Source: Candidatus Rifleibacteriota bacterium (GTDB lineage: Bacteria > Muiribacteriota > Ozemobacteria > Ozemobacterales > Ozemobacteraceae). From it: a DNA stretch of 64,000 nucleotides. Location of the stretch: the NCBI GenBank assembly GCA_012517355.1, contig JAAYVD010000005.1, forward strand, positions 1-64,000, in the 5' to 3' direction. This document shows positions 1 through 64,000 of this stretch, piece by piece; the stretch's first letter is position 1; every line of letters starts with the position of its first letter. Position numbers and translations under genes: made by a program. The notes beneath the pieces are model-generated. The model did not search any database and had not been told where the DNA came from. It saw nothing but the letters and a program-made list of their open reading frames with translations.

Positions 1-175
1 GAAGATCCATCACGGGTTCGACGACCCGCCGCGCCTGGCCAAAGAGGCGAAAACCCCCGAAGAAGCGCTGGCTCACTATCGCCGGGTCCGAGACGAGATC
101 GCCGCCTTCGTCCGCCGCCTTCCTTCCGATCTTGGCCTGTCCGTCTCCCCATCTGAATCGACCATTCCGTCGTGA
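1..175 (+). CDS. arsC: Arsenate reductase ArsC, C-terminal fragment (starts before the window)
   Basis: Reading from base 2, 57 codons end in TGA at 173-175. The peptide contains [12 protein letters not shown] followed by a helix ending [10 protein letters not shown]. This is the typical C-terminal end of thioredoxin-coupled, low-molecular-weight-phosphatase-type arsenate reductases, which reduce As(V) to As(III) in the cytoplasm. The catalytic Cys loop lies upstream of the window. The arsenite permease starts 28 bp downstream, so the two are probably co-transcribed. The match is by recognition of a short C-terminal signature only. Confidence 0.8.
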
Positions 176-203
176 ATTCATTTCGCCGCAAAGGAGCCCC
201 ATC

Positions 204-1409
<1,206 letters not shown>

Positions 1410-1457
1410 ACCGCTGTCTTCCTGCCTTTCTGTCCCCCACCTGAGGAGGTGCATATC

Positions 1458-2324
1458 GTGAAACTCCCCCTGATCGTCCTTATCGTGTTGGCTTCCCTCG
1501 CGGGCGTCATTCTCTTCGCCCAGACCCAGAACCCGAACCAGCCCGCCCCGGCCATGGAGTCGGACGGGGTGGCCTCCTCGCCTGCCCCGGCGACCACGCC
1601 GACCCCAGCCCCCGGCGGGAGCCGCTCCGCCCTGGCCATGAAGGACGCGGCCGCCGCCGGCAAGATCCTGTTCGTCTTCTTCCACGAAGGGACCGCTTCC
1701 GCGCCCTCCGAGATCCAGACCCGCTTCGAAGGCCTCATGGCCAGGGAAGGAGCTTCCGCCGCCTGGATCGTCATCGACCGCCAGGATTCCGCCGAGCAGG
1801 ACCTCGTCTCGAAATACCAGATCCAGCGGGCGCCCATGCCCCTGATCCTGGCCATGGCCCCCAACGGCGCCATCACCGCCGGCTTCCCCGGCGACAAGCT
1901 CTCGGAGACCACCATCCGCGAAGCGTTCGTCAGCAAGGGCATGCAGTCCTGCCTGGCTCCCCTGCAACAGGGCAAGCTGGTCGTCCTCAGCCTGCAGAAC
2001 GCCAAGACCTCGGGCAACGAGGCCGCGACCGCCGGGGCCCGGGAGTTCGCCGCCGATCCGCAGTTGGCTGCGATGACCGAGATCGTTTCCTGTGACCCCG
2101 CCGATCCCGCGGAAGTTTCCATGCTCGAAAAGATGCGACTGACAGGGTCGGACACCGAAGCACGGACGATCCTGCTGGCGCCCCCAGGCATGGTCATCGG
2201 GCAGTTCAAAGGGGCGGTCACCAAGGCCGATCTCCTTGGCGCCCTGCAGGCGGCCACCTCGGGTGGCTGTGGTTCCGGTGGGTGCGGCCCGCGCGGTTGC
2301 GGCCCATCCGGTTGCGCGCCTTGA
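1458..2324 (+). CDS. Membrane-anchored thioredoxin-fold protein with Cys/Gly-rich tail
   Basis: This 288-aa protein starts at GTG 1458, eight bases after a GAGGAGG ribosome site; the GTG at 1449 is too close. An N-terminal hydrophobic segment (LPLIVLIVLASLAGVILFA) should anchor or export it. A Pro/Ala/Thr-rich linker follows (residues ~30-55). Next come one or two thioredoxin-like units (ILFVFFHEGTASAPS near residue 70; a second beta-alpha pattern after KLVVLSLQNA). The usual CxxC is missing at the first position. The extreme C-terminus is four GCG-type repeats (GGCGSGGCGPRGCGPSGCAP), a likely metal or metalloid thiolate tail. It sits in the ars operon 15 bp before the ABC remnant. A role in periplasmic thiol or arsenic handling is inference. 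Confidence 0.6.
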   Translation: MKLPLIVLIVLASLAGVILFAQTQNPNQPAPAMESDGVASSPAPATTPTPAPGGSRSALAMKDAAAAGKILFVFFHEGTASAPSEIQTRFEGLMAREGASAAWIVIDRQDSAEQDLVSKYQIQRAPMPLILAMAPNGAITAGFPGDKLSETTIREAFVSKGMQSCLAPLQQGKLVVLSLQNAKTSGNEAATAGAREFAADPQLAAMTEIVSCDPADPAEVSMLEKMRLTGSDTEARTILLAPPGMVIGQFKGAVTKADLLGALQAATSGGCGSGGCGPRGCGPSGCAP

Positions 2325-2339
2325 CGGGGGCAAGACAAC

Positions 2340-3112
2340 ATGCGTCTGCGCACGCTCGTCGGCCGGGAGATCCTGGAGCGGAAGAGCCAGTTGGCCACCA
2401 GCTTCCTTTCGATCCTTCTCGGCATCAGCGTCATCGTGTCCGTCCAGAACATCCTCCATTTTTCGGAAAAGGCCGTCGCCTACGAGCTCGACGCGCTCGG
2501 CGCCAACATCCTCATCCTGCCCAAGTCGGCCACCTTGCAGAACTACTACAGCTCAGACCTCCAGGATGACGGCTTCCCGGAAGAGTATGTGACCCGCCTC
2601 GCCAACTCCGACCTCCAGGGCCTCGACAACCTCTCACCCAAACTCTCGATCCCGGTCGAGACCGACGGGCGGAAGTTCATCCTGACCGGTATCCTCCCCA
2701 AGAACGAGTTCCAGGCGAAAGCGGCGTGGTCTGGGGCCGGCGTTTTCACCCGACCGGCAGGGTGCGGCGTCGTGGTGCAGCTTCCCGGGCAAGGGAATCA
2801 GCAACCGGCCAAGGAAACCCTGACCCGGAAACGCGTCATCGACACCCTCACGAACTGAGCGTCGGCCAGCAGCAGCGGGTCGCCCTCGCCCGCATGCTGG
2901 CCAATGATCCGCCCCTCATCCTCGCCGACGAACCGACCGTAAACCTCGATCCCGAGACCTCCGCTCACGTCCTCGATTTCCTCGACGCCCTGCACCGCGA
3001 GGGAAAAACCATCGTCATGGTCACCCATGACCTGCGCGCCGCCGCCCGCGCCGGGCGACAGATCCGCTTGGTCGCGGGGACCATCGACCTTCCCGCCGGC
3101 GGGCAACATTGA
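2340..3112 (+). pseudogene. ABC transporter permease-ATPase fusion scar (internal deletion)
   Basis: Positions 2340-2858 encode the N-terminal ~170 residues of a MacB/FtsX-type permease: one TM segment (TSFLSILLGISVIVSVQNIL) and a periplasmic start (AYELDALGANILILPKSA). The frame stops at 2856-2858. In the +1-shifted frame, beginning about 2845, the distal half of an ABC ATPase follows directly: signature [17 protein letters not shown], Walker [13 protein letters not shown] and H-loop IVMVTHDL. Walker A and the rest of the permease are absent. A single deletion of about 1.3 kb or more, joining permease codon ~170 to the ATPase signature region, explains the arrangement. Neither half can be functional. 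The original was probably an efflux or lipoprotein-type exporter belonging to the island. Confidence 0.85.
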
Positions 3113-3130
3113 CCAAAGGAGAAACCATCC

Positions 3131-3733
3131 ATGCGTTCCCTCACCGTGTATGATCCCCCGATGTGCTGTTCCACCGGTGTCTGCGGCCCCTCCCCCGAAC
3201 CAGCCCTGCCCCGGTTCGCCGCCGATCTCGACTGGCTGTCCGGCCAGGGGGTCCAGGTCACCCGATACAACTTCTCCCAGAATCCCGGCGCCTTCGCCGA
3301 GAATACGCTCGTTCGCTCCGCCCTGAAAGAGCAGGGGAATGAATGCCTCCCGCTGATCGTCGTCGACGGCACGATCGTCAGCACCGGGACCTACCCCGAT
3401 CGCGATCGGCTCGCCGCCTTCGTCGGCCTGGCCGACACCGGCCGGAAGGTCACCCTCGACTCGCCCGAAGTCAAGGAACTCGTCGCCATCGGCGCTTCGA
3501 TTGCCGCCAACTGCCTGGCCTGCTTCAAGTTCCATCACGACCGGGCCATCCAACTCGGGCTGAGCGCGGACGACATCAGCCGGGCGGTCAACATGGCCCT
3601 GGCCGTCAAGAAGACCGCGGGCGAGCACGTCATGAAACTGGCCGACAGTACGCTCAATCCCGCGCCGAAGGTGGCCGGGCCCGCCTCGTGCTGCGGCGGG
3701 AAACCCTCGTCCGGAGGTTCCTGCTGCGGCTGA
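3131..3733 (+). CDS. arsD: ArsD-like arsenic metallochaperone fused to AhpD-like (CMD) domain
   Basis: This 200-aa protein has two domains. Residues 1-100 match ArsD, with DPPMCCSTGVCGPS placing cysteines at 12, 13 and 18, exactly the metalloid-binding triad of ArsD, and CLPLIVVDGTIVSTGTYP near residue 72. Residues ~105-175 resemble the AhpD/carboxymuconolactone-decarboxylase helical fold (ELVAIGASIAANCLACFKFH, with a CxxC at 128/131 and nearby histidines). The tail ends in two CC pairs. ArsD normally hands As(III) to the ArsA ATPase, but no arsA is visible here. The AhpD CxxC suggests thiol-disulfide chemistry coupled to As(III) binding; that is inference. The start ATG is preceded by AAGGAGAAACC. 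The 3' end is 61 bp from the next gene. Confidence 0.85.
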   Translation: MRSLTVYDPPMCCSTGVCGPSPEPALPRFAADLDWLSGQGVQVTRYNFSQNPGAFAENTLVRSALKEQGNECLPLIVVDGTIVSTGTYPDRDRLAAFVGLADTGRKVTLDSPEVKELVAIGASIAANCLACFKFHHDRAIQLGLSADDISRAVNMALAVKKTAGEHVMKLADSTLNPAPKVAGPASCCGGKPSSGGSCCG

Positions 3734-3794
3734 ATTTGACCGCTGCCGCTCCCCTCATTTCCGGTACCCATCTCTCCAGAGGAGAAGCGAAGTC

Positions 3795-4223
3795 ATGAAT
3801 CCTTTTTTCCAGCCCTATGGGCTCCACATCGGCGGCGTCATCCACCTCTCCCCGCGTGAGGCGTTCGAACTGCTGCCGAAAGGGGCTCTCATCGTCGATG
3901 TGCGGGAGCCAATGGAGATGAACGGCAAGAGTTTCGCGGTCGAGGACGTGGTCCTCCTCCCATACAGCCACCTGGCCGAGGAGTTCGCCACCCTGCCGCG
4001 CGATCGGCCCCTGATCCTGGCCGATTCGGTCGGCTTGAACAGCAAACAGGCGGTGCTCTTCCTGAAGGAACACGGGTTCTCGGAAATCGCCAACCTCAAC
4101 GGAGGCATCATCGACTGGGAAAAAGACGGCTTGCCCACCGACATCGATGACGACGAGGTCCTGATCGGCCAGTGCGCCTGCAAGCTGCGGCCCAAGAAAT
4201 TGTTCCGGAAGAAAGAGCCATGA
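3795..4223 (+). CDS. Rhodanese-fold protein lacking the catalytic cysteine
   Basis: The 142-aa protein shows the rhodanese outline: ALIVDVREPMEMNG (residues 31-44), a strand-loop LILADSVGLNSKQA at 73-86 and LNGGIIDWEKDGLP at the C-terminus. The active-site loop should read C-x-x-G-x-R-S, but here the Cys position is Asp77 and the Arg is Asn, so sulfurtransferase activity is not expected. A CAC motif (C127, C129) lies in the basic tail (CACKLRPKKLFRKK). It may bind a thiol ligand or metalloid rather than transfer sulfur (inference). The stop overlaps the next gene's ATG by 4 bp, so translation is coupled. Confidence 0.75.
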   Translation: MNPFFQPYGLHIGGVIHLSPREAFELLPKGALIVDVREPMEMNGKSFAVEDVVLLPYSHLAEEFATLPRDRPLILADSVGLNSKQAVLFLKEHGFSEIANLNGGIIDWEKDGLPTDIDDDEVLIGQCACKLRPKKLFRKKEP

Positions 4224-5296
4224 CGCCGACCGGGGGCGCAGCCCTCTCCACCTCCCGGTGGCCGGTCCGGGCGGTTGGCCGGGGAAAGGGCAGAGCACGT
4301 TCGACACGTGGCGATCAGAGGCGCCCGCTCCGGTGCGCGAACCGGAGTTGGGGCAGCCTGTCGGCCCCAGGCGTCCGGGCGTTGTTCCTCTTGTCCCTGG
4401 TTCTTTGGCTGGGAACGGCCGCACCGGGGGTGGCCGTCGAATACATCGATGACCAGGGCTTGGCGGCCTCCCTGGCTTCTTCGGTCCGAGCCCTGAAAGA
4501 GGCCGGCCGTCTGCGAACCTCCAGAGTCCTTCTGCGGACCATCCGATCGGGGAAGCCCATCATCCCGCTGGGCGTTCCCGCGACCGGCCCGCGGTCCGCA
4601 CCCACGCTCTACCAGAACGTGCAAGAGACCGTCCTGGTCCATTGCCGGCTCTGCCACTGTTCCTCCCCGGGAGCTGGCCAGGTATGTTTCTCCACGGCCT
4701 TCGCCATCGCACCCGATGTCGTGGTGGTGAACCACCATGCGGTCGACGAGGACAAGGAGCAGTTCCATGCCATCGCTGACCACACGGGCGCAGCGTTTCC
4801 CGTCCGGGAGATCCTCGCCGTGGACCGGGACAACGATATCGCCATCGTCCACGTGGAGGGGGCCAACTTCCGCCCCCTGGCCCTGGTTCCCGACGAACCG
4901 GTCGGCAGTCAGATCCTGGTCCTGAGCCATCCCGACGAGCATTTCTACGTCTTGACCCAAGGCGTGATTGCGCGCTACTGTCGGTGCCGGTGCCCGAAGC
5001 AAGGCGGCCGGGAGTGGGTTGGGATGTCCATCACCGCCGATTTCGCTCGCGGGTCCAGCGGGGCCCCGATCCTCAACCTCGACGGGAAGGTCGTCGGCAT
5101 GGTCGCCTCCACCCTATCCCTCTACTACGAGGAGGAGGACGGCCACCAGAAAAACCTGCAGATGGTCCTGAAAAACTGCGTCCCCGCCCGGGCCATCCTC
5201 GACCTGATCCGGGCTTCTCACGGTGGGGTTCGGAAGCGGCTCGAGCCCGCATTTGATCGCGTTCCCCGCGGAGCACCCACCCCCCCGCACCCGTAG
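4220..5296 (+). CDS. Exported S1-family (trypsin/DegP-like) serine protease
   Basis: The 358-aa product begins at ATG 4220, overlapping the rhodanese stop (ATGA). A hydrophobic segment (ALFLLSLVLWLGTAAPGVAV, roughly residues 55-75) looks like a signal peptide or anchor but is preceded by ~50 Arg/Pro-rich residues, so the true start may be further in. The catalytic triad can be placed: His in APDVVVVNHHAV, Asp in VDRDNDIAIVHVEG and Ser in FARGSSGAPILNLDG. No PDZ domain is visible. Two Cys-rich patches (HCRLCHCSSPG and RYCRCRCPKQGG) are unusual and may bind metal. Function in the arsenic island is unknown; envelope quality control is a guess. Confidence 0.75.
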   Translation: MTPTGGAALSTSRWPVRAVGRGKGRARSTRGDQRRPLRCANRSWGSLSAPGVRALFLLSLVLWLGTAAPGVAVEYIDDQGLAASLASSVRALKEAGRLRTSRVLLRTIRSGKPIIPLGVPATGPRSAPTLYQNVQETVLVHCRLCHCSSPGAGQVCFSTAFAIAPDVVVVNHHAVDEDKEQFHAIADHTGAAFPVREILAVDRDNDIAIVHVEGANFRPLALVPDEPVGSQILVLSHPDEHFYVLTQGVIARYCRCRCPKQGGREWVGMSITADFARGSSGAPILNLDGKVVGMVASTLSLYYEEEDGHQKNLQMVLKNCVPARAILDLIRASHGGVRKRLEPAFDRVPRGAPTPPHP

Positions 5297-5402
5297 GTAC
5301 AAGGGCGCGCACCCAATCCCCCTGGAAAGCCGCTGCGAGAGCGGCTCCTGACTTTCGCCGTGCTCCTGCCCGTCTGGAACGAGAACCCTGCTCATTCGCG
5401 AA

Positions 5403-5438
5403 AAAAGGTTGACGGCGTCAACCTTTTGCTGGTATTCT
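5403..5438 (+). promoter_or_regulatory. Promoter with palindromic operator upstream of marR
   Basis: A perfect inverted repeat, AAAAGGTTGAC-GGC-GTCAACCTTTT (5403-5427), overlaps a -35 box TTGACG (5409-5414). An 18-bp spacer leads to TATTCT (5433-5438). The layout fits autorepression by the MarR protein encoded 67 bp downstream. It is the only strong palindrome in this 208-bp gap. Confidence 0.75.
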
Positions 5439-5504
5439 GCAGATGGGTCGGTCATCCCGCGATGATGGCCACGCCCGGCAGGAACCAACAGCGAGGGAGG
5501 CAAC

Positions 5505-5933
5505 ATGAAGCACGGGAGCATAACCGCCTTGACCCGGGCCCTCATCGAGATCGCCTGGTTCTTCGGGCCCAAGGGGGCCAGCGGCCGGTGTTGTGAAGAT
5601 CTGGCGATGCCGGAGTTCCTCGCGCTGGTCACCATCGCCGACCTGCCCGACTGTCCGGTCCAGGAGATCGGCGCCGCTCTCGGGTTCACCAAAAGCGGCG
5701 CCACCCGCATCGTCGACCGCCTGGAACGGAAAGGATACGTCACCCGGGTGAAATCGCCCGACGATGCCCGGGTCTGCTGCGTGGTCATCACCCCCCGCGG
5801 CCGGAACATTCTGGAAACCACCGATGCCCGCTACCAGGAAAGCCTGAAGGCCGTTCTCGCAAGGCTGCCCGGCGAAGAGACCCCGGCGGTCAGGAAGATG
5901 ATCACGATGCTCGCAAGGGCGATGAGGAGCTAG
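5505..5933 (+). CDS. MarR-family winged-helix regulator with vicinal cysteine pairs
   Basis: This 142-aa protein has the MarR layout. The wHTH spans roughly residues 50-100 (CPVQEIGAALGFTKSGATRI as recognition helix, RLERKGYVTR and the wing SPDDARVCCVVITPRG). It carries Cys29-Cys30, Cys50 and Cys91-Cys92, the last pair inside the wing, so DNA binding could be lost on thiol oxidation or As(III)/metal binding (inference from position). The start follows GGGAGG. It heads an operon with the permease (8-bp gap) and the Cys-rich peptide, and is probably autoregulated through the palindrome at 5403-5427. Confidence 0.85.
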   Translation: MKHGSITALTRALIEIAWFFGPKGASGRCCEDLAMPEFLALVTIADLPDCPVQEIGAALGFTKSGATRIVDRLERKGYVTRVKSPDDARVCCVVITPRGRNILETTDARYQESLKAVLARLPGEETPAVRKMITMLARAMRS

Positions 5934-5941
5934 GATCCGTC

Positions 5942-6838
5942 ATGGAAACACTCATCAAAACGGTTCAGTATTTTTTGTTTATCACCGCCGAGTTGACCGT
6001 TCTCTTCCTCGGCATCAGCACCCTGGTGGCCCTCCTCCTGATGTATGTTTCGCAGGAGCGGTTGCGAGGCTGGCTGGGAAGGCCGGGCCTGTCGGGAAAC
6101 TTCCTTGGGGCGGTCTTCGGCTCGCTGACGCCATTCTGCGCCTGCTCGACCATTCCCATGACCCTTGGGATGCTGAATGCCGGAGCCCCCTTCGGCGCGG
6201 TCATGTCCTTCGTCATCTCCTCGCCCTTGCTCAACCCCGTCATCCTCAGCATGTTCGCCACCCTCATCGGACTGCGCGCGGCCGCTGTGTACTTTGGCGT
6301 CACGTTTCTCGGTTCGGCTCTCTTCGGCTTCTTCTTGGAAAAGGGGGGCGGGGCACGCTTCGTCAAGAATGTGAGGGTCAAGCCTGGGTGTTGCGGCGAA
6401 ACCAGGGAGGAAGTCCCCACGGGGTTCACTCCCCGGCTCAGGGTGGCCTTCCGGACCGCCTGGAGCGACTTCAAGGCCGTCCTGGTCTACCTCCTCATCG
6501 GCGTGGGGGTGGGGGCGGGAATCTACGGCTATGTCCCCCAGGATTTCGTGGCCGGGATCGCCGGTCCGGGCAATCCGTTCGCCATTCCCATCGCCGCGAT
6601 CGTGGGTATTCCTCTGTACATCCGGGCGGAGACGGCGATTCCGATCGGCATTGCCCTGTCCCAGAAGGGGATGAGCATCGGCGCGGTCATCGCTCTGATC
6701 ATCGGTGGGGCCGGCATGGCCATCCCCGAAATGGCCATGCTGGCCAGCATTTTCCGGAAACGCCTCGTCGCCGCCATTGTTTTTGTCATCTGGACCACGG
6801 CCGTCATCGGCGGCTACGTGTTCAACGCGATTGCTTGA
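5942..6838 (+). CDS. arsP: COG0701 (YraQ/ArsP-like) permease
   Basis: The 298-aa integral membrane protein has about eight hydrophobic segments in two halves. Its signature GSLTPFCACSTIPMTLGML (residues ~60-78) is diagnostic of the COG0701/DUF318 permeases, which include the trivalent organoarsenical exporter ArsP. The second half contains GIPLYIRAETAIPIGIALSQ. A short cytoplasmic loop contains a CC pair (KPGCCGE). It lies 8 bp after the MarR gene and 38 bp before a Cys-cluster peptide. Export of methylated or aromatic arsenite is plausible from context, but substrate cannot be read from sequence. Confidence 0.85.
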   Translation: METLIKTVQYFLFITAELTVLFLGISTLVALLLMYVSQERLRGWLGRPGLSGNFLGAVFGSLTPFCACSTIPMTLGMLNAGAPFGAVMSFVISSPLLNPVILSMFATLIGLRAAAVYFGVTFLGSALFGFFLEKGGGARFVKNVRVKPGCCGETREEVPTGFTPRLRVAFRTAWSDFKAVLVYLLIGVGVGAGIYGYVPQDFVAGIAGPGNPFAIPIAAIVGIPLYIRAETAIPIGIALSQKGMSIGAVIALIIGGAGMAIPEMAMLASIFRKRLVAAIVFVIWTTAVIGGYVFNAIA

Positions 6839-6876
6839 CGGCAATCTGCCACTCACTTCATTCAAGGAGAAACGTC

Positions 6877-7173
6877 ATGACGAAGTCCGAAGAAAAGAAA
6901 GGCTGGCTGGATTCCCTCAAGAGCCTGTTCACCCCGAAACCGGGGGGATGCTGCTCCATTCAGATCGAGGAGATCCCGGAATCGGAAGACCAGGGCACGC
7001 CGAACGGCAAGAAGACCGTCCCCGGTTGTTGCTGTTCGGGCGAACCGGAACCGGCAGAGCCGAAACCGGCCCAGGAATCCCACCCGAAGGGACCGTCCAC
7101 CTGCTGCTGCTCGCAACCGCCACAGGATGCTCCGGCGGGGAAGTCGAGCGACAAATCCACCGATAGGGAATGA
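6877..7173 (+). CDS. Small cysteine-cluster protein (candidate metal/metalloid buffer)
   Basis: The 98-aa hydrophilic protein has three cysteine clusters separated by Pro/Glu/Lys-rich linkers: GGCCSIQIEEIP (residues ~25), VPGCCCSGEPEP (~51) and STCCCSQPPQ (~77). There is no signal peptide, so it should be cytoplasmic. The ATG at 6877 follows CAAGGAG. The N-terminal KKGWLDSLKSLF is amphipathic. The cysteines resemble metallothionein-like or ArsD-tail clusters, and the gene is third in the marR-permease operon, suggesting a thiolate sponge or donor for the permease. No characterised family is assigned. Confidence 0.6.
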   Translation: MTKSEEKKGWLDSLKSLFTPKPGGCCSIQIEEIPESEDQGTPNGKKTVPGCCCSGEPEPAEPKPAQESHPKGPSTCCCSQPPQDAPAGKSSDKSTDRE

Positions 7174-7202
7174 TTCCGGCGATCAGAATCGATGCGGGAA
7201 TG

Positions 7203-7271
7203 ATGTTCCCGTTCGGTAAAATCACTGTTGACAGGTGGGCCAGCATCCGATATGTTCCCGAACGGGAACAT
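7203..7271 (+). promoter_or_regulatory. hipBA promoter with two operators
   Basis: A consensus promoter is visible: TTGACA (7228-7233), 17-bp spacer, TATGTT (7251-7256). Operator O2 (7252-7271) is ATGTTCCC-N4-GGGAACAT, a perfect inverted repeat covering the -10 box. O1 (7203-7222) is an imperfect copy beginning ATGTTCCC-GTTC-GG, upstream of the -35. Two spaced operators match cooperative autorepression by HipB/HipA. The downstream ATG is only ~17 bp from the -10, so the leader is nearly absent. Confidence 0.85.
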
Positions 7272-7272
7272 C

Positions 7273-7512
7273 ATGAAGACCACGACCACGGAACAACTTG
7301 GGACGGTGATCCGAACCCGGCGCCGGCAGCTGAAGATCACCCAGAAGGAATTGGCCATGACCTGCGGCACGGGGTTGCGGTTCATCGTCGATCTTGAGAA
7401 GGGCAAGCCCACCTGCCAGATTGGGAAGACACTGCAGGTCCTGCAATCGCTGGGACTGGCCATCGAGACGACGATCCTCGGCGGCGATGAGAAGGAGGGC
7501 AGGAGGCCATGA
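7273..7512 (+). CDS. hipB: HipB-type antitoxin, Xre HTH
   Basis: The 79-aa protein starts at ATG 7273, just after the operator (an earlier ATG at 7252 lies inside the operator). It contains an Xre helix-turn-helix: RRRQLKITQKELAMTCGTGL then RFIVDLEKGKPTCQIGKTLQ. It should bind the two inverted repeats upstream and neutralise HipA. Its stop overlaps the hipA ATG by 4 bp. Confidence 0.88.
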   Translation: MKTTTTEQLGTVIRTRRRQLKITQKELAMTCGTGLRFIVDLEKGKPTCQIGKTLQVLQSLGLAIETTILGGDEKEGRRP

Positions 7513-8759
7513 AGCGATTGGCCGTCTTCCTGAATGGCGAACGGGTTGGAACGCTTGCCGAGGACGACAGCGGCCTTCTCGAGTTCCGCTACGCTCCGGA
7601 GTGGATAGACAGGCCCGACGCCATGCCTCTTTCCCGGTCGCTGCCACGGCAGAGCAAATCGTTCCGGGGAAAGCACGCCCGTCCTTTTTTCGCGGGCATC
7701 CTTCCCGATGAGGGGCCGAGGCAACAGATCGCCGCTGTTCTCGGGATCAGCGAACGCAACGATTTTGCCATGCTGGAGCGCATCGGCGGCGAATGCGCGG
7801 GGGCGGTAAGTCTGGTGCCGGAAGACGCGCCGCCGCCAACCGTGGGCGAAATGCGCGTTCGTGAACTCGGCGAGAAAGAACTGGAAGAAATCGTTGCGGA
7901 ACTGCCGCGTCGCCCGCTGCTGGCTGGCCGGGAAGGGGTGCGGCTTTCGCTGGCCGGAGCACAGTCGAAGCTGCCGGTCCTGGTTCGGGATGGTTCCATC
8001 GCGCTGCCTTTCGGCAATACGCCCAGCACGCACCTTATCAAGCCGGAGCCGGGGCGATTCCCTGGATTGGTGGCTACCGAGGTTCTCTGCATGACGCTGG
8101 CCAAGACGGTCGGCCTGAACGTCCCCCCGGTGTGCGTCCGCTCGGTCGGCGACACGCCGTGCATCGTTGTCCAGAGATACGACCGCTCCATCGATGCCGA
8201 CGGCTCGGTAAAACGGATTCATCAGGAGGACTTCTGCCAGGCCCTGGGGTTCCCCCCGGAGCGGAAATACCAGCAGGAAGGTGGACCCCTCCTACGAGAT
8301 TGCATCGGCCTGCTCCGCGAGTGGTCCACCGTCGCCGCCCTGGACATCCGGGACTTCCTGGACGGCCTGATCTTCAACGTGCTGATCGGAAACGCCGACG
8401 CCCACGGCAAAAACTACTCGATCCTCTATCGCAAGGGCGAACGGCGAATCGCGCCCTTCTACGATCTGGTCTGCACGCTGGCCTGGCCGGAACTGTCCAA
8501 GACCCCGGCCATGAAGATTGGCCAAAGCGACTCCATCGAAAAGATCACGCCCGCGCACTGGCAGAAAATGGCTCAGGAAGCCCGCGTGGGCTGGCCCATG
8601 CTGCGCGAACGACTGGAGCTTCTTTGCGGCAGGACCCTCGACGGACTGCGGAACCCAGCCGTTCTCAGCGCGCCGACCAATGCGGCAATGGTCCAGCGCG
8701 TCGCGGACATCATCAGGACGCGGGCGTCCAGGCTGCTTGAAAGTCTTTCCAGGAAGTAG
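7509..8759 (+). CDS. hipA: HipA-type serine/threonine kinase toxin
   Basis: The 416-aa protein is close to full length for HipA (about 440). The N-terminal couple-HipA-type domain (FLNGERVGTLAEDDSG) is followed by the kinase domain. The P-loop-like segment VRLSLAGAQSKLPV carries Ser147, the position of the autophosphorylated serine. The catalytic loop NADAHGKNYS (N295, D297, H299) and the metal-binding FYDLVCT (D319) are intact. HipA toxins phosphorylate aminoacyl-tRNA synthetases (GltX in E. coli) and cause dormancy. Translation is coupled to hipB. The complete motif set suggests an active module. Confidence 0.92.
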   Translation: MKRLAVFLNGERVGTLAEDDSGLLEFRYAPEWIDRPDAMPLSRSLPRQSKSFRGKHARPFFAGILPDEGPRQQIAAVLGISERNDFAMLERIGGECAGAVSLVPEDAPPPTVGEMRVRELGEKELEEIVAELPRRPLLAGREGVRLSLAGAQSKLPVLVRDGSIALPFGNTPSTHLIKPEPGRFPGLVATEVLCMTLAKTVGLNVPPVCVRSVGDTPCIVVQRYDRSIDADGSVKRIHQEDFCQALGFPPERKYQQEGGPLLRDCIGLLREWSTVAALDIRDFLDGLIFNVLIGNADAHGKNYSILYRKGERRIAPFYDLVCTLAWPELSKTPAMKIGQSDSIEKITPAHWQKMAQEARVGWPMLRERLELLCGRTLDGLRNPAVLSAPTNAAMVQRVADIIRTRASRLLESLSRK

Positions 8760-8931
8760 CGTTCCCGGCCTTCACCGCCAGTGGTTCCGTTACCGGTTTC
8801 CCGGCAATGGTCCACTTTCCTTCCCCCAGCGGGGCGTTGAGGGGAAGCTGGTCTCCGAGGCTGTTGGGGGGGCTGCCGCGAACCTTCTCGACCGCCTCAA
8901 AGACCTCTGACCCCAGCGCCTGATTGGTATG
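8713..8931 (-). pseudogene. Start-less coding remnant, antisense to the hipA 3' end
   Basis: The minus strand stays open for 73 codons between a TAG (8932-8934) and a TGA (8713-8715), with coding-like codon use (mostly G/C third positions). Its peptide (EVFEAVEKVRGSPPNSLGD ... WTIAGKPVTEPLAVKAGN) reads like real protein. There is no ATG start and its last codons lie antisense to hipA. It is best read as the tail of a decayed gene. The family is not recognised. The rest of the gap to 9011 holds a GC hairpin (about 8989-9013) and nothing else I can identify. Confidence 0.3.
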
Positions 8932-9011
8932 CTATAAGGCCTCGGATTCAAAGTTGGCGATGACCCCGGCGAGCCTGTTCTGGCTCTGGGGGCGGCAAGA
9001 CCGCTGCCCCC

Positions 9012-9329
9012 TCAAGATACCCGCGGCTGGGAGAGTTGTTCCTCGATCACCCGGAACAACGTTTCCCGCTCGGGCGGCTCGCCGGCGGCCACTTCGACTC
9101 CGTTGACGAAGACGCTGGGGATCTTCTTGAATTTTCCTTTTCCGCTCCGGGCCCTGCGGTAGCCGTCCGTCGGGGTTACCGGGCAGGCGGTCCCAGCTTC
9201 ATACTCGTCGACTCGCAATTGTTCGGGGTATCGCTCCACAGCTTCGCCGACCAACTCCTGGATCGCCCGGCACTTCCGGGTCGGCGGACAGGCCAACAGC
9301 AGTTCAATGCGCATCGGTGTTTGTTTCAC
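9012..9329 (-). CDS. Small thioredoxin-fold protein
   Basis: The 105-aa protein starts at GTG 9329, which overlaps the upstream stop (GTGA) and follows GGAGGAACC. It has a beta strand then LLACPPTRKCRAIQEL, in which Cys14 and Cys20 are separated by five residues rather than the usual two. A cis-Pro-like strand KKIPSVFVNGVEVAAGEPP follows. This is a thioredoxin/glutaredoxin topology with a widened active site; a third Cys is at ~49. It ends the long leftward unit and is translationally coupled to the lipoate-ligase-fold gene. Role unknown. Confidence 0.6.
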   Translation of the reverse strand: MKQTPMRIELLLACPPTRKCRAIQELVGEAVERYPEQLRVDEYEAGTACPVTPTDGYRRARSGKGKFKKIPSVFVNGVEVAAGEPPERETLFRVIEEQLSQPRVS

Positions 9330-10111
9330 GGTTCCTCCAACGCGATCTCCGTCCGGTTCCATGCGGGGTTGCCGTATTTGTGCTTCCGTAACATCTCCGC
9401 CGCTTCCAGGTCCCGGGCCACCAATGGTTCGTGGCGGAACGAAATCGACCGTTCCGCGCCCACGGTGGCGATCAGGGCATCAGCCACGGCCGACGTGGTC
9501 AGCGGCGGCTTCACCCATTGCCGCAACGTGGTCACCCGGTCCCCGATCCGGTCCGCCCCATGCCTTCCCAGCTTCTCTGCGCCCGGGGTCAGCACGGCAC
9601 CCATCGTCTCCAGGTCGGCATCGATGAGCACCGCGCCCGAAACCGACCGGATGCCATACCAGTCTGTCATGGTCAGACCCGCGACTTTCTTCCCGCCTAG
9701 CGTGATGTCGTTTGGTCCCGCAAAGCTGGCTTCCCTGGCCATGCCCAGCCGCTGCAAGGCCTTGACGATCACCCCGCCCCAGGCTTCCAGAACCCCGACA
9801 GGGCTATCTCCCGACTGACCGCATCGCCGGCAGACGATGGAAAACAACAGGCAGTCGCGGTCGCAGTAAATGGCTCCGCCCTCGCTGGGCCGTCTCAGGA
9901 CCGGGATTTCCCGCTTGCGACATTCCCTCAGATTGACTTCCCGGGCGGCTTCCTGCGAAGTGCCAAGCAAAACGCACGGTGACAACCTTCTCAGGACGAG
10001 GGTTTCCGGCGCCGGACCTTCATCGAGCGATCGCCATACTGCTTCCAGGGAAGCAAGATGGAAAACAGGGTCGTCGCTGTCCTCGACGATCAATCGCCAC
10101 GTTTCAGCCAT
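9326..10111 (-). CDS. Lipoate-protein ligase A / biotin-lipoyl transferase family protein
   Basis: The 261-aa protein starts at ATG 10111, overlapping the preceding gene by 8 bp. Motifs of the LplA/LipM fold are present: LVLRRLSPCVLLGTSQ, the RRxSxGG loop as RRPSEGGAIYCD, and the substrate motif GPNDITLGGKKVAGLTM with the catalytic-type Lys. It probably transfers or attaches a lipoyl-like acyl group. No lipoyl-domain substrate (GcvH or E2) is nearby. It lies among thiol-redox proteins and is coupled to DUF5714, so its substrate may be a non-standard lipoylated protein (inference). Confidence 0.8.
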   Translation of the reverse strand: MAETWRLIVEDSDDPVFHLASLEAVWRSLDEGPAPETLVLRRLSPCVLLGTSQEAAREVNLRECRKREIPVLRRPSEGGAIYCDRDCLLFSIVCRRCGQSGDSPVGVLEAWGGVIVKALQRLGMAREASFAGPNDITLGGKKVAGLTMTDWYGIRSVSGAVLIDADLETMGAVLTPGAEKLGRHGADRIGDRVTTLRQWVKPPLTTSAVADALIATVGAERSISFRHEPLVARDLEAAEMLRKHKYGNPAWNRTEIALEEP

Positions 10112-10793
10112 GGTAGGTGCACCCCGCCTTGCAATCGGCCACCCTGGCAAAATGACGGCACCGAACGGCGATCGGCTCCAACGCCAACCCCAGGTCCTCG
10201 CGCAGAAAGACCCAGACGGCCTCGAGCGTTGCCAACGCACTCTGTCGGCAACACCGCCCCCCGGGATGTCGGGCGATGGCCAGCATCGCATTCCCGGATG
10301 CCCTCAGCACCGCCCGCCGTTCCCCGTCACTGACCGGCGTAGCACCGTTGAGCAGGGAAACCACCGCGCCGGCGCTCGCCCCCACCCCGCACAATCCGGT
10401 GTCCGCGCACGAAAGGGCCGGTATCTCGGACAGCCGTCCGATGGCTTTGCGGACAGCATCAGATGCGATGTCCGCCAATCCCCGGTTCCGCAGAACAGCG
10501 ATCAAAACCGGCATCAAAACGAAATGAAACTGTGGTCCGTGACCATGGAAGACCCCATGCGCCGTTACCAGATGCCAGAGAGCGAGGGGGTCGGTTTCCT
10601 TCGATCGTTCGCAGATCCGCGCCACCATTTCGCGCGGGTCAGCCGTCCGGCAGTCCTCGCACACGTAGTGTCCGTTGGCACACCGGAACTCTGCTGGCTC
10701 TTCATTCCCACAGAAAAGGCACCGGTTCTTCCCCGCTGCCTCTTGCCACGGTTCATCACACAACGGGCATCCGCGACCCTTTATCATCGTCAT
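10104..10793 (-). CDS. DUF5714-like cysteine-rich protein
   Basis: This 229-aa protein opens with zinc-ribbon-like cysteines (GCPLCDEPW, CLFCGNEEP, then CANGHYVCEDCR). A helical domain follows with conserved-looking HGHGPQFHFVLMP, ADTGLCGVGASAGAVVSLL and CCRQSALATLEA, and it ends with a Cys/His tail (RCRHFARVADCKAGCTYH). This pattern matches my recollection of DUF5714 proteins, found in anaerobes beside metal or radical enzymes. Function is unknown. Start is ATG 10793 (or ATG 10787). It is 22 bp after fmdE-like and overlaps the lipoate-ligase-fold gene. Confidence 0.65.
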   Translation of the reverse strand: MTMIKGRGCPLCDEPWQEAAGKNRCLFCGNEEPAEFRCANGHYVCEDCRTADPREMVARICERSKETDPLALWHLVTAHGVFHGHGPQFHFVLMPVLIAVLRNRGLADIASDAVRKAIGRLSEIPALSCADTGLCGVGASAGAVVSLLNGATPVSDGERRAVLRASGNAMLAIARHPGGRCCRQSALATLEAVWVFLREDLGLALEPIAVRCRHFARVADCKAGCTYHG

Positions 10794-10815
10794 TCTTTCT
10801 CAACAACCATCCCGA

Positions 10816-11553
10816 TCACCTGGGCATGTCTTTGTTGATGATGTCCCCCCGTTGCCCGAAAAGATCGTTGGCCTTGAAAACGAACCCTGGGCGTGGCGTC
10901 AGCTCCAGCAACTCCCCCGGCGGGGTCGATACCAGCCGCCGGATCAGGTTTTCCGCAACCTTTTCGAAAGCATCTATCTCAACGGCGGTCACGGGCTTCC
11001 CTGCGGCCCGTTGATGCTTCATGGCCGCTTCCATGTCTGTCTGTTCCTGGGTGAAAATGCCTGGTTTCAGCCGCACTTCCCACGCTTCCCCCGTCGAGAT
11101 CCGCTGGACGATGAACCCATCCCCGATATCGTTCTGCAGGCGCATCGTCTGGAAGTTGATCCGCGCCCCGGTCATGAACGCGGCCGTATCCGCCCAGCAC
11201 GGCCCGTTCTTCGAGACCACCTGCACATCGGTGCGGTCCACGATCCCGTCGGGAAAGAGCTTCCCCAACACCGCCTTCAACTGCACGAAGGCGCTGACCA
11301 TACCGTCGCACAGGTGCCCGTGCACCCTGGCCAGGTCTTTCAGCCCGAGCTCCTTCACCCCGAGCGAATACCGCCCCAGGGCGCTGTCGGTGTCGCGGAC
11401 CAGGATCGGCCCGACGAACGGGGAACTGGCCACCCATGCCGGATAGAACCAGTCGGGGGTGTTGTCGGTCGCGGCCACCGTCGGCCCGGCCAGGAGGCCG
11501 GACCCCAGGCCGATCAGCAGAACCGTCAGGGCGAGGCACGTGGAATACCGCAT
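10816..11553 (-). CDS. Exported FmdE-family protein
   Basis: The 245-aa protein starts at ATG 11553 behind AAGGAGCGG. It has a signal peptide (LALTVLLIGLGSGLLAGPTVAA). The FmdE core is clear: VHGHLCDGMVSAFVQLKA, the DRTDVQVVSKNGPCWADTAA metal-site region, and a C-terminal alpha/beta part. FmdE was named from formylmethanofuran dehydrogenase, but exported bacterial versions are common and of unknown function, probably binding metal through His/Cys. Gap to ArsF-like upstream 107 bp; to DUF5714 downstream 22 bp. Confidence 0.8.
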   Translation of the reverse strand: MRYSTCLALTVLLIGLGSGLLAGPTVAATDNTPDWFYPAWVASSPFVGPILVRDTDSALGRYSLGVKELGLKDLARVHGHLCDGMVSAFVQLKAVLGKLFPDGIVDRTDVQVVSKNGPCWADTAAFMTGARINFQTMRLQNDIGDGFIVQRISTGEAWEVRLKPGIFTQEQTDMEAAMKHQRAAGKPVTAVEIDAFEKVAENLIRRLVSTPPGELLELTPRPGFVFKANDLFGQRGDIINKDMPR

Positions 11554-11660
11554 GGTCCGCTCCTTTCCACCCACCTTCGAGCACGCTGGTCGAAGGCGGA
11601 GAACCCTTCCGAACGTCCGCGAGCCGGGCTCGCCAATGGGGGCTTTCCCCGTGATTCCGG

Positions 11661-12179
11661 TCATTGGCGCTGACCTCCTGCCAACCCTTGGGGAAGGTAT
11701 TTCCTGATGGCATCCCCGACGTATTTCTCGAACGCCGCCGGATCGTCCATCAGCGCGGAGATTTCATCCAGCCGCTGGAAATCGCCTTCCTTGCCGTCTT
11801 TGACCTGGACGACCACGACACAATTGATCTGGGCGCCAAATCGTTGGCCCAGGTCGGCTTCCTTCTGGAAATCAGCCACTTTCCATTCAATTCTTCCCTG
11901 CTCCAATGCCTCCTTGAATTGCGATTCCAGAAGGGAGCGGGTCATATCTTCGGTCGTCTTGCACGTGACGCAACGGAACGTGGGATGGAGATAATGCACG
12001 ATCACCTGCACCTGCCCCACCGTTTCGGATGCCAGGACCGGCAAGGGGGCCGGGGTCGAGGTCTCGGAGCCCGGTCGGGCAGCGTCGCCCCCGCAGAAGG
12101 CAACCCCAGCGGTGAGGAAGGCCAAGGTGAGCAGGAGGGATGTGAACCGAAGGCGACGTTTGCCAACCTGAGGTGTCAT
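11661..12179 (-). CDS. ArsF-family exported thiol protein
   Basis: This 172-aa protein starts at ATG 12179 after GAAGGG. It has a lipoprotein- or secretion-type leader (LLLTLAFLTAGVAFCGG, with Cys near a plausible lipobox). After a Pro-rich linker it shows VQVIVHYLHPTFRCVTCKTT, a strand-loop with CxxC typical of proteins annotated as 'nitrophenyl compound nitroreductase subunit ArsF family'. A second strand INCVVVVQVKDG follows. Role unproven; the thioredoxin-like CxxC and the exported location suggest periplasmic redox relay. Confidence 0.75.
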   Translation of the reverse strand: MTPQVGKRRLRFTSLLLTLAFLTAGVAFCGGDAARPGSETSTPAPLPVLASETVGQVQVIVHYLHPTFRCVTCKTTEDMTRSLLESQFKEALEQGRIEWKVADFQKEADLGQRFGAQINCVVVVQVKDGKEGDFQRLDEISALMDDPAAFEKYVGDAIRKYLPQGLAGGQRQ

Positions 12180-12213
12180 GATGCCCTTCTCCTTTTCCAT
12201 GGCTGATCGGCCC

Positions 12214-13431
12214 TCATTTCGGCGAACACTCGCCGATCTTGCAGGCCTTTTGGACCTGCCCGGGAGAGAGCGCCATCTTGTCCCGCAGCGACTGCTCGAT
12301 GGTGATGGCCTCTCCCGTCTCCAGGGGGTGCTGTTCCACCCACTTTTTGAGATTCTCTTCGTTCACGAAGAACCCCTGGTGGAAGCACCCGGCCGTGACG
12401 AACTTGCCTTCGGCATTCTTTCGCTTGCCGAACCAGGCCACCGCCGTCTTGGGCTCGATGGAGGACACGTAGCCCCCCAGGGTCTTCACGGTCACCGGCT
12501 CGCCGGTGAGGCCGTCGGGCTGGTGGACCTCGAGATCCTTTCCCGTTCGCACCGCGCAACCCATGGCGCAATGCGCGCAGCATCCCCAACTGTACAACCC
12601 GTCGATCTTGACCAATGCCACGTCTTCGGGGTAGACGGCGCGGTCGCAGAACCCGCACCGGTTGGCCAGTTCCTTCCGCTTCAGCACTTCGTAGCCGACG
12701 ATGCTCCCGCCTTCCGCCTGACGAACTTTTTCCGCTTCGGCCCGTTCGGCAAATGCCTTCACCGTCGGTCGGCCGGTCTTCTCTTCCATGCCGTACAGGA
12801 AGGTCGCGGTCAGGGCCGGAATCGGCTTGCCGCTGACGGCATCGGCGATCTCGGCGGCCTTTTCCGTGGCCTCGACATCCTTCTGCAGGCACGAAAGCAT
12901 GACGAACAGGTGATGGGCGGAACACAGGTGGACCTTCCCTTTCTCCGTGGGCACCGTGACCATGGTCTTCGGATCGACATCGCCGTCGCACATGAAGCAG
13001 ACCTGGTCCTTCGGCCGCTCGTCCTTTGCGGCTGCTTCCAGGCGCTTGAAGGTCGGTCCGAAGGCGTTCAGGTCCGCGCCGAGTTCCTTCCACTTGAGCA
13101 GGATCCCGTGCTTGGAAATGAATCCCTCATGACGCCACACTTCCTTCCCGGTCGCATCGAAGAAAATCTGGGTGGGAATCATGTTGATCCGGTGTTTCTC
13201 GGCCAACGGCAGGTTCTCTTTCTCGCCGACGGCGACGAACTCCACCTGGAGCTTTCCCGCTTGTTCGGCCTTCAATTCGGCCAGGGCCGGGGCCATCAGC
13301 TGGCAGGGAATGCACACCTTGTCGCCGAAATCCACCACCTTGGGCAGACCATTCAGGTCAGCCGCCACCAACGCGCCGGCCCCCAACCACACCAGGATCA
13401 CACACACACCGATCACCAATTTGTGGCCCAC
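12214..13431 (-). CDS. Exported thioredoxin fused to a cysteine-rich domain
   Basis: The 405-aa product starts at GTG 13431, seven bases after AGGAGG. A signal sequence (LVIGVCVILVWLGAGALVAA) precedes a thioredoxin domain: VVDFGDKVCIPCQLMAP (CxxC) and IPTQIFFDATGKEVWRHEGF. From residue ~150 on lies a cysteine-rich region: VCFMCDGDVDPKT, HLCSAHHLF, then CGFCDRAVYPEDVA, WGCCAHCAMGCAVR and TAGCFHQGFFVNEEN. The latter looks NosL/TRASH-like, suited to soft-metal binding. It shares its thioredoxin signature with the gene at 23,915-24,481. It may deliver electrons to, or chelate, metal(loid)s in the periplasm (inference). Confidence 0.7.
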   Translation of the reverse strand: MGHKLVIGVCVILVWLGAGALVAADLNGLPKVVDFGDKVCIPCQLMAPALAELKAEQAGKLQVEFVAVGEKENLPLAEKHRINMIPTQIFFDATGKEVWRHEGFISKHGILLKWKELGADLNAFGPTFKRLEAAAKDERPKDQVCFMCDGDVDPKTMVTVPTEKGKVHLCSAHHLFVMLSCLQKDVEATEKAAEIADAVSGKPIPALTATFLYGMEEKTGRPTVKAFAERAEAEKVRQAEGGSIVGYEVLKRKELANRCGFCDRAVYPEDVALVKIDGLYSWGCCAHCAMGCAVRTGKDLEVHQPDGLTGEPVTVKTLGGYVSSIEPKTAVAWFGKRKNAEGKFVTAGCFHQGFFVNEENLKKWVEQHPLETGEAITIEQSLRDKMALSPGQVQKACKIGECSPK

Positions 13432-13504
13432 GTCTCTTCCTCCTGTCGCTTCTAGAATGAATTTCGAATTCGTCACAACCCGATGCATGGTTCGACGGGT
13501 CGGA

Positions 13505-14407
13505 TCAACAGCAGTGCCCCGAGCCCAGAGAGCAGGCCGAGGCCTCGACCAACCGTTCGATCTGAATCGTGGCATGTTCGATCCCGAACCGATGGTGCAG
13601 GTCGGCCGCGATGTCGGGCAGAAACAGTTCATCCGTTGCCGTATCCTGCCGGACGAGATGGACGGTCAAGACCGCTTCGGTGGTGCTCATCCCCCAGATG
13701 TGGAGATCATGGATCCGAATGACCCCGGGAAGGGCGTTGAGAAAGGCGGTCACGGCTTCGAGGTCGATGCCGTCGGGAACGCCATCGAGGGATAGATGCA
13801 GGGATTCGCGGAACAGGCCCCAGGTGCCCACGGCAATGACCACGATGACCACCAAGCTGACCAGGGGATCGATCCAGAGCTTTCCGGAATAGAGAATGGC
13901 CAGACCGGCAACGACCACGCCCAGGGAAACGACGGCATCCGCCACCATGTGCAGGAAGGCCCCGCGAACATTGAGATCGTCTTTCCGGCCCGAGGCGAAC
14001 AGCCAGGCGGTGAGGCCGTTGATCCCAATCCCGATGGCGGCCACGATGATCACGGTCCAGCCGGCCACCGGGGTCGGGGAGAGGAGGCGGCCGATCGCTT
14101 CCCAGGCAATTCCGCCGATGGCCAAAAAGAGCAGCAGGGAATTGAAAAGAGCGGCCAGGATCGACGAGCGCCGCAGCCCATACGTGTGTTTTGCGGTCGA
14201 TGGCCGCCGGGAAACCCCATGGGCAGCCCAGGCCAGCAGCAGGCCCAGGACGTCGCCCAGATTGTGCCCCGCATCGGCGAGCAAGGCCAGCGAATTGGCG
14301 CGCAGGCCATATCCAGCCTCGATCAGAACGAAACCGACATTCAAGGCCACTCCCAAAGCAAAGATCCGGCCGAAGTCCGGAGGCGCGTGCTCGTGCTGAT
14401 GAACCAT
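13505..14407 (-). CDS. czcD: CDF-family cation efflux transporter (CzcD/ZitB-like)
   Basis: The 300-aa protein has six TM helices and the CDF metal-site motifs: LALLADAGHNLGDVLGLLLA in TM2 and LHMVADAVVSLGVVVAG in TM5 (the HxxxD/DxxxD pairs). A His-containing N-terminus (HQHEHAP) and a C-terminal cytoplasmic domain with HDLHIWGM are present. It exports Zn2+ or Co2+/Cd2+ against proton influx. The tail ends GSGHCC, adding a possible metal-binding site. It is 11 bp after the RND-OMF gene and part of the same metal-efflux operon. Confidence 0.92.
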   Translation of the reverse strand: MVHQHEHAPPDFGRIFALGVALNVGFVLIEAGYGLRANSLALLADAGHNLGDVLGLLLAWAAHGVSRRPSTAKHTYGLRRSSILAALFNSLLLFLAIGGIAWEAIGRLLSPTPVAGWTVIIVAAIGIGINGLTAWLFASGRKDDLNVRGAFLHMVADAVVSLGVVVAGLAILYSGKLWIDPLVSLVVIVVIAVGTWGLFRESLHLSLDGVPDGIDLEAVTAFLNALPGVIRIHDLHIWGMSTTEAVLTVHLVRQDTATDELFLPDIAADLHHRFGIEHATIQIERLVEASACSLGSGHCC

Positions 14408-14418
14408 GGTGTATCCTC

Positions 14419-17400
14419 CTACCGAACCGCCAGGTCAAGAGCGATCTGGGCGGCCAGCAGCTCGTTCCGGGAACGGATGACCTGTCCCTGAGCCTGGAAC
14501 ATGGCCGACTCGGCGTCGAGAACGTCGTTGATCGTTCCTTTGCCTTGCTCGTATTTCGCCCGCTCGATGCGGAAGGCTTCCTCGGCCAGCGTCAGGTTGG
14601 CCTGGTTCCGCTCCAGACGGACGCGGGCCGAGCGCAGATTGGCACACACGGTCCGGACTTGTTCGGCCGCCTTCAATTCGGCTTGGCGGAGCCTGGCCTC
14701 TGCGGCTTGACGCTGGGCCGTGGCCTGGGTGGTTTTCCCCCGGTTGCGGCCTCCGTCCTCCAGGGTCCACTGGAATTCGGCCCCGACAAAACCGATTTCC
14801 CGGCCCCACCCGGTCCGATCCCCGTAGCGGTTGACCGTGGCGTTGAGAAAGACCTGCGGGTTCTTTCCGTGGCGCTGCGCCGTCTCAGCCCGCTTTCCGC
14901 CGGCCACGGCATACCGCAGCGCCGCCAGGTCGGCCCGCTGCGACAACGCCGCTTGCACGAGGGCCTCCGGGTCGGAAGCCAGATCGGCGGAGTAGGCCGG
15001 CAGCCCTTCCGGGGTGAGCCCCCCGATGGATTCCCGACAGCCCACCAACGAAGAGAGCCGCGCCAGGATGTTGGCCCGGGTCTGGCGGAACCCTTCCTGG
15101 GTTTCCAGCACTTCTTGAACCCGGGCCTGGATTCTCAACACATCGACATGGGGAACCCGGCCAACCGCCTCCATCGCCTCCATTTTCGCCAGGGTGGCGC
15201 GGATGTCGACCAGGGTTTTGTCCGCCGCCTCCAACAGCGCTTCCGCGGTGAACACCCCCAGGGCGTTGACCAGCACATCGGCGGCGACTTCGTCGCGGGT
15301 CCGCTGCAGTTGCGCTTCTTTGCTCTTGACGTTCAGGCCGGCGGCGGTCTTCCGATCACCCGTCTGGTTGCCGTCCCACAAGAGTTGCCGCAAGGTGAGA
15401 CGGAACTCGGTCAGGTCGTGGTCGTAGAACTGGCGCTCGGTGGGCGCGATGCCGAGCATCCCGACTCTTTTTCGGTCCCATTGGCGCCAGGCGCCCGCCG
15501 TGTCGATCTGCGGGCGGGCGGCGGCCCCGGCCTCCTGTCGCGCCCCGACCGCCCCCAGGCGCTCGGCTTCCATGCTTTCCAGCAGGGGCGAGTTTTTCTG
15601 CGACAGATCCAGGCACTCCTGGACGCTCAGGGTTTTGCCGCAGGGATCGGTGGCCTGGACGACGGCCGCTTTGCGTTGCGCCAAACTGGCGTTTGGCGCC
15701 CCGTCCGTGGGGCCAAGCGGCACTTCCGCACATCCTGTGCGGTCGGGATCACGTCCCGAAGCCGCCATCGTCAATTCCCGTGAGAAAGGAACCGGTTCCG
15801 GGGGAATCGTGACGGGAGCTTCCGCCGATGCCACCAGTGGCGGGTGACTTGGATCATCGACGCGGGAATCCGGCAGGCCCTGGGCGAAACCGGTAGCGGC
15901 GATCAGGAGCCCGGCCACCACGGCGACCGTCGTCGTGGCCGCGGGTTTGCCACTCGGCAAGGGGTTCCCGAAAAGCCGACCGAACCTTCCCTGCAGCCAG
16001 GTTCCCCAATCCGTCACGAGATCGTACAGCACCGGGATGATGACCAGGGTCATGAGCGTGCCTCCTGTCAATCCGCAGCTGGCGACCACGCCCAGCGGCG
16101 AAAGTCGCTCGAGGCCGACCGCCTGCTCGAAGGTCAGCGGCAGCAGGCCGAGCACGGTCGAAAACGTGGTGATGAAGATCGGCCGGAGCCGGACGCGGAC
16201 GCTGTCGAACAGGGCTTCGCGTTTGTCGATCCCGCGACCCCGCGCCTGCTCGATGAAATCGATCAGGATGATGGCGTTGTTGACGATCGTGCCGCCCAAC
16301 AGAATGAACCCGTTCAAGGCCGGCAGACACATGGGCTTGTCGAAAATGACCAGGCCCCAGAAGCCCCAGATCAGGGCCAGGGGAATGGTCGCCATGACCA
16401 CGAGCGGCTGCCACCAGGTTTCGAACAGCAGCAACAGAACGAGATACAGGAAGACCAGACCCGGCTTGAGAGCCACCCCCCGCCGCTCGCCGGCTTCCGC
16501 CATGTCGGCGGGGGTTCCGGTCAGGCGCGCGGAATAGCCCGGGGGAAAAGGAAAGCCCTCGATCACCTTCTTCACGTCGGCGGCCACCGCCGAGATCGGC
16601 CGATCGGCGTTGATGCCCAGCAGATCGAGCGTCTGCTCGAGGTTCTCGCGTGTCAGCATCGTGGCCGCCAGGCCCCGTTCCGTTCGGCCGAGGTTGGCCA
16701 GGTCGATATCCATGCCGGGCAGCAGCACAAACAGCCGGCCCAGGGTCTCCTGCCACAAGCGGCCCTGGAAGCCGAGATCCACCCGGACCGGCAGGTCGAG
16801 GAACCCCGCCATCTTCAACTTCGTGGCAATGCGGCCCGAAAAAACCATCTGGAGGAAATCCCCCAGCCGTTTGGGCGTCACCCCGAGCTGCGCCGCCACG
16901 GCCAGGTCGGGATGGAACACCGTTTCGGGCTTGGTGAAGGCCCACTGACGTCGCAGATCACGCAAGCCCTTGATCTGCCGGAGCCGGTCGAGCATCTCTC
17001 CGGCCAGGCCGTCCAGCACCCGGGGGTCGCGGCCCACCAGCATGACGTCGATCGGCGCGCGGGTGGTCGACAGTGGGGTGGCGCCGAACTCGGTGATCGA
17101 AGCCGAGACGATCAGGGGCACGCGGCCCAACTCTTCCCGCCATTGGCTCATGAAATCCCAGATGGTCTTGGCGCGCTGATCGCGGGTCGTGAGCCGGACC
17201 TGGATCTCGGCCTGCTGCAACAACTGACCGCCCGCGCCAAAGCTGATCTGCCCGGCCTCCGCCCCCATCACCGAGGAGATGTCGAGCACGTCGGGTTCAC
17301 GCTTCAGGATCGCCTCGACCTCGCCCAGCACCTTCTCGCACTGCCCGTGGGTCAGCCGGGGCGGCAGGTCGAGACGGATGGTCAGCATCCCGGTGTCCAT

Positions 17401-19101
17401 GCGGGGCATGAGCTCGTTGCCGACCAGGGGAACCGCCAGCTTCACGGTGAACACGAAGGCCGCCAGGCACCCGAGCAGAACCACCACCCGCAGGTTCAGC
17501 GCCAGGCGCAGAAGCCAGAGATAGGCTTCGGCAATGCTGTCCAGCACCCAGGTGACCACGACTTCGAGCGGCCGCATCAGCTTCTGGAAAACCGTCTTGG
17601 TGTTCAGATCCTGGGGGGTGGAGGTGCCGAAAAACCACTTCATCAGGATCGGGACGATGGTCAGTGCCGCCAGGAACGAGCCGATGAGCGTCGTGGAGAT
17701 GGTCAGCGACAGCGGCCGCAGCGTGCGCTGCACGTAGCCGCCGGTGAACATCAGCGGGACCAGGACGACGATCGTGGTGAGCATGCCGCCGAAGATCGAA
17801 AAGACGACTTCCGAGGTGCCGCCGGGCACCGCGGTTTCTCCGGGTTCTCCTTCGCTCACGCGCCGAAAGATGTTCTCGACCACGACGATCGAGGCGTCGA
17901 CCACCATGCCGACGGCGATGATCAGGCCGGAGAGCGTGACCATGTTGAGCGTGTACCCGGAAAAGAACAGGTAGGCGAAGGTGGTCAAAAAGGAACACGG
18001 GATGGAAATGCCGATGATGAGCGCCGTGCGCCATTCCAGGAGCATGACGAAAACGATCACCATGGTCAACCAGATGGCGGAGAAAAGCGAGCCCGTCATG
18101 CCCGCGAAGTTCTTGTCGATGATCGGCTGCTGGTCTGTCGTGAAGCTGAAGGCCAGGTGCGGGAACTGTTCCTGCAGGGCGGGCATGGCGTTCTTGACGG
18201 CGAGAATGCCTTCGAGGGAGTTGCCGCCCTCCGGTTTCAGCACGTTCATGGCGATGGCCGGTTCGCCCTGGCCGTGGTAGATGCTGCGCGGGGTCTTCAT
18301 CGCCAGGGAGACCGAGGCGACATCGGCCAGGCGCACGATGCCGCCCCTGGCGACCCGGATCGGGACCCGCCCCAGTTGCTGGGGGGTGACGGCCTCGGAC
18401 AGCGTGCGCACGAGGGTTTCCCCTTCCGGGGTTTCCTGATAGCCGCCGGGGACGGAGAGGTTCGACGCCCCGATGATCGTCAGGACCGCTTCCGGATTCA
18501 GGTCGTATTCGCGCAGGCGGCCATGGTCGAAGCGGATGGCGACTTCGGCCTCGTGCGCCCCGAAGACATCGACCCGTCCGATGCCCGGCAGGCGCAGGAT
18601 CCGTTCTTTCAGGTCGTTCTCGACCACCTGCCGGACGCCGATCAGGTCGAGCAGCCCCGGATCCTTCGCCCGCACCGCCAGGGTCAACAGGGGGCGGTTG
18701 GCCTCGGTGATGCGGAACAACTGCGGCTCGTCGACCCCGGCCGGGAACTGCCGTCTGGCCTTGGAAACGGCGGTCAGGACGTCGTTGACCGCTTCGCCGA
18801 GATCCTTTTCGTAGTGGAACTCGGCGTTGATCGAGGAGATTTCATCCTTCGAGGTCGCGGTGACCTTCTTCAGGCCCGAAATGCCTTTGATTTCCCGGTC
18901 GAGAATGGTCGTCACCAGGCGGTTGACATCGTCGGCCGAAGCGCCGCGCATGGTGGTGACGACAGCCACCTGGGGCGGGGTGGTGTCGGGAAACAGGTCG
19001 CGCGGCACGCCGTAGAAGCCCATGAGGCCCAGAACCACCACGAGCAGCCAGAAGACGAACGTGTAGATCGGACGCTTGACGACGGTATCGAGCCAATTCA
19101 T
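14419..19101 (-). CDS. RND efflux pump fused in frame to a TolC-like outer-membrane factor
   Basis: The 1560-aa ORF is uninterrupted. Residues ~1-1045 are a complete HAE1-type RND pump: N-terminal TVVKRPIYTFVFWLLVVVLG, two porter loops, GMVVDASIVVVENIF in TM4 (one Asp of the usual DD pair) and ITTFSTVLGLLPLTF in TM10-11. After the last TM, residues ~1055-1072 form a further hydrophobic stretch (VAVVAGLLIAATGFAQG) with a signal-peptidase-like end. A ~75-residue Pro-rich linker and then a TolC/OEP domain (SVQECLDLSQKNSPLLES to RNELLAAQIALDLAVR) follow. No internal ribosome site is evident. Normally these are two proteins. The adaptor is encoded upstream with a 4-bp overlap. Confidence 0.88.
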   Translation of the reverse strand: MNWLDTVVKRPIYTFVFWLLVVVLGLMGFYGVPRDLFPDTTPPQVAVVTTMRGASADDVNRLVTTILDREIKGISGLKKVTATSKDEISSINAEFHYEKDLGEAVNDVLTAVSKARRQFPAGVDEPQLFRITEANRPLLTLAVRAKDPGLLDLIGVRQVVENDLKERILRLPGIGRVDVFGAHEAEVAIRFDHGRLREYDLNPEAVLTIIGASNLSVPGGYQETPEGETLVRTLSEAVTPQQLGRVPIRVARGGIVRLADVASVSLAMKTPRSIYHGQGEPAIAMNVLKPEGGNSLEGILAVKNAMPALQEQFPHLAFSFTTDQQPIIDKNFAGMTGSLFSAIWLTMVIVFVMLLEWRTALIIGISIPCSFLTTFAYLFFSGYTLNMVTLSGLIIAVGMVVDASIVVVENIFRRVSEGEPGETAVPGGTSEVVFSIFGGMLTTIVVLVPLMFTGGYVQRTLRPLSLTISTTLIGSFLAALTIVPILMKWFFGTSTPQDLNTKTVFQKLMRPLEVVVTWVLDSIAEAYLWLLRLALNLRVVVLLGCLAAFVFTVKLAVPLVGNELMPRMDTGMLTIRLDLPPRLTHGQCEKVLGEVEAILKREPDVLDISSVMGAEAGQISFGAGGQLLQQAEIQVRLTTRDQRAKTIWDFMSQWREELGRVPLIVSASITEFGATPLSTTRAPIDVMLVGRDPRVLDGLAGEMLDRLRQIKGLRDLRRQWAFTKPETVFHPDLAVAAQLGVTPKRLGDFLQMVFSGRIATKLKMAGFLDLPVRVDLGFQGRLWQETLGRLFVLLPGMDIDLANLGRTERGLAATMLTRENLEQTLDLLGINADRPISAVAADVKKVIEGFPFPPGYSARLTGTPADMAEAGERRGVALKPGLVFLYLVLLLLFETWWQPLVVMATIPLALIWGFWGLVIFDKPMCLPALNGFILLGGTIVNNAIILIDFIEQARGRGIDKREALFDSVRVRLRPIFITTFSTVLGLLPLTFEQAVGLERLSPLGVVASCGLTGGTLMTLVIIPVLYDLVTDWGTWLQGRFGRLFGNPLPSGKPAATTTVAVVAGLLIAATGFAQGLPDSRVDDPSHPPLVASAEAPVTIPPEPVPFSRELTMAASGRDPDRTGCAEVPLGPTDGAPNASLAQRKAAVVQATDPCGKTLSVQECLDLSQKNSPLLESMEAERLGAVGARQEAGAAARPQIDTAGAWRQWDRKRVGMLGIAPTERQFYDHDLTEFRLTLRQLLWDGNQTGDRKTAAGLNVKSKEAQLQRTRDEVAADVLVNALGVFTAEALLEAADKTLVDIRATLAKMEAMEAVGRVPHVDVLRIQARVQEVLETQEGFRQTRANILARLSSLVGCRESIGGLTPEGLPAYSADLASDPEALVQAALSQRADLAALRYAVAGGKRAETAQRHGKNPQVFLNATVNRYGDRTGWGREIGFVGAEFQWTLEDGGRNRGKTTQATAQRQAAEARLRQAELKAAEQVRTVCANLRSARVRLERNQANLTLAEEAFRIERAKYEQGKGTINDVLDAESAMFQAQGQVIRSRNELLAAQIALDLAVR

Positions 19102-20354
19102 CGGCGCTCACCGTCCTTTACGGTGAGACGTTCGGGCAGGCGGGCATACTCGAGGTAGCCCAGGCGGAGCAACCGGCTGCCGGCAGGCAGGACGCCGGGG
19201 TCGACCACCGCTTCCCCCCGATCGGTCAGCAAGAGCGGCGACAGGGGCAGCCGGCGCGCGGTCTCACCGCTGACCAGATACACGGCGACCGTGTCGGGGG
19301 TTGCGGTGGCATTGGGCGGCTGGAAGAAGCTGTCCGCCGGGATGATCGTTCCCGAGGCCTCGGCGATGACGATGTTGACCGCATACTGGCGCTCGAAGTC
19401 GGGATTGGCGAGGGGCGCGGTCGATTCCGCTTCCACGGTTCTCTGATACAGATCGTTGCCGGTCGGGTAGATGCGGGAAAGGACGAACCCGGCCGCGACG
19501 AGGTTCCCGGTGCCGTCGGTGGTGACGCGCTGGCCGACCCGTAGGTCGTCGACATACTGCTGGGGAACCTGCATGACCAGGCGACAACTTCGCGTGTCTT
19601 CCATCTGGTACAGGACGGAGGCCGGGGTGACGTAGTTGCCCACTTCCTGGACCCGGGCGCTGATGATGCCGGTCACCGGGGCCACGACCTCGGCATAGCG
19701 GTTGCGCACTTTCCACAGGGCGACGGTTTGCGCCGCCGCATCCTTCTGGGAGGCGACCGCCTGCTTTTGCGCCCGGGACGCCTCGATCTGGGCGTCGAGG
19801 GCGGCCAGCTTGCCCTGGGCCTCGGCAAACTTGTTCGCCGTGGCTTCCCACTGCGCCTTCGACAGGGCGCCTTGCTCGAACAGCGTGCGATCGCGCTCCT
19901 GCTCCGACCGCCAGAACCGCTCGTTGGCCACCAGGGCCGGCCGCTGGCTCGACAGCGACCGGATCGTCTCTTCCGCCGCCCTGGTCTGCTTTTCGACCGA
20001 GCTCGACTGGGCGCCCGCCACGTTCAACTGGGCTTGCAGTTCATCGCCTTCGATGCGGGCGATCACTTCCCCGGCGGTTACCTGGTCGCCCTCGCGCTTG
20101 TTCAGAAACACGAGTCTGCCCGCCGTCTCGGGCATGACTTTCACGGTGGCGTGGCTTTTCAGGGTGGCCAGCGCGGGCAGGGTGCGAGCGCCGGTTCCCG
20201 CGGCAACGGCCAAAAACTGCATGGCCGACTGGGTGGCCGTGCTCTTCGGCGCGTTGTCCTGCCGGGTCTTGATTGCATGGAAGCTCTTCCAGGCGGCTCC
20301 GGCGAAAACGGCGAAACAGACGATGGTGATCAGAATGCCGACCAGCCTTTTCAT
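19098..20354 (-). CDS. RND periplasmic adaptor (membrane-fusion protein)
   Basis: The 418-aa protein has an N-terminal anchor (LVGILITIVCFAVFAGAAW), a lipoyl-like half (VKVMPETAGRLVFLNKREGD ... GEVIARIEGDELQAQL), a long alpha-helical hairpin (residues ~110-190, many Ala/Gln/Glu) and the second lipoyl half (APVTGIISARVQEVGNYV). Beta-barrel and membrane-proximal domains follow. It bridges the inner-membrane RND part and the outer-membrane channel. Its stop overlaps the pump's ATG, consistent with stoichiometric production; the TetR gene is 4 bp upstream. Confidence 0.92.
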   Translation of the reverse strand: MKRLVGILITIVCFAVFAGAAWKSFHAIKTRQDNAPKSTATQSAMQFLAVAAGTGARTLPALATLKSHATVKVMPETAGRLVFLNKREGDQVTAGEVIARIEGDELQAQLNVAGAQSSSVEKQTRAAEETIRSLSSQRPALVANERFWRSEQERDRTLFEQGALSKAQWEATANKFAEAQGKLAALDAQIEASRAQKQAVASQKDAAAQTVALWKVRNRYAEVVAPVTGIISARVQEVGNYVTPASVLYQMEDTRSCRLVMQVPQQYVDDLRVGQRVTTDGTGNLVAAGFVLSRIYPTGNDLYQRTVEAESTAPLANPDFERQYAVNIVIAEASGTIIPADSFFQPPNATATPDTVAVYLVSGETARRLPLSPLLLTDRGEAVVDPGVLPAGSRLLRLGYLEYARLPERLTVKDGERR

Positions 20355-20358
20355 GAGG

Positions 20359-21003
20359 TTACTCCTTGGAACCCTTGCGGGATACGTTCTTTTTTGTGGA
20401 ATGAGCGGCAGGTGGGTTCTTGAAGCAACGGATCAAGAACGTGACGGACCGCATCAGCTTCGTTTGCATTCCTTCGGCATCCTGATTCAGCGTCCACTGC
20501 AGGACCGTGCTTTGCACGGCCCCGAGCACGGTGGCGGTGGCGATGTCGGGATCGAGCCCGGCGCCGAACGACCGGTCGGCGATGCCTGCCCGGACCAGTT
20601 GGCGAATGGCCAGGCCGAGAGCGGAAGCGATGTGCTGCAAGGTGTTCCGGAGGGACGATTGCCCGGGGTCCGTCGCATCGGAAAGGAGGAGGATCGGGTT
20701 GAACTGCCTTTCCAGGAGATACGAAAGATGGAATCTCGCCAACGCTGCCAGGCGCTCGGCGGGAGAAGCTTTCGTGGCGATCACCTTCTGGACCCCGTCT
20801 TCCCACCCTTGGAACTGTTGTTCCAACAACCTCAGCAACAGCTCCTCCTTGCTGGGGAAATGGCGGTAGACGGCCGCTTCACTGATCTGCACCCGCTCGG
20901 CCAGACGCCGGATGGTAAAGCGCGAACTGCCCTCCGTAAAGATCAGGTCCCGTGCCGCATCCAGGAGTTCGGCCTTGCGATCCCGCCCGGCGATTTTCGG
21001 CAT
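20359..21003 (-). CDS. TetR/AcrR-family repressor of the efflux operon
   Basis: The 214-aa protein has the TetR N-terminal HTH: ELLDAARDLIFTEGSSRFTI then RRLAERVQISEAAVYRHFPS and KEELLLRLLE. The C-terminal ligand domain is variable, as usual. It is the first gene of the leftward unit and its start (ATG 21003, after GGAGGGGCGT) lies 11 bp from a palindromic operator, so it should autoregulate together with the pump. Confidence 0.92.
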   Translation of the reverse strand: MPKIAGRDRKAELLDAARDLIFTEGSSRFTIRRLAERVQISEAAVYRHFPSKEELLLRLLEQQFQGWEDGVQKVIATKASPAERLAALARFHLSYLLERQFNPILLLSDATDPGQSSLRNTLQHIASALGLAIRQLVRAGIADRSFGAGLDPDIATATVLGAVQSTVLQWTLNQDAEGMQTKLMRSVTFLIRCFKNPPAAHSTKKNVSRKGSKE

Positions 21004-21013
21004 ACGCCCCTCC

Positions 21014-21065
21014 GTTAGTAATCGTTAACCAACATAAAGGTATGCCATTTTCCCGCCTTTGTCAA
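21014..21065 (-). promoter_or_regulatory. Promoter and TetR-type operator for the efflux unit
   Basis: On the minus strand: -35 TTGACA (21060-21065), 17-bp spacer, -10 TACCTT (21037-21042). Between promoter and start lies an inverted repeat GTTA-N8-TAAC (21014-21029), a typical short TetR operator. This would drive the ~12-kb leftward gene series ending at 9012. Confidence 0.7.
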
Positions 21066-21355
21066 CTGTGTTCTGTGGACCACCCACAAGGAGTCTCTGC
21101 CGCCCATCGGGCCATCAACGCTTCCGGCCCAGGGCGAACGTCGGGGCCGGCGGGCCGAACGAAACTGCCCGGATCGGAGGCCCCGGTCATCCGAGGGCCG
21201 AACCCAGGTCGGCGGCCAATGGCCTGCTCGTCCCGGGTGGCTCCTGGCCCAGGACGGGAACCAGAAGACGCAGGCTCGGTGCGCTCACCGCCAGGAGCCA
21301 TCCAAACCACGACGACCGCCGCCACCCCGTCCGCCGGACGTCCCGTCCGACGCGC
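21066..21355. other. Intergenic stretch, nothing recognised
   Basis: This 290-bp GC-rich gap separates the 3' end of the ArsR-led operon from the TetR promoter. Open frames on both strands have no homology-like features and low-complexity Arg/Pro/Gly composition. A small inverted repeat near 21,340 (CGGACG/CGTCCG type) may end the leftward operon. I see no gene. Confidence 0.5.
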
Positions 21356-22822
21356 TCACCCATAAAACGCGCCGAACAGCATGCCGACGACCGTGGCCAT
21401 GACGATGACGAGGCTGACGAAGACGACCGTCTTCTTCGCGCCCATGATCTGATTGATGACCAGCATGTTGGGCAGCGACAGAGCCGGGCCGGCCAGCAGG
21501 AGGGCGAGGGCCGGGCCTTTCCCCATGCCGCTGCCGATGAGCCCCTGCACGATCGGGACCTCGGTGAGCGTGGCAAAATACATGAAGGCGCCGAAGACCG
21601 AGGCGAACAGGTTGGCGAACAGGGAATTGCCGCCGACCATCGACTTCACCCATTCGCTGGGAATCAGCCCCTCGTGACCCACGCGCCCGAGAAGCAGGCC
21701 GGCGACCACCACCCCGCCCAGCAACAGCGGCAGGATCATCTTGGCGTTGTCCCAACTGGCGCCGAACCAGTCCTTCGCCTCATCGGCCGCGGTCGAGGTC
21801 ATGGCACTGAGCGCCACCGTCACCGCCACGAAGGGCACCAACGGGTCCGCGGGCGCGGCCAGATAGCCGGCCACTCCGGCCGCCGCCGTCACCCCCACCC
21901 GCCACCAGGCCATCTTCATGAGCGTGCCGAGAATGATCAGCAAGGCCACCGCGAAGACGGCGGTGATCGCCCATTTGTTGCTCCAGAGGGTTTTCCAGGG
22001 GCTGTCGGGGATGGTGCGTTGGGTGATCTCGGCCAACGGCACCGCCTGCACCGTGGCCGGCGCCCAGTCACGCCCTGTTACCGCCGCGATCTTGACCTTG
22101 AGCTCGGCGCTTCCTTCGATCTCTTCTTGGACGTCACCGACAATCACGGCGCCGTCCCGCAGGGTCAGCTCGACGCTCTGGGGCTTGCCCCAGTTGGCGA
22201 AGACCAGAACGCCGATCATGGCCGCGAAGAAGACGATGTTGTGCCACAGCGGCCGGACGTTCTCCGGTTCCGGCAGCTGCGCCGCCGCCAGGGCTTTGGC
22301 CTGTTCCTCCTCGCGGAAGATCAGGTGCATGAGCAGGCCGATGACGACGCTGAACCCGATGGCCCCCACCGCCCGGGCGACGCCGATGTCCATGCCCAGG
22401 ATGCGCGCGCTCATGACGATGGCCAGGATGTTGATGCCCGGCCCTGAATAGAGAAAGGCGCAGGCCGGCCCGAGCCCGGCGCCCATCTTATAGATGCCGT
22501 TGAACAGGGGCAGGACGGTGCAGGAACAGACGGCCAGGATGGAACCGGAGACCGACGCCACCCCGTAGGCCAGGGGCTTGCTGGCATTGGGCCCCAGATA
22601 CTTCATGACCGAGGCCTGGCTGATGAAGATGGTGATCGCCCCGGCGATGAAGAAGGCGGGCACCAGGCACAGCAGGACGTGCTCGCGGGCATACCACTTG
22701 ATCAGGTGCAGGGCTTCCATGATCGCGTTGTCGAACCGCGGCGTGCCGATCGGCAGAAAATAGCAGCCGAGAAACACGGCGATCATCGCCAGCAGGGTTT
22801 TCCATTCATCTTTCCAGTTCAT
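21356..22822 (-). CDS. COG0701-family permease (long form)
   Basis: The 488-aa membrane protein has about ten TM segments. The family signature appears as GSILAVCSCTVLPLFNGIY (residues ~92-110), and a repeat-like second half contains FMYFATLTEVPIVQGLIGSG. A central ~90-residue soluble insertion (ELTLRDGAVIVGDVQEEIEG) separates the halves. COG0701 members include ArsP and YraQ-type permeases; together with CcdA and thioredoxins this type is frequent in anaerobes. Substrate unknown; a reduced thiol, metalloid or sulfur species is plausible. Start ATG 22822 follows GAGGAA. Confidence 0.85.
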   Translation of the reverse strand: MNWKDEWKTLLAMIAVFLGCYFLPIGTPRFDNAIMEALHLIKWYAREHVLLCLVPAFFIAGAITIFISQASVMKYLGPNASKPLAYGVASVSGSILAVCSCTVLPLFNGIYKMGAGLGPACAFLYSGPGINILAIVMSARILGMDIGVARAVGAIGFSVVIGLLMHLIFREEEQAKALAAAQLPEPENVRPLWHNIVFFAAMIGVLVFANWGKPQSVELTLRDGAVIVGDVQEEIEGSAELKVKIAAVTGRDWAPATVQAVPLAEITQRTIPDSPWKTLWSNKWAITAVFAVALLIILGTLMKMAWWRVGVTAAAGVAGYLAAPADPLVPFVAVTVALSAMTSTAADEAKDWFGASWDNAKMILPLLLGGVVVAGLLLGRVGHEGLIPSEWVKSMVGGNSLFANLFASVFGAFMYFATLTEVPIVQGLIGSGMGKGPALALLLAGPALSLPNMLVINQIMGAKKTVVFVSLVIVMATVVGMLFGAFYG

Positions 22823-22957
22823 GACTCATTCCTCGATTGATGGTCCGGGTCCGGCAGCCGACCCCGAATTCGGGGCAGGCAAAACCCTGCGGGCCGTCAG
22901 GGGCCCGCCAGGCTCCGCCTGTCTGCTGTCGGGAAGCCGCTCCTGCGGGCGAGGCCC

Positions 22958-23647
22958 TCAGGAACGCACGAAATAGATGCCTACACCGATGATCAATACG
23001 CCGGCGATTTTCTTGATGACGGTCACCGCCTTGGTCATTCCCTTGGAGTCGGCCAGGGCTTGCACGGTTCCGACCGAAATGCCCGCCACCAGGATCAACA
23101 CCGAGTGCCCGAGCCCATACAGGAAGAGGAGAGTGCCGGCTTTCGGGATGCCTATTTCCGGCACGAGGCTGGCCAACAGCATCAACACAGGCCCGGAACA
23201 CGGCATCGAGACGAGCCCGAACATGAATCCAAGCACCGTCACGCCGAGAATGCCACCCCACTTCCCCGCCGGCATGTTGGCCAGCGCCGGGATCTGGAAC
23301 TCGAACAGCAGGTGCAGGCCGAGCAGGAAACAGATCACGGCGATCACGTATTTCCAGTGCGGGCCGCTCAGGTAGGGGGCGAAGGCCGCCGAGACCGAGA
23401 ACAGAACCGTCAGCTCGAGGGCGAAGCCGACCACGAAGAAGAAACTGAACCCGGCGGCGCGCTTCCAGGCCCCTTCCCCCTGCGCGTAGCCGCCGACGAC
23501 GCCGATGATGAGCGGCACCGTGGCCAGGACGCAGGGGTTGAGAGCGGTCAGGACTCCGCCGCCGAAGGCGGCCGCCGGGGCCAGCCAACTGGAGCTGGCG
23601 ATGACATCGGCCAACTGGGACTCGAGTCCGGCAAGGTCCATCGTCAT
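22958..23647 (-). CDS. ccdA: CcdA/DsbD-type thiol-disulfide transmembrane protein
   Basis: This 229-aa protein (start ATG 23647, after CAGGAGAC) has six or more TM helices. The paired transmembrane cysteines of the CcdA family are present as GVLTALNPCVLATVPLI and GLVSMPCSGPVLMLL. CcdA moves electrons from cytoplasmic thioredoxin to periplasmic thiol proteins. The flanking genes supply a cytoplasmic-type small thioredoxin and an exported thioredoxin, so a complete relay is encoded. It overlaps the 2Fe-2S gene by 4 bp. Confidence 0.9.
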   Translation of the reverse strand: MTMDLAGLESQLADVIASSSWLAPAAAFGGGVLTALNPCVLATVPLIIGVVGGYAQGEGAWKRAAGFSFFFVVGFALELTVLFSVSAAFAPYLSGPHWKYVIAVICFLLGLHLLFEFQIPALANMPAGKWGGILGVTVLGFMFGLVSMPCSGPVLMLLASLVPEIGIPKAGTLLFLYGLGHSVLILVAGISVGTVQALADSKGMTKAVTVIKKIAGVLIIGVGIYFVRS

Positions 23648-23901
23648 GTCTCCTGTCCGCGGCAGCAGGCGCACGTGGCGGTCCCCGCGGCACCGATCTC
23701 CCGTTCGAGCAGCTCCAGGATGTCGGGCACGCAGCAGCGCTTCTTCGGGTTGGTCTCGTGGCAGCGGTTGCCGCGACCGGCCCCCGTCGATTCCTGAATG
23801 GACTTCAGATCACGGGCGCCGTTTCGGATGGCGGCGACGATGGTTCGCTCGTCCACCTGCTGGCAGTAGCAGATCATGTGCCTTGGCTCGTTTTCGCCCA
23901 T
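23644..23901 (-). CDS. BFD-like (2Fe-2S)-binding protein
   Basis: The 85-aa protein contains MICYCQQVDERTIVAAIRNG and GAGRGNRCHETNPKKRCCVP, the CxC ... CxxxxxxxxxC arrangement of bacterioferritin-associated-ferredoxin (Fer2_BFD) domains. The C-terminus has additional cysteines (TCACCRG). It is probably an electron carrier or sensor in the ArsR-led operon. Confidence 0.75.
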   Translation of the reverse strand: MGENEPRHMICYCQQVDERTIVAAIRNGARDLKSIQESTGAGRGNRCHETNPKKRCCVPDILELLEREIGAAGTATCACCRGQET

Positions 23902-23914
23902 GGCCGACCCTTCC

Positions 23915-24481
23915 CTATTCCTTCTTCAGCGAAACGCCCATGCTTTCGAACTGTTTCTGGATGTCTTCCATGGGGAAGAACCCTTCGTGCCGGAAGACCT
24001 CCTTCCCCGTGGCGTCAAAGAAGATCTGGGTCGGGATCATCCGGATGCCGTATTGAGGCCCCATGGAAGGGTTCTCCCACACGTCGATGAATTCGACGTT
24101 GGCGCGGCCCTCGTAGAGTTTTTTCGCCTCTTCCAGGATCGGCGCCATCTTCTTGCAGGGGATGCACTTTCCCGCTCCGAGATCGACCAGCTTGGGCAAA
24201 GGGCTGGCGGCCGGCGCCACGGCAGGAACCGAGGCGTCGACGGTGTCCGGCGTCGTGGTGGCCGGCGTGGCCTCCGTCGTTCCAGGGGCCGGCGCCGCCG
24301 GTTCGGTGGTCCCGGTGCCAACGAGGTCCGTGGCAGGGGATTCCGAAGCCACCGCGGTGACCTGGGCGAAGGCGGCCCCACGACTGCATGAGCAGGTGGG
24401 CGTGCGACCAGGGTTCATGGCGCCAGCCAGCAAAGCCCCAACGACCAGAACAAGAGCACCGAAGCGAATGAAGGATTGCAT
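23915..24481 (-). CDS. Exported thioredoxin
   Basis: This 188-aa protein (start ATG 24481, SD GGAGAG) has a signal peptide (FIRFGALVLVVGALLAGAM), a Cys pair (TCSCS), a long Ala/Thr/Pro linker (residues ~35-95) and a thioredoxin domain with LVDLGAGKCIPCKKMAP (CIPC) and IPTQIFFDATGKEVFRHEGF. It is paralogous to the thioredoxin domain of the 12,214-13,431 protein. It should receive electrons from CcdA, 267 bp downstream. Confidence 0.85.
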   Translation of the reverse strand: MQSFIRFGALVLVVGALLAGAMNPGRTPTCSCSRGAAFAQVTAVASESPATDLVGTGTTEPAAPAPGTTEATPATTTPDTVDASVPAVAPAASPLPKLVDLGAGKCIPCKKMAPILEEAKKLYEGRANVEFIDVWENPSMGPQYGIRMIPTQIFFDATGKEVFRHEGFFPMEDIQKQFESMGVSLKKE

Positions 24482-24504
24482 GTTCTCTCCTTGGCCAGCC
24501 ACGA

Positions 24505-24924
24505 TCAGCTACAACAGCCTGATCCTGGAATGTTGCTGCTCTTCTTTGAGATCCGGGCGAGCTCCTTGCGACAGGCGGAAACGGTCTCGTCGATCTGGTG
24601 GGCGGGGGTCTTGTTCACGTTGTGCTCTTTCTTGATGCCCAGCGCGGTGACATCGACATACCCGTACCCTTGCAGGCCCAGGTGGTCGACGATCTTCTTC
24701 CCGCAGGCAATGGAGCACCCATCGATGACCAGCACCGGCACTCCCGAAGCAGCCGATGCCACCATTCCAGGCACGTGACCCCCAAGGCCGGCCAGGCATC
24801 CCATGACGGCATCACCTGCCGAGTCAAGGGCCTTGCCCGCCTCCACGGTCAACTGACCGACGTTCGAACCGCCGGCGCAGACGTAGATGAGGCCTTTGCC
24901 GTCATTCTTGCAACAATCGCTCAT
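24505..24924 (-). CDS. DGC-domain putative zinc-binding protein
   Basis: The 139-aa protein starts at ATG 24924. It opens MSDCCKNDGKGLIYVCAGGS and contains PVLVIDGCSIACGKKIVDHL, the DGC motif that names this family, and ends in a CC pair. Members carry several conserved cysteines and occur near thioredoxins and permeases; no activity is established. It lies in the ArsR-led operon between two thioredoxins. Confidence 0.8.
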   Translation of the reverse strand: MSDCCKNDGKGLIYVCAGGSNVGQLTVEAGKALDSAGDAVMGCLAGLGGHVPGMVASAASGVPVLVIDGCSIACGKKIVDHLGLQGYGYVDVTALGIKKEHNVNKTPAHQIDETVSACRKELARISKKSSNIPGSGCCS

Positions 24925-24940
24925 GGGATTCCCGGCTCCT

Positions 24941-25171
24941 CTACGACAACATCTTCTTGATCTCGTCGACGGACGGCACCTTCCCGGCGACCTTGACCGT
25001 GCCGTCGACCGCCAGGGCCGGGGTGACCATGACCCCGAAGCCCATGATGTCATTGAGGTTCGTCACCTTGACCAGCTCATAGGACAGCTTCAACTCGTCG
25101 GCCGCCTGCTTCGCGGTCTCCGCGAGCTTCTGGCACTTGGCGCATCCAGTTCCCAGGATCTGGATCTTCAT
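24941..25171 (-). CDS. Small thioredoxin (redox-active disulfide protein 2 type)
   Basis: The 76-aa protein is a minimal thioredoxin/glutaredoxin fold: MKIQILGTGCAKCQKLAETA with CxxC at 10/13, VTNLNDIMGFGVMVTPALAV with the cis-Pro, and a C-terminal helix. It matches the small archaeal/anaerobe type of redox-active disulfide proteins. It follows arsR by 13 bp and probably supplies CcdA with electrons. Confidence 0.88.
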   Translation of the reverse strand: MKIQILGTGCAKCQKLAETAKQAADELKLSYELVKVTNLNDIMGFGVMVTPALAVDGTVKVAGKVPSVDEIKKMLS

Positions 25172-25184
25172 GGGGGGCTCCTTT

Positions 25185-25490
25185 TCACAGAGAATTTTTA
25201 TGGTTCTCGAACGCCTTGTCCGCGCATTCGAAGAAGTTCAGGATGCATGGGGCTTTCAGCGAATAGAAGGCTTTCAGCCCTTCCTTCCGGATGCTGACCA
25301 GCCCGAAGGTCTTCAGCACCGCGAGGTGCTTGCTCATGATCGGTTGCAGGCACCCGAACACCTCCACCAACTGGCACACGCAGGCGGGTCCATGGGTGTT
25401 GAGGAAATCGAGGATGCGCAGCCTGAGCGGGTGAGCAAGAGCTCCCGCGATGGCCGCCCTTCGGTCGAAATCCTTCAAATCGGTCTTCAT
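25185..25490 (-). CDS. arsR: ArsR-family metalloregulatory repressor
   Basis: The 101-aa winged-helix protein has HPLRLRILDFLNTHGPACVC, where the CVC corresponds to the As(III)/metal-binding ELCVCDL motif, and the recognition helix CLQPIMSKHLAVLKTFGLVS. Another Cys pair lies near the C-terminus (PCILNFFEC). It heads a seven-gene leftward operon (to 21,356). Start ATG 25490 after AAAGGAATC. Binding of As(III) or a related soft ion should derepress the operon. Confidence 0.92.
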   Translation of the reverse strand: MKTDLKDFDRRAAIAGALAHPLRLRILDFLNTHGPACVCQLVEVFGCLQPIMSKHLAVLKTFGLVSIRKEGLKAFYSLKAPCILNFFECADKAFENHKNSL

Positions 25491-25496
25491 GATTCC

Positions 25497-25525
25497 TTTA
25501 TACCATTTTTGGAATACAGTGTCAA
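25497..25525 (-). promoter_or_regulatory. arsR operon promoter and operator
   Basis: The minus strand shows TTGACA (25520-25525), 17-bp spacer and TATAAA (25497-25502), close to consensus. The spacer and -10 contain TATTCC-N6-GGTATA, an imperfect inverted repeat suitable for ArsR. The transcript would begin only a few bases before the arsR SD. Confidence 0.8.
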
Positions 25526-25621
25526 GCCTCGCCCCACTACGAGTTCACCCCGCGTGCGCCCAGACCCCCAAGGGATCCCGTGGCGTGGCCCGAAATGAAG
25601 CCCCTGGGGTTTCGATGTGAC

Positions 25622-25655
25622 CAAAAGCGAAAACCGCTCCCCGTGAGGAGAGCGG
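25622..25655 (-). terminator. Displaced tRNA-Gly terminator outside the element
   Basis: On the minus strand a 9-bp stem (CCGCTCTCC-TCAC-GGGGAGCGG, one G-U pair) is followed by TTTTCGCTTTT. It lies just beyond attL on the chromosomal side. It is best explained as the original terminator of tRNA-Gly(CCC), now about 30 kb from its gene because the element sits between them. Confidence 0.65.
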
Positions 25656-25660
25656 CTCTG

Positions 25661-25686
25661 AGAGCGGGAAACGAGGGTCGAACTCG
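25661..25686 (-). other. attL: duplicated 3' end of tRNA-Gly
   Basis: These 26 bp repeat 55,568-55,593 with one mismatch (C versus T at position 19). The sequence corresponds to the acceptor stem and T-arm 3' half of tRNA-Gly(CCC). The copy is not followed by the rest of the tRNA, so it is the remnant side of the integration site. Confidence 0.88.
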
Positions 25687-25738
25687 ATCAGAGCATTTTT
25701 GGAATTGCCAGATGCTCATCATTACAGGATTTCCACTT

Positions 25739-25767
25739 TTGGACTCTTGTATTTTTTAGCATATTTT
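25739..25767 (+). promoter_or_regulatory. Integrase promoter
   Basis: TTGGAC (25739-25744), 17-bp spacer, TATTTT (25762-25767), about 64 bp before the integrase ATG. The AGGGGTAAG repeats lie between promoter and gene, so integrase binding there could autoregulate. Confidence 0.55.
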
Positions 25768-25776
25768 GGCATCATT

Positions 25777-25797
25777 AGGGGTAAGTTTAGGGGTAAG
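25777..25797 (+). repeat. Arm-type repeat, left end
   Basis: Two copies of AGGGGTAAG separated by TTT. The identical 21 bp occurs at 55,489-55,509, in the same orientation, near the other end. Position inside both att cores suggests integrase arm-binding sites. Confidence 0.7.
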
Positions 25798-25830
25798 TCA
25801 ACGAGAGCGTGACCAGGAGCTGAAACACCG

Positions 25831-26841
25831 ATGGCAAGCCTGAAACAGAACCGCTTCGGGGTATTCTACGTCCAATACTACACCGAAAAGGGGCAAAAAC
25901 GGAAGTCGCTCCGCACGAAGAACAGGGAGATCGCCAAAAAGCTCCTCCGTCAGTTCGAAAATACCCAGGACTTGGTGAAAAGCGGTCTCATAGACGCCCC
26001 CATCATCCCAGCCAAGGCTTTTGAAAAGTATCTCCAGGGAAAATCGGTCAAGGACCAAGTCATTCTCCGGTATCGCCAGCATTGGCACTGGATCGAGAGC
26101 TTCCTTCAGGAACGCAGTATCGGCCTGCTTAATGACCTGACCGCGGTTACCGTTTCTGAATACCCCAACTGGCGACAAGCCGCGAAGAAAACGATCCAGG
26201 AGGAACTGCGTCTCCTGAAGTCGATCATGACCTGGCTGACCGAGAACGGCTACCTCCGGGCCAACCCCGTAAACATCTGGCCAAAGATCAAAACGACCAC
26301 CAAGAAGCCAGAAACCATCGGAAGCTACAGCAAGGGAGAGGTAGAAAGAATCCTCGCCCATTTCAACGAACATCCGGCTGGATCGGCCCTATCATTCCTT
26401 GCCTTCACCGGTGTCCGCCGTTCGGAAATGGAAGCCATATGCGTCGCCGATGTCGATCTCGAAAAGGGTGTTTTACGCATCAAGAGCGAGAAGACGGCAA
26501 CCATGACTTCGAACCAGATTCGATACGTGGAGATTCACCCCCGAATCGCCGATATGCTGAAAACCAAGATCGCCGGGAAAGCGCCTGATGCCCCAGTTTT
26601 CCCTGAAACACAGAAGCATCGACCCGCATGGCTGACGCAGCTCCTCGAAACCGCCTGCCGCCAACTGAAGATACAATATCGTCGCGTCCACGGTTTGCGT
26701 CATTATTGGATCACCTCTCTTCTGTCTGCGGGTGTTCCTCTTGCTGTGGTGATGCGAATGGCCGGACATTCCAATCTCTCCACCACCCAAAAGTATCTTC
26801 ACCTTGGGGAACACCACCATGGTTGGGTTGAGAAAATATGA
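25831..26841 (+). CDS. int: Tyrosine recombinase (element integrase)
   Basis: The 336-aa protein has an AP2-like arm-binding N-terminus (FGVFYVQYYTEKGQKRKSLR), a core-binding SAM-like domain (residues ~60-165) and a catalytic domain with the R-H-R-H-Y set: FTGVRRSEMEAI (Arg), HGLRHYW (His-x-x-Arg), AGHSNLSTTQKYLH (His and Tyr). All catalytic residues are present, so it should be active. It lies at the end opposite the intact tRNA. It would catalyse recombination between the duplicated tRNA-Gly cores. Confidence 0.95.
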   Translation: MASLKQNRFGVFYVQYYTEKGQKRKSLRTKNREIAKKLLRQFENTQDLVKSGLIDAPIIPAKAFEKYLQGKSVKDQVILRYRQHWHWIESFLQERSIGLLNDLTAVTVSEYPNWRQAAKKTIQEELRLLKSIMTWLTENGYLRANPVNIWPKIKTTTKKPETIGSYSKGEVERILAHFNEHPAGSALSFLAFTGVRRSEMEAICVADVDLEKGVLRIKSEKTATMTSNQIRYVEIHPRIADMLKTKIAGKAPDAPVFPETQKHRPAWLTQLLETACRQLKIQYRRVHGLRHYWITSLLSAGVPLAVVMRMAGHSNLSTTQKYLHLGEHHHGWVEKI

Positions 26842-26866
26842 TGGTAACTGAAGGTAGAAAAGGCAA

Positions 26867-27151
26867 TCATTCACCAAGTTCCCTGACCATCTGAATTGCC
26901 CCCCGAACTTTACGCATCAATTCGTTGAACTTCTTCCGATGTGCGATGGCACTCTGTGCCCGTCTTCCATGCTTCCAGGCGTTCTTGTTTCCTGATTGGC
27001 CCCCGGCCCCTGGGGCACAGCCATGCATCCGACACCGGGGACGTCCTTTCACACATGGGTTCGGACATGGCGTTCCCCTCCTCGTTTGCGCCCCGCATCG
27101 GGGGATATCCCGGAGGTGGGGTAGTGCATGGGGTCGAATGTCGTCTTTCAT
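26867..27151 (-). CDS. Small Cys/His zinc-knuckle element protein (HGGxxTG-like)
   Basis: The 94-aa basic protein has PRCGAQTRRGTPCPNPCVKG then PRCRMHGCAPGAGGQSGN. This CGAxTRxGxPC...CxxHG pattern is common in small phage and element proteins ending in a Gly-rich motif and a basic helical tail. The family's role is not established. It overlaps the upstream gene by 4 bp. Confidence 0.65.
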   Translation of the reverse strand: MKDDIRPHALPHLRDIPRCGAQTRRGTPCPNPCVKGRPRCRMHGCAPGAGGQSGNKNAWKHGRRAQSAIAHRKKFNELMRKVRGAIQMVRELGE

Positions 27152-27864
27152 TTGTCCCCCCGACGGGGCGGCCGCCCCCCACCCCTGGCAGGGTAGTCCA
27201 TTTTTCCGGCGACCACTGCCTGGCCATCCTTGCCGACATGGACGTGCTGGACCACGACCTCCTGCCTCCCCCCGTTCTTCGCTTTCATGAGTGTCTGGAG
27301 GCCGGTCTGGAACGTTTTCATCAACCTCGCAGCCTGGCCGATCAGGTGGCTGGCGTGGTTGAGGTCCAGCTGACTCTTGAAGTTTTCCCCGACTCGATCG
27401 GCTTGTGCGAACAGCTTCATGGACAGACGGTGGGCTGCGGCCAACTGGTGGGCCAACATTTTCTCCAAAGATGTCGGGTTGGGTATCCCATCCGCGGCGT
27501 CGGCTGCCAGAATCAAGACATCTGCACCTTCTGCCAGGGTCAGGCGTTCCTGACTTGCCCGGGCGGCCACCATCGGCTGGCTCCTCAGTTCGAGGGCCTG
27601 CGATAGGGCGACCTCGCGGTCACACCCTTCGGGGACGACCATCTCGCCGCCAACCAGATTTTGAGCAGGTTCGTTCAGTTCCAACATCCTTTCGGTCTCG
27701 TCCTCGATGTTCTCTGCTTCGTCCAGGAGTGAACTCGAACTGGGACTATTTCTGGTCTCCGCCTCAGCCCTGAGCATGGCTGCTTCCGTGTAGTTCCGGA
27801 AAGCCTGTCTGATCTTCATTTTTGAATCTGGGGGGTTCCCCCAGCCTATATCATTGGCTCTCAT
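27148..27864 (-). CDS. Element-associated hypothetical protein
   Basis: The 238-aa protein starts at ATG 27864 after GGAGGGAG. It is mostly alpha-helical, with an acidic N-terminal third and a helix-rich centre (LEKMLAHQLAAAHRLSMKLF). Its C-terminus VVVQHVHVGKDGQAVVAGKM is a strand motif I associate with uncharacterised phage/element proteins that precede HGG-type zinc-knuckle genes. No enzyme motif seen. Confidence 0.55.
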   Translation of the reverse strand: MRANDIGWGNPPDSKMKIRQAFRNYTEAAMLRAEAETRNSPSSSSLLDEAENIEDETERMLELNEPAQNLVGGEMVVPEGCDREVALSQALELRSQPMVAARASQERLTLAEGADVLILAADAADGIPNPTSLEKMLAHQLAAAHRLSMKLFAQADRVGENFKSQLDLNHASHLIGQAARLMKTFQTGLQTLMKAKNGGRQEVVVQHVHVGKDGQAVVAGKMDYPARGGGRPPRRGDK

Positions 27865-28237
27865 TGAATTCTCCCTCCTTTTCCGTGCCGGTCCTGGTTT
27901 CGGAGAGGTTGTCACTCCGGACATCCCCCCTACCTATCTGAATTTGCTTTACCCGCCTCAAGGACAGCATTCCCCATTTTTCAGATCACGTATTCCAAAA
28001 ATTCTCACTTCCTTTTCTGGGTCTCAAAACTGTCGAAAAATTTCCCAGAAAATTCCCAAAATGGCGTTTCCGGCCACAACCTCTTCCCGAGAAACAGCCT
28101 CGAAACCGCCGAAAATGGCGGGGTTTTACGGGAAAAAACCACCTCCCATAAGGATGAGGGAGGGGATTCTCTTTTTGGCCTTTCGCCCATGAACAGGAAA
28201 TTCATACATTCCAAAAATTCCATCAGGAGGTGTGACT
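27865..28237. other. Divergent intergenic region with short repeats
   Basis: These 373 bp separate two divergent genes. ATTCCAAAAAT occurs twice (27,992-28,002 and 28,208-28,218), and its reverse complement also lies at 25,505-25,515 and 25,695-25,705. Small hairpins are present (CCTCCC/GGGAGG near 28,142-28,163; CCGCC/GGCGG near 28,108). No convincing gene. It probably contains the promoters of both flanking genes. Confidence 0.5.
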
Positions 28238-28486
28238 ATGTTCTTCATTCCCGCAGCGGCCATCGGGGCCGGTGTTTCGCTCATCGTCTGGGGGTCCAAG
28301 ATGTTCCTGGACGACGATGACTCCGCCGACGAAAAGGCCGGTGAAATTCTCGCCCGGATTCCGGAGGAGATTTCGGAATACATCGAGGACGTCAGGGTCA
28401 ACCTGTCCGGAATCCACATCGTGTTCCGCCCGGGGACCCCCAAGAAGATCAAGGATCAGGTCCGCAACAACATCGAACCGGTCTGA
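28238..28486 (+). CDS. Small single-TM hypothetical protein
   Basis: The 82-aa protein starts at ATG 28238, seven bases after AGGAGG (a GTG at 28232 is too close). It has one N-terminal TM segment (FIPAAAIGAGVSLIVWGSKM), an acidic stretch (FLDDDDSADEK) and an amphipathic domain (IPEEISEYIEDVRVNLSGIH). It is the first gene of the rightward recombination block. Family not recognised. Confidence 0.6.
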   Translation: MFFIPAAAIGAGVSLIVWGSKMFLDDDDSADEKAGEILARIPEEISEYIEDVRVNLSGIHIVFRPGTPKKIKDQVRNNIEPV

Positions 28487-28584
28487 GAACCGGGACCCAA
28501 TCCCCCAACCCCTCCCTTACTATGCCCTTTCCCGATACCCGTGAACCGGAGGTTCACAACATCACCCAATCAGAAGGAGGGAAT

Positions 28585-29640
28585 ATGCCTACGTCAATCC
28601 AACCCGCCCTGACCAAGTCGGTCAACGGTCTCACCAACCCTGATCAGGATGTCCCTGCCCTTATCAACATGCTCCAGGCCAGCGAGTTCCTGGAAAACTC
28701 CGACCGCGTCGTCCACCTCAACCAGCTCGCCGCCGACACCAACCTGAACATCGAGGTCCCCGACATGGGGCGGTTCGCCCTTACGGATTGGAGCAAAGCC
28801 CAGATCAGCACGATTCTGGGGTTCAAATTCGACAAGTATTTCGAAAATGCCAGTCCCGAGGACAAGGCGTATGAACTGAACCGCCGGTTCGCCCGGGCCA
28901 CAGCCGAGGTGAAACTCAGAACCTCGCTCATCGGTGCCGGGGAAAACTCCAACGACGGCACCCTGAAGGGCATCGTCAGCCCCTCGTTCAGCGCCATCCA
29001 GGACAGCCAGGTCGCCAGCCTCGTTCTGCAAGGGTTGGGGGAAGTCGAGCCCGAACTCCGCATCATCCGCGCCGACATCACAACCCGCAGCACCTCCTTC
29101 GTGATCGGGGTCGGCCGTCCCTTTGTCCCCGGCGGCCAGAACGAGGTCGGGGATATCTTCGGGGGAATCCACATCATGAATTCTGGGGTCGGGTTCTCCA
29201 GCCTGTCTATGACCCTCCACCTGACCCGCCTGGTCTGCAAGAACGGAATGCAGGTTCCCCTTCGTAATGCCGAGATCCTGCGCCGCCGCCACACGTCCGG
29301 CCTGACCATCGAGCGTGTCCAGGAAGAGGTGGCGGGGAAATTCCGCGAGATCCCCGGGCAACTTCGCCGGGCGGGCCAGATCCTTAATGATGCCCGCGTC
29401 ATTCCGGTGGAAAACGTCGAGGCCACAATCACCCGCCTCCTCCAGGATTCCCACCTCCCCCGGAAACTCCTCCAGCCCCTCATGCAAGCGTATTCCAGGG
29501 AGCCCCATCCCTCGGCTTTCGGGGTTGCCCAGGCCATGACCGATTCCCAGACCCTCGCCGAACTCCAGATCCGCCCGGAGGAGCGAATGCTCCTTGAGCA
29601 GGCTGCCGGGAGCTATCTCCGGGGGACGACCAACTCGTAA
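28585..29640 (+). CDS. DUF932-like phage/plasmid protein
   Basis: The 351-aa protein begins at ATG 28585 after AAGGAGGG. It resembles DUF932 (phage/plasmid-like TIGR03299-type) proteins: MTLHLTRLVCKNGMQVP and RRRHTSGLTIERVQEE correspond to the family's C-G-N and R-x-x-H segments. Such proteins are common in phage recombination modules with single-strand annealing proteins. Precise function unknown. It is followed by a strong hairpin and the ERF gene. Confidence 0.7.
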   Translation: MPTSIQPALTKSVNGLTNPDQDVPALINMLQASEFLENSDRVVHLNQLAADTNLNIEVPDMGRFALTDWSKAQISTILGFKFDKYFENASPEDKAYELNRRFARATAEVKLRTSLIGAGENSNDGTLKGIVSPSFSAIQDSQVASLVLQGLGEVEPELRIIRADITTRSTSFVIGVGRPFVPGGQNEVGDIFGGIHIMNSGVGFSSLSMTLHLTRLVCKNGMQVPLRNAEILRRRHTSGLTIERVQEEVAGKFREIPGQLRRAGQILNDARVIPVENVEATITRLLQDSHLPRKLLQPLMQAYSREPHPSAFGVAQAMTDSQTLAELQIRPEERMLLEQAAGSYLRGTTNS

Positions 29641-29664
29641 AAAATCACCCGCTCATCGTTCCGT

Positions 29665-29695
29665 CGGGGGGAGAGGCGCAAGGCTTCTCCCCCCG
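29665..29695 (+). terminator. GC-rich hairpin between DUF932 and erf
   Basis: A perfect 10-bp stem, CGGGGGGAGA (29,665-29,674) with TCTCCCCCCG (29,686-29,695), loop 11 nt, is followed by AGCCTTTTCTCG. It may act as an attenuator or partial terminator ahead of erf. Confidence 0.5.
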
Positions 29696-29721
29696 AGCCT
29701 TTTCTCGAAAGGAGAAACCCA

Positions 29722-30513
29722 ATGGAAACCAGCCAAGCCATCGGAAAAATCTCGGAGGCCCTCGCTAAAGCCCAAGGTCAGATGAAGCCCGCCGTGTTCG
29801 ATGCCGCGAACCCCCACTTCAAGAGCAAATACGCCAGCCTCGCCGCGATCATGGATGCGTGCCGCGCGGCCCTCTCGGCCAACAGCGTGGCCGTCGTCCA
29901 GGGAACCTCGGTCGAGGAAAACCGGGTCGTCGTTTCCACCATGCTCGTCCATGGTTCCGGGGAATGGATTCGGGATTCCTTGTCCATCAAGCTCGTCCGC
30001 GAGGATGCCCAGGCCATCGGATCGGCAATCACCTACGCCCGCCGCTACTCCCTGGCCAGCATGGTCGGTATCGTCGCCGATGAAGACGACGATGCCGAAA
30101 ATGCTGTCGGCCGGAACGGAAATGGGTCCGTTCCCAACCCGAAGCCCGTCCTGACGCGAATCAAGAAGGCCGATGGCCCCATGACTCCTACAACCCCCAT
30201 CGAGGCCCGGCCAGAGGAAACCAACCAACCAATGGAACCAACCACCAATTCTCCAAAGGGACCCACACCCGTCACCCAGAAACCTGCCAACGGCAACGGT
30301 CGCGTGGCCAAGATCCGTATCCTTTTCACCCTCAGCTCCCAGCTTGGCCAGACCACCGACCAGATGAAGGCCGACATCGGCACCATGCTTGGCATGGACC
30401 GCCCGATCAAGGAATCCTCGGAGATCCCGAACGATCAGCTCGACCGCCTCATCGACAACTTCAAGCAGGCCCTGACCGCCAAGGCAGCTCTCGCCGGGAA
30501 GGAGGCTGCCTGA
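29722..30513 (+). CDS. erf: ERF-family single-strand annealing recombinase
   Basis: The 263-aa protein contains the ERF signature: NPHFKSKYASLAAIMDACRA near the N-terminus and GSAITYARRYSLASMVGIVA ending in DEDDDAE. A Pro/Thr linker (residues ~140-195) leads to a C-terminal helical domain. ERF proteins anneal complementary ssDNA during phage recombination and circularisation. The next gene, a nuclease, overlaps by spacing (1 bp) and supplies the resection partner. Confidence 0.93.
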   Translation: METSQAIGKISEALAKAQGQMKPAVFDAANPHFKSKYASLAAIMDACRAALSANSVAVVQGTSVEENRVVVSTMLVHGSGEWIRDSLSIKLVREDAQAIGSAITYARRYSLASMVGIVADEDDDAENAVGRNGNGSVPNPKPVLTRIKKADGPMTPTTPIEARPEETNQPMEPTTNSPKGPTPVTQKPANGNGRVAKIRILFTLSSQLGQTTDQMKADIGTMLGMDRPIKESSEIPNDQLDRLIDNFKQALTAKAALAGKEAA

Positions 30514-30514
30514 A

Positions 30515-31366
30515 ATGCCATGGACGAACAACTACAACCTGCCTGAGCCGATCGTCCGCGCGGTTCAGCGGGATACCTACAACCCAGGAATCTCGGACGT
30601 AACCGTGACACGATTGATCCTTCCCCCGCGTATCGCCATTCTTCAGGAGCGGTTCCGGGCCAAAATCGTCGAAGACGTCGCCGATGGGTTCTTCAGGATG
30701 CTCGGGAAATGCGTCCACAAACTCCTGGAGGAGAAAGACTCCGAGGCGGTCGTCGAGAAACGGCTCTACTCGTCGGAACGATTGCAGGGCCTGATCGTTT
30801 CTGGCCAGATCGACAGGTATGATCCCAAGACCCGCACCATCCAGGACTACAAGCTCACCACAGTCTACTCGGCCATGAACGGGGCAAAAGCGGAATGGGT
30901 GGGACAACTCAACCTCCTGGCCCTTCTGGCGCGGGAGAATGGATGGCCGGTGGACAACCTGGAGGTGATCCTCCTCCTGAGGGACCACTCGAAGACCCAG
31001 GGCGAACGCCAACCCAACTACCCGCCCTCGCCGGTCATCCGGATGCCGGTGGAGTTGTTTTCGGAGGAAAGGGCGGAGTGGTTTCTGAACTCCCGGTTGC
31101 AGGCATACCTGTCGGCCCGGATGAAACTTCCACCGTGCTCCCTTGAGGAACGTTGGGTCAGATCAAATGTTTTCGCCGTCCTCAAGCCTGGCGGCAAGCG
31201 GGCTGTTCGCCTCTTTGAGGATGAAGCTGAGGCGGTCAAGTTCACCAAGGGGGCCGGGGAGTCGCTCATCGTGCAGAAGAGGGGCGGCGCTGCGGTGAGG
31301 TGTGAATCCTACTGCCCGGTCAACCAATTCTGCGATCAATGGAATGGTCGCCAGGAACAAGACTGA
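30515..31366 (+). CDS. PD-(D/E)XK exonuclease, RecB/Cas4-like
   Basis: The 283-aa protein shows the nuclease core: GKCVHKLLEEKD (with His68 before a Glu-rich helix), VSGQIDRYDPKTRTIQDYKL giving G-x-x-D and D-Y-K of the PD-(D/E)XK site, and WVGQLNLLALLARENGW (the QxxxY/L-type helix). Its C-terminus ends CESYCPVNQFCDQW, three cysteines like the Cas4/AddB iron-sulfur cluster; Cys66 could be the fourth. It should resect DNA for the ERF protein. Start ATG 30515, after AAGGAGG. Confidence 0.8.
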   Translation: MPWTNNYNLPEPIVRAVQRDTYNPGISDVTVTRLILPPRIAILQERFRAKIVEDVADGFFRMLGKCVHKLLEEKDSEAVVEKRLYSSERLQGLIVSGQIDRYDPKTRTIQDYKLTTVYSAMNGAKAEWVGQLNLLALLARENGWPVDNLEVILLLRDHSKTQGERQPNYPPSPVIRMPVELFSEERAEWFLNSRLQAYLSARMKLPPCSLEERWVRSNVFAVLKPGGKRAVRLFEDEAEAVKFTKGAGESLIVQKRGGAAVRCESYCPVNQFCDQWNGRQEQD

Positions 31367-31375
31367 AAATGATCT

Positions 31376-31430
31376 CGGGGACGAGGAGGAAGAGCATAGC
31401 TCTCCCTTCCCGTCCCCGTTTTTTTTGTTT
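31376..31430 (+). terminator. Strong Rho-independent terminator
   Basis: Stem CGGGGACG (31,376-31,383) with CGTCCCCG (31,411-31,418), an inner GGAAGAGC/AGCTCT hairpin, then a run of nine T. It ends the DUF932-ERF-nuclease operon 10 bp after the nuclease stop. Confidence 0.88.
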
Positions 31431-31501
31431 TTTCGACGGTCTCTATCGACACCGGGGTCATCCATGAGTTCTCGGGAAACCGCATCCCTAAAGGGAAACA
31501 G

Positions 31502-31530
31502 TTGACCATGACATTCACCAAAGGTATTCT
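31502..31530 (+). promoter_or_regulatory. Promoter for the EVE-domain gene
   Basis: TTGACC (31,502-31,507), 17-bp spacer, TATTCT (31,525-31,530), 32 bp before the ATG. It sits after the terminator, so the EVE gene is an independent unit. Confidence 0.75.
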
Positions 31531-31562
31531 GGGGACAATCGTTTCCGATTGGGAGGGGCACA

Positions 31563-31967
31563 ATGAATCACTGGATCATCGCCCTGCCACGACCCGACAT
31601 GGAACACTGCATCAGGATCGGGAAGTTCGGCAAGAACAGCAAGGGCGTAATGGGAAAGGTGAAGGCGGGGGACAAGGTTGCCTGCTACGTGAGCGGTGAG
31701 TGCAAGATCATCGCCCTGGGCGAGGCGACCAGCGACTATTACATGGATGACAGCCCGGTCTTCAAGGCCGAGGGGGTGTTCCCGGACCGTTTCGATTTTT
31801 CCGCCAAGCCTGTGGGAAAGGCCCGGGAGGTCGACATCAAGACCATGGTCGACGACCTGCAGTTCATCTCCAACAAGCTCTACTGGTCAGTGTTTTTCCG
31901 CACGGGAATCAAGCAAATCCCGCAACCTGACTGGACATTCATCGAGAAAAGGTTGAGCGGGAAGTAG
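31563..31967 (+). CDS. EVE-domain protein (predicted modified-base reader)
   Basis: The 134-aa protein is essentially one EVE/PUA-like domain: MNHWIIALPRPDMEHCI at the start, GKVKAGDKVACYVSGECKI in the middle and SNKLYWSVFFRTGIKQIP near the end. EVE domains bind modified cytosines or other modified bases and are frequent in modification-dependent restriction. A stand-alone EVE gene with its own promoter in this defence-rich element may sense modified phage DNA. SD GGGAGGGG, spacing 5. Confidence 0.82.
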   Translation: MNHWIIALPRPDMEHCIRIGKFGKNSKGVMGKVKAGDKVACYVSGECKIIALGEATSDYYMDDSPVFKAEGVFPDRFDFSAKPVGKAREVDIKTMVDDLQFISNKLYWSVFFRTGIKQIPQPDWTFIEKRLSGK

Positions 31968-32035
31968 GCTTTGCCTTTCCGACACGGGCAGGACCCATGG
32001 GGATCAAGACCTGCCCCAGTCAAGGATCTCCCTAC

Positions 32036-32647
32036 CTAGGTCCGGTTCACCTTGTCCGTGAATCTGGTGAAATGGATCGACAGCTTGAGGAGGAAGAGCC
32101 AGGACGCAAAGGTCCCCAACGTGAAGATCCGTTTCTCCCGCAGGGCTTCCCTGGCCAGGGCGGTGTTCGCGCAACTATTGATCCGATCGAGGAACACCAG
32201 GGATTCATTGATGATTCCGGGAGCGGGTGGCAGGTGGAAGACCTGAGTGATGCGTTGGCGTCGCACCTCCTCCAGGTGTGAAGCGATCTGCTGGTCCACA
32301 AACTTCCCGGATTCAACCAGAGCCCGCTGGTATTTTGCCAGGTCGAAAATGGGGCAGTAGCAGAGGTGGGCGGGGAAAAAGGGGCGTGGGTTCGCAAGAT
32401 CCACATCGCAGGTATTGGACAGGACGATGACCCTTGCCTCCCCGACTTTCGGATCTGGCAGGTTGATGACCTGAAGCCCTCGTAACCCGTCCCCTTGAAG
32501 AACGATGGGTTCCTCAGACATTCTACTGAGGTAGAAGCGCGCAGGAAGATCCTCGGGGAATTGCCGAAGACCCTCGAACAGTTCTCGCTCAGCTTCGGGG
32601 GAAAGGAATTTCGGGAGGTAGACTCGGATGTCCTCAAGGGACATCAT
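32036..32647 (-). CDS. Hypothetical protein, third gene of the TIGR04255 unit
   Basis: The 203-aa protein starts at ATG 32647 (or 32644). Features: a DVDLANPRPFF segment preceded by VIVLSNTC, an HLCYCPIFDLAKY strand, and a C-terminal hydrophobic helix (FASWLFLLKLSIHFTRF) that could be membrane-associated. No recognised fold. It overlaps the upstream gene by 4 bp, so production is coupled. The SNTCDVD motif may be catalytic or structural; I cannot tell. Confidence 0.55.
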   Translation of the reverse strand: MMSLEDIRVYLPKFLSPEAERELFEGLRQFPEDLPARFYLSRMSEEPIVLQGDGLRGLQVINLPDPKVGEARVIVLSNTCDVDLANPRPFFPAHLCYCPIFDLAKYQRALVESGKFVDQQIASHLEEVRRQRITQVFHLPPAPGIINESLVFLDRINSCANTALAREALREKRIFTLGTFASWLFLLKLSIHFTRFTDKVNRT

Positions 32648-32964
32648 AGAAGGTCCCAGAATTTCTCGTCGACCAGACTGGAAATGGCCGGGTCAAGGTT
32701 CTTCCCATTTTGCAGGAGATCCTCGGCTACTCTCTCCATGGACTTGATTTTAACGTGAAGATCCCAAGATTCGTTGGGAACCAGATACGTTGGATTGGCG
32801 AGTTGCCCGGGAATCCCACTATCCGTGAGCTCAGTCGTATACACTGGTGTCGGCATCCAAGCTGTTTGCCCTCCAAGGCTGACTGCCATCCCCACTGCAA
32901 GGGGAACGACATACCAGGGTTGGCAACTTCCTCCTTTGTGCGCGGAAGCGATGGTGGGGGTCAC
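32644..32964 (-). CDS. Hypothetical small protein, second gene of the TIGR04255 unit
   Basis: The 106-aa protein has a mildly hydrophobic N-terminal half (WYVVPLAVGMAVSLGG) and a C-terminal helical part (SMERVAEDLLQNGKNLDPAI). Both ends overlap neighbours by 4 bp. Conserved small partners of this size often act as adaptors or antitoxins, but nothing in the sequence decides this. Confidence 0.5.
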   Translation of the reverse strand: MTPTIASAHKGGSCQPWYVVPLAVGMAVSLGGQTAWMPTPVYTTELTDSGIPGQLANPTYLVPNESWDLHVKIKSMERVAEDLLQNGKNLDPAISSLVDEKFWDLL

Positions 32965-33713
32965 GTTCCATCCTCCTGGAAAACTGGGTGAAGTGAAGCC
33001 AGGAATTCCTCCTGAAGAAGTGAGAAGAACAAGCGCTTGTCGAGGATACGGAGCTCCTCAAGGGCAGCCATGATCCCTTCCGACGAGAACGGGACAATCC
33101 CATCCGGCGTTCGGAAACCGTCAATGTCGATGATGGTTCCCCGCTCTCTTTTCCCACCCACCAAGGCGTCCGCCGGAAAAACCGCATGTAACCTGCATCG
33201 CGATTTCCCCTCAACGAATTCGGTTTGCAAAACGGTAGGGTGGCCGATAAGGGAGCCCCCATCGAGGGTTAGCCCGAGGGTGGTCCGGGGGAGGACGTTC
33301 CCCGGGAAAAAGTTGATGTAGCGCAATCCCAGCCGGACCGGCGTTTTGCAGAGCTCCGTAGGGGACAGGGCATCGAGAATCTCCCGGACTTTCCGAAGAA
33401 AGACGGTGCCCCCGGGATAGGGATGCACGGCAAACACCATGACCCTCGGTCCCACCTGAAACGTCAGTGCCTCGCGCTGAAAAGAGTAATGAGGCTGGAA
33501 GAGGAGCCCGGGGTCCGCATTTCTCAGAGCTTCGGGAATATCCAGGAACGGGAGGCGCTTGGCTTCACCCAGGAGATCCTTCACGCGGCCGTAGACCATC
33601 CCGAAAATGGCATCTGGGGGACCGGCTGGTTCGAACCGGAGCTCCACCAGGGCCTGCAAGATGGGGTCGGGCGCGATCTTTTCTGGCTGCCTGCCCGGGT
33701 TGGGAATGTTCAT
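32961..33713 (-). CDS. TIGR04255-family protein
   Basis: The 250-aa protein starts at ATG 33713, after AAAGGGA (an upstream ATG at 33737 is rejected). It matches the sporadically distributed TIGR04255 family: opening PILQALVELRFEP, then VRLGLRYINFFPGN and a C-terminal LEELRILDKRLFFSLLQEEF. No catalytic motif is visible. The family occurs mostly in defence islands and is uncharacterised to my knowledge. It leads a three-gene overlapping operon with its own promoter. Confidence 0.72.
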   Translation of the reverse strand: MNIPNPGRQPEKIAPDPILQALVELRFEPAGPPDAIFGMVYGRVKDLLGEAKRLPFLDIPEALRNADPGLLFQPHYSFQREALTFQVGPRVMVFAVHPYPGGTVFLRKVREILDALSPTELCKTPVRLGLRYINFFPGNVLPRTTLGLTLDGGSLIGHPTVLQTEFVEGKSRCRLHAVFPADALVGGKRERGTIIDIDGFRTPDGIVPFSSEGIMAALEELRILDKRLFFSLLQEEFLASLHPVFQEDGT

Positions 33714-33739
33714 CAAAATCCCTTTCTCGATACGCACCG

Positions 33740-33768
33740 AGTATACCTGAGGACCGAATGGAATACAA
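33740..33768 (-). promoter_or_regulatory. Promoter of the TIGR04255 unit
   Basis: Minus strand: -35 TTGTAT (33,763-33,768), 17-bp spacer, -10 TATACT (33,740-33,745), 26 bp before the ATG. It makes the three genes independent of the large defence operon that ends at 33,877. Confidence 0.7.
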
Positions 33769-33876
33769 ACCCCTGGCTGTTCTCCGGTCGGGAATGGCCG
33801 AAATGCCGCGAGTTTACAGAGGAAAGTATCTTATCGCCACTGTGAAGTATCCAAAGCCCATCAATTTTTCCCCGGG

Positions 33877-35832
33877 TCATTTCCCGAGGGGGGTGCTTTC
33901 CTTCAGAACTTCCTGCTCGATGTAGGCTTTGAATGCCCCCACACTCTTGAAAAACCTGTAACCAAGACGATTGGCGGCCTCTTCCACTTCCTGGCCCTCG
34001 TTCAGAATCAGAGCGACGGGCGCGGATAATCCCTCCTGAACCCCCGAAGGCCAAGCAAGATCGAGGATGGCCAAGGGCGTTCCTCCTGGTTCTTCAACGA
34101 GCTCAAAGCGCAATTCACCTTCAGGGAGCCCCTGCTCGACCACCCACTGGTTGGTTTCCTGGAGATGCCGTTCTTCCTCATCGGTGCTGATCGACCCAGG
34201 GGGCAAAGGAGCTTGTCGGTCCAGGACATTCGCCACCGGTTCACCTTCAGGGATTTTCCCGGTTACCAAGCTTTCAAGAAACTGGTTGGCTGCCTTGGCG
34301 AGCAATTCACGCCTGGCAGCGAGGAAATCGGGGAATCTCTCGACCTTCCACAATAAAGGGTCCATGGGTATCCAGTGGGACTCTATCGCACCCGGGTTCT
34401 TCTTCATGAAACCGGGAATGTAGTTTTCGGGGGAAGTATCGCTGACCAGGAGGTTGGTCTCCTGCGTCAGGAAGGTGAGGTTGGCCAAGGCATTCACCTC
34501 GGCTTTTTCGTAACCATGTTCGTAGAGGATTTTCTTGGGGAAGATATGGTGGACCTGCAACGCGCTCAGCTTCCCGAGGAGGTTGGCTTTCAGCTCGGTC
34601 CCCCAATCCCAGTCTCTCGCCGCACCTACCCGTGTGAGCAGGTAGAGGAGGGGGTAAAACCTAGCCCCGCGACTCCAACCCTTGAAGTCATCGGCATTGA
34701 GGGTGAGGTTGCCGCGATGACGGCGAAGAAGGTCGATGAGGCCGGTGATGCCCTTTCCTTCCTTGAGGATGTTCAGATCCTGGGTCAGAACTGACTCGGT
34801 GGACCCTGAATACCGGCCCCACAGGAACGCGTGGACAAACCAATACAGGAGCCTATCCCGTTCTCCGGAATCGGGGATTTTCCCGCCGCCATCGTGGTAG
34901 TAACGAACCATGGTCGGAAAGGCATAATGGCTGCCCAGGACGGCATCGTGATCCAGGCCAAGTCGGGAGGAAACCGTGTTGAGAAGGAAGTCGATGGCCT
35001 TTTCGGTTTTGCCCAAAGCCTCCCGGAAGGCAGGAACAGTGACATCCTTCATGGCGGAAAAAAGGGCCTCCCCGGTCAGAAGGGCGTTCACACAACGCAT
35101 CAGAAGTTCGAGCCGGAACTCAAATCCTGCATTACGCCAACGAGCCAGGATGCCCTTCATGGTATCCCGGGCTTCCGGCCAGGCGGCACAGATTCGAGCG
35201 AGGGCGAGGTCGCCTTTGGAAAGCTTGGTGCCCCCGGTATTGACGCGGTTGAAGATATCGACCACGACATCGACGGTCTTGTCCTCGCCTGAGACTTTTT
35301 CAATATGCAGCTCGATTTCTTTGATATTGTCGATGGCGTTCAGACGGTTCACGTAGGTGGGAAGGTTCTTCTGAAAAACCGGGTTCGTGACCATTCGTTG
35401 AATCGCTGTTCCAGAGCCGGTCTTCATGAGGTCGGTGACATCCAACCAGAGGGGGTTGTCCTTCATTTTCATGGGAGCATAGAACTCGAACTGTTCCTCA
35501 TCGAGATGAAAGAAAAGGCCGGAAAAAGCGAGGGCATTTCCATCGAAGAACCGGGGCGGTTTCCCGCGGATGAGGCCATACAGGCTGGTGATGCGCTGTT
35601 GGCCATCCAGGAGAAGCTCCACCGTTCCGGAGGGTGCGGCACTGTCCCCACGGCTTGCGGTCGAATCAACTTTCGTCGCCCAGACCAGGAGGGACCCGAC
35701 TGGATGCTTGCGATACAGGGACCACATGAAGTTCCTCACCTGGTCGCGGTTCCAAACATAACCCCTCTGGAACTCAGGCAAGGCGATGGCTCCAAGGTCG
35801 ATCTGGTCCAGTATGGTTCTGACTTTCATCAC
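33877..35832 (-). CDS. DUF262/HNH protein (GmrSD-like)
   Basis: The 651-aa protein has the DUF262 (GmrS-like) domain: ALPEFQRGYVWNRDQVRNFM and the conserved DGQQR at 76-80 (LLLDGQQRITSLYG), plus VVVDIFNRVNTGGTKLSKGD. Near residue 428 is an HNH nuclease motif, LQVHHIFPKKIL with downstream NALANLTFLT. DUF262 domains bind and hydrolyse nucleotides to regulate nuclease activity in type IV restriction (GmrSD, BrxU). A ~100-residue C-terminal extension is unassigned. It begins 13 bp after the metallopeptidase gene and is probably the last gene of the defence operon. Confidence 0.85.
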   Translation of the reverse strand: MMKVRTILDQIDLGAIALPEFQRGYVWNRDQVRNFMWSLYRKHPVGSLLVWATKVDSTASRGDSAAPSGTVELLLDGQQRITSLYGLIRGKPPRFFDGNALAFSGLFFHLDEEQFEFYAPMKMKDNPLWLDVTDLMKTGSGTAIQRMVTNPVFQKNLPTYVNRLNAIDNIKEIELHIEKVSGEDKTVDVVVDIFNRVNTGGTKLSKGDLALARICAAWPEARDTMKGILARWRNAGFEFRLELLMRCVNALLTGEALFSAMKDVTVPAFREALGKTEKAIDFLLNTVSSRLGLDHDAVLGSHYAFPTMVRYYHDGGGKIPDSGERDRLLYWFVHAFLWGRYSGSTESVLTQDLNILKEGKGITGLIDLLRRHRGNLTLNADDFKGWSRGARFYPLLYLLTRVGAARDWDWGTELKANLLGKLSALQVHHIFPKKILYEHGYEKAEVNALANLTFLTQETNLLVSDTSPENYIPGFMKKNPGAIESHWIPMDPLLWKVERFPDFLAARRELLAKAANQFLESLVTGKIPEGEPVANVLDRQAPLPPGSISTDEEERHLQETNQWVVEQGLPEGELRFELVEEPGGTPLAILDLAWPSGVQEGLSAPVALILNEGQEVEEAANRLGYRFFKSVGAFKAYIEQEVLKESTPLGK

Positions 35833-35844
35833 TGTGCATGCTCC

Positions 35845-36795
35845 TCAGGTAAGATCCTGCTCGGCTTGGTTGAGATTTTTCATAAACTCAGCCAGGGTTG
35901 TCTGCATCCTCCGGCGCGTGGTGAGAAGGGCGAGGCGGATCATCTCTTTGGAATGGACTTTCTCCCACTGTTTTTGAGTCTGATAGGGTGGGGGTTGCCG
36001 CGGAAGAAGGGCTTGGTATGCTGCCAATGCCTCTGGGAATCGGAATTCCAGGGCTTGGCAAACAAGATGGGTGTAATGCTGGGCTAATCCCTCGATGAGC
36101 CCCTTCTCGGCGTTGATGAAGGCATCAGTGTCCCAGGTCACACGGTCGATGTCCGCGCCAATATGGGTGTAGCCGTGAGCCAGTTCATGGGCCAAAACCA
36201 CGACGGTTAATCCTTCCACGCTCGTCCCAAGCCACCCAGAAACCAAGGCGATGACCGCCCAGAACAGGTGCACTTCCGTGCGCATGGGGGGGAACAGTCC
36301 AATGATACGGTAGACTCCCAAAACGTCTTGGGAAACAAGAAGGAGTTTCTGGACCGGATCTCTGGAATCGATCTCTGCCAAAAGATCATTCACCAGTGCC
36401 ATGACCGGGGGTAGATGTTCATCTCGGCCAGCGAGCAAAGCGCTCCCTCGCGAAGAACCATGAAGAAATTTGAACAGGTTGGGCAAGGGTGTTCCGCCGG
36501 ACCGCACTTCCTGAAGCGCAACACGATAGCGGCTCAATTCGAGATACAGATCAAAATCGTCATCAAATTCAACATCCTCAAGCCCCTCAGGCAATCCTGG
36601 AAGGACCTTGATCGGAATTTGAGGACGATCTTTATCTGGTAACCGGCCCAATGGGTCTTTGCGGGCAAGGCTTAACGCGGTTTCCCGTCGAAGGCACTCT
36701 CGGATTGCTTGATTGAACCGTCCCCGGGCACGATCCACCCGCTCCTCGGAGTCTGGCGGAACTTTCTTGATCAAATCGATGAGCCGGATCGTCAT
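35845..36795 (-). CDS. HExxH zinc-metallopeptidase-like protein of the defence operon
   Basis: The 316-aa protein starts at ATG 36795 (ATGA overlap with the upstream gene). It has TVVVLAHELAHGYTHIGAD, a perfect HExxH (H203, E204, H207), and a downstream Glu235 in KGLIEGLAQHYTH, a spacing suitable for a gluzincin third ligand. The N-terminal ~190 residues are Asp/Glu-rich and unassigned. No signal peptide is present, so it acts in the cytoplasm. A soluble protease inside a helicase-methylase defence operon could be an abortive effector or a processing enzyme (inference). Confidence 0.7.
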   Translation of the reverse strand: MTIRLIDLIKKVPPDSEERVDRARGRFNQAIRECLRRETALSLARKDPLGRLPDKDRPQIPIKVLPGLPEGLEDVEFDDDFDLYLELSRYRVALQEVRSGGTPLPNLFKFLHGSSRGSALLAGRDEHLPPVMALVNDLLAEIDSRDPVQKLLLVSQDVLGVYRIIGLFPPMRTEVHLFWAVIALVSGWLGTSVEGLTVVVLAHELAHGYTHIGADIDRVTWDTDAFINAEKGLIEGLAQHYTHLVCQALEFRFPEALAAYQALLPRQPPPYQTQKQWEKVHSKEMIRLALLTTRRRMQTTLAEFMKNLNQAEQDLT

Positions 36796-37850
36796 GGTTT
36801 TGCGCTCTTTCTGGCTGCCCTGGCGGCCCGAATCTTCTTGCTCTCCTCGGGGTGTTTCCAGACCTGGTCGATCACGGCGAAGAGGATGTCCAGGCAAGCG
36901 TGGATCTCTTCGTCAGTCGGGATCACCGCACCGTGGACTGCATCGTTGCCGAGGAAGCGGTGACTGTGCAGCATTTCAGCCTGGGCAAAGGTAAGGTGCT
37001 TGGCTTCGGCGAGGCCGTTAATTTTCCCGTCAAGCATCTTGGAAGTCTTTTCCTGACCTGGTTTGTTCGGGTCAGGGACTTTTCCTCCGTTGATTTTCAG
37101 CGACATGCAGATGGATTCCAGGGCGGTTCGAATTCCGGCAGCGGCAAGGAGGTTCAACCCTGAATCGAAGGCCAGACATGTTTGTCGAAGAATCTCAGGT
37201 ATGGGCGGGGGTGCGTAACGATCATCACACACACGGAGGAACTTCACCCGAGGGGGCCACAGAGTTTCCCCTTCAACGTCAGGAACCTCAGAAAACCATT
37301 CGAGAAGTCGAAGTGTGACGCTGTGGCAACCACAGCACTCAAGCATCTGCCGAGTATGCTTCCATTCAATCACATCACGTCCACCTTCAATCTTTTCCGA
37401 ATCGTTCCGAACATCCTGCTTCATGAGCCGGTGGTCCCGAGGGCCACCACACCGATTGCAGACAATAGACCATCGAACATCGTTGGAAAGGTCGACCAGC
37501 GGTGGGAAACGTGCGGCCGGTGTAACAGGGTTTTTAAGGGCTTTTCCGAGTCCCCCCAAAAAGGCCACCCCCGCTTCAATTGACTGTTTTGATGGAACTG
37601 AACGGGCAATCTCCATGACCTTGGAATAATTCAAACTTGTGACGGGAACCACGGTTTCGAGGAAACCTACGACTTCGGTCACCCACTCCTGAAAAGCCCT
37701 GACATCAACCCGCCACAACTCCTTTCCCCCGACCTGCGAGAGGAATTTGTTCATTGAGGGTTCAACCGCTGCCTCGATCTTGATTGCCTGGCCCTGCTCG
37801 ATCAAATAATTGAGCCGCTTCTGGATGGCAGAATTTCGAGAACCGGTCAT
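36792..37850 (-). CDS. DUF4145-like protein with zinc ribbon
   Basis: The 352-aa protein starts at ATG 37850, overlapping the methylase stop by 4 bp. A Cys pair set (VCNRCGGPRDH ... LECCGCHSVTL) forms a likely zinc ribbon at residues ~130-180. The C-terminal region (CLAFDSGLNLLAAAGIRTAL, then HSHRFLGNDAVHGAVIP) matches DUF4145, a helical domain often attached to restriction enzymes and thought to bind nucleic acid or protein. It probably adapts other components of the system. Confidence 0.72.
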   Translation of the reverse strand: MTGSRNSAIQKRLNYLIEQGQAIKIEAAVEPSMNKFLSQVGGKELWRVDVRAFQEWVTEVVGFLETVVPVTSLNYSKVMEIARSVPSKQSIEAGVAFLGGLGKALKNPVTPAARFPPLVDLSNDVRWSIVCNRCGGPRDHRLMKQDVRNDSEKIEGGRDVIEWKHTRQMLECCGCHSVTLRLLEWFSEVPDVEGETLWPPRVKFLRVCDDRYAPPPIPEILRQTCLAFDSGLNLLAAAGIRTALESICMSLKINGGKVPDPNKPGQEKTSKMLDGKINGLAEAKHLTFAQAEMLHSHRFLGNDAVHGAVIPTDEEIHACLDILFAVIDQVWKHPEESKKIRAARAARKSAKP

Positions 37851-40800
37851 TTGGTGTGGTCCTTGGGTGGATGTATGTGCGGTGGCCAGTTGGCAGGCCG
37901 CGGCTGCCCGGGCTTCCATTCGGGAAGGGTGGCGAAGGAACCATCGGGGTTGGTGGGCGGACCGGGGGGTGGGTTAAGGCGGGTTTGGTAGGGATTTCCA
38001 GACCGGATCGAATCAGCCATGGCATCGTAGATTTCCAGGATGGTGTCTTTGGTTATAAAGCGGCCTTCCTTGATGACCTCGCCTGTGGGGTTCTTGACTT
38101 CTGTGCTGGAAATGTCTTTGCGTTTGACGATTGGGAAAGTTTCCATGATGTATTCAACCGCGTGACGGGGGAGAGGAAAGTTGGTCTTGAGTCGTTCAAG
38201 TTCCTCATTTGGTCCCGAAAATAATGTGCCCCAGTTTCCACTGGCATCTCGGGATAAATAAAGGTGAAAGAAGGCCGCATCCAACTCACATCGAATGGTG
38301 AAACGCCGATCCTCATCAGCAATGAACGCTGGGCCGAACCAACCACAATCTTCCGCGAACGGTTTGAAAATAGGTGATGTATTGACCATCTCCAACATTC
38401 TAACAAGGAACCACCTCAGGGTAATACCCTGGGAAGGAAGCTTTTCCGGGGAGGGCCACGGAACTCTTGCAAGAGTGTAACCCTTGATGTGCTTGTCGAC
38501 GACTGGCCTGATCATAAAATCAAACAAAAACGCGGAGAATGCTGCCCCGAAGAACGCTATCCATTTTGGATACTGGCTGGCATCGCACTGGGGAATAAAC
38601 ATCGGAGTATCATAGGTGGACACTGCCGCTCCAGGAGGCGTGAGGCACCCTATCAAGGTTCTCTCGTCGTCGTTCCGCGCAATATCGCGAAAAACCAAAC
38701 GTGGAAATCGTGATTGCCAGGCTTTATCTAAGAGACCCTTTCTTTCCAGCCTCACTTTGGCATCGTTTTCTTCAATCCATGCTTCATGTGGCGAAAAAGC
38801 GTAATTGAAAAAATGAATATTGCGGTTCTTCAACAACGCCAAACCATTATCGGGCTTGCTTAATCTGATGAATTCTCGGTCCGAGGATGAGTGAAATTCT
38901 GCGACCACCTTGAATTCAACACTGGAAGCAGCCCTGAAAACTCTGGAGACTGCTCTGTGAAGAAGGGCATAGGGCTCTGTTGAGTAAATTACCGCTGAAC
39001 GCTCAAAACCAAGCCACTCGTCAAATTCATCACGTGGGACAGTGACAAAATATTGTGATGACAACTCCTCAGGAATCTGGCCAACAGTTGAGAACCGATG
39101 AGGGGCTGTGGTGCTCGGTGAATAGGTGACCCCGCACAGACGATATCTTGAATCAACTCCAGGAAAGAACCGCTTTTTATGATTCTGGAAATGACGTAGT
39201 TGAAGCAAGCTTCCTCGGTTGAAGAAGGATTTGCGCCATTCACTGGCGTCGTCTTCAATAAATACTCCTAGGGGGGTCAAGAAACCTAGCCGACCATTTG
39301 ATCGCAACAAGGTGGAACAGCTAACCAGGAAGAGTTTATACAGATCCCTCCTACCGTTAAGAACCTTATAATGGTTTGCCTTGAACCAGAGCTGGAGACG
39401 GGCTGACTCTTCACTCGCTTTTGCACCGTCCTCTGCCTCCATCATCTCCCAGGGAGGATTTCCCAGAATGCAATCGAAGCCCCCCTTAACAAAGACCTCG
39501 GGAAAGGCCAAATGCCAGTGAAAGAATTGAAAGTGGTCCGAAAGCCGTGTCGCCTCAACGACAAGATCGGCAGATAGTAACCTCTGGGAAGCCAAATCGT
39601 TCAGGTGACCCTGAGTGATTCCGCGGACACTCAGCTCACGTCCTGGCTCAGTGAAATATTTCAAAATGAAAAATGCGGCGCACCAAAGGTCAGCAAGCTG
39701 CTTCTTCTGCCGGTATTCTTCGATCTGTTCATGCTGTCGAAAAGCAAGTTCCTTGGCTCGGATATCATCTGGGTGCTCGTCAGGCAGCTCTTCCAATGCT
39801 GCTGCTGCCTGCTGCAAGCGAGACTGAACTTCGGCATCCTGATCTGCAAAAAGTCCGCCCAAACCCTTCCGTTCAGCCTTGTTGAGTTTCTTCAGAACCG
39901 TGCATGCTTTCTTTTCATCGCCTTCAATGGCCGAAAACGCTTCGTCAGGAATCCCGTTTGCGATAAGTTCGGGGGTGGCACCCAGCAAACTGTTGCCAAC
40001 CCGAATGTGGTGATCCAAAAACGACAGGGGTTTCCCCGGTTCCAGAGCTTCGAGCCACAGACTTACCCGGCACAGTTCTGCCGACATCGGGTTGATATCC
40101 ACACCGTAGAGGCAGCGGCCTATGACATCGCGCAAGGCGTGTTGATACAGAAGCGGTGAGGGTTCGCTTTCGCCCATGGCCGTTGAGCGAGCGCGGGCCA
40201 GGTGGCGGGCAAGTCGATGTGCAGCACCGACCAGGAAATGACCGGAGCCAACTGCCGGGTCGCAGACCTTGAGAGCCAAAATGGCTTTCTCAGCATCCGC
40301 CCCCTTTTTTCCCTTTATCGCTTCAGCGACCACCGGGTCGAGGGCGGAATCGAGAAGACATTGGACCAGTGAATCCGGGGTGTAATACGACCCACTGGTT
40401 TTTCGCTCGTTTCCTGCGAACTCGGCAAAGGTGAATTTCGCCCCATCGGCGCTGATCTGAGGGGTGAGAGCAAGCAGACTTTCGTAGACCCCACCAAGTT
40501 CTTCCGCACCCAGGTTCTTGTAATCCACGGGACGCAAAACCTTCCCCTGACGTGTGAAAGCGAGATGGCGCAGCGCTTCGAGAAAATCATGGTTGGTCAG
40601 TTCGGCGTCGTTCAACGACGCTGTGGAAGCAGTTGCCCACAGGAAGCTTCCCAACGCTGGAAGGGCCAAGTTCCGCCGGATGTTCTCAACCGAGGGTTCA
40701 CCCGAGAGCGCAACGACAAGAAGTTGGAATTGCCGCCACAGATCCCCGTGACGGCTTCCCTTGATCTTCGAAGCCAGATCGCGCAGCCGCGCGGTGCTGT

Positions 40801-41800
40801 AATGGGCAAAATACCGTTCTCGGGCCGTTCGGGCCTGTGGGGATTCATCACGCGGATGCAACAGGGACTCACCATCGATGGTCCTGTCTTCTGCCACGAA
40901 AAGGAATATCAGACGATAAACGATACGAAGAAGCTGGCCGTGAAAATTCCCGCGGGACATCTCTCCCGAGCGAAAGGCTTCACGGATCTTGAGATTCTTG
41001 GGGTGGCTGGTGAAACCTTCACCAAGTATCTGCAGGGCTTTTTCAACCCCGCTGCGGAGATCGCCAAGAGCGCGGGTTCCTTGCTCCTCCGCGATTTTCG
41101 TCCATTGCTCCAACCAACAGGACTCAGGCCGGGTTCCCTCCTGAGGTTGGAAACGGGTGGCATGGCCCATCAACCACAGCAGGACAAAATCGGAATACAC
41201 CTCCCCGGTGAGCATGGCTTCGAGGTCGAATTCGAGGAAGGACTGGCGAGACAGCGCTTGATTATCGCGCAGGATGCGAAGCCGTAGCCCGTTACTGACG
41301 ATGGCCCAGAGATGCGGCTCGCTTCTATTAAGAAATTCCTGGACCAGCCCATGTGGGTTACCGGCTGCCGCACCACGGACTCCAGCTGCCTTGCGGTCGA
41401 GATTGACCCCGCATCCGACGAGGTGGATAGGTGCAGGGCCGAAGAAGCGGTTGATGGCATAGGTCCGCCCGTCAATCTCTGGGCCTGCGGTGGTTCCCAG
41501 GAAACCAAAACCGAGTTCCCGGAGCAAAGGCAGGGTCCATTTGTCGTTGGTGAGACCCGTGGCAGGCTCGGTATCGGGGAGTTTCGCTGCTGCCAGCCGG
41601 AAATCAGCCCAATGCTTTCGCAGACGATTCCATGACTGGGTAGTCACCTCGTTGATGCGCTCCCCAGCGGGCAAGCCGTAATGTTCCGGTTTTGTCCCGG
41701 GCAGGCTCTGTTTCGGGTCGATGACTTTCCGCAACAAGTCCGGGGGAAGCAGACCACCTTCGGAGCGGATCGTCTGGAATTCTTGTTTTTTACGTGACAT
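37847..41800 (-). CDS. Eco57I-type N6-adenine DNA methyltransferase (DrmMI/type IIG-like)
   Basis: The 1317-aa protein has a long N-terminal domain (residues ~1-450). The methylase core follows: SAM motif I VCDPAVGSGHFLVGAAHRLA (near residue 517), HALRDVIGRCLYGVDINPMS, and catalytic motif IV FDCILGNPPWEMM (NPPW, near residue 780). Residues ~850-1150 are a target-recognition-type region whose DNA is visibly more AT-rich than the rest. The N-terminal part has no PD-(D/E)XK motif I can place, so it is a modification enzyme or a type IIG enzyme with a hidden nuclease. Class 1 DISARM uses a similar adenine methylase (DrmMI). Gap to SNF2 gene 3 bp. Confidence 0.85.
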   Translation of the reverse strand: MSRKKQEFQTIRSEGGLLPPDLLRKVIDPKQSLPGTKPEHYGLPAGERINEVTTQSWNRLRKHWADFRLAAAKLPDTEPATGLTNDKWTLPLLRELGFGFLGTTAGPEIDGRTYAINRFFGPAPIHLVGCGVNLDRKAAGVRGAAAGNPHGLVQEFLNRSEPHLWAIVSNGLRLRILRDNQALSRQSFLEFDLEAMLTGEVYSDFVLLWLMGHATRFQPQEGTRPESCWLEQWTKIAEEQGTRALGDLRSGVEKALQILGEGFTSHPKNLKIREAFRSGEMSRGNFHGQLLRIVYRLIFLFVAEDRTIDGESLLHPRDESPQARTARERYFAHYSTARLRDLASKIKGSRHGDLWRQFQLLVVALSGEPSVENIRRNLALPALGSFLWATASTASLNDAELTNHDFLEALRHLAFTRQGKVLRPVDYKNLGAEELGGVYESLLALTPQISADGAKFTFAEFAGNERKTSGSYYTPDSLVQCLLDSALDPVVAEAIKGKKGADAEKAILALKVCDPAVGSGHFLVGAAHRLARHLARARSTAMGESEPSPLLYQHALRDVIGRCLYGVDINPMSAELCRVSLWLEALEPGKPLSFLDHHIRVGNSLLGATPELIANGIPDEAFSAIEGDEKKACTVLKKLNKAERKGLGGLFADQDAEVQSRLQQAAAALEELPDEHPDDIRAKELAFRQHEQIEEYRQKKQLADLWCAAFFILKYFTEPGRELSVRGITQGHLNDLASQRLLSADLVVEATRLSDHFQFFHWHLAFPEVFVKGGFDCILGNPPWEMMEAEDGAKASEESARLQLWFKANHYKVLNGRRDLYKLFLVSCSTLLRSNGRLGFLTPLGVFIEDDASEWRKSFFNRGSLLQLRHFQNHKKRFFPGVDSRYRLCGVTYSPSTTAPHRFSTVGQIPEELSSQYFVTVPRDEFDEWLGFERSAVIYSTEPYALLHRAVSRVFRAASSVEFKVVAEFHSSSDREFIRLSKPDNGLALLKNRNIHFFNYAFSPHEAWIEENDAKVRLERKGLLDKAWQSRFPRLVFRDIARNDDERTLIGCLTPPGAAVSTYDTPMFIPQCDASQYPKWIAFFGAAFSAFLFDFMIRPVVDKHIKGYTLARVPWPSPEKLPSQGITLRWFLVRMLEMVNTSPIFKPFAEDCGWFGPAFIADEDRRFTIRCELDAAFFHLYLSRDASGNWGTLFSGPNEELERLKTNFPLPRHAVEYIMETFPIVKRKDISSTEVKNPTGEVIKEGRFITKDTILEIYDAMADSIRSGNPYQTRLNPPPGPPTNPDGSFATLPEWKPGQPRPANWPPHIHPPKDHTK

Positions 41801-41803
41801 GGC

Positions 41804-44662
41804 TCAATTCACCTTTGGGAGCAATACGTAGGCACCCAGGATATCTACCGGGAGGACCGGCTTGATGTTCACGCGGCCTCTGGTTCGCGAGGCTTCACGC
41901 ACCCGCTCATGTGCCTTCAGCTGGGATTCTGCCCGAATCTTCGCGACCGCTTCCAGGGCATGCTGGAGCTTGGGAAGGGTGGGTAGCAGCAATCCGAGTT
42001 GCTGTTCTATTGCGGTAGGGAGAAGGTTCCGCTCTGGCCGCGCTGCCAGCAGGCGTTCACCATCCTCCGATTCGAGCCACTGGGGAGCATCGGCAGAGCC
42101 GGTGCAGGCCAGAGGCACGATCTCTTCGCAAAGGATGGTATCTCCATCAGCTCCGGCTGTCTGCAGATGATAGCGGAACCGGGTCAGGAGGAGGGTGGTC
42201 CGAAGGTTGATCGCCGAGGTAGAAATGATCCCGCAGCGGGAAGCAATCGGGTGCCCGTCCCGCGCCGCAGGGTCGAGTGCCTGGTCGAGAGTCCAGCTCG
42301 CCAACCCCTCCACGACGGGGCTGGTGCGGCCAAGATACATCTCACCTTCGCTCAAGGGGAGATCAAAACGCCCGGCGAACTTCTCATCCAGCCCGATGGC
42401 CTGTCGCAAAGCGCGAGGGGAGTCGTTTCCGAGATGAACCGTGACGGTTTGAGCTTTAGCCTGCAACGCCACCCCGGCAGCTTGGAACACAGAATGGAAG
42501 AACTGGGCAACATCCTCGCTCCGACCGATGGCTGAGCGAACCGCCTGCAACTCTGCCGCTACGACATCCGGACTGAGAGTGTGCTGGGCAAACCGGGATC
42601 GACTGACCTTTTCACGTTTGCAGGCGTCCTCCCATTCTGCATGCAGGGCCGTTTTCTTCGGTTGAATCTCATCGATGAAATCCAGTCGCAACTGTTTCGG
42701 GCCGACTTTCGCATTTTCCCGGAAGAGTGCGCCCTCAAACAACGCTTCGGCGATCTTTTCACTCGACCCGGGGACACCCACGGTCACTCCGAGATCACTT
42801 TTGATGGTCTTGTGCTTTCGGATCAGAACGTCAAGAATCACCCCGTCAATCGGATTGTCGGTTCCATAGTAGGTGATCACACGAATCTCGGGCCTCACCT
42901 GGCCGAACCGGTCGACGCGGCCTTCACGCTGTTCATGGCGGGTGGGATTCCATGCAAGATCGTAATGAATGACCGCGTTGAAATGCTGCTGAAGGTTGAT
43001 CCCTTCCGACAAACAGTCGGTGCAGACGAGGACAAACTGACCGGCGTCTGCGGTCAAGGCAGCGATCCGTTCTTCACGCTCGGCGGGTGGCAACAACCCC
43101 GTCACCGCTTCGATCCGGACTTTTTCGGGGAGGGCGTCGCGAAAACGCCGGGCCACGTATTCCGCGGTGTCGACAAAACGGCAGAAGACTACTGGTTGGA
43201 ACCCATCGCGGAGAAGACCCTTGATCTCGCGGAGGACGCCTTGAAGCTTGAGATCCTGCTCGACGGTCAGCGCTTCGGCACGGCGCGCAAACTCAAGGAG
43301 TTTTCGCCTGTTACTATCGGAACTGCTTTCGGTATCCGACCCGGGACTGAGATCAAGGGTGACGGTATCATCGTCATCCCCTTGGTCGAGAACGGTCCGC
43401 CGCCCGACTTCGTCGACATCTTCTTCCGCCTCGACCTGATCGGCGGCAGCTCGGCTCCGCAATGTTGCTGAGGCAGCGGCGGGGCTGGATGAAACGCAGC
43501 GCAGCAAGGCAAGAGCGGACCAGTATCGGACTCGGCGGCGGCGTTGTCCTTTTTCCTCTTCGTTCACATAGTCCCGGGCAAATTCGAGGATCTCGTCGAA
43601 GAGAGCCCGGTATTCCTTGCTGAGGGTGTAGGTCGCTTCCTTGTCCATACGGGTGGGAAAAGCTGTGTCGGTCTTCAGGTAATGGCGGATGTCCCCGCGG
43701 CGGCGTTGAACGAGATGTCGAGCCAGCTTCCGGCGAAGGCCATCGCGCTCGGCCCGATCGAGATCGGTTGGAAGATCGACAAATTCGGTGTCGAGGAGGC
43801 TCAAGAGCGAGCGAAAAGCTTCTTCGTTGCCGCTATGCGGAGTTGCCGTGACCAGAACCAGGTGCCGGGATTCATCGGCGGCAATTCTCCGAAGAAGGTC
43901 GAATCGTTGCTGCCGACCGCGCCCAACACCACCGGCCAGAGTGCAACCGTGCGCTTCATCGACGATAACGAACTCCGGGCACTTGATGACGAAGTCATCT
44001 GCACGCCGAACCGTCTTGATGAACTCGGTGGAGACGATGGTGAACCGGTGACGATCGAAAACCGACACCCCCACCGGCAGGTCGCGTTCGAGTCTCTGGA
44101 TGGTGCTGCTCAAGACCGGTTCCGCATCGATGTGAAATTTCTCGGCCAGCTCCCTCTGCCATTGCTCAGCCAGATGCGGGGGGCACAAAACCGTCATGCG
44201 CCGTATTTCTCCGCGATCAAGGAGCTCCCGGGCAATGACCGCGGCTTCGATGGTCTTCCCGATCCCGACATCATCGGCGATCAGGAGGCGCACGGGATCA
44301 AGCTTGAGCGCCAGCATCAATGGCACGAGTTGGTAAGGACGAGGTTCGGCAGCGATCCGGCCAAAGCTGCGAAAGGGACCTGCCGCGGCTCGTGTTGAAA
44401 GCCGAGCGGCCTCGCGAAGGAGGCGACCCGATGCAAAATCCCCGACGTCAGCCGGGGACGGGAAAGGAAACGTAGCGGATTGAACTGGCTCGATGGCAGG
44501 CATGATTCCGGTGACCTCTTCATCGAGACCGCCGACAGGCCGGACCATCAGGAGTTCAGGGTTCGAACCCGGGAGGACCACCCATTCACGCCCGCGAGCG
44601 TTGACCAAGGTTCCTGGTTGAGAAATGACGTTTGGTGTCATGGGGATGTTCTCCTGTCTCAA
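41804..44662 (-). CDS. SNF2-family helicase/translocase (DrmD-like)
   Basis: The 952-aa protein contains Walker A LLIADDVGIGKTIEAAVIA (~residue 131), DEAH-type Walker B FVIVDEAHGCTLAG (~234), motif III LVTATPHSGNEEAF, and helicase-C motifs VVFCRFVDTAEYVARRF and HEQREGRVDRFGQ (motif VI). An acidic, low-complexity linker (DQGDDDDTVTLDLSPGSDTE, residues ~404-450) separates the two RecA lobes. Class 1 DISARM encodes a comparable SNF2 protein, DrmD, next to its methylase. It overlaps the helicase gene by 4 bp. Confidence 0.9.
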   Translation of the reverse strand: MRQENIPMTPNVISQPGTLVNARGREWVVLPGSNPELLMVRPVGGLDEEVTGIMPAIEPVQSATFPFPSPADVGDFASGRLLREAARLSTRAAAGPFRSFGRIAAEPRPYQLVPLMLALKLDPVRLLIADDVGIGKTIEAAVIARELLDRGEIRRMTVLCPPHLAEQWQRELAEKFHIDAEPVLSSTIQRLERDLPVGVSVFDRHRFTIVSTEFIKTVRRADDFVIKCPEFVIVDEAHGCTLAGGVGRGRQQRFDLLRRIAADESRHLVLVTATPHSGNEEAFRSLLSLLDTEFVDLPTDLDRAERDGLRRKLARHLVQRRRGDIRHYLKTDTAFPTRMDKEATYTLSKEYRALFDEILEFARDYVNEEEKGQRRRRVRYWSALALLRCVSSSPAAASATLRSRAAADQVEAEEDVDEVGRRTVLDQGDDDDTVTLDLSPGSDTESSSDSNRRKLLEFARRAEALTVEQDLKLQGVLREIKGLLRDGFQPVVFCRFVDTAEYVARRFRDALPEKVRIEAVTGLLPPAEREERIAALTADAGQFVLVCTDCLSEGINLQQHFNAVIHYDLAWNPTRHEQREGRVDRFGQVRPEIRVITYYGTDNPIDGVILDVLIRKHKTIKSDLGVTVGVPGSSEKIAEALFEGALFRENAKVGPKQLRLDFIDEIQPKKTALHAEWEDACKREKVSRSRFAQHTLSPDVVAAELQAVRSAIGRSEDVAQFFHSVFQAAGVALQAKAQTVTVHLGNDSPRALRQAIGLDEKFAGRFDLPLSEGEMYLGRTSPVVEGLASWTLDQALDPAARDGHPIASRCGIISTSAINLRTTLLLTRFRYHLQTAGADGDTILCEEIVPLACTGSADAPQWLESEDGERLLAARPERNLLPTAIEQQLGLLLPTLPKLQHALEAVAKIRAESQLKAHERVREASRTRGRVNIKPVLPVDILGAYVLLPKVN

Positions 44663-47600
44663 TCGCTACCGGCTTTTTTCGAAGGGACGCCAAAAACATC
44701 GGGGTGACGACGGAAGATGTCACCCCAATCAGCTTGGTGGTGAAACCGGATGACGATGATGCCATTTTCCTGGAGCCGCCGGTTGATCTCCTCATCTGCT
44801 CGCATCTGGTCAGGTTCGTCATGGATGGGGCCATCGACATAGATTGCCACGCCATGCTCCTGATAGTAAAAATCGGGACGGGTGGAAAGGGCTTCAAGAT
44901 AATGCTGCCCATCGCTTGGAAGCCTTAGTTGGAAGGAATCCAGAAGGTCGAGCCACTTTTTTTCCAGATTGCTGTCGCATTTCTTCCTCAAAGCGATCAG
45001 TCGTTCGGCCCTTGACCCGGTTCCGCCTGAAGGGCGGCAAACCGATTTGGTCAGTGTCGCAAGCAGATCACGGATGAGGAACCGATCAAGATTCTTATGG
45101 TCAGGCTGATTGCCATAATCGAGGAGGCATTCGTAGCATGCCTTCCCGCAGGTCATGGCGGCCTGATCAGCCAAGGTATCCGGGTCGAAGTGGCAAATCT
45201 CCAGGGCGCGACGTGCCAACAGCGGAAGGATGTTGGGGTCTTCGGCCACCTGTCGCAGAACCCCCGCCCCGCCTTCGGATGCTTCGTAGAAGAGAATCTC
45301 CAGCCGGTCTTGGGCAGACGGCATAGGTTCGCAGGACAGTTCGCGAGGTTCGAGCTGGAAGTGCTTCTGGATCGCCTCTTTGAACGCGGCCTGGAGACAA
45401 GCCATTTCCGGGACCGGAAGCTTGGGTTCGAATTTCATCACCAGGGCGTTCTTGGTGTCCCGAACGTAGGGGACGACTCGCTGGAGGCGGCCTTGGGCCG
45501 TGGCATCCTCAGCATCGGTCTCATCAGCCTGATTGCTTGACCAGTATCCGCGTTCAAGGTCGAGGTTGAAACCTGGGGGTTGAGCCCCACGCTGGTTGGC
45601 CCACCCGAGATTGATGCGGAAGAGGTCGGTGGAATCACCGTAACTGATGTGAATTGCCGGAGTCTCATCGCAGAAAACTTCCGCGTCCTTCCGGTCGAGC
45701 TTCCCCCCGATTTCCGGGAAACGATAGGAGGTGACAAGCTTGTAGCCGAATCGCTGTCGTTCTTCCTCATCACAGGTTATTCGCTGTGCGAGCTTGAGGC
45801 TGACGTTTTGAAGATGAACAAGATTGTCGATCTGGGTTGGCCGTGCGAGGGGTTCACCGCAGCGATCACAGACCTCGGTGAGATTGGCCCCCTGTTCGAG
45901 GTGGGCGTAACCACAATGTGGGCAGCGTTTCATGGTGGCCGTGGCAAGGTCATGGGTGGCCTCGATGTCATCGCTTCCGAAATCGAGATTCACCTTGTAG
46001 ACCCGGTATCGGGCACCTTCGTGGTAGAGGAGAGCCCGGGGTCCGAACTCGGAGATGGCCAAGAAGCGGGGCCGTGAAACGAACTCATCCCGACCTTTGC
46101 GTTGTCGGCGACCGGGGATATACGCGGAAAGCGGGAGGCGCGGGAAGTTATACCCAGGCAGGAATCCTTCTGACGCAAAGTAGCGATAGGAGTAAAAGTC
46201 CCCCTCGTAGATTCCCTCTGCCTCAGTCAGGAGTCGGATTTGGCTTTCGGCCTGAGCCCGCAGCCGCCGGGAGTGATTTCGCTCGGGCTCTGGTCGGGAG
46301 TGGTCACCAATGATCCTATGATGAAGCTCTCTCTGACGGACAGCGGCCCTATAGAGAGCCCGCCAGCGATCACAGGCTGAATCGAATGATCGCTCGATCT
46401 GATCGAGGGTATCCTTGGCCCAGGTCGCATGATACCAGGTGGTCGTGTTCAGCTCCTTCTCGATGCCTTCCAGAAGTTGGGTCGCTTTGGAAAGGGCCGC
46501 TGCGCGATGGAAGGTGTTTCTCAATTCATGCAGCAGCATTTCCTTGATCGGTAGCGGGAGCTTCCCACTCGCCGGAGTAAGGTCGAGGGTCGCCGTCAGG
46601 GTCTTCCCCAGGTCGGGCTTGGCCACCTCCATCCAGATTGCGTGGATATGAGAGCGAACGAGATCCCGATTCCGGAGGTCGATGCGCGGCGGCGCAACCG
46701 CTCCTGCCACCATTTTTGTGGGCTCACGGAAGAAATACTGGTCATGAGGGCTGCGTCCGGCACAATAACTGAAGACCAGAGCAGGTTGTCCGCCTCGGCC
46801 AGCCCGGCCGCTCCGCTGTGCGTAGTTCGCGGGGGTCGGTGGGACGTTCCGGAGGTTGACGACGTTCAGTTGAGCGATGTCTACGCCGAGTTCCATCGTC
46901 GGGGAGCAGAACAAAAGGGGAAGGTCGCCGGTGCGAAAGCGGTCTTCGCGTTCGACACGGTCCTCGGAAGTTACCTGGGCGGTATGCTCGCGTGCCTCAA
47001 GGACACACTTGAGATCGACGAAGCGACGATAACATTCGACGAAATACCGGTTGACCTCTGGAAGAATCTCCCCAGCGTCGAGCAAACGGGTGCGATCAAC
47101 CGGGCGGACGACACCGTCGGCCGGTAACCATCGCAGCGCATCCGCATTGAGCTGGTAACCAGGATCGTCGGCGTTTCCCCGAACCTGCTCCACGATGCCA
47201 TACCGCTTCAGGGCCAGAAAGAGAAACCGGATGACCGAGTCCACTTCATCCCGACCAAAGGGCTGGCCCGCGGGCAAGTGAGTAGCCAGCGACCGCTTCA
47301 GGTATCTACCAAACGCTCCATAGGAGGAAAGGAAGGTGCCAGTTCGATCCCCGGGTCTTTTCGGCCTCGGGTAGGCCACAACGGCCTTTTCCAGACTGCG
47401 TGAATCTTCGAGATACCAGACAGTTTCTTCATCAAGCCGGGGTTTGGTTTGTTCGACGAGGTCGAGTTGCTTCTGAGGGTCAAGAACATCGACTTTGATG
47501 GCCAGGGACCTCCGGAGGACGTCGAGCAGGGTTGTCAGGACTTCTTCCCGGACTTCGGAGGGGCAAACGCGGAGCGGCTGTGGTGTTTCGATTGCCTGTT

Positions 47601-49935
47601 CCTGGCCACGCCCTGCCGTCACGGTGAAACCCGTTTCCCAGAGGGCCGCTTCCCCGAGCAGCCCGTCGTCGCCCTTCAATCCTTCGTATGCAAACGCCAG
47701 GAGACCGCAATCTTCGAGCCCTGGTGCCGTCACCCGCCACCCGCGCTGGAGATCCCGATACAGATAGTAATCAATGACCCGGCGAAGGGCGTCAATGGTG
47801 GCGGTCTTTGCTGGGCCGCGGACATCGGGATCAGCTGCATACTCGGCAAAATCGAGCTGCATGGCCTCGAAGACGTTCCGCGACAACTCCCCATGGGTCA
47901 GGCCGGTCGATCCTTTTGCCTGGGTTGCCTTATGCAGAGCAGATCGCAAGAGAGCCACCTGGGTGAAGTCGTTGAAATGGCCTGCCTGTAACGAAGCATC
48001 TTGCCGGTTGTCAGTAAAACTCAACAATTTGCGGGCTTCAGGCTTGAGATCGCGATCTCCCTGAAGCTCAATCAGGGCTCGGACGGCCAGGATCGTGGTC
48101 GCTGTGCTACGGTTATCGACACCAAGGGTGCCAAGCTTGGCCCGTTCAGACCTCTGACTCTTCGTGTAGGCCACGCCGCAGGACGGTTCCAAGCAGAAAA
48201 GGAAATTCCGCCGGATTAACGCGGCAGGTTGCCCGGCACCTTCGGAAACCAAGCACCCACCTGCATTCACAAACACCGGCTCTGGAAGATCATTGCGTGA
48301 ATCCAGTTTGACCCGTTCGACTCCCTGAGGAGTCGTTTCCTTCATGAATGCAGGGAGCCGTTCGAGAAGCGCCGGTCCATCGGTGCGGACCCACGGTGCG
48401 GATTCGGAAAGATACAGGTAGGCATCTCCACTACCGTCGTCATCTTCCCCTCGTCGATCTTCCCTGGGGACGAGGATCTGGCCATGTTCATCACTTGCAA
48501 CCGTGACCCTGTAGTATGCCATCCCACACTGACGACAGAAGACGATCGGGAAAAGGGGTTTGTCCGGTTCGCCCGGCTTCGTCACCTTTTTGGTCAACTC
48601 CAGGTGGCGGTCGGCCTCGGGCTCGATTGTGGCCCAGACCGTGTCACCGCGAGTAAAGAATTGATGAAGCCTGAAGGCAAAAATCGGGAACCGGCTCGAT
48701 GGGGACCGCCTGAGCTGTGAGCCATGCAGGAGGAACTGCCGTAGCACATCGGCACATTGCTTCGGATCGGTCGATGTCAGTTTTGCCAGCTCGGTTGCGG
48801 CACCATCTTCGCCGAAAAGGCGGCGCGGGGTTTGCCGTATCGGGCGCTCCGATCCATTTTCAGTCCTTACCCCGAAGGTAGATTCGATCCAGGAGGAAAG
48901 AGGATGCAATCGGAATTTCTCGTAATCGGCGGGTGGGGCTTCCCCTGACTTGATGCACCTACCCAAGGCTGAAACGGTTTCCGGGTTCAGGAGATCAACC
49001 TCCGGCGTTGCCCGCTCAAGGGACTCCCCGATAATCTGGCTGGTCTCGAAGGCGGTGCCAAAGAGCGTTTGGGCAACCTTGGCCACTTCGGCTTTCTGGT
49101 CTTCGGTCGACCCTGCACTGGCCATGGTTGCAGAAGTTCCTATGCAAATGATTTCCTGCCCCCCGAACGCCAGGCGGCATCGCCGAATGAGAAGCCCTAC
49201 GTCGGCTCCCTGGCGACCCCGATAGGTATGGAGTTCGTCGAAAACCAGGAACTTCACACCCTGGGCTGCCCGAACCAGATCACGATCCTCGCTGCGAGTC
49301 AGAAGAAGTTCGAGCATCATGTAGTTGGTCAGCAGGATATCGGGAGGATTCGACCGGATCTTCTCGCGCTCTTCACCCTTTTCCTGGCCGGTGTAACGGG
49401 CAAAACGGACAGGCTGACGGTCAGGGGGATACCCCTTCTTGATGAACTTCCCGAGCTCCTCGTCCTGGCTGTTTGCCAAGGCATTCATGGGGTAGACCAC
49501 GATCGCCTGGATTCCACGCCCCGAGCCCTTTTTCAGGATATGATCAACGATGGGTATGATGTAGGTGAGGCTCTTTCCCGACCCGGTGCCGCTGGTCAGG
49601 ACATACGACTTCCGTTCATCAACAGCCTTTACAATCGCCTCGCGCTGATGTTCGTGCAAGAAAAGCGGCTTGCCGAGAGGGTCCTGGTCGGACTTGTCGA
49701 TGCGAAAAATCTTGGCACACTCGGGATGAAGCTTCCCAGCCTTCGTGAGGTCATCAACAAGACCTCCTGGCCTGAACGTGGGGTTGAGCTGCAGGAGCGG
49801 CTCAGGCCAAAATGCACCCGCGTCCAGATCCTGTTCGACCCGCTTTTCAATCCGCGTGTCACGGATCTTGATAAAACTGCGGGTATAGCTCTTGTAGTCT
49901 TCAACAAGCCGATCTCGCAGATCAAAGACGTTCAT
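44659..49935 (-). CDS. Giant DEAD/DEAH helicase with DUF1998 and C-terminal nuclease-like domain (DruE / DrmA-DrmB-like)
   Basis: The 1758-aa protein starts at ATG 49935 after GGAGC; an upstream ATG at 50028 has no SD. Walker A is LTSGTGSGKSLTYI (~115), the DEAH-like box VFDELHTYRGRQG (~233) and motif VI YAQRSGRAGRGGQPALVFSY. A zinc ribbon CPHCGYAHL ... CDRCG lies near 1340. The DUF1998 region ends with CGKACYECLLDYGNQ (~1600). Residues ~1660-1758 resemble a DUF559/Vsr-type PD-(D/E)XK fold: RPDFYYQEHGVAIYVDGPIH, then EEINRRLQENGIIVIRF. Druantia DruE is a helicase-DUF1998 protein of similar size; DISARM splits the parts into DrmA and DrmB. It leads the six-gene operon. Confidence 0.88.
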   Translation of the reverse strand: MNVFDLRDRLVEDYKSYTRSFIKIRDTRIEKRVEQDLDAGAFWPEPLLQLNPTFRPGGLVDDLTKAGKLHPECAKIFRIDKSDQDPLGKPLFLHEHQREAIVKAVDERKSYVLTSGTGSGKSLTYIIPIVDHILKKGSGRGIQAIVVYPMNALANSQDEELGKFIKKGYPPDRQPVRFARYTGQEKGEEREKIRSNPPDILLTNYMMLELLLTRSEDRDLVRAAQGVKFLVFDELHTYRGRQGADVGLLIRRCRLAFGGQEIICIGTSATMASAGSTEDQKAEVAKVAQTLFGTAFETSQIIGESLERATPEVDLLNPETVSALGRCIKSGEAPPADYEKFRLHPLSSWIESTFGVRTENGSERPIRQTPRRLFGEDGAATELAKLTSTDPKQCADVLRQFLLHGSQLRRSPSSRFPIFAFRLHQFFTRGDTVWATIEPEADRHLELTKKVTKPGEPDKPLFPIVFCRQCGMAYYRVTVASDEHGQILVPREDRRGEDDDGSGDAYLYLSESAPWVRTDGPALLERLPAFMKETTPQGVERVKLDSRNDLPEPVFVNAGGCLVSEGAGQPAALIRRNFLFCLEPSCGVAYTKSQRSERAKLGTLGVDNRSTATTILAVRALIELQGDRDLKPEARKLLSFTDNRQDASLQAGHFNDFTQVALLRSALHKATQAKGSTGLTHGELSRNVFEAMQLDFAEYAADPDVRGPAKTATIDALRRVIDYYLYRDLQRGWRVTAPGLEDCGLLAFAYEGLKGDDGLLGEAALWETGFTVTAGRGQEQAIETPQPLRVCPSEVREEVLTTLLDVLRRSLAIKVDVLDPQKQLDLVEQTKPRLDEETVWYLEDSRSLEKAVVAYPRPKRPGDRTGTFLSSYGAFGRYLKRSLATHLPAGQPFGRDEVDSVIRFLFLALKRYGIVEQVRGNADDPGYQLNADALRWLPADGVVRPVDRTRLLDAGEILPEVNRYFVECYRRFVDLKCVLEAREHTAQVTSEDRVEREDRFRTGDLPLLFCSPTMELGVDIAQLNVVNLRNVPPTPANYAQRSGRAGRGGQPALVFSYCAGRSPHDQYFFREPTKMVAGAVAPPRIDLRNRDLVRSHIHAIWMEVAKPDLGKTLTATLDLTPASGKLPLPIKEMLLHELRNTFHRAAALSKATQLLEGIEKELNTTTWYHATWAKDTLDQIERSFDSACDRWRALYRAAVRQRELHHRIIGDHSRPEPERNHSRRLRAQAESQIRLLTEAEGIYEGDFYSYRYFASEGFLPGYNFPRLPLSAYIPGRRQRKGRDEFVSRPRFLAISEFGPRALLYHEGARYRVYKVNLDFGSDDIEATHDLATATMKRCPHCGYAHLEQGANLTEVCDRCGEPLARPTQIDNLVHLQNVSLKLAQRITCDEEERQRFGYKLVTSYRFPEIGGKLDRKDAEVFCDETPAIHISYGDSTDLFRINLGWANQRGAQPPGFNLDLERGYWSSNQADETDAEDATAQGRLQRVVPYVRDTKNALVMKFEPKLPVPEMACLQAAFKEAIQKHFQLEPRELSCEPMPSAQDRLEILFYEASEGGAGVLRQVAEDPNILPLLARRALEICHFDPDTLADQAAMTCGKACYECLLDYGNQPDHKNLDRFLIRDLLATLTKSVCRPSGGTGSRAERLIALRKKCDSNLEKKWLDLLDSFQLRLPSDGQHYLEALSTRPDFYYQEHGVAIYVDGPIHDEPDQMRADEEINRRLQENGIIVIRFHHQADWGDIFRRHPDVFGVPSKKAGSD

Positions 49936-50101
49936 GCTTTGCTCCAGAAAGTCAGGATGCCGCTGGGGTGATGCCAGCAGACGAGGCGAAGGAAGGACAG
50001 GCGTTTCTGGCCCAACACGGTTGAACAACGGCCAAGGGCGACCCCATGCGACCGTCTCGGCGCGTTTGCAGGAGGCAGACCTTTGATACTCGGCTTCTCA
50101 A

Positions 50102-50137
50102 ATGCACCTGTCCCCCCGAAATTGGGGACAGGTGCAT
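50102..50137. repeat. REP/RAYT-type palindromic hairpin
   Basis: A perfect 14-bp inverted repeat, ATGCACCTGTCCCC and GGGGACAGGTGCAT, with an 8-nt loop. Hairpins with this GGGGACAGGTGCA core are widespread interspersed repeats linked to REP-associated (Y1) transposases. It lies upstream of the defence operon. Confidence 0.65.
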
Positions 50138-50399
50138 GAGCAGGGACGGCAAGCCCCTCCCGGTGTTGTCTGGTATCTCGAAGAGGGTCCTTATGTCACG
50201 GGCTTGTATCTGGGACAAACTATTTTTGAATCGCCCGTATTTTTTTTCAGGCCGCCCCCGGAACTCGAACAAGGCCATGGTCTTCTCCCAGCCTCGATAG
50301 ATATCCGTGGATGATTAGGGACCATAGTAAACCTTGTTCGACCGTGCGACAACCCAAGAGCGTGGTGCAAACAGCTCGTAAAGGGTTTCACCTACAACC

Positions 50400-50600
50400 G
50401 GCGTGCCTGACCACCGCGTGCTTGGCTGGTGGCGATCACCTCGCAAACACAATCTCCTACATTGGCCAGGATTCGCGGTTCGGAAAACCGCTGCACGATG
50501 CGTATTCCAATGGAATCCGACCACCCATTCCGGAGAATTCCGACGGCGATTCCGAAGAAAGCGACCACTTTTGTTGGGGAAAATAGACCACTTTTCCCCG
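50400..50600. mobile_element. Possible IS21-family end remnant
   Basis: The stretch contains CCACCCATTCCGGAGAATTC, GGCGATTCCGAAG and two direct copies of GACCACTTTT (about 50,563 and 50,587) separated by GTTGGGGAAAATA. This arrangement resembles the repeated terminal sequences of IS21-type elements (istAB). No transposase frame remains. It is a recognition by eye only. Confidence 0.35.
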
Positions 50601-50643
50601 CCCGAGCGGGTTTCAGAAACCTCCCTTTTTCACCCGCTCGGGC
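50600..50643. repeat. Long GC hairpin after the ParB-like gene
   Basis: GCCCGAGCGGGT (50,600-50,611) pairs perfectly with ACCCGCTCGGGC (50,632-50,643), loop 20 nt. It lies 42 bp downstream of the ParB-like stop and may terminate or stabilise that transcript, although no T-run follows on the minus strand. Confidence 0.55.
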
Positions 50644-50684
50644 TTCCTAAATGGGCTCTGCCGAACCCCGGATCAACCGAACAA

Positions 50685-51548
50685 CTACTCCCCTTCCCTC
50701 TGGATCTCTCCATCGTGATCTTTACAGGCTTGAACCAACCCCATGACGGTTTTCTTCGAAGCGTTGATAGCAACGACCAGAGAGGGGGATTCCGCCGCAA
50801 CCCCTGATTCCAGGGCTTTCTTCAGGAAGGTGCGGAAGACTCTTGCCCGGGCACACAACGTCGAAATGGAAAACCCCGAGGATTCTCCTTCAGGGTGTTG
50901 AAGATTTTCATCCGGAAATTCCTCAATACTTTGAGTCGCGCTGTCCTGGTCGGGTTCGTTTTCAACCCGTTTTTTCCGCTTACTTGCCTTGGCGTGGGAG
51001 ATCGCGCTGGGGCTAACCCCCAACTTGGATGCCTTTTCCTTGTTGGAAAGTGTCGTATCTTGAAGGATGGCCCTCCGGGCTTTTTTATCTTCTGGGCTTC
51101 GCTTGCTGCCAAGGGTCTTGGTAACGGTTCCGGGGGATACCTTGAGAATTTCTGCAATCCTACCTCGTGGGGTCCCATTTCGGTCCAGGCGTATCATGGC
51201 TAACTTACGATCAGCTTCGTTAGGGCGGAGGCCATTCGTTGAGTTTGATCCCGCTGCAATTTCCATCGCCTCTCGCTTGGTGCTCACCTCGGCGAATTCT
51301 ACCGGAGTTTCATCCTTACCTGCTTTTACGAACGCGCGATACCGGGTGAAACCGGCCAAGAGGAGGTTGTTCAGCTCCTCGTTATCCGACCGAGCTACGA
51401 TAATTGGCGGGAAGTTCTCCAGGTCGGCTTCGGCATACTCAGCGGCGGTATCATCAACAAGCGGAAGCGTCCCATGGCGGGATCGAAGTTGAAACTTTGC
51501 ATCGATCCGAATATCTTCCACGGGCATTTTTATTATTTTCCTTACCAT
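50685..51548 (-). CDS. ParB-like nuclease-fold/HTH protein
   Basis: The 287-aa protein has a ParB/Srx-like N-terminus (MPVEDIRIDAKFQLRSR, PPIIVARSDNEELNNLLLAG, then TRYRAFVKAG) followed by an HTH (RGRIAEILKVSPGTVTKTLG) and a second HTH-like repeat (NKEKASKLGVSPSAISHAKA). The C-terminus is an acidic linker plus helices. No ParA partner is present, so a regulator or replication accessory is as likely as a partition protein. It ends the leftward replication unit. Confidence 0.78.
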   Translation of the reverse strand: MVRKIIKMPVEDIRIDAKFQLRSRHGTLPLVDDTAAEYAEADLENFPPIIVARSDNEELNNLLLAGFTRYRAFVKAGKDETPVEFAEVSTKREAMEIAAGSNSTNGLRPNEADRKLAMIRLDRNGTPRGRIAEILKVSPGTVTKTLGSKRSPEDKKARRAILQDTTLSNKEKASKLGVSPSAISHAKASKRKKRVENEPDQDSATQSIEEFPDENLQHPEGESSGFSISTLCARARVFRTFLKKALESGVAAESPSLVVAINASKKTVMGLVQACKDHDGEIQREGE

Positions 51549-51574
51549 CGTTTGTTCTCCTTTTTCTTCGAATT

Positions 51575-51599
51575 CCCCGGCAGCTTTTCGCTGCCGGGG
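51575..51599. repeat. Intercistronic hairpin
   Basis: CCCCGGCAGC and GCTGCCGGGG form a perfect 10-bp stem with a TTTTC loop, in the 71-bp gap between the primase-helicase and ParB-like genes. It may set relative expression of the two. Confidence 0.6.
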
Positions 51600-51619
51600 T
51601 TACCGTTTTCTCGCTTGGG

Positions 51620-54019
51620 TTATTTCCGTTTGACCTTGGGGACGTTCTTGACCTTTTTCCGAGAAGGTTCCTTATTTTCTTCCATAAGGGGGTTTTGACA
51701 CTTTCGGTCAGCAAGGTCGACAAGGTCATCTTTCAGTTTTAATCCCTTCCAGTAGAAGAGTCCTTTCTTCCCTTTGAACCGCTGGAAGCCCCGTGAAGAG
51801 AGGGCCTCCCCAAACCTGCGCTGGCTCACGTAGGGCTCGCCCGCCATCTCACACCATCGCGAATAAGCGGTGAAGAGATCAGAGGCGGGAGCATGGACTG
51901 CACCCGGCTTTTCCGTGGGGATAATGCAGCAATCCGCCAGGAATTCCCCGAGGTTATCCTGTGTTTGTCGATATTCATCGGTAGCCGTTTTCACGACATC
52001 ACAGGTCCCAAGTCCTTCTTTTTGCCACTTCAGACACCCTTCAACAGCCCATCGTAGAATGCCTGGCAGCTCCCGCTCCAACTTCTGCGGCAGTCGCAGG
52101 TCTTTTTCCTCATCTTTGATCTCCACGTCGAACGGGATCAGCCGGATTCGCCTCCACGCTGCCTTGGTGGTCTCACTGATCACGGGCCGATGGTTTCCCG
52201 AGATCCAAAGCTTCCACACAGGGTCGAAGTTATAAGGGTCGCGGTATTTCGGCGTAGCGCAGATCGGTTCGCCGCCCGTCATATCCTTGATCCTGCCAAC
52301 GGCAAGTCGTCTTCCTTCCTCGGGTTCAGTGGCGTAGACGCACCTGGTCCCGTCGAGAGCCGCGATCTCGGGAGTGTTTCCAATCTGTTGGTTAGCCCGA
52401 ACCATGAAGGTATCGATCCCGGTCTTCCCGGCATAGCCACCGAGGAGCTTGGAAACAAGGCCGACCAGGGTCGATTTTCCGTTCTGGCCGCTGCCATAAA
52501 GCAGGAACCACACCTGCTCGCTGATGTCGCCGGTAAGGGAGTAGCCGATGGCCCTCTGGACAAAAGAGATGAGATCGGCGTCTCCTTTGAAGATCCGGTT
52601 TAGGAACCCTAAAAACAGCGGACATTCCGCGTCAGGGTCAAAGGTTGCTGGTGAAATCCTGGTCAGCATCGCGTTCGGATCATGTGGTGATAACCTCCCG
52701 GTCCTCAGGTCGATGATCCCGTTCTGGACGTTGAGGAGCATTGGGTCTCGATCGAAGTCGGCCTTTCGGGCAAAGACCACGGGGTCCCCCTCGGCCAGGG
52801 CTAGGGCACCGGCAATTCGAACCGCAGACTCGGAATTTTTCCACCATTTCACGAGGTTGGCCGTTTGGTGGGGACCCGTCTTCATGGCCTGAAGAATTTC
52901 GGCTCGAAGGGCTGAGTAGATCGCTTCACGGGCAGCATGCCTTACCCCGGTTTCGTTGGGTTCCCACTTTCCGCCCGCCCACAGCATCCACCCAGCTTCC
53001 CTGGTGAACTTGATCCTTCCTTGGAGCTTTGAAACCAGTCGGTCGGCATTGCCCTGATCGGTGTCACTCGCCGGAATGAGTGTCGAGCGAAGGACATCTG
53101 CTTGAACCGGATTTCGACCATCCCCAGCTGCCCCAGGTGGTGAGATGGAAGAATCACTCATCCCTGCGGTGATACCGCTGGAAATCGTCCTCCTCACCTC
53201 AGGTTCCGGTAAGCCGCATGCAACCCCGGCTTTTAACAAATCGCTTTCGGCTCTTTCCCTGTCCAGGCAACCTCTTCCAACCAGTTGTCCCATGTAGAAG
53301 GCTTCCTTGTTTAGCAAATCGTTTCGATTCCCTTCCTGGGCATTGCGGACGGATTCACATCCTGCCTCCAGTGCGATCTTCCCGAATTCAGCCCCATTGC
53401 CAGGAGAATCAATGGAATCCTCATCCCCCGAGGTTGCGCAGAAAGGTGAGATCCTCTTGGCCGATCGATTGATGTGCAGTTCGGGGTCATAGGAGACAAA
53501 GCAGAGCCCGGCTAGATCCTTCCGGGCCGGATCAATTTCAACTTGGTAGCGTTTTCGGAGATGCTTTTGGATTGTTTGGAAGTGGGCCTTGAATGACTTG
53601 CCCCCCAACCCGTCTGCCCCTATCCAGAAACCGACTTTCGCCCCGTCGCCGCTCGGGGAAATGAAGGCAAAGGCCACGAAGGGGTCTTGCCTGAGTTTCC
53701 GCATGAGTTCCCCGAGGTCTTTTGCCCCGTCGATATCAGCGACCAAAAACCCACTGGGGCACCGGAAAAACTCGGTTTTTCTCTGGTCGAACAAGCCTGC
53801 CGGGGTAGCCGCTGGCAGATTCCGCTTCTCCACCGAATACGCATCTGGATCGCCTTTTTTCAGCTTACGCAGGAACCCGATTCTTTTCCGATACTTTCCG
53901 TCTCGAATTCGCTTCAAGAATCGTCCTACGCTGATTTCCTCGACCGGAATAGTTCCTGTGACACCATCGAACATTGATATCTTCGCCTGGAAGTTCGGTG
54001 AAATAATAATTCTTGCCAT
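51620..54019 (-). CDS. P4/D5-type primase-helicase with BT4734-like N-terminus
   Basis: The 799-aa protein starts at ATG 54019 after AAGGAGGACG. The N-terminal ~250 residues match BT4734/VirE_N-type domains (FRCPSGFLVADIDGAKD, FAFISPSGDGAKVGFWIG). The central D5_N region precedes an SF3 helicase: Walker A LYGSGQNGKSTLVGLVSKLL, VYATEPEEGRRL and sensor-type LWISGNHRPVISE with WRRIRLIPF. These proteins initiate and unwind replication of P4-like satellites and integrative plasmids. It implies that the element can replicate after excision. Confidence 0.9.
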   Translation of the reverse strand: MARIIISPNFQAKISMFDGVTGTIPVEEISVGRFLKRIRDGKYRKRIGFLRKLKKGDPDAYSVEKRNLPAATPAGLFDQRKTEFFRCPSGFLVADIDGAKDLGELMRKLRQDPFVAFAFISPSGDGAKVGFWIGADGLGGKSFKAHFQTIQKHLRKRYQVEIDPARKDLAGLCFVSYDPELHINRSAKRISPFCATSGDEDSIDSPGNGAEFGKIALEAGCESVRNAQEGNRNDLLNKEAFYMGQLVGRGCLDRERAESDLLKAGVACGLPEPEVRRTISSGITAGMSDSSISPPGAAGDGRNPVQADVLRSTLIPASDTDQGNADRLVSKLQGRIKFTREAGWMLWAGGKWEPNETGVRHAAREAIYSALRAEILQAMKTGPHQTANLVKWWKNSESAVRIAGALALAEGDPVVFARKADFDRDPMLLNVQNGIIDLRTGRLSPHDPNAMLTRISPATFDPDAECPLFLGFLNRIFKGDADLISFVQRAIGYSLTGDISEQVWFLLYGSGQNGKSTLVGLVSKLLGGYAGKTGIDTFMVRANQQIGNTPEIAALDGTRCVYATEPEEGRRLAVGRIKDMTGGEPICATPKYRDPYNFDPVWKLWISGNHRPVISETTKAAWRRIRLIPFDVEIKDEEKDLRLPQKLERELPGILRWAVEGCLKWQKEGLGTCDVVKTATDEYRQTQDNLGEFLADCCIIPTEKPGAVHAPASDLFTAYSRWCEMAGEPYVSQRRFGEALSSRGFQRFKGKKGLFYWKGLKLKDDLVDLADRKCQNPLMEENKEPSRKKVKNVPKVKRK

Positions 54020-54096
54020 TTCGTCCTCCTTGGACGAGGTGTTGACAGGCACCGTTGAAAGGCTTATCCTTTCTTTGAAGCAGTCAACGTTTTCAT

Positions 54097-54136
54097 GCCC
54101 CTGCCTGAATTGCTTGGCGGTGAGACAGGCAGGGGC
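54097..54136. repeat. Inverted repeat between Xis-like genes and primase gene
   Basis: GCCCCTGCCTG (54,097-54,107) and CAGGCAGGGGC (54,126-54,136) form an 11-bp perfect stem with an 18-nt loop. It precedes the primase gene by about 80 bp and could be a terminator or attenuator, or part of a replication origin (unproven). Confidence 0.55.
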
Positions 54137-54210
54137 GCGCTTTTGAAGCGTTTCAGGTGCGGCTCCTGTTTTCTTTTCCCCCTTTGGTTATCTCCTTTCG
54201 GTTTCAAAAT

Positions 54211-54489
54211 TTACAGTTCTTTTCCCTGCTTTCGCAGGCGGCTGACGGCAGAAGACAACGTCTCATCGAGATTCCATTGGGGTCGAATTGGGATTCGATC
54301 CAGATCCTCACGGGAGAGGATGATCTTGGAGTCCACTAGATGGTGCTTAACCTTCCCGGCCTCCAACATTTTGTAGAGCTTGCTTGAAGAGATTCCGAGG
54401 TAGGCTGCCCCCTCCCTGACCGAGAACCAACGCTTTACTGCGGCTTTGATTAGGGCATCTCGAATCTCCTCCACGTCTTCTCGCTTCAT
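54211..54489 (-). CDS. Helix-turn-helix excisionase-like protein
   Basis: The 92-aa protein carries a MerR/Xis-type HTH: KRWFSVREGAAYLGISSSKL then YKMLEAGKVKHHLVDSKIIL and REDLDRIP. This DNA-binding excisionase layout is typical of proteins that direct excision or regulate replication genes. It overlaps its upstream neighbour by 4 bp. Confidence 0.8.
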   Translation of the reverse strand: MKREDVEEIRDALIKAAVKRWFSVREGAAYLGISSSKLYKMLEAGKVKHHLVDSKIILSREDLDRIPIRPQWNLDETLSSAVSRLRKQGKEL

Positions 54490-54707
54490 CTTCTAGCCCC
54501 AGTCGTCCCTACTTTTTTTTTGTCGGTTCGGGCCAGCGGACGAAAAAAATTTTCCACCTCACTCCGTAGCAACCTCACCGGCCCCTTCCCCGATGGCCCT
54601 CGATACAATGTCAGAGCCTTTTGCGCGATGTAGTTCCAGATGGTCCTTTCCGACAACCCCAGCATTCTTCCAGCTTCCTTAACCTTCAGCAAATCTTGGC
54701 GTTCCAC
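54486..54707 (-). CDS. Small HTH protein (AlpA/excisionase-like)
   Basis: The 73-aa protein has LLKVKEAGRMLGLSERTIWN then YIAQKALTLYRGPSGKGPVR and LLRSEVENFF, an AlpA/Xis-type winged HTH. It is the first gene of the leftward replication unit, behind a promoter overlapping the Xre operator. One of the two HTH genes is probably the excisionase for the tyrosine recombinase. Confidence 0.78.
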   Translation of the reverse strand: MERQDLLKVKEAGRMLGLSERTIWNYIAQKALTLYRGPSGKGPVRLLRSEVENFFRPLARTDKKKVGTTGARR

Positions 54708-54728
54708 TGATCCACCCCCTTCACCACA

Positions 54729-54794
54729 ATCCTACTTTTTTTTGGTCGGTTGGTCAAGAAATTTCTTGCACAAAGAGGAAAGATAGCGCATATT
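54729..54794. promoter_or_regulatory. Divergent promoters sharing a palindromic operator
   Basis: The palindrome CAAGAAATTTCTTG (54,755-54,768) lies between two divergent promoters. Leftward: TTGACC (54,752-54,757), 17-bp spacer, TAGGAT (54,729-54,734). Rightward: TTGCAC (54,766-54,771), 17-bp spacer, CATATT (54,789-54,794). The palindrome overlaps both -35 boxes, the geometry of a lysogeny-type switch controlled by the Xre protein. Confidence 0.72.
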
Positions 54795-54828
54795 TTCTTT
54801 ATACAAGCGGATCTCGCGAGGAGGGACC

Positions 54829-55329
54829 ATGGCAACCTTTACATTGCATACTCCAGCTCAAGCGTTGAGACTCTTCATGAGTCGGAAAGGCATGAACCAG
54901 GCCGCCCTGAGCCGCGCAACGGAGATCCCCGACAGCATCATCTCCCGACTTTTAAAAGGCAGGACCATCGGCCCGGCCCCCATGGAGAAGATATGTCGAG
55001 CCCTTAAGCTTACCGAGGAAGAATCGGCCGACCTCAAGAACTTGATGATCGTCCTGAGAGCCAAGTCGAGATACGAAAAAGTTCTGGGGGAACTGGGAAA
55101 GGGTCATGGCTCTTACATTCTTAAACCATTGGATTTTGCCGAAGCCATGTGGAACCATGTGGAGGTCGTGGTCAAGATGGTCGAAGAAGCATGCCAACGT
55201 AATGGCCTCAGGGTTTCACCGGAAAAGAAAGCCGAGATCGTCGTTGAGTTCGCGAAGGATGTCGTGAAGAACGGACCTTCCAAGGATCTTGGACGAGCCC
55301 TGCTGAAGGCGCTCGTAAACGCCGAGTAA
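54829..55329 (+). CDS. Xre-family repressor (CI-like)
   Basis: The 166-aa protein has an Xre HTH: RLFMSRKGMNQAALSRATEI then PDSIISRLLKGRTIGPAPME and KICRALKL. A C-terminal helical domain (residues ~95-166) lacks the Ser-Lys pair of LexA-type self-cleavage. It is divergent from the replication unit and probably represses it through the shared palindrome. Start ATG after GAGGAGGG. Confidence 0.85.
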   Translation: MATFTLHTPAQALRLFMSRKGMNQAALSRATEIPDSIISRLLKGRTIGPAPMEKICRALKLTEEESADLKNLMIVLRAKSRYEKVLGELGKGHGSYILKPLDFAEAMWNHVEVVVKMVEEACQRNGLRVSPEKKAEIVVEFAKDVVKNGPSKDLGRALLKALVNAE

Positions 55330-55488
55330 GAACCTGTCCTCCTGACCCAGGCGCGCAGCGTGGAAGTGGGAACGTTCCTGGAAACTCAGATCCGACCTCG
55401 TAATCGTTTCATCGACGAGGGGGTCGGGTCATGCGGCGACGATTTCATTCCCGTCAGAAAACCCTGAGACCAGCATCACCGAGTTGCC

Positions 55489-55509
55489 AGGGGTAAGTTT
55501 AGGGGTAAG
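55489..55509 (+). repeat. Arm-type repeat, right end
   Basis: Identical to 25,777-25,797: two AGGGGTAAG units separated by TTT, 58 bp inside the right core. Between 55,330 and 55,488 I see no gene. Confidence 0.7.
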
Positions 55510-55526
55510 CGGTTATTGGCTAAAAT

Positions 55527-55565
55527 GAAAAGCCCCGGATTCCATCGTGGTTTCCGGGGCTTTTT
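55527..55565 (-). terminator. Element-supplied terminator for tRNA-Gly
   Basis: GCCCCGGA (55,532-55,539) pairs with TCCGGGGC (55,553-55,560), extended by flanking A/T pairs. On the minus strand a T-rich tail (TTTTCATTTTA) follows. It lies inside the element, directly downstream of the tRNA. Confidence 0.82.
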
Positions 55566-55567
55566 CC

Positions 55568-55593
55568 AGAGCGGGAAACGAGGGTTGAACTCG
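55568..55593 (-). other. attR core within tRNA-Gly
   Basis: The 26-bp core equals attL at 25,661-25,686 except for one base. Here it is continuous with the whole tRNA gene, so the right junction preserves tRNA function. Confidence 0.88.
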
Positions 55594-55642
55594 CGACATC
55601 CAGCTTGGGAAGCTGGCGCTCTACCAACTGAGCTATTCCCGC
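55570..55642 (-). tRNA. tRNA-Gly (anticodon CCC)
   Basis: The 73-nt gene folds as a standard cloverleaf. The acceptor stem GCGGGAA/TTCCCGC spans 55,642-55,571 with discriminator T. The D-arm is TAGCTCAGTTGGTAGAGC and the anticodon stem-loop CCAGC-TTCCCAA-GCTGG gives anticodon CCC. The T-arm is GCGAG-TTCAACC-CTCGT. CCA is not encoded. It is the integration target of the element. Confidence 0.95.
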
Positions 55643-56120
55643 AGATGTAGGGATATTACCACAAGGGGAGGGTCGGATGCAAGAGGTCGGCGAACCCTGG
55701 AAGCGGCACCCAGACCCGGGGACACCCCTGTCAGGACGGTTCCCGGGGGGACGGGCGCCGATGGGCAGACGGCTCGTCCCTTCTCGGGAATCCGGTCGAG
55801 CTTGATCACGGTCTCTCCCGATGGGGTGACCCCAACCTCGCCCGGGAATTCCGCTCCACTGGCCACCAGAAAGGTATTCACCCGTTCGTTGATGGCCAGG
55901 CGCCTCCCCAGGAGGGCAACCACCACCCCGACCAGGGGCAACCCGCCCCGCCGCCGGTTCCCTTCCCGAAGCCGCCGGCCGCCAGCCGGAGCGGGAAGAA
56001 GCCGTGCGGCACCAGGCACGCCTTGCGGCCGCTGGGCAGGGGAAGGAGCGACCCGGGCGCCTGTTCGGGATCCGTGAGCATCTGATACTGCCCGGTCTGG
56101 GGCCCTGGTCCGCCTGGAGA
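55643..56120 (-). other. Possible frameshifted small gene
   Basis: Two minus-strand frames look coding in succession. Upstream (from about 56,081) reads MLTDPEQAPGSLLPLPSGRK and HGFFPLRLAAGGFGKGT. Downstream of about 55,920, in another frame, comes RLAINERVNTFLVASGAEFP and GVTPSGETVIKLDRIPEKG. A single frameshift would join them into one ~130-aa protein. There is no clear SD. It is either a pseudogene or a sequencing artefact. Nothing else is seen up to the tRNA. Confidence 0.3.
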
Positions 56121-56636
56121 TCACATCCAGCCGAAGTGGCCGAGAACCATGGCCGCCCCCAGGTAGGCCAGCGCGGCCAGCATGCCGGCCACCCCCATCC
56201 GCAGGCGCGGGCCGAGGTCGCCGAAGGCGTCGTCGAACCCGCCGAGGAACAGGTCACGGGGCTTGTCGGAACTGTACCAACAGGAGAGGAAATCCTCCCA
56301 ACCGCGGAACAGCGCCTTGTAGATCACCCAGTGCCAGCCGGCGATGAGGGCGAAGGCCGGCAGGGTCACCGACAGCGTCTGCAACCCGTGCTCCCAGGCG
56401 AAATACTCGACGAGGTTGATCATGACGATGATCCAGACCGGGAAGGTCAGCTTCGCCGTCTGCACGAAATCCCGCTCGTAGTCGCCGCTGATCCAGCGCG
56501 ACAGCCAGTCGGGCTTGATCGCGTACCACAGAGCCGACAGGAAATCGTCGAAACTCTCGAAGAACCACTGCCCCAGGAACGCCATCAACACGAGGTCCTG
56601 CAGGGCGAGCAAAATCAACGCCTGATCGGAACGCAT
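56121..56636 (-). CDS. Hypothetical integral membrane protein
   Basis: The 171-aa protein has four predicted TM segments (LILLALQDLVLMAFLGQWFF; LTFPVWIIVMINLVEYFAW; LPAFALIAGWHWVIYKALF; MGVAGMLAALAYLGAAMVLG). A Trp/Asp-rich loop (WISGDYERDF) lies between the first two. No family recognised. It is chromosomal, leftward, and separated from the next gene by a repeat region. Confidence 0.6.
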   Translation of the reverse strand: MRSDQALILLALQDLVLMAFLGQWFFESFDDFLSALWYAIKPDWLSRWISGDYERDFVQTAKLTFPVWIIVMINLVEYFAWEHGLQTLSVTLPAFALIAGWHWVIYKALFRGWEDFLSCWYSSDKPRDLFLGGFDDAFGDLGPRLRMGVAGMLAALAYLGAAMVLGHFGWM

Positions 56637-56639
56637 CCT

Positions 56640-57043
56640 TCATGCCCCCCCCAAATCACGGCGAAGCCCGATCCCGCCCGGAAAGGGCCCACCTTCCGGC
56701 CGAGCCCTTTCTATCGCGCCGGGGGGCGGCCCCGCCCCGGCCGCCTGCCTCAGCGGAGGGCCGGCCCACCGCTTCCCGGACAGCCCACCGCCATGCCCGC
56801 CCCTGGGGCTCCGCCACGCCATCCGTGGTGACACAGGAGCATGGCCGATCTCGTGGGGGTCGGGCCCTTGGCGATTCGCACCCCTGGCGTTCCGCCACGC
56901 CATCCGCGACGGCACAGGGGCGTTCCCGACCACCTGTCGGTCGGCCCGCTGGCGATGAACGAAACAGGCGTTTCGCACCGACCTCCGTGGCGGTAGGGAG
57001 GGACGGGCCATCCGCGGCAGGCTGGAGGGCGGGTCGGGCAGAG
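56640..57043. repeat. Degenerate ~81-bp tandem repeat
   Basis: CCCCTGGSGYTCCGCCACGC recurs at 56,800 and 56,881 (period 81 bp), each copy continuing with CATCCG, a CACAGG segment and a (G/T)CGG-rich stretch; a third, diverged copy follows near 56,960. Open frames across it are Arg/Pro-rich and repeat the same motif, so they are not genes. Confidence 0.6.
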
Positions 57044-58189
57044 TCACGGTTTCGCCGGCATGACGGCGGGGATCTCCTTGATGATGCCGAGGCCACTGAC
57101 GGTGACCTTGAACTTCTCGCCCTGCTTCATCTTCATGAAAGCCTCGTAGGTCAGGGGCCGGTCGTTGAGTTCCTCGACCGGGTATTCCTTGCCGTCCTTG
57201 TCGGACTTCAGGGTCACCTTGTAGTGCTCTTCGCGAGCCCCCTCGCGCTTCTCGCCGATGACCTCCTTGGGGGCGGCCGCGGCGCCTGTCTCGGGCCAGC
57301 GCGGTTCGTCGTTGGTGCCCTGCGTCGCCGGTTTGCCGATCTCCTGCCACTTGTCGACGTCGTAGTCGATCCAGGTGTCGTAGACCGGGTCCTTCCGGTA
57401 GACCGGCTTCTGCACGGTGCGGGTCTTCTCGCGGTCCTCGTAGACCGGTTGATCCTCCCAGGTCTCCTCGAACTGCCCGTTGCCCAGGTCGCGCACCCCG
57501 GTCTTGACCTTCTTGGTGCCGACCTGCACCTGCTCGGTGTAGGTCTCCTGCACGTCGCGATACCCGGTCAGCACGTCCTTGTAGGAGCGGATCTTCTCCT
57601 GCCGTCCGATCTCGCGCGCCTTGGACGGCATCTCGCCGCGCCAGGCCCCCTCGCGGACGGTCTGGTATTCCATGACGGTGATGGCGCGGCGCCATTCTCG
57701 GGCGGCCACGGTCATCGTCTCCTCGAAGGACAGGCACTGCAGACCGACCAGCACGGCGAACCCGAACAGGAAGATGGCCAGCCCCGCCTTGAACCACATC
57801 GGCAGCGGCACGCGGACCGGCTCGATGTTCGGCTCGTGGGTCGAAGTGGCGTGCGGATTGACGTACTTCCTGCCGCTGCCTTCCCCGCCCTTGACGGTGG
57901 CGTCCTTCACCTCGCGCTGCTTCCCTTCCGATTTCGGCGCGGCGCAGCCCTGGCAGGAGGTGCGGTCGAAGGCGTTGCTGTCGCCGCAGAAGGCGCAGAC
58001 CCAGTCGGGGCCGGCCTTCGCCTTGGCGACGCCGGCGGCGTCGGTGACGGCCTGGCCCTGTTCCTCGTAGATGAACTGGACGTTGCCGCGCACGGCTCCG
58101 CAGGAATCGCAGTTCTCCTTCGCCCCGCGGTTCTTGGCCTGGCAGTTGGGGCAGATCCAGCTGCCCTCGCGAATGACCTTCTCACCCAT
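57044..58189 (-). CDS. Membrane protein with two RanBP2-type zinc fingers
   Basis: The 381-aa protein starts with two RanBP2-like fingers: SWICPNCQAKNRGAKENCDS (next Cys 2 further) at residues ~10-35 and WVCAFCGDSNAFDRTSCQGC at ~63-82. A TM helix (FKAGLAIFLFGFAVLVGLQC) lies near 133-152. The C-terminal ~230 residues form a repetitive, charged domain rich in Tyr/Val/Glu (YRDVQETYTEQVQVGTKK; QPVYEDREKTRTVQKPVYRK). Function unknown; start ATG 58189 after GGAGGG. Confidence 0.65.
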   Translation of the reverse strand: MGEKVIREGSWICPNCQAKNRGAKENCDSCGAVRGNVQFIYEEQGQAVTDAAGVAKAKAGPDWVCAFCGDSNAFDRTSCQGCAAPKSEGKQREVKDATVKGGEGSGRKYVNPHATSTHEPNIEPVRVPLPMWFKAGLAIFLFGFAVLVGLQCLSFEETMTVAAREWRRAITVMEYQTVREGAWRGEMPSKAREIGRQEKIRSYKDVLTGYRDVQETYTEQVQVGTKKVKTGVRDLGNGQFEETWEDQPVYEDREKTRTVQKPVYRKDPVYDTWIDYDVDKWQEIGKPATQGTNDEPRWPETGAAAAPKEVIGEKREGAREEHYKVTLKSDKDGKEYPVEELNDRPLTYEAFMKMKQGEKFKVTVSGLGIIKEIPAVMPAKP

Positions 58190-58261
58190 GGGAGAACCCT
58201 CCTTCGTCGGTCGGTGGACCCATGATACAACAACCCGGAAAACGGGATGAGGGGAACAGGA

Positions 58262-61200
58262 TCAGTCCGGGTGGAAGGCCTGGCGCAGGCCGGCGGGAGT
58301 GACGGTGGCCCCGTGGGCGGCCCACCAGTCCCGCCAGAGGGTCTGCCAGGCAGCCAGCCGGGCCTCCTCGCCGGCGGGGTCGGGGACCGCTTCCAGCTCC
58401 AGCAACCCCGCCAGCCCGGACGGCGGATCGGCCTGGGCCAGGTTGGTCAGCCCGATCAGGAGCCGGTCGCGCACCAGGCGGTGGTCGGGCGGCCCCTTTC
58501 CGAACACGGCGGGAAGACCGGCCAGGTTCTCGATCAGCGGGGGAACCGCGGCCGGATCGCCATTCTCGGCCAGGGTCAACCAGGCCTCGATGGCCACGGG
58601 TGAGACCGGGCCGGTGGCCAGGGCCACCAACACGGAGCGGGCGGTCTGGGCGGCCTCTTCGGCCGCCAGAGGGGTGGAAGGAAGGCCGGGGGCGGGCCGA
58701 CCGCCGGTGAAGCCGGGGGGCGGTTCCAGCAACCGTCGCGCCGCGACCAGCCGGAATTCTGGGAGGCGGGCTTCCAGCATGGGCAGGACGGCGTCGGGCG
58801 GCAGGCGGCGGCAGGCCTGGCGGACGGCTTCTCGCAGGAACACCCCGCGGCGGTCGGATGGCAGCCGCTCAACGCCGGCCAACAACGACACGGCGACGGC
58901 CGGATTGGCGCGGGCGAAGGCCATCAGTCCCTCCATGGCCCCGTTGGCCACCATCTCCTCGTGACGATCGCGCCGGAATTCCGGGCCCGCGAGGACCTCG
59001 GCGAGATGCGCGGCGATGAACTCCCGGCACCGGGCGACCAGTTCCGGGTCGGGCAGCATGGCCAGATCCCCCAGGTGGATTCCCAGCGCCCACGGGGGCA
59101 GGCCGGCCGGGAAATGCCTCCGGACCGAGGCCCCCAGCCGCTCCCGCAGGTCGCGATCGAAGGCGCCGGTCATCATCAGCCCGGTGGTCCACATGGTGCC
59201 GGCCAGCTTCCGCGCCACCTCCGGGTCGATTCCGGCCTGGACGTTGCCCTCGTAGATCGTCGGATCGACGGTCGGCGAAGCCATCCGCTCCTCGAGTTCG
59301 GCCACGAACCGCTCCTGGTCGGCCCGCGGGGGGGCCCAATCCTCGGCGTCGGCGGCCGAGGCCGAGGCGGGGGCGGACGGCGGCCAGCCCGGCAGAACCA
59401 GACCGTCGGCCACTGCCCGGTCGAGGAGGGCGCGGCCGTCGGGGTGGCGCCCCGCTGGCGGCAGCAGGTATGACCAGCCCGACAACGTCAGCGAGGCCAC
59501 CCCCCGGGCCTTGGCCAGGAATACCTCGACGGCACGCCGTTGGCCGGCCTCCAGCAGGCTGCCGAGGATCTCCCGGCCATCCGGATGATCGAGAGGAAGA
59601 CGGTCGAGCACGGCCCAGACCCCCTCGGCCACTCCCCGGGCCCGGACGGGATCCGCCGCGGTCTCCGGATCGGCCAGGCCGGGAGCCAGTTCCCGCCACG
59701 GGTTGGCGGGGGCGGTCCAGCCGGGGGGGAGAGCGAGGGCTTCATCCTCCTCGGGCAGATACAGCGTTCCCAAAGAATCGAGCACCCCCTCGTCCCCCTG
59801 CCGGGCCGCCTTTTCGAACCAGGCGATCGCCTTTTCCGGGTCCACAGTGCCATATTTCGCGTTGTAGTACAAATCGCCGAGAAAGAACAAGGCGGGCCGG
59901 TCGCCGGCCTCGGCGGCCCGTTTCAGCCAGGTCTCGGCCAGCGCCCGGTCGGCGGGGAACCCCTCCCCACGCAGGTGGCGAAGGCCCAGGAGGCGCATGG
60001 CGCGGGCATCTCCCTGGTCGGCCGCGGCGGCCAGGGAGGCGGGGTCGTCCCTCCCCTTTTCCCGTTTCGGCTCCGGCGGGTCGGTCCGGCGCGACGCACC
60101 GTCGATCCGGTAGACATAGACCACGCAGGAGGCCACCTCGCCCAGGTCGACCGTCCCGTTGACCGAGACGCAGAGGTGCCGGGGCTCCTCGTCGCCCAGG
60201 ACCCGTCTCGCCTCGTCCAGCAGACGCTGCACGCCGATGCGGTTGTCGGTGCCGCGATAGATCGTCCGGCGGGTCTTCGCCGCGCCCCACGCCTCGAAAT
60301 TCCAGTAGCGGAAATCCCCCGACCGGACCTCGTAGGCGTAGACATCGTCAGGCCGGAGGCTGTCGAACGAGGTGTTGAAACTGCCGGCGAAGCCCTTCCC
60401 ATCGCAGCGAAGGAAGAGGCCACCGGCCTGCGGCACCGGCCGGCCGGTCATCAGGGTGACCTGGCACGCCACGCAGGGCGAGGGTTTCCCCGTCACCGGA
60501 TCGATCCGCGGCTCGTTCACGAAGATGGACAGCCGGGTGGCGTCGTCGCCGCCCGCCGCGCGAACCGCCTCCCGGAGGGGTTCCAGCGGGATGGACCGGG
60601 TGGAACTGCTCCAGATCTCGTGCCGCCGCCCATGGATCTCGGCCGACACGTTCAGCCACAAGAACTCCCCCGTCCCGGGAATCACGCTCAGGACCTTGGC
60701 CTTGGCCAGATCGGAGAGGGGAAGGGAAATCCCCGACCCGGTTCCGCCCGACATGGAGCCTGCAGATCCTTCAGGCCCGCAGGCGGGGCTGGGCGCGACG
60801 CCCGATGCGCCCGGGACGAGGGGGGCATTCCCCGAACGGGTCAAGGTGCCCAAAAAGGCGCCGTCGCTCTCCTCCTCGGTCGCCACGCCGGGGGGCGGGG
60901 TGTCGATCCGGGTGACCAACGGCCGGACAGGGTGTTCGGGACCGGTCGCGCGCGGCACGGCCACCGGTTGCCCCTGGGGGGCGACCGCCACCAGCGCCAG
61001 ACAGGGAGGCGCCTGGGGGTTGCGCATCCCGCCATTCACGTCGATCTGGAAACTGAGCGGCCCCGGGCCCGGCAGGTCGCGCTCGGCGGCGGCCAGCAGG
61101 TCCCGCACCGGGATGAGCGGGCCGGGACCGCGATACAGCTCGGCCCGGCGCAGGGGTTTCCCGAACCGCATCCCCTCGACGGTGCAGGCCTGGAAGGTTC

Positions 61201-61798
61201 CGGCGAGCACCTCGACCTGCAGGGCATCACCGGGTGACAGGAGCTTGGACATCATCTGGATTCCGACCGGGGGGAACGCCGGCCCGAAGTGCATCAGGTA
61301 GTGGGAGCGCCGCGGGCGGGAGACCCGGCCGCGGGCCAGCAGGATGCGCCACCGAGGACAGGAGCGGAACTTCAGCCCGAAAGCGGCCTGGGCGGGATCG
61401 CCGAGGGTGAACAGCAACGCGTCGGGGTCGCCTTTCCCCAGTTTCGCCGTCTCCTCCCGGACCCGGGCCATCGGGAAGCCTGAACCGGTGGTCTTCCAGA
61501 TGACCTCGCGCGTTTCGCCGAACCGGCCCAGGATGGTCAGCACCGGGCTATCCCCGCTGCTCATGACGGGATACAGGCCGACCCACTCGACGCCGGCGAA
61601 GGCGGCCAGCGGAACCTCGACCAGGTTGGCCCCCTCCGCATACTGTTCGAGGACCCCGTACATGCCGTCGGCCTCCGCGCCAGCGCGAGCCGGGCCGACG
61701 ATCCAGCCCAGGATCACCAGGCTGAAAACCAGGCCCACCCAAAGCCGCCGGGCCGGCCCGCCCATCACCGCACCCATCCGCCCAGACGATCGGTTCAT
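58262..61798 (-). CDS. Large exported Sel1-repeat protein
   Basis: The 1178-aa protein has a signal peptide (LWVGLVFSLVILGWIVGPAR). A long N-terminal region (residues ~40-590) has no recognised domain but contains two similar units each including a Gly/Pro-rich segment. Sel1-like repeats follow (DQGDARAMRLLGLRHLRGEG, AEAGDRPALFFLGDLYYNAK, ARQGDEGVLDSLGTLYL; residues ~605-690). A C-terminal HEAT-like helical part ends at the stop. Sel1 repeats mediate protein-protein contact. It overlaps the next upstream gene by 4 bp, forming an exported pair. Confidence 0.7.
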   Translation of the reverse strand: MNRSSGRMGAVMGGPARRLWVGLVFSLVILGWIVGPARAGAEADGMYGVLEQYAEGANLVEVPLAAFAGVEWVGLYPVMSSGDSPVLTILGRFGETREVIWKTTGSGFPMARVREETAKLGKGDPDALLFTLGDPAQAAFGLKFRSCPRWRILLARGRVSRPRRSHYLMHFGPAFPPVGIQMMSKLLSPGDALQVEVLAGTFQACTVEGMRFGKPLRRAELYRGPGPLIPVRDLLAAAERDLPGPGPLSFQIDVNGGMRNPQAPPCLALVAVAPQGQPVAVPRATGPEHPVRPLVTRIDTPPPGVATEEESDGAFLGTLTRSGNAPLVPGASGVAPSPACGPEGSAGSMSGGTGSGISLPLSDLAKAKVLSVIPGTGEFLWLNVSAEIHGRRHEIWSSSTRSIPLEPLREAVRAAGGDDATRLSIFVNEPRIDPVTGKPSPCVACQVTLMTGRPVPQAGGLFLRCDGKGFAGSFNTSFDSLRPDDVYAYEVRSGDFRYWNFEAWGAAKTRRTIYRGTDNRIGVQRLLDEARRVLGDEEPRHLCVSVNGTVDLGEVASCVVYVYRIDGASRRTDPPEPKREKGRDDPASLAAAADQGDARAMRLLGLRHLRGEGFPADRALAETWLKRAAEAGDRPALFFLGDLYYNAKYGTVDPEKAIAWFEKAARQGDEGVLDSLGTLYLPEEDEALALPPGWTAPANPWRELAPGLADPETAADPVRARGVAEGVWAVLDRLPLDHPDGREILGSLLEAGQRRAVEVFLAKARGVASLTLSGWSYLLPPAGRHPDGRALLDRAVADGLVLPGWPPSAPASASAADAEDWAPPRADQERFVAELEERMASPTVDPTIYEGNVQAGIDPEVARKLAGTMWTTGLMMTGAFDRDLRERLGASVRRHFPAGLPPWALGIHLGDLAMLPDPELVARCREFIAAHLAEVLAGPEFRRDRHEEMVANGAMEGLMAFARANPAVAVSLLAGVERLPSDRRGVFLREAVRQACRRLPPDAVLPMLEARLPEFRLVAARRLLEPPPGFTGGRPAPGLPSTPLAAEEAAQTARSVLVALATGPVSPVAIEAWLTLAENGDPAAVPPLIENLAGLPAVFGKGPPDHRLVRDRLLIGLTNLAQADPPSGLAGLLELEAVPDPAGEEARLAAWQTLWRDWWAAHGATVTPAGLRQAFHPD

Positions 61799-62889
61799 CG
61801 GTTCTTCTCCTGCCGACGCCGGCTTCCCATGAACGCCCGCAGTTCGGCCGCCCGCTCCTCGGCCTGCCTGACCCCGTCCGGGCCAAGCTCGCCGGCCAGG
61901 CGCGCCCGGCCCGCCTTCCCCGCCTCCCGGTCAGGCACGTAGCTGCCCTGGCCGGCCAGGAGATACCAGGCGTAGGCCTCACACGGCTGGCGGGCGACCT
62001 GGTCGCCCTTCTCGAAGGCGGCGGCCACGTCGACCTTGGTACTGCGGCTCAACATGTGTTCGATCCGCGGGGCGATGGCCCGCAGTTCATCGGCAGCCCA
62101 GGCCTTCGCGGCCGCCCGCTGGTCGGGACGCATCCGGCTGGCGACCTCGGCCAGCGAGGCCTCGGCCCCGGGTCGTCCGAACACCGCGGCCAGGGCGAAC
62201 CACCCGTAGGCCCTGACGATGTCCTGGTGGCCGGTCGTTCCGGCGACGGCGGCCGGGAGCGGCCCGTACCGCTGCGTCAGGGTGCGACGGGCCAGGCTCA
62301 CCACCAGCAGGTCGCCGCCCACGGCAGGATCGCCCAGGCGGCCGATCAGGGCTTCCGCTGCCGCGAAATCGGCGGGCGGGCCGCCCGCCCCCCCCCCACC
62401 CATGGCGGGGCCGACGAAGGTGAACGATCCCTTTCCGTCTTTCTTCACGGGGAACCGGCCCTGGAAGAGGGGAAGCACGTAGTCGTAGCAGGGAAAGGTC
62501 GGCGGCGGGATCGGGGAACCGCCTCCCGAGATGCTCGCCAGCCTTGACGACGGGGGATTCTCCTTCTTCCAGGCGGTCACCAGGAACATCTGCCCGGCGA
62601 ACGTGACGGGGAAGACGGGCCCGTGATGGCTGGGCGGCACGAGCAGGACGAAGGTGGCGCCCGGGCGCAGGTCGCCCTTGAAGACCTTCACCGCTCGGTA
62701 GCGGGCGGTGATGCCCCCCGACCCGACGCACTCGGCGACCGCGACGAGGTCCGCGCCCACGACGAGCTCCTCGAACGTGCGGCCGCGGATGGTGGTGCCG
62801 CGGGCGGGGGACAGGTCGCCGGCCCAGGCCAGGGCAAGGACAACCACGAAGAGATTCACGGCGAATTGGAACCTGCGCGGAATGGGCAT
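61795..62889 (-). CDS. Exported hypothetical protein with Sel1-like C-terminus
   Basis: The 364-aa protein starts at ATG 62889, five bases after GGGAGG. A signal peptide (FQFAVNLFVVVLALAWAGDL) precedes a beta-rich domain (residues ~35-150; TFEELVVGADLVAVAECVGS, VKVFKGDLRPGATFVLLVPP) similar to small secreted proteins that carry this 'transport of metal ion'-like beta fold in myxobacteria-type genomes; identity uncertain. The C-terminus has a Sel1/TPR-like pair (DVAAAFEKGDQVARQPCEAY). It is translationally coupled to the large Sel1 protein. Confidence 0.55.
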   Translation of the reverse strand: MPIPRRFQFAVNLFVVVLALAWAGDLSPARGTTIRGRTFEELVVGADLVAVAECVGSGGITARYRAVKVFKGDLRPGATFVLLVPPSHHGPVFPVTFAGQMFLVTAWKKENPPSSRLASISGGGSPIPPPTFPCYDYVLPLFQGRFPVKKDGKGSFTFVGPAMGGGGAGGPPADFAAAEALIGRLGDPAVGGDLLVVSLARRTLTQRYGPLPAAVAGTTGHQDIVRAYGWFALAAVFGRPGAEASLAEVASRMRPDQRAAAKAWAADELRAIAPRIEHMLSRSTKVDVAAAFEKGDQVARQPCEAYAWYLLAGQGSYVPDREAGKAGRARLAGELGPDGVRQAEERAAELRAFMGSRRRQEKNR

Positions 62890-63091
62890 CTGCACCTCCC
62901 ATGGCGGATCTTTCCCGGATTCATCGGGTCGTCCACCCGTCCTTGAACCGGGGGACGTGCCCTCCCCAGGATACCAGATCCCCCCGGCAACTTCAGTGGG
63001 CGGCCGGGATCAGACTCCGGATCTTTATCCCCTGGTCGGCCGGTTCCACGCGAAGCAGGAGGATGCCCCCCTCAACCTGGTTGCCCAGAAG
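62890..63091. other. Intergenic gap, no gene seen
   Basis: About 200 bp between the exported-protein gene and the NHL-repeat gene. No convincing ORF, hairpin terminator or promoter was found by eye. Confidence 0.5.
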
Positions 63092-64000
63092 TCAGAAGGA
63101 GAAGGTCGGCGAAGCCGGCGGCGGCAACGACGGCAGCGGCGGAGGGGGCGACGGAGGGGGTTCGGGTGGTGGCGGGGGCGGCGCCGGCGGCTTCGGACAG
63201 CGCTCATACTCCTTGGAATAGGGGCCGCGGAAGACCTGGATGCGGCAGTTGCGGGTGTCGAGCACGTAGAGGTCGCCGTGCGGCCCGAAATGCGCCTCCC
63301 AGGGGTTGCTGAAGCGGCCCTTCTGCGTGCCGAACCCGCCGACGATCTGCAGGATGTGGCGGTCGGGGGCCAGGATCAGCACGGTGTGATGGCCGGTGTC
63401 GGTGATGGCGAGCCGCCCGTCGAGCGAGTTGTGGATGCCGTTCGGATAGCGCAGCCGGTAGAAGGGCCACTCGGTCAGCTCCTCCTTCCACTTCAGCTCC
63501 TTGTCGAAGACCAGCACGCGGCGGTTGCCGTTGTCGGCGACGTAGATCAGGTCCTTCGTCACGCAGACCCGCGACAGGTCCTTGAACTGCCGGTAGTCGC
63601 GGCCCGACATGTGGTGCATGTGACCGAGCCTCCTGGCGAACCTCTTGTCGGGCCCGAAGACCTGCAGCCGGTTGCCCTGCACGCGCGGGCGCTGCGCGGC
63701 GTCGAGGCCGAGGCCGCGGATGAACTTCGAGCGCGGCTCGACGACGTAGATGTTCTTCTCGCAATCGACGGCCACCCCGAGGGGCTGGTGGAAGTAGCCG
63801 TCCTTCCAGCCCTCCTGGCCGAGGATGAACAGGGTCTCGCCGTCGAGCCGGACGCCCTTCAGCCGATGGTTCTCGGTGTCGGAGACGAGCAGGGTGCGGT
63901 TGTCGAGCCAGGCCACGCCCTGCGGGTAGTGGAACCGGTCGATGGGCACCCTGTCCCACGGCCGGATGCGGGCCTGGCCGCCGTGGTACGGCCGGCCCGA
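63092..64000 (-). CDS. NHL-repeat protein, partial (continues beyond the window)
   Basis: The minus frame is open to the window edge: upstream of a possible GTG at 63949 the reading continues as RPYHGGQARIRPWDR, so the start lies outside. Several NHL/beta-propeller blades are visible (YPQGVAWLDNRTLLVSDTEN, HQPLGVAVDCEKNIYVVEPR, YPNGIHNSLDGRLAITDTGH, FSNPWEAHFGPHGDLYVLDT). The C-terminus is a ~40-residue Pro/Ser tail. Such propellers bind ligands or proteins, usually outside the cytoplasm. Confidence 0.85.
   Translation of the reverse strand, partial: SGRPYHGGQARIRPWDRVPIDRFHYPQGVAWLDNRTLLVSDTENHRLKGVRLDGETLFILGQEGWKDGYFHQPLGVAVDCEKNIYVVEPRSKFIRGLGLDAAQRPRVQGNRLQVFGPDKRFARRLGHMHHMSGRDYRQFKDLSRVCVTKDLIYVADNGNRRVLVFDKELKWKEELTEWPFYRLRYPNGIHNSLDGRLAITDTGHHTVLILAPDRHILQIVGGFGTQKGRFSNPWEAHFGPHGDLYVLDTRNCRIQVFRGPYSKEYERCPKPPAPPPPPPEPPPSPPPPLPSLPPPASPTFSF

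Follow-up and report, generated by a model that had tools for sequence, protein, structure and literature searches.

RND permeases have 12 transmembrane helices and both termini in the cytoplasm. A polytopic membrane protein made together with an exported partner is known from the Bradyrhizobium FbcH cytochrome b/c1 polyprotein, which carries an internal signal peptide and is split by signal peptidase. The tripartite pumps AcrAB-TolC and MexAB-OprM comprise the same three component families as the system analyzed here, for which the same 3:6:3 assembly is expected (PMC4754349), but their pump and channel are separate polypeptides, each with its own start and signal. In the assembled pump the RND permease and the outer-membrane channel (OMF) are out of contact, and of the 23 nm between the two membranes the RND part spans 7 nm and the OMF 10 nm (PMC4754349). 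The N-terminal helix H1 of the OMF sits in the equatorial belt (PMC8277102); we estimate its distance from the inner membrane at roughly 18 nm.

No description of an RND-OMF fusion was found in the open-access literature searched, which gave limited coverage; a review on tripartite pumps showed none for the terms searched, and a review on adaptors mentioned only fused dimeric adaptors. Here we describe a gene in a 64,000-nucleotide stretch of DNA (the window) from a Candidatus Rifleibacteriota bacterium, available as a draft assembly of 184 contigs, that encodes a putative drug/metal pump of the inner membrane and an outer-membrane channel in one chain with a predicted export signal between them.

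Results

Gene organization and operon context

The fusion gene (Table 1) is an uninterrupted ATG-to-stop frame of 1560 aa. A stop-free run of 520 codons has a chance probability of p ~1e-7 at the local G+C, and in-frame GC3 remains at ~0.8-0.9 across both domains, dipping only in the linker (residues ~1081-1140), where codon bias is weak. The frame, the Pfam assignments and GC3 all agree with the sequence-only reading, which had claimed a stop-free frame from an RND pump into a TolC domain.

Table 1 Features of the fusion gene and its neighbourhood (positions in the window).
Feature	Position	Strand	Evidence or remark
Fusion gene: RND permease, internal signal, linker and TolC-type OMF	14419..19101	-	Open frame; Pfam ACR_tran and two OEP
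RND permease part, residues 1-1032	16006..19101	-	PF00873 at 5-1029; identity to family pumps
Predicted cytoplasmic tail past TM12, residues 1033-1054	15940..16005	-	Alignment: stand-alone pump tails stop here
Internal signal-peptide-like segment, residues 1049-1073 (PSGKPAATTTVAVVAGLLIAATGFA|Q)	15883..15957	-	Hydropathy, basic n-region, small-x-small; heuristic
Pro/Ala-rich 83-residue linker, residues 1074-1156	15634..15882	-	pLDDT, low GC3, absent from other fusions
TolC-type OMF, residues 1157-1560	14422..15633	-	PF02321 twice; AlphaFold2 topology; Foldseek
Periplasmic adaptor (HlyD/RND-MFP family)	19098..20354	-	PF13437, PF16576; TIGR01730 just under cut-off
TetR-family regulator heading the operon	20359..21003	-	PF00440; kept in relatives
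CDF cation efflux protein, 11 bp past the end of the fusion	13505..14407	-	PF01545; position
FmdE	10816-11664	-	Metal/thiol neighbourhood
ArsP-type permease	21356-22822	-	Metal/thiol neighbourhood
Thioredoxin	23915-24502	-	Metal/thiol neighbourhood
DGC domain	24505-25053	-	Metal/thiol neighbourhood
Tyrosine integrase	25831-26841	+	Near the metal/thiol neighbourhood

On the minus strand the fusion is the third gene, after those of the TetR regulator and the adaptor and before that of the CDF exporter. The adaptor gene, which shares 4 bp with the start of the fusion, is also the upstream neighbour kept in relatives, and same-family relatives have the TetR-adaptor-pump operon, whole or in part. 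The locus thereby qualifies as a tripartite RND system, with the cognate adaptor encoded beside the fusion. The CDF gene lies outside this conserved core and is probably co-transcribed with the fusion. It is overlapped by a 472-aa frame (12214-13632, minus strand) with a thioredoxin domain and a C-terminal domain resembling MerB (alkylmercury lyase), the true start of which is probably further downstream. Metal and thiol functions are abundant on the minus strand around the efflux operon (9326-25053), which may serve metals or organometals.

The pump and channel parts

Pfam ACR_tran (PF00873) covers residues 5-1029 of the fusion with 633.6 bits (gathering threshold 28; 7e-190). This part aligns over its full length with solved RND pumps; 12 transmembrane helices and a cytoplasmic C-terminus are implied for it. 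Its score with the HME-RND (CusA/CzcA) model TIGR00914 was 310.9 bits, under the cut-off of 701.45, and the curated HAE-1 models NF033617 (529/1250), NF000282 (397.5/1250) and TIGR00915 (367.7/940) likewise gave scores below their cut-offs. Judged by these models the pump is HAE-1-like but outside the named subfamilies, falling below the cut-off of every RND subfamily tested. It is 49-58% identical to pumps of its own family, namely stand-alone ones and one that is fused.

The OEP family (PF02321) matched the remainder of the chain in two stretches (159.3 bits against a gathering threshold of 22; 1.2e-46), the better one at residues 1379-1557. When residues 1076-1560 were modelled together with relatives in AlphaFold2, the model reached a mean pLDDT of 81 and its TolC part showed the topology H1-H2-S1-S2-H3-H4-H5-H6-S3-S4-H7-H8, which is the canonical OMF order, while residues 1078-1135 were disordered, with pLDDT < 50 over most of the linker. 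Foldseek matched the TolC part to TolC, CusC, OprM and VceC with E ~1e-17 to 1e-20 (7e-19 for TolC 1ek9) and TM scores mostly of 0.65-0.72, and the OMF family motifs are retained. Because the modelled topology and the Foldseek matches are those of a canonical OMF, the TolC part is complete, in line with Pfam.

Fused and stand-alone relatives

A whole-fusion query on genome contigs returned no relative; a pump-alignment query succeeded. Nine family pumps with a readable C-terminal end are stand-alone, with a stop 10-30 aa past the last helix, and no homologous tolC was found beside any of these nine. A second Riflebacterium (G022) carries a separate 1491-aa fusion, with a pump 54% and a TolC part 39% identical to those of the window. 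Scanning named genomes with the pump alignment revealed further fusions in the cultured Malonomonas rubra DSM 5091 (L122), in a Desulfuromonadales metagenome-assembled genome (MAG; L123) and in an unplaced MAG (L121), and a search within the order of M. rubra added three more (G094, G165 and G166), of which the first two are on contigs the size of a chromosome. Homologous fusions are thus present in seven genomes besides the window, that of G022 and six others. The M. rubra fusion aligns end to end with its relatives at 55-85% identity over 1488 aa. In three pairs of related fusions dN/dS was ~0.31-0.38 through the junction, which indicates purifying selection and a maintained frame. Among the 5000 best-scoring plasmid records there was no whole-length fusion, and the sole record with at least 80% cover holds two genes.

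Several long frames were discarded as candidate fusions. Of these, L039 (1401 aa) holds an ordinary TolC in a GC-rich long frame, and G029, G034, G001:C27 and G000:C11 have N-terminal frame extensions without a TolC part. A 1528-aa frame in G038:C470 (L089) joins a truncated RND pump in frame to an HlyD-type adaptor, with TolC in another frame; it was not counted and represents either a chimera of the assembly or a fusion of RND pump and adaptor. In G023:C748 (L088) the TolC gene is separate, after a stop. This TolC (5969-7075), of all stand-alone ones the most closely related to the fused parts, has its own signal peptide. Its gene directly follows that of a different RND pump and shares its frame, with one TAA between them, a layout that plausibly represents the arrangement before fusion. 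The OMF gene of the non-fused distant relatives L107, L112, L113 and L119 lies upstream of the adaptor gene and is lipoprotein-like (lipobox Cys); all fused OMFs carry SPase I-type sites.

Parsimony on the pump tree calls for three gains of the fused state (in the window, in G022, and in the Desulfuromonadales together with L121). Grouping the pumps of G000 and G022 in one clade was rejected (AU p 5e-5), which leaves horizontal transfer of a single fusion between these genomes unsupported. The fused TolC parts all form one group with the separately encoded TolC of G023, at a non-decisive support of 90, and this group stands apart from those OMFs of distant relatives whose genes lie upstream of the adaptor gene. 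The fusions go back either to a single ancient downstream OMF that was fused early and then often lost, or to repeated capture of the same type of OMF.

The junction

Signals at the junction were called with heuristic criteria of 12-residue hydropathy and motifs. The sequence-only reading had placed a signal-like segment at residues ~1055-1072 of the window's fusion, and the hydrophobic stretch was indeed located at ~1058-1070 (hydropathy maximum 2.57), with a predicted SPase I site (GFA|Q) after A1073. All eight fusions follow one plan past TM12, with a Lys/Arg-bearing tail of ~20-30 residues, a hydrophobic core, a small-x-small motif and the start of mature TolC; the basic n-region, core and cleavage site are each present in 8/8, and hydropathy peaks at 2.2-2.9. 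The junction reads NKGKRIPVSMGLLLIFTLFSGNQVRA|M in M. rubra and SRKSLAEAAKVAMIFIVFTVSGFSEARA|D in G022. Non-fused pumps have tails of 8-31 aa, which are not strongly hydrophobic save for one from Omnitrophota (2.06). By these sequence criteria a cleavable signal is predicted between the two domains.

A linker before the TolC domain had also been claimed. It is present in the window, where ~83 residues separate signal and TolC; in the other seven fusions only 2-9 residues do so. No positionally conserved start codon was found at the junction among the fusions, and that of G094 has none at all before the hydrophobic core, which makes internal initiation unsuitable as a general explanation.

Proposed maturation and alternatives

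We consider it probable that the fusion is a precursor polyprotein whose internal signal exports the TolC part, which SPase I then frees, the channel being made 1:1 with the pump. The ribosome would translate the 12-helix permease straight on into the OMF, and the C-terminal tail of the permease would be left in the cytoplasm. Since both termini of RND permeases are cytoplasmic, a signal after TM12 would be correctly oriented for export, and the basic and hydrophobic segment could enter the Sec translocon in the usual N-in orientation and act as an internal signal peptide, with the TolC part passing into the periplasm. SPase I, for which the window's genome has two genes, would cut past the small-x-small motif, in the window after A1073. 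The RND part would keep its place in the inner membrane, extended by a short tail that is probably a single helix. The freed OMF would trimerise and insert in the outer membrane, and six copies of the adaptor from the adjacent gene would bridge the RND and OMF trimers. One channel would be made per pump from the same message, which may be the benefit of the arrangement. Because RND and OMF occur 3:3 in the assembled pump (PMC4754349), a 1:1 polyprotein fits; the six-copy adaptor is a separate gene and its stoichiometry is not fixed by the fusion. Given linkers of 2-9 residues in 7/8 fusions and the lack of RND-OMF contact, the OMF would be functional only if cut free. The earlier suggestion that the TolC part crosses via the internal signal and is probably cleaved therefore gains support at the sequence level, from the signal plan of all eight fusions and from seven linkers too short for an uncleaved product.

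Among the alternatives, initiation at the signal itself, giving a separate TolC beside the full fusion, is unlikely. A TTG at residue 1048 of the window (15960-15958) would yield a normal signal peptide and an ATG lies near the equivalent place in G022 and G165, but the TTG has no Shine-Dalgarno motif, the position of a start is not conserved, and ribosomes arriving from upstream must read into TolC anyway. It is likewise unlikely that in the window's organism the chain stays uncut, with the segment forming a 13th transmembrane helix while the linker spans the periplasm, so that pump and channel are covalently joined. The linker, disordered and found only in this fusion, could cover ~29 nm when extended, exceeding the ~18 nm at which the TolC equator is estimated to lie from the inner membrane. 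Against such a tether, the small-x-small site is present and the linkers of the relatives are all too short, so that the mechanism shared by the fusions would have to be cleavage.

A TolC part that is a non-exported passenger of a degenerate fusion, with another TolC serving the pump, is very improbable: its fold is complete, the family motifs and the signal are kept, and it is under purifying selection in relatives. In favour of this reading are several more OEP-family proteins in the genome, and the stand-alone pump relatives, which have no neighbouring homologous tolC and must therefore use one in trans. Hardly credible, finally, is an artefact in which an error erased a stop and a start between two separate genes, as the sequence-only reading had cautioned. 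The assembly of the window is a draft, the G022 contig has a low coverage of 3.2x and a related TolC is kept as a separate gene in G023. However, the same plan occurs in seven other genomes, including two chromosome-sized contigs and one cultured type strain, three related pairs hold the frame over the junction under purifying selection (dN/dS 0.31-0.38), and the only signal peptide available to the TolC part is the one joined to the pump.

Discussion

A search for other fusions, advised together with the sequence-only reading, yielded the seven further genomes and also CusA/CzcA-OMF fusions of Bacteroidota, so the window's gene is no singular oddity and the same architecture recurs in other phyla. 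The latter come from a Bacteroidota-like order (the order of G238), recognized by its SusD-like proteins and searched with TIGR00914. Of the ~150 best matches listed, all but ~24 have frames 1368-1497 aa long; Pfam found ACR_tran and OEP twice in the three long frames checked, and the six inspected directly have the junction plan of the window's fusion. Among the top-scoring matches in this order, CusA/CzcA pumps are mostly OMF-fused (L154-L159). Judging from these sequence data, RND-OMF fusion is common for HME pumps.

If cleavage is confirmed, tripartite pumps would have a built-in 1:1 production of pump and exit channel from one message. Because the junction pattern is common to two separate clades of RND pumps from several phyla, maturation through an internal signal that follows the final transmembrane helix may be a general route, and apparently one not yet described. 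For annotation, 'RND permeases' of 1450-1560 aa should be regarded with caution, as they conceal an outer membrane channel.

The M. rubra and Desulfuromonadales fusions (L122, L123, G094, G165 and G166) and that of L121 share with the window's the pump clade, the TolC clade, the junction plan and the upstream adaptor. They differ in pumps that are only ~42-45% identical to the window's, in linkers of 2-9 residues and, by parsimony, in a separate gain. The Bacteroidota CusA/CzcA-OMF proteins (L154, L156 and L158) resemble the window's fusion in combining ACR_tran and two OEP in one chain, of ~1460 aa, and in the succession of tail, basic residues, hydrophobic core, ...SAQ-type site and TolC. 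They are HME-type, with TIGR00914 scores well above the cut-off, whereas the window's pump (311 vs 701 bits) belongs to another RND clade; the 83-residue linker and the host phylum are further differences. FbcH works like the proposed RND-OMF polyprotein, but the proteins are unrelated and both FbcH products stay in the inner membrane.
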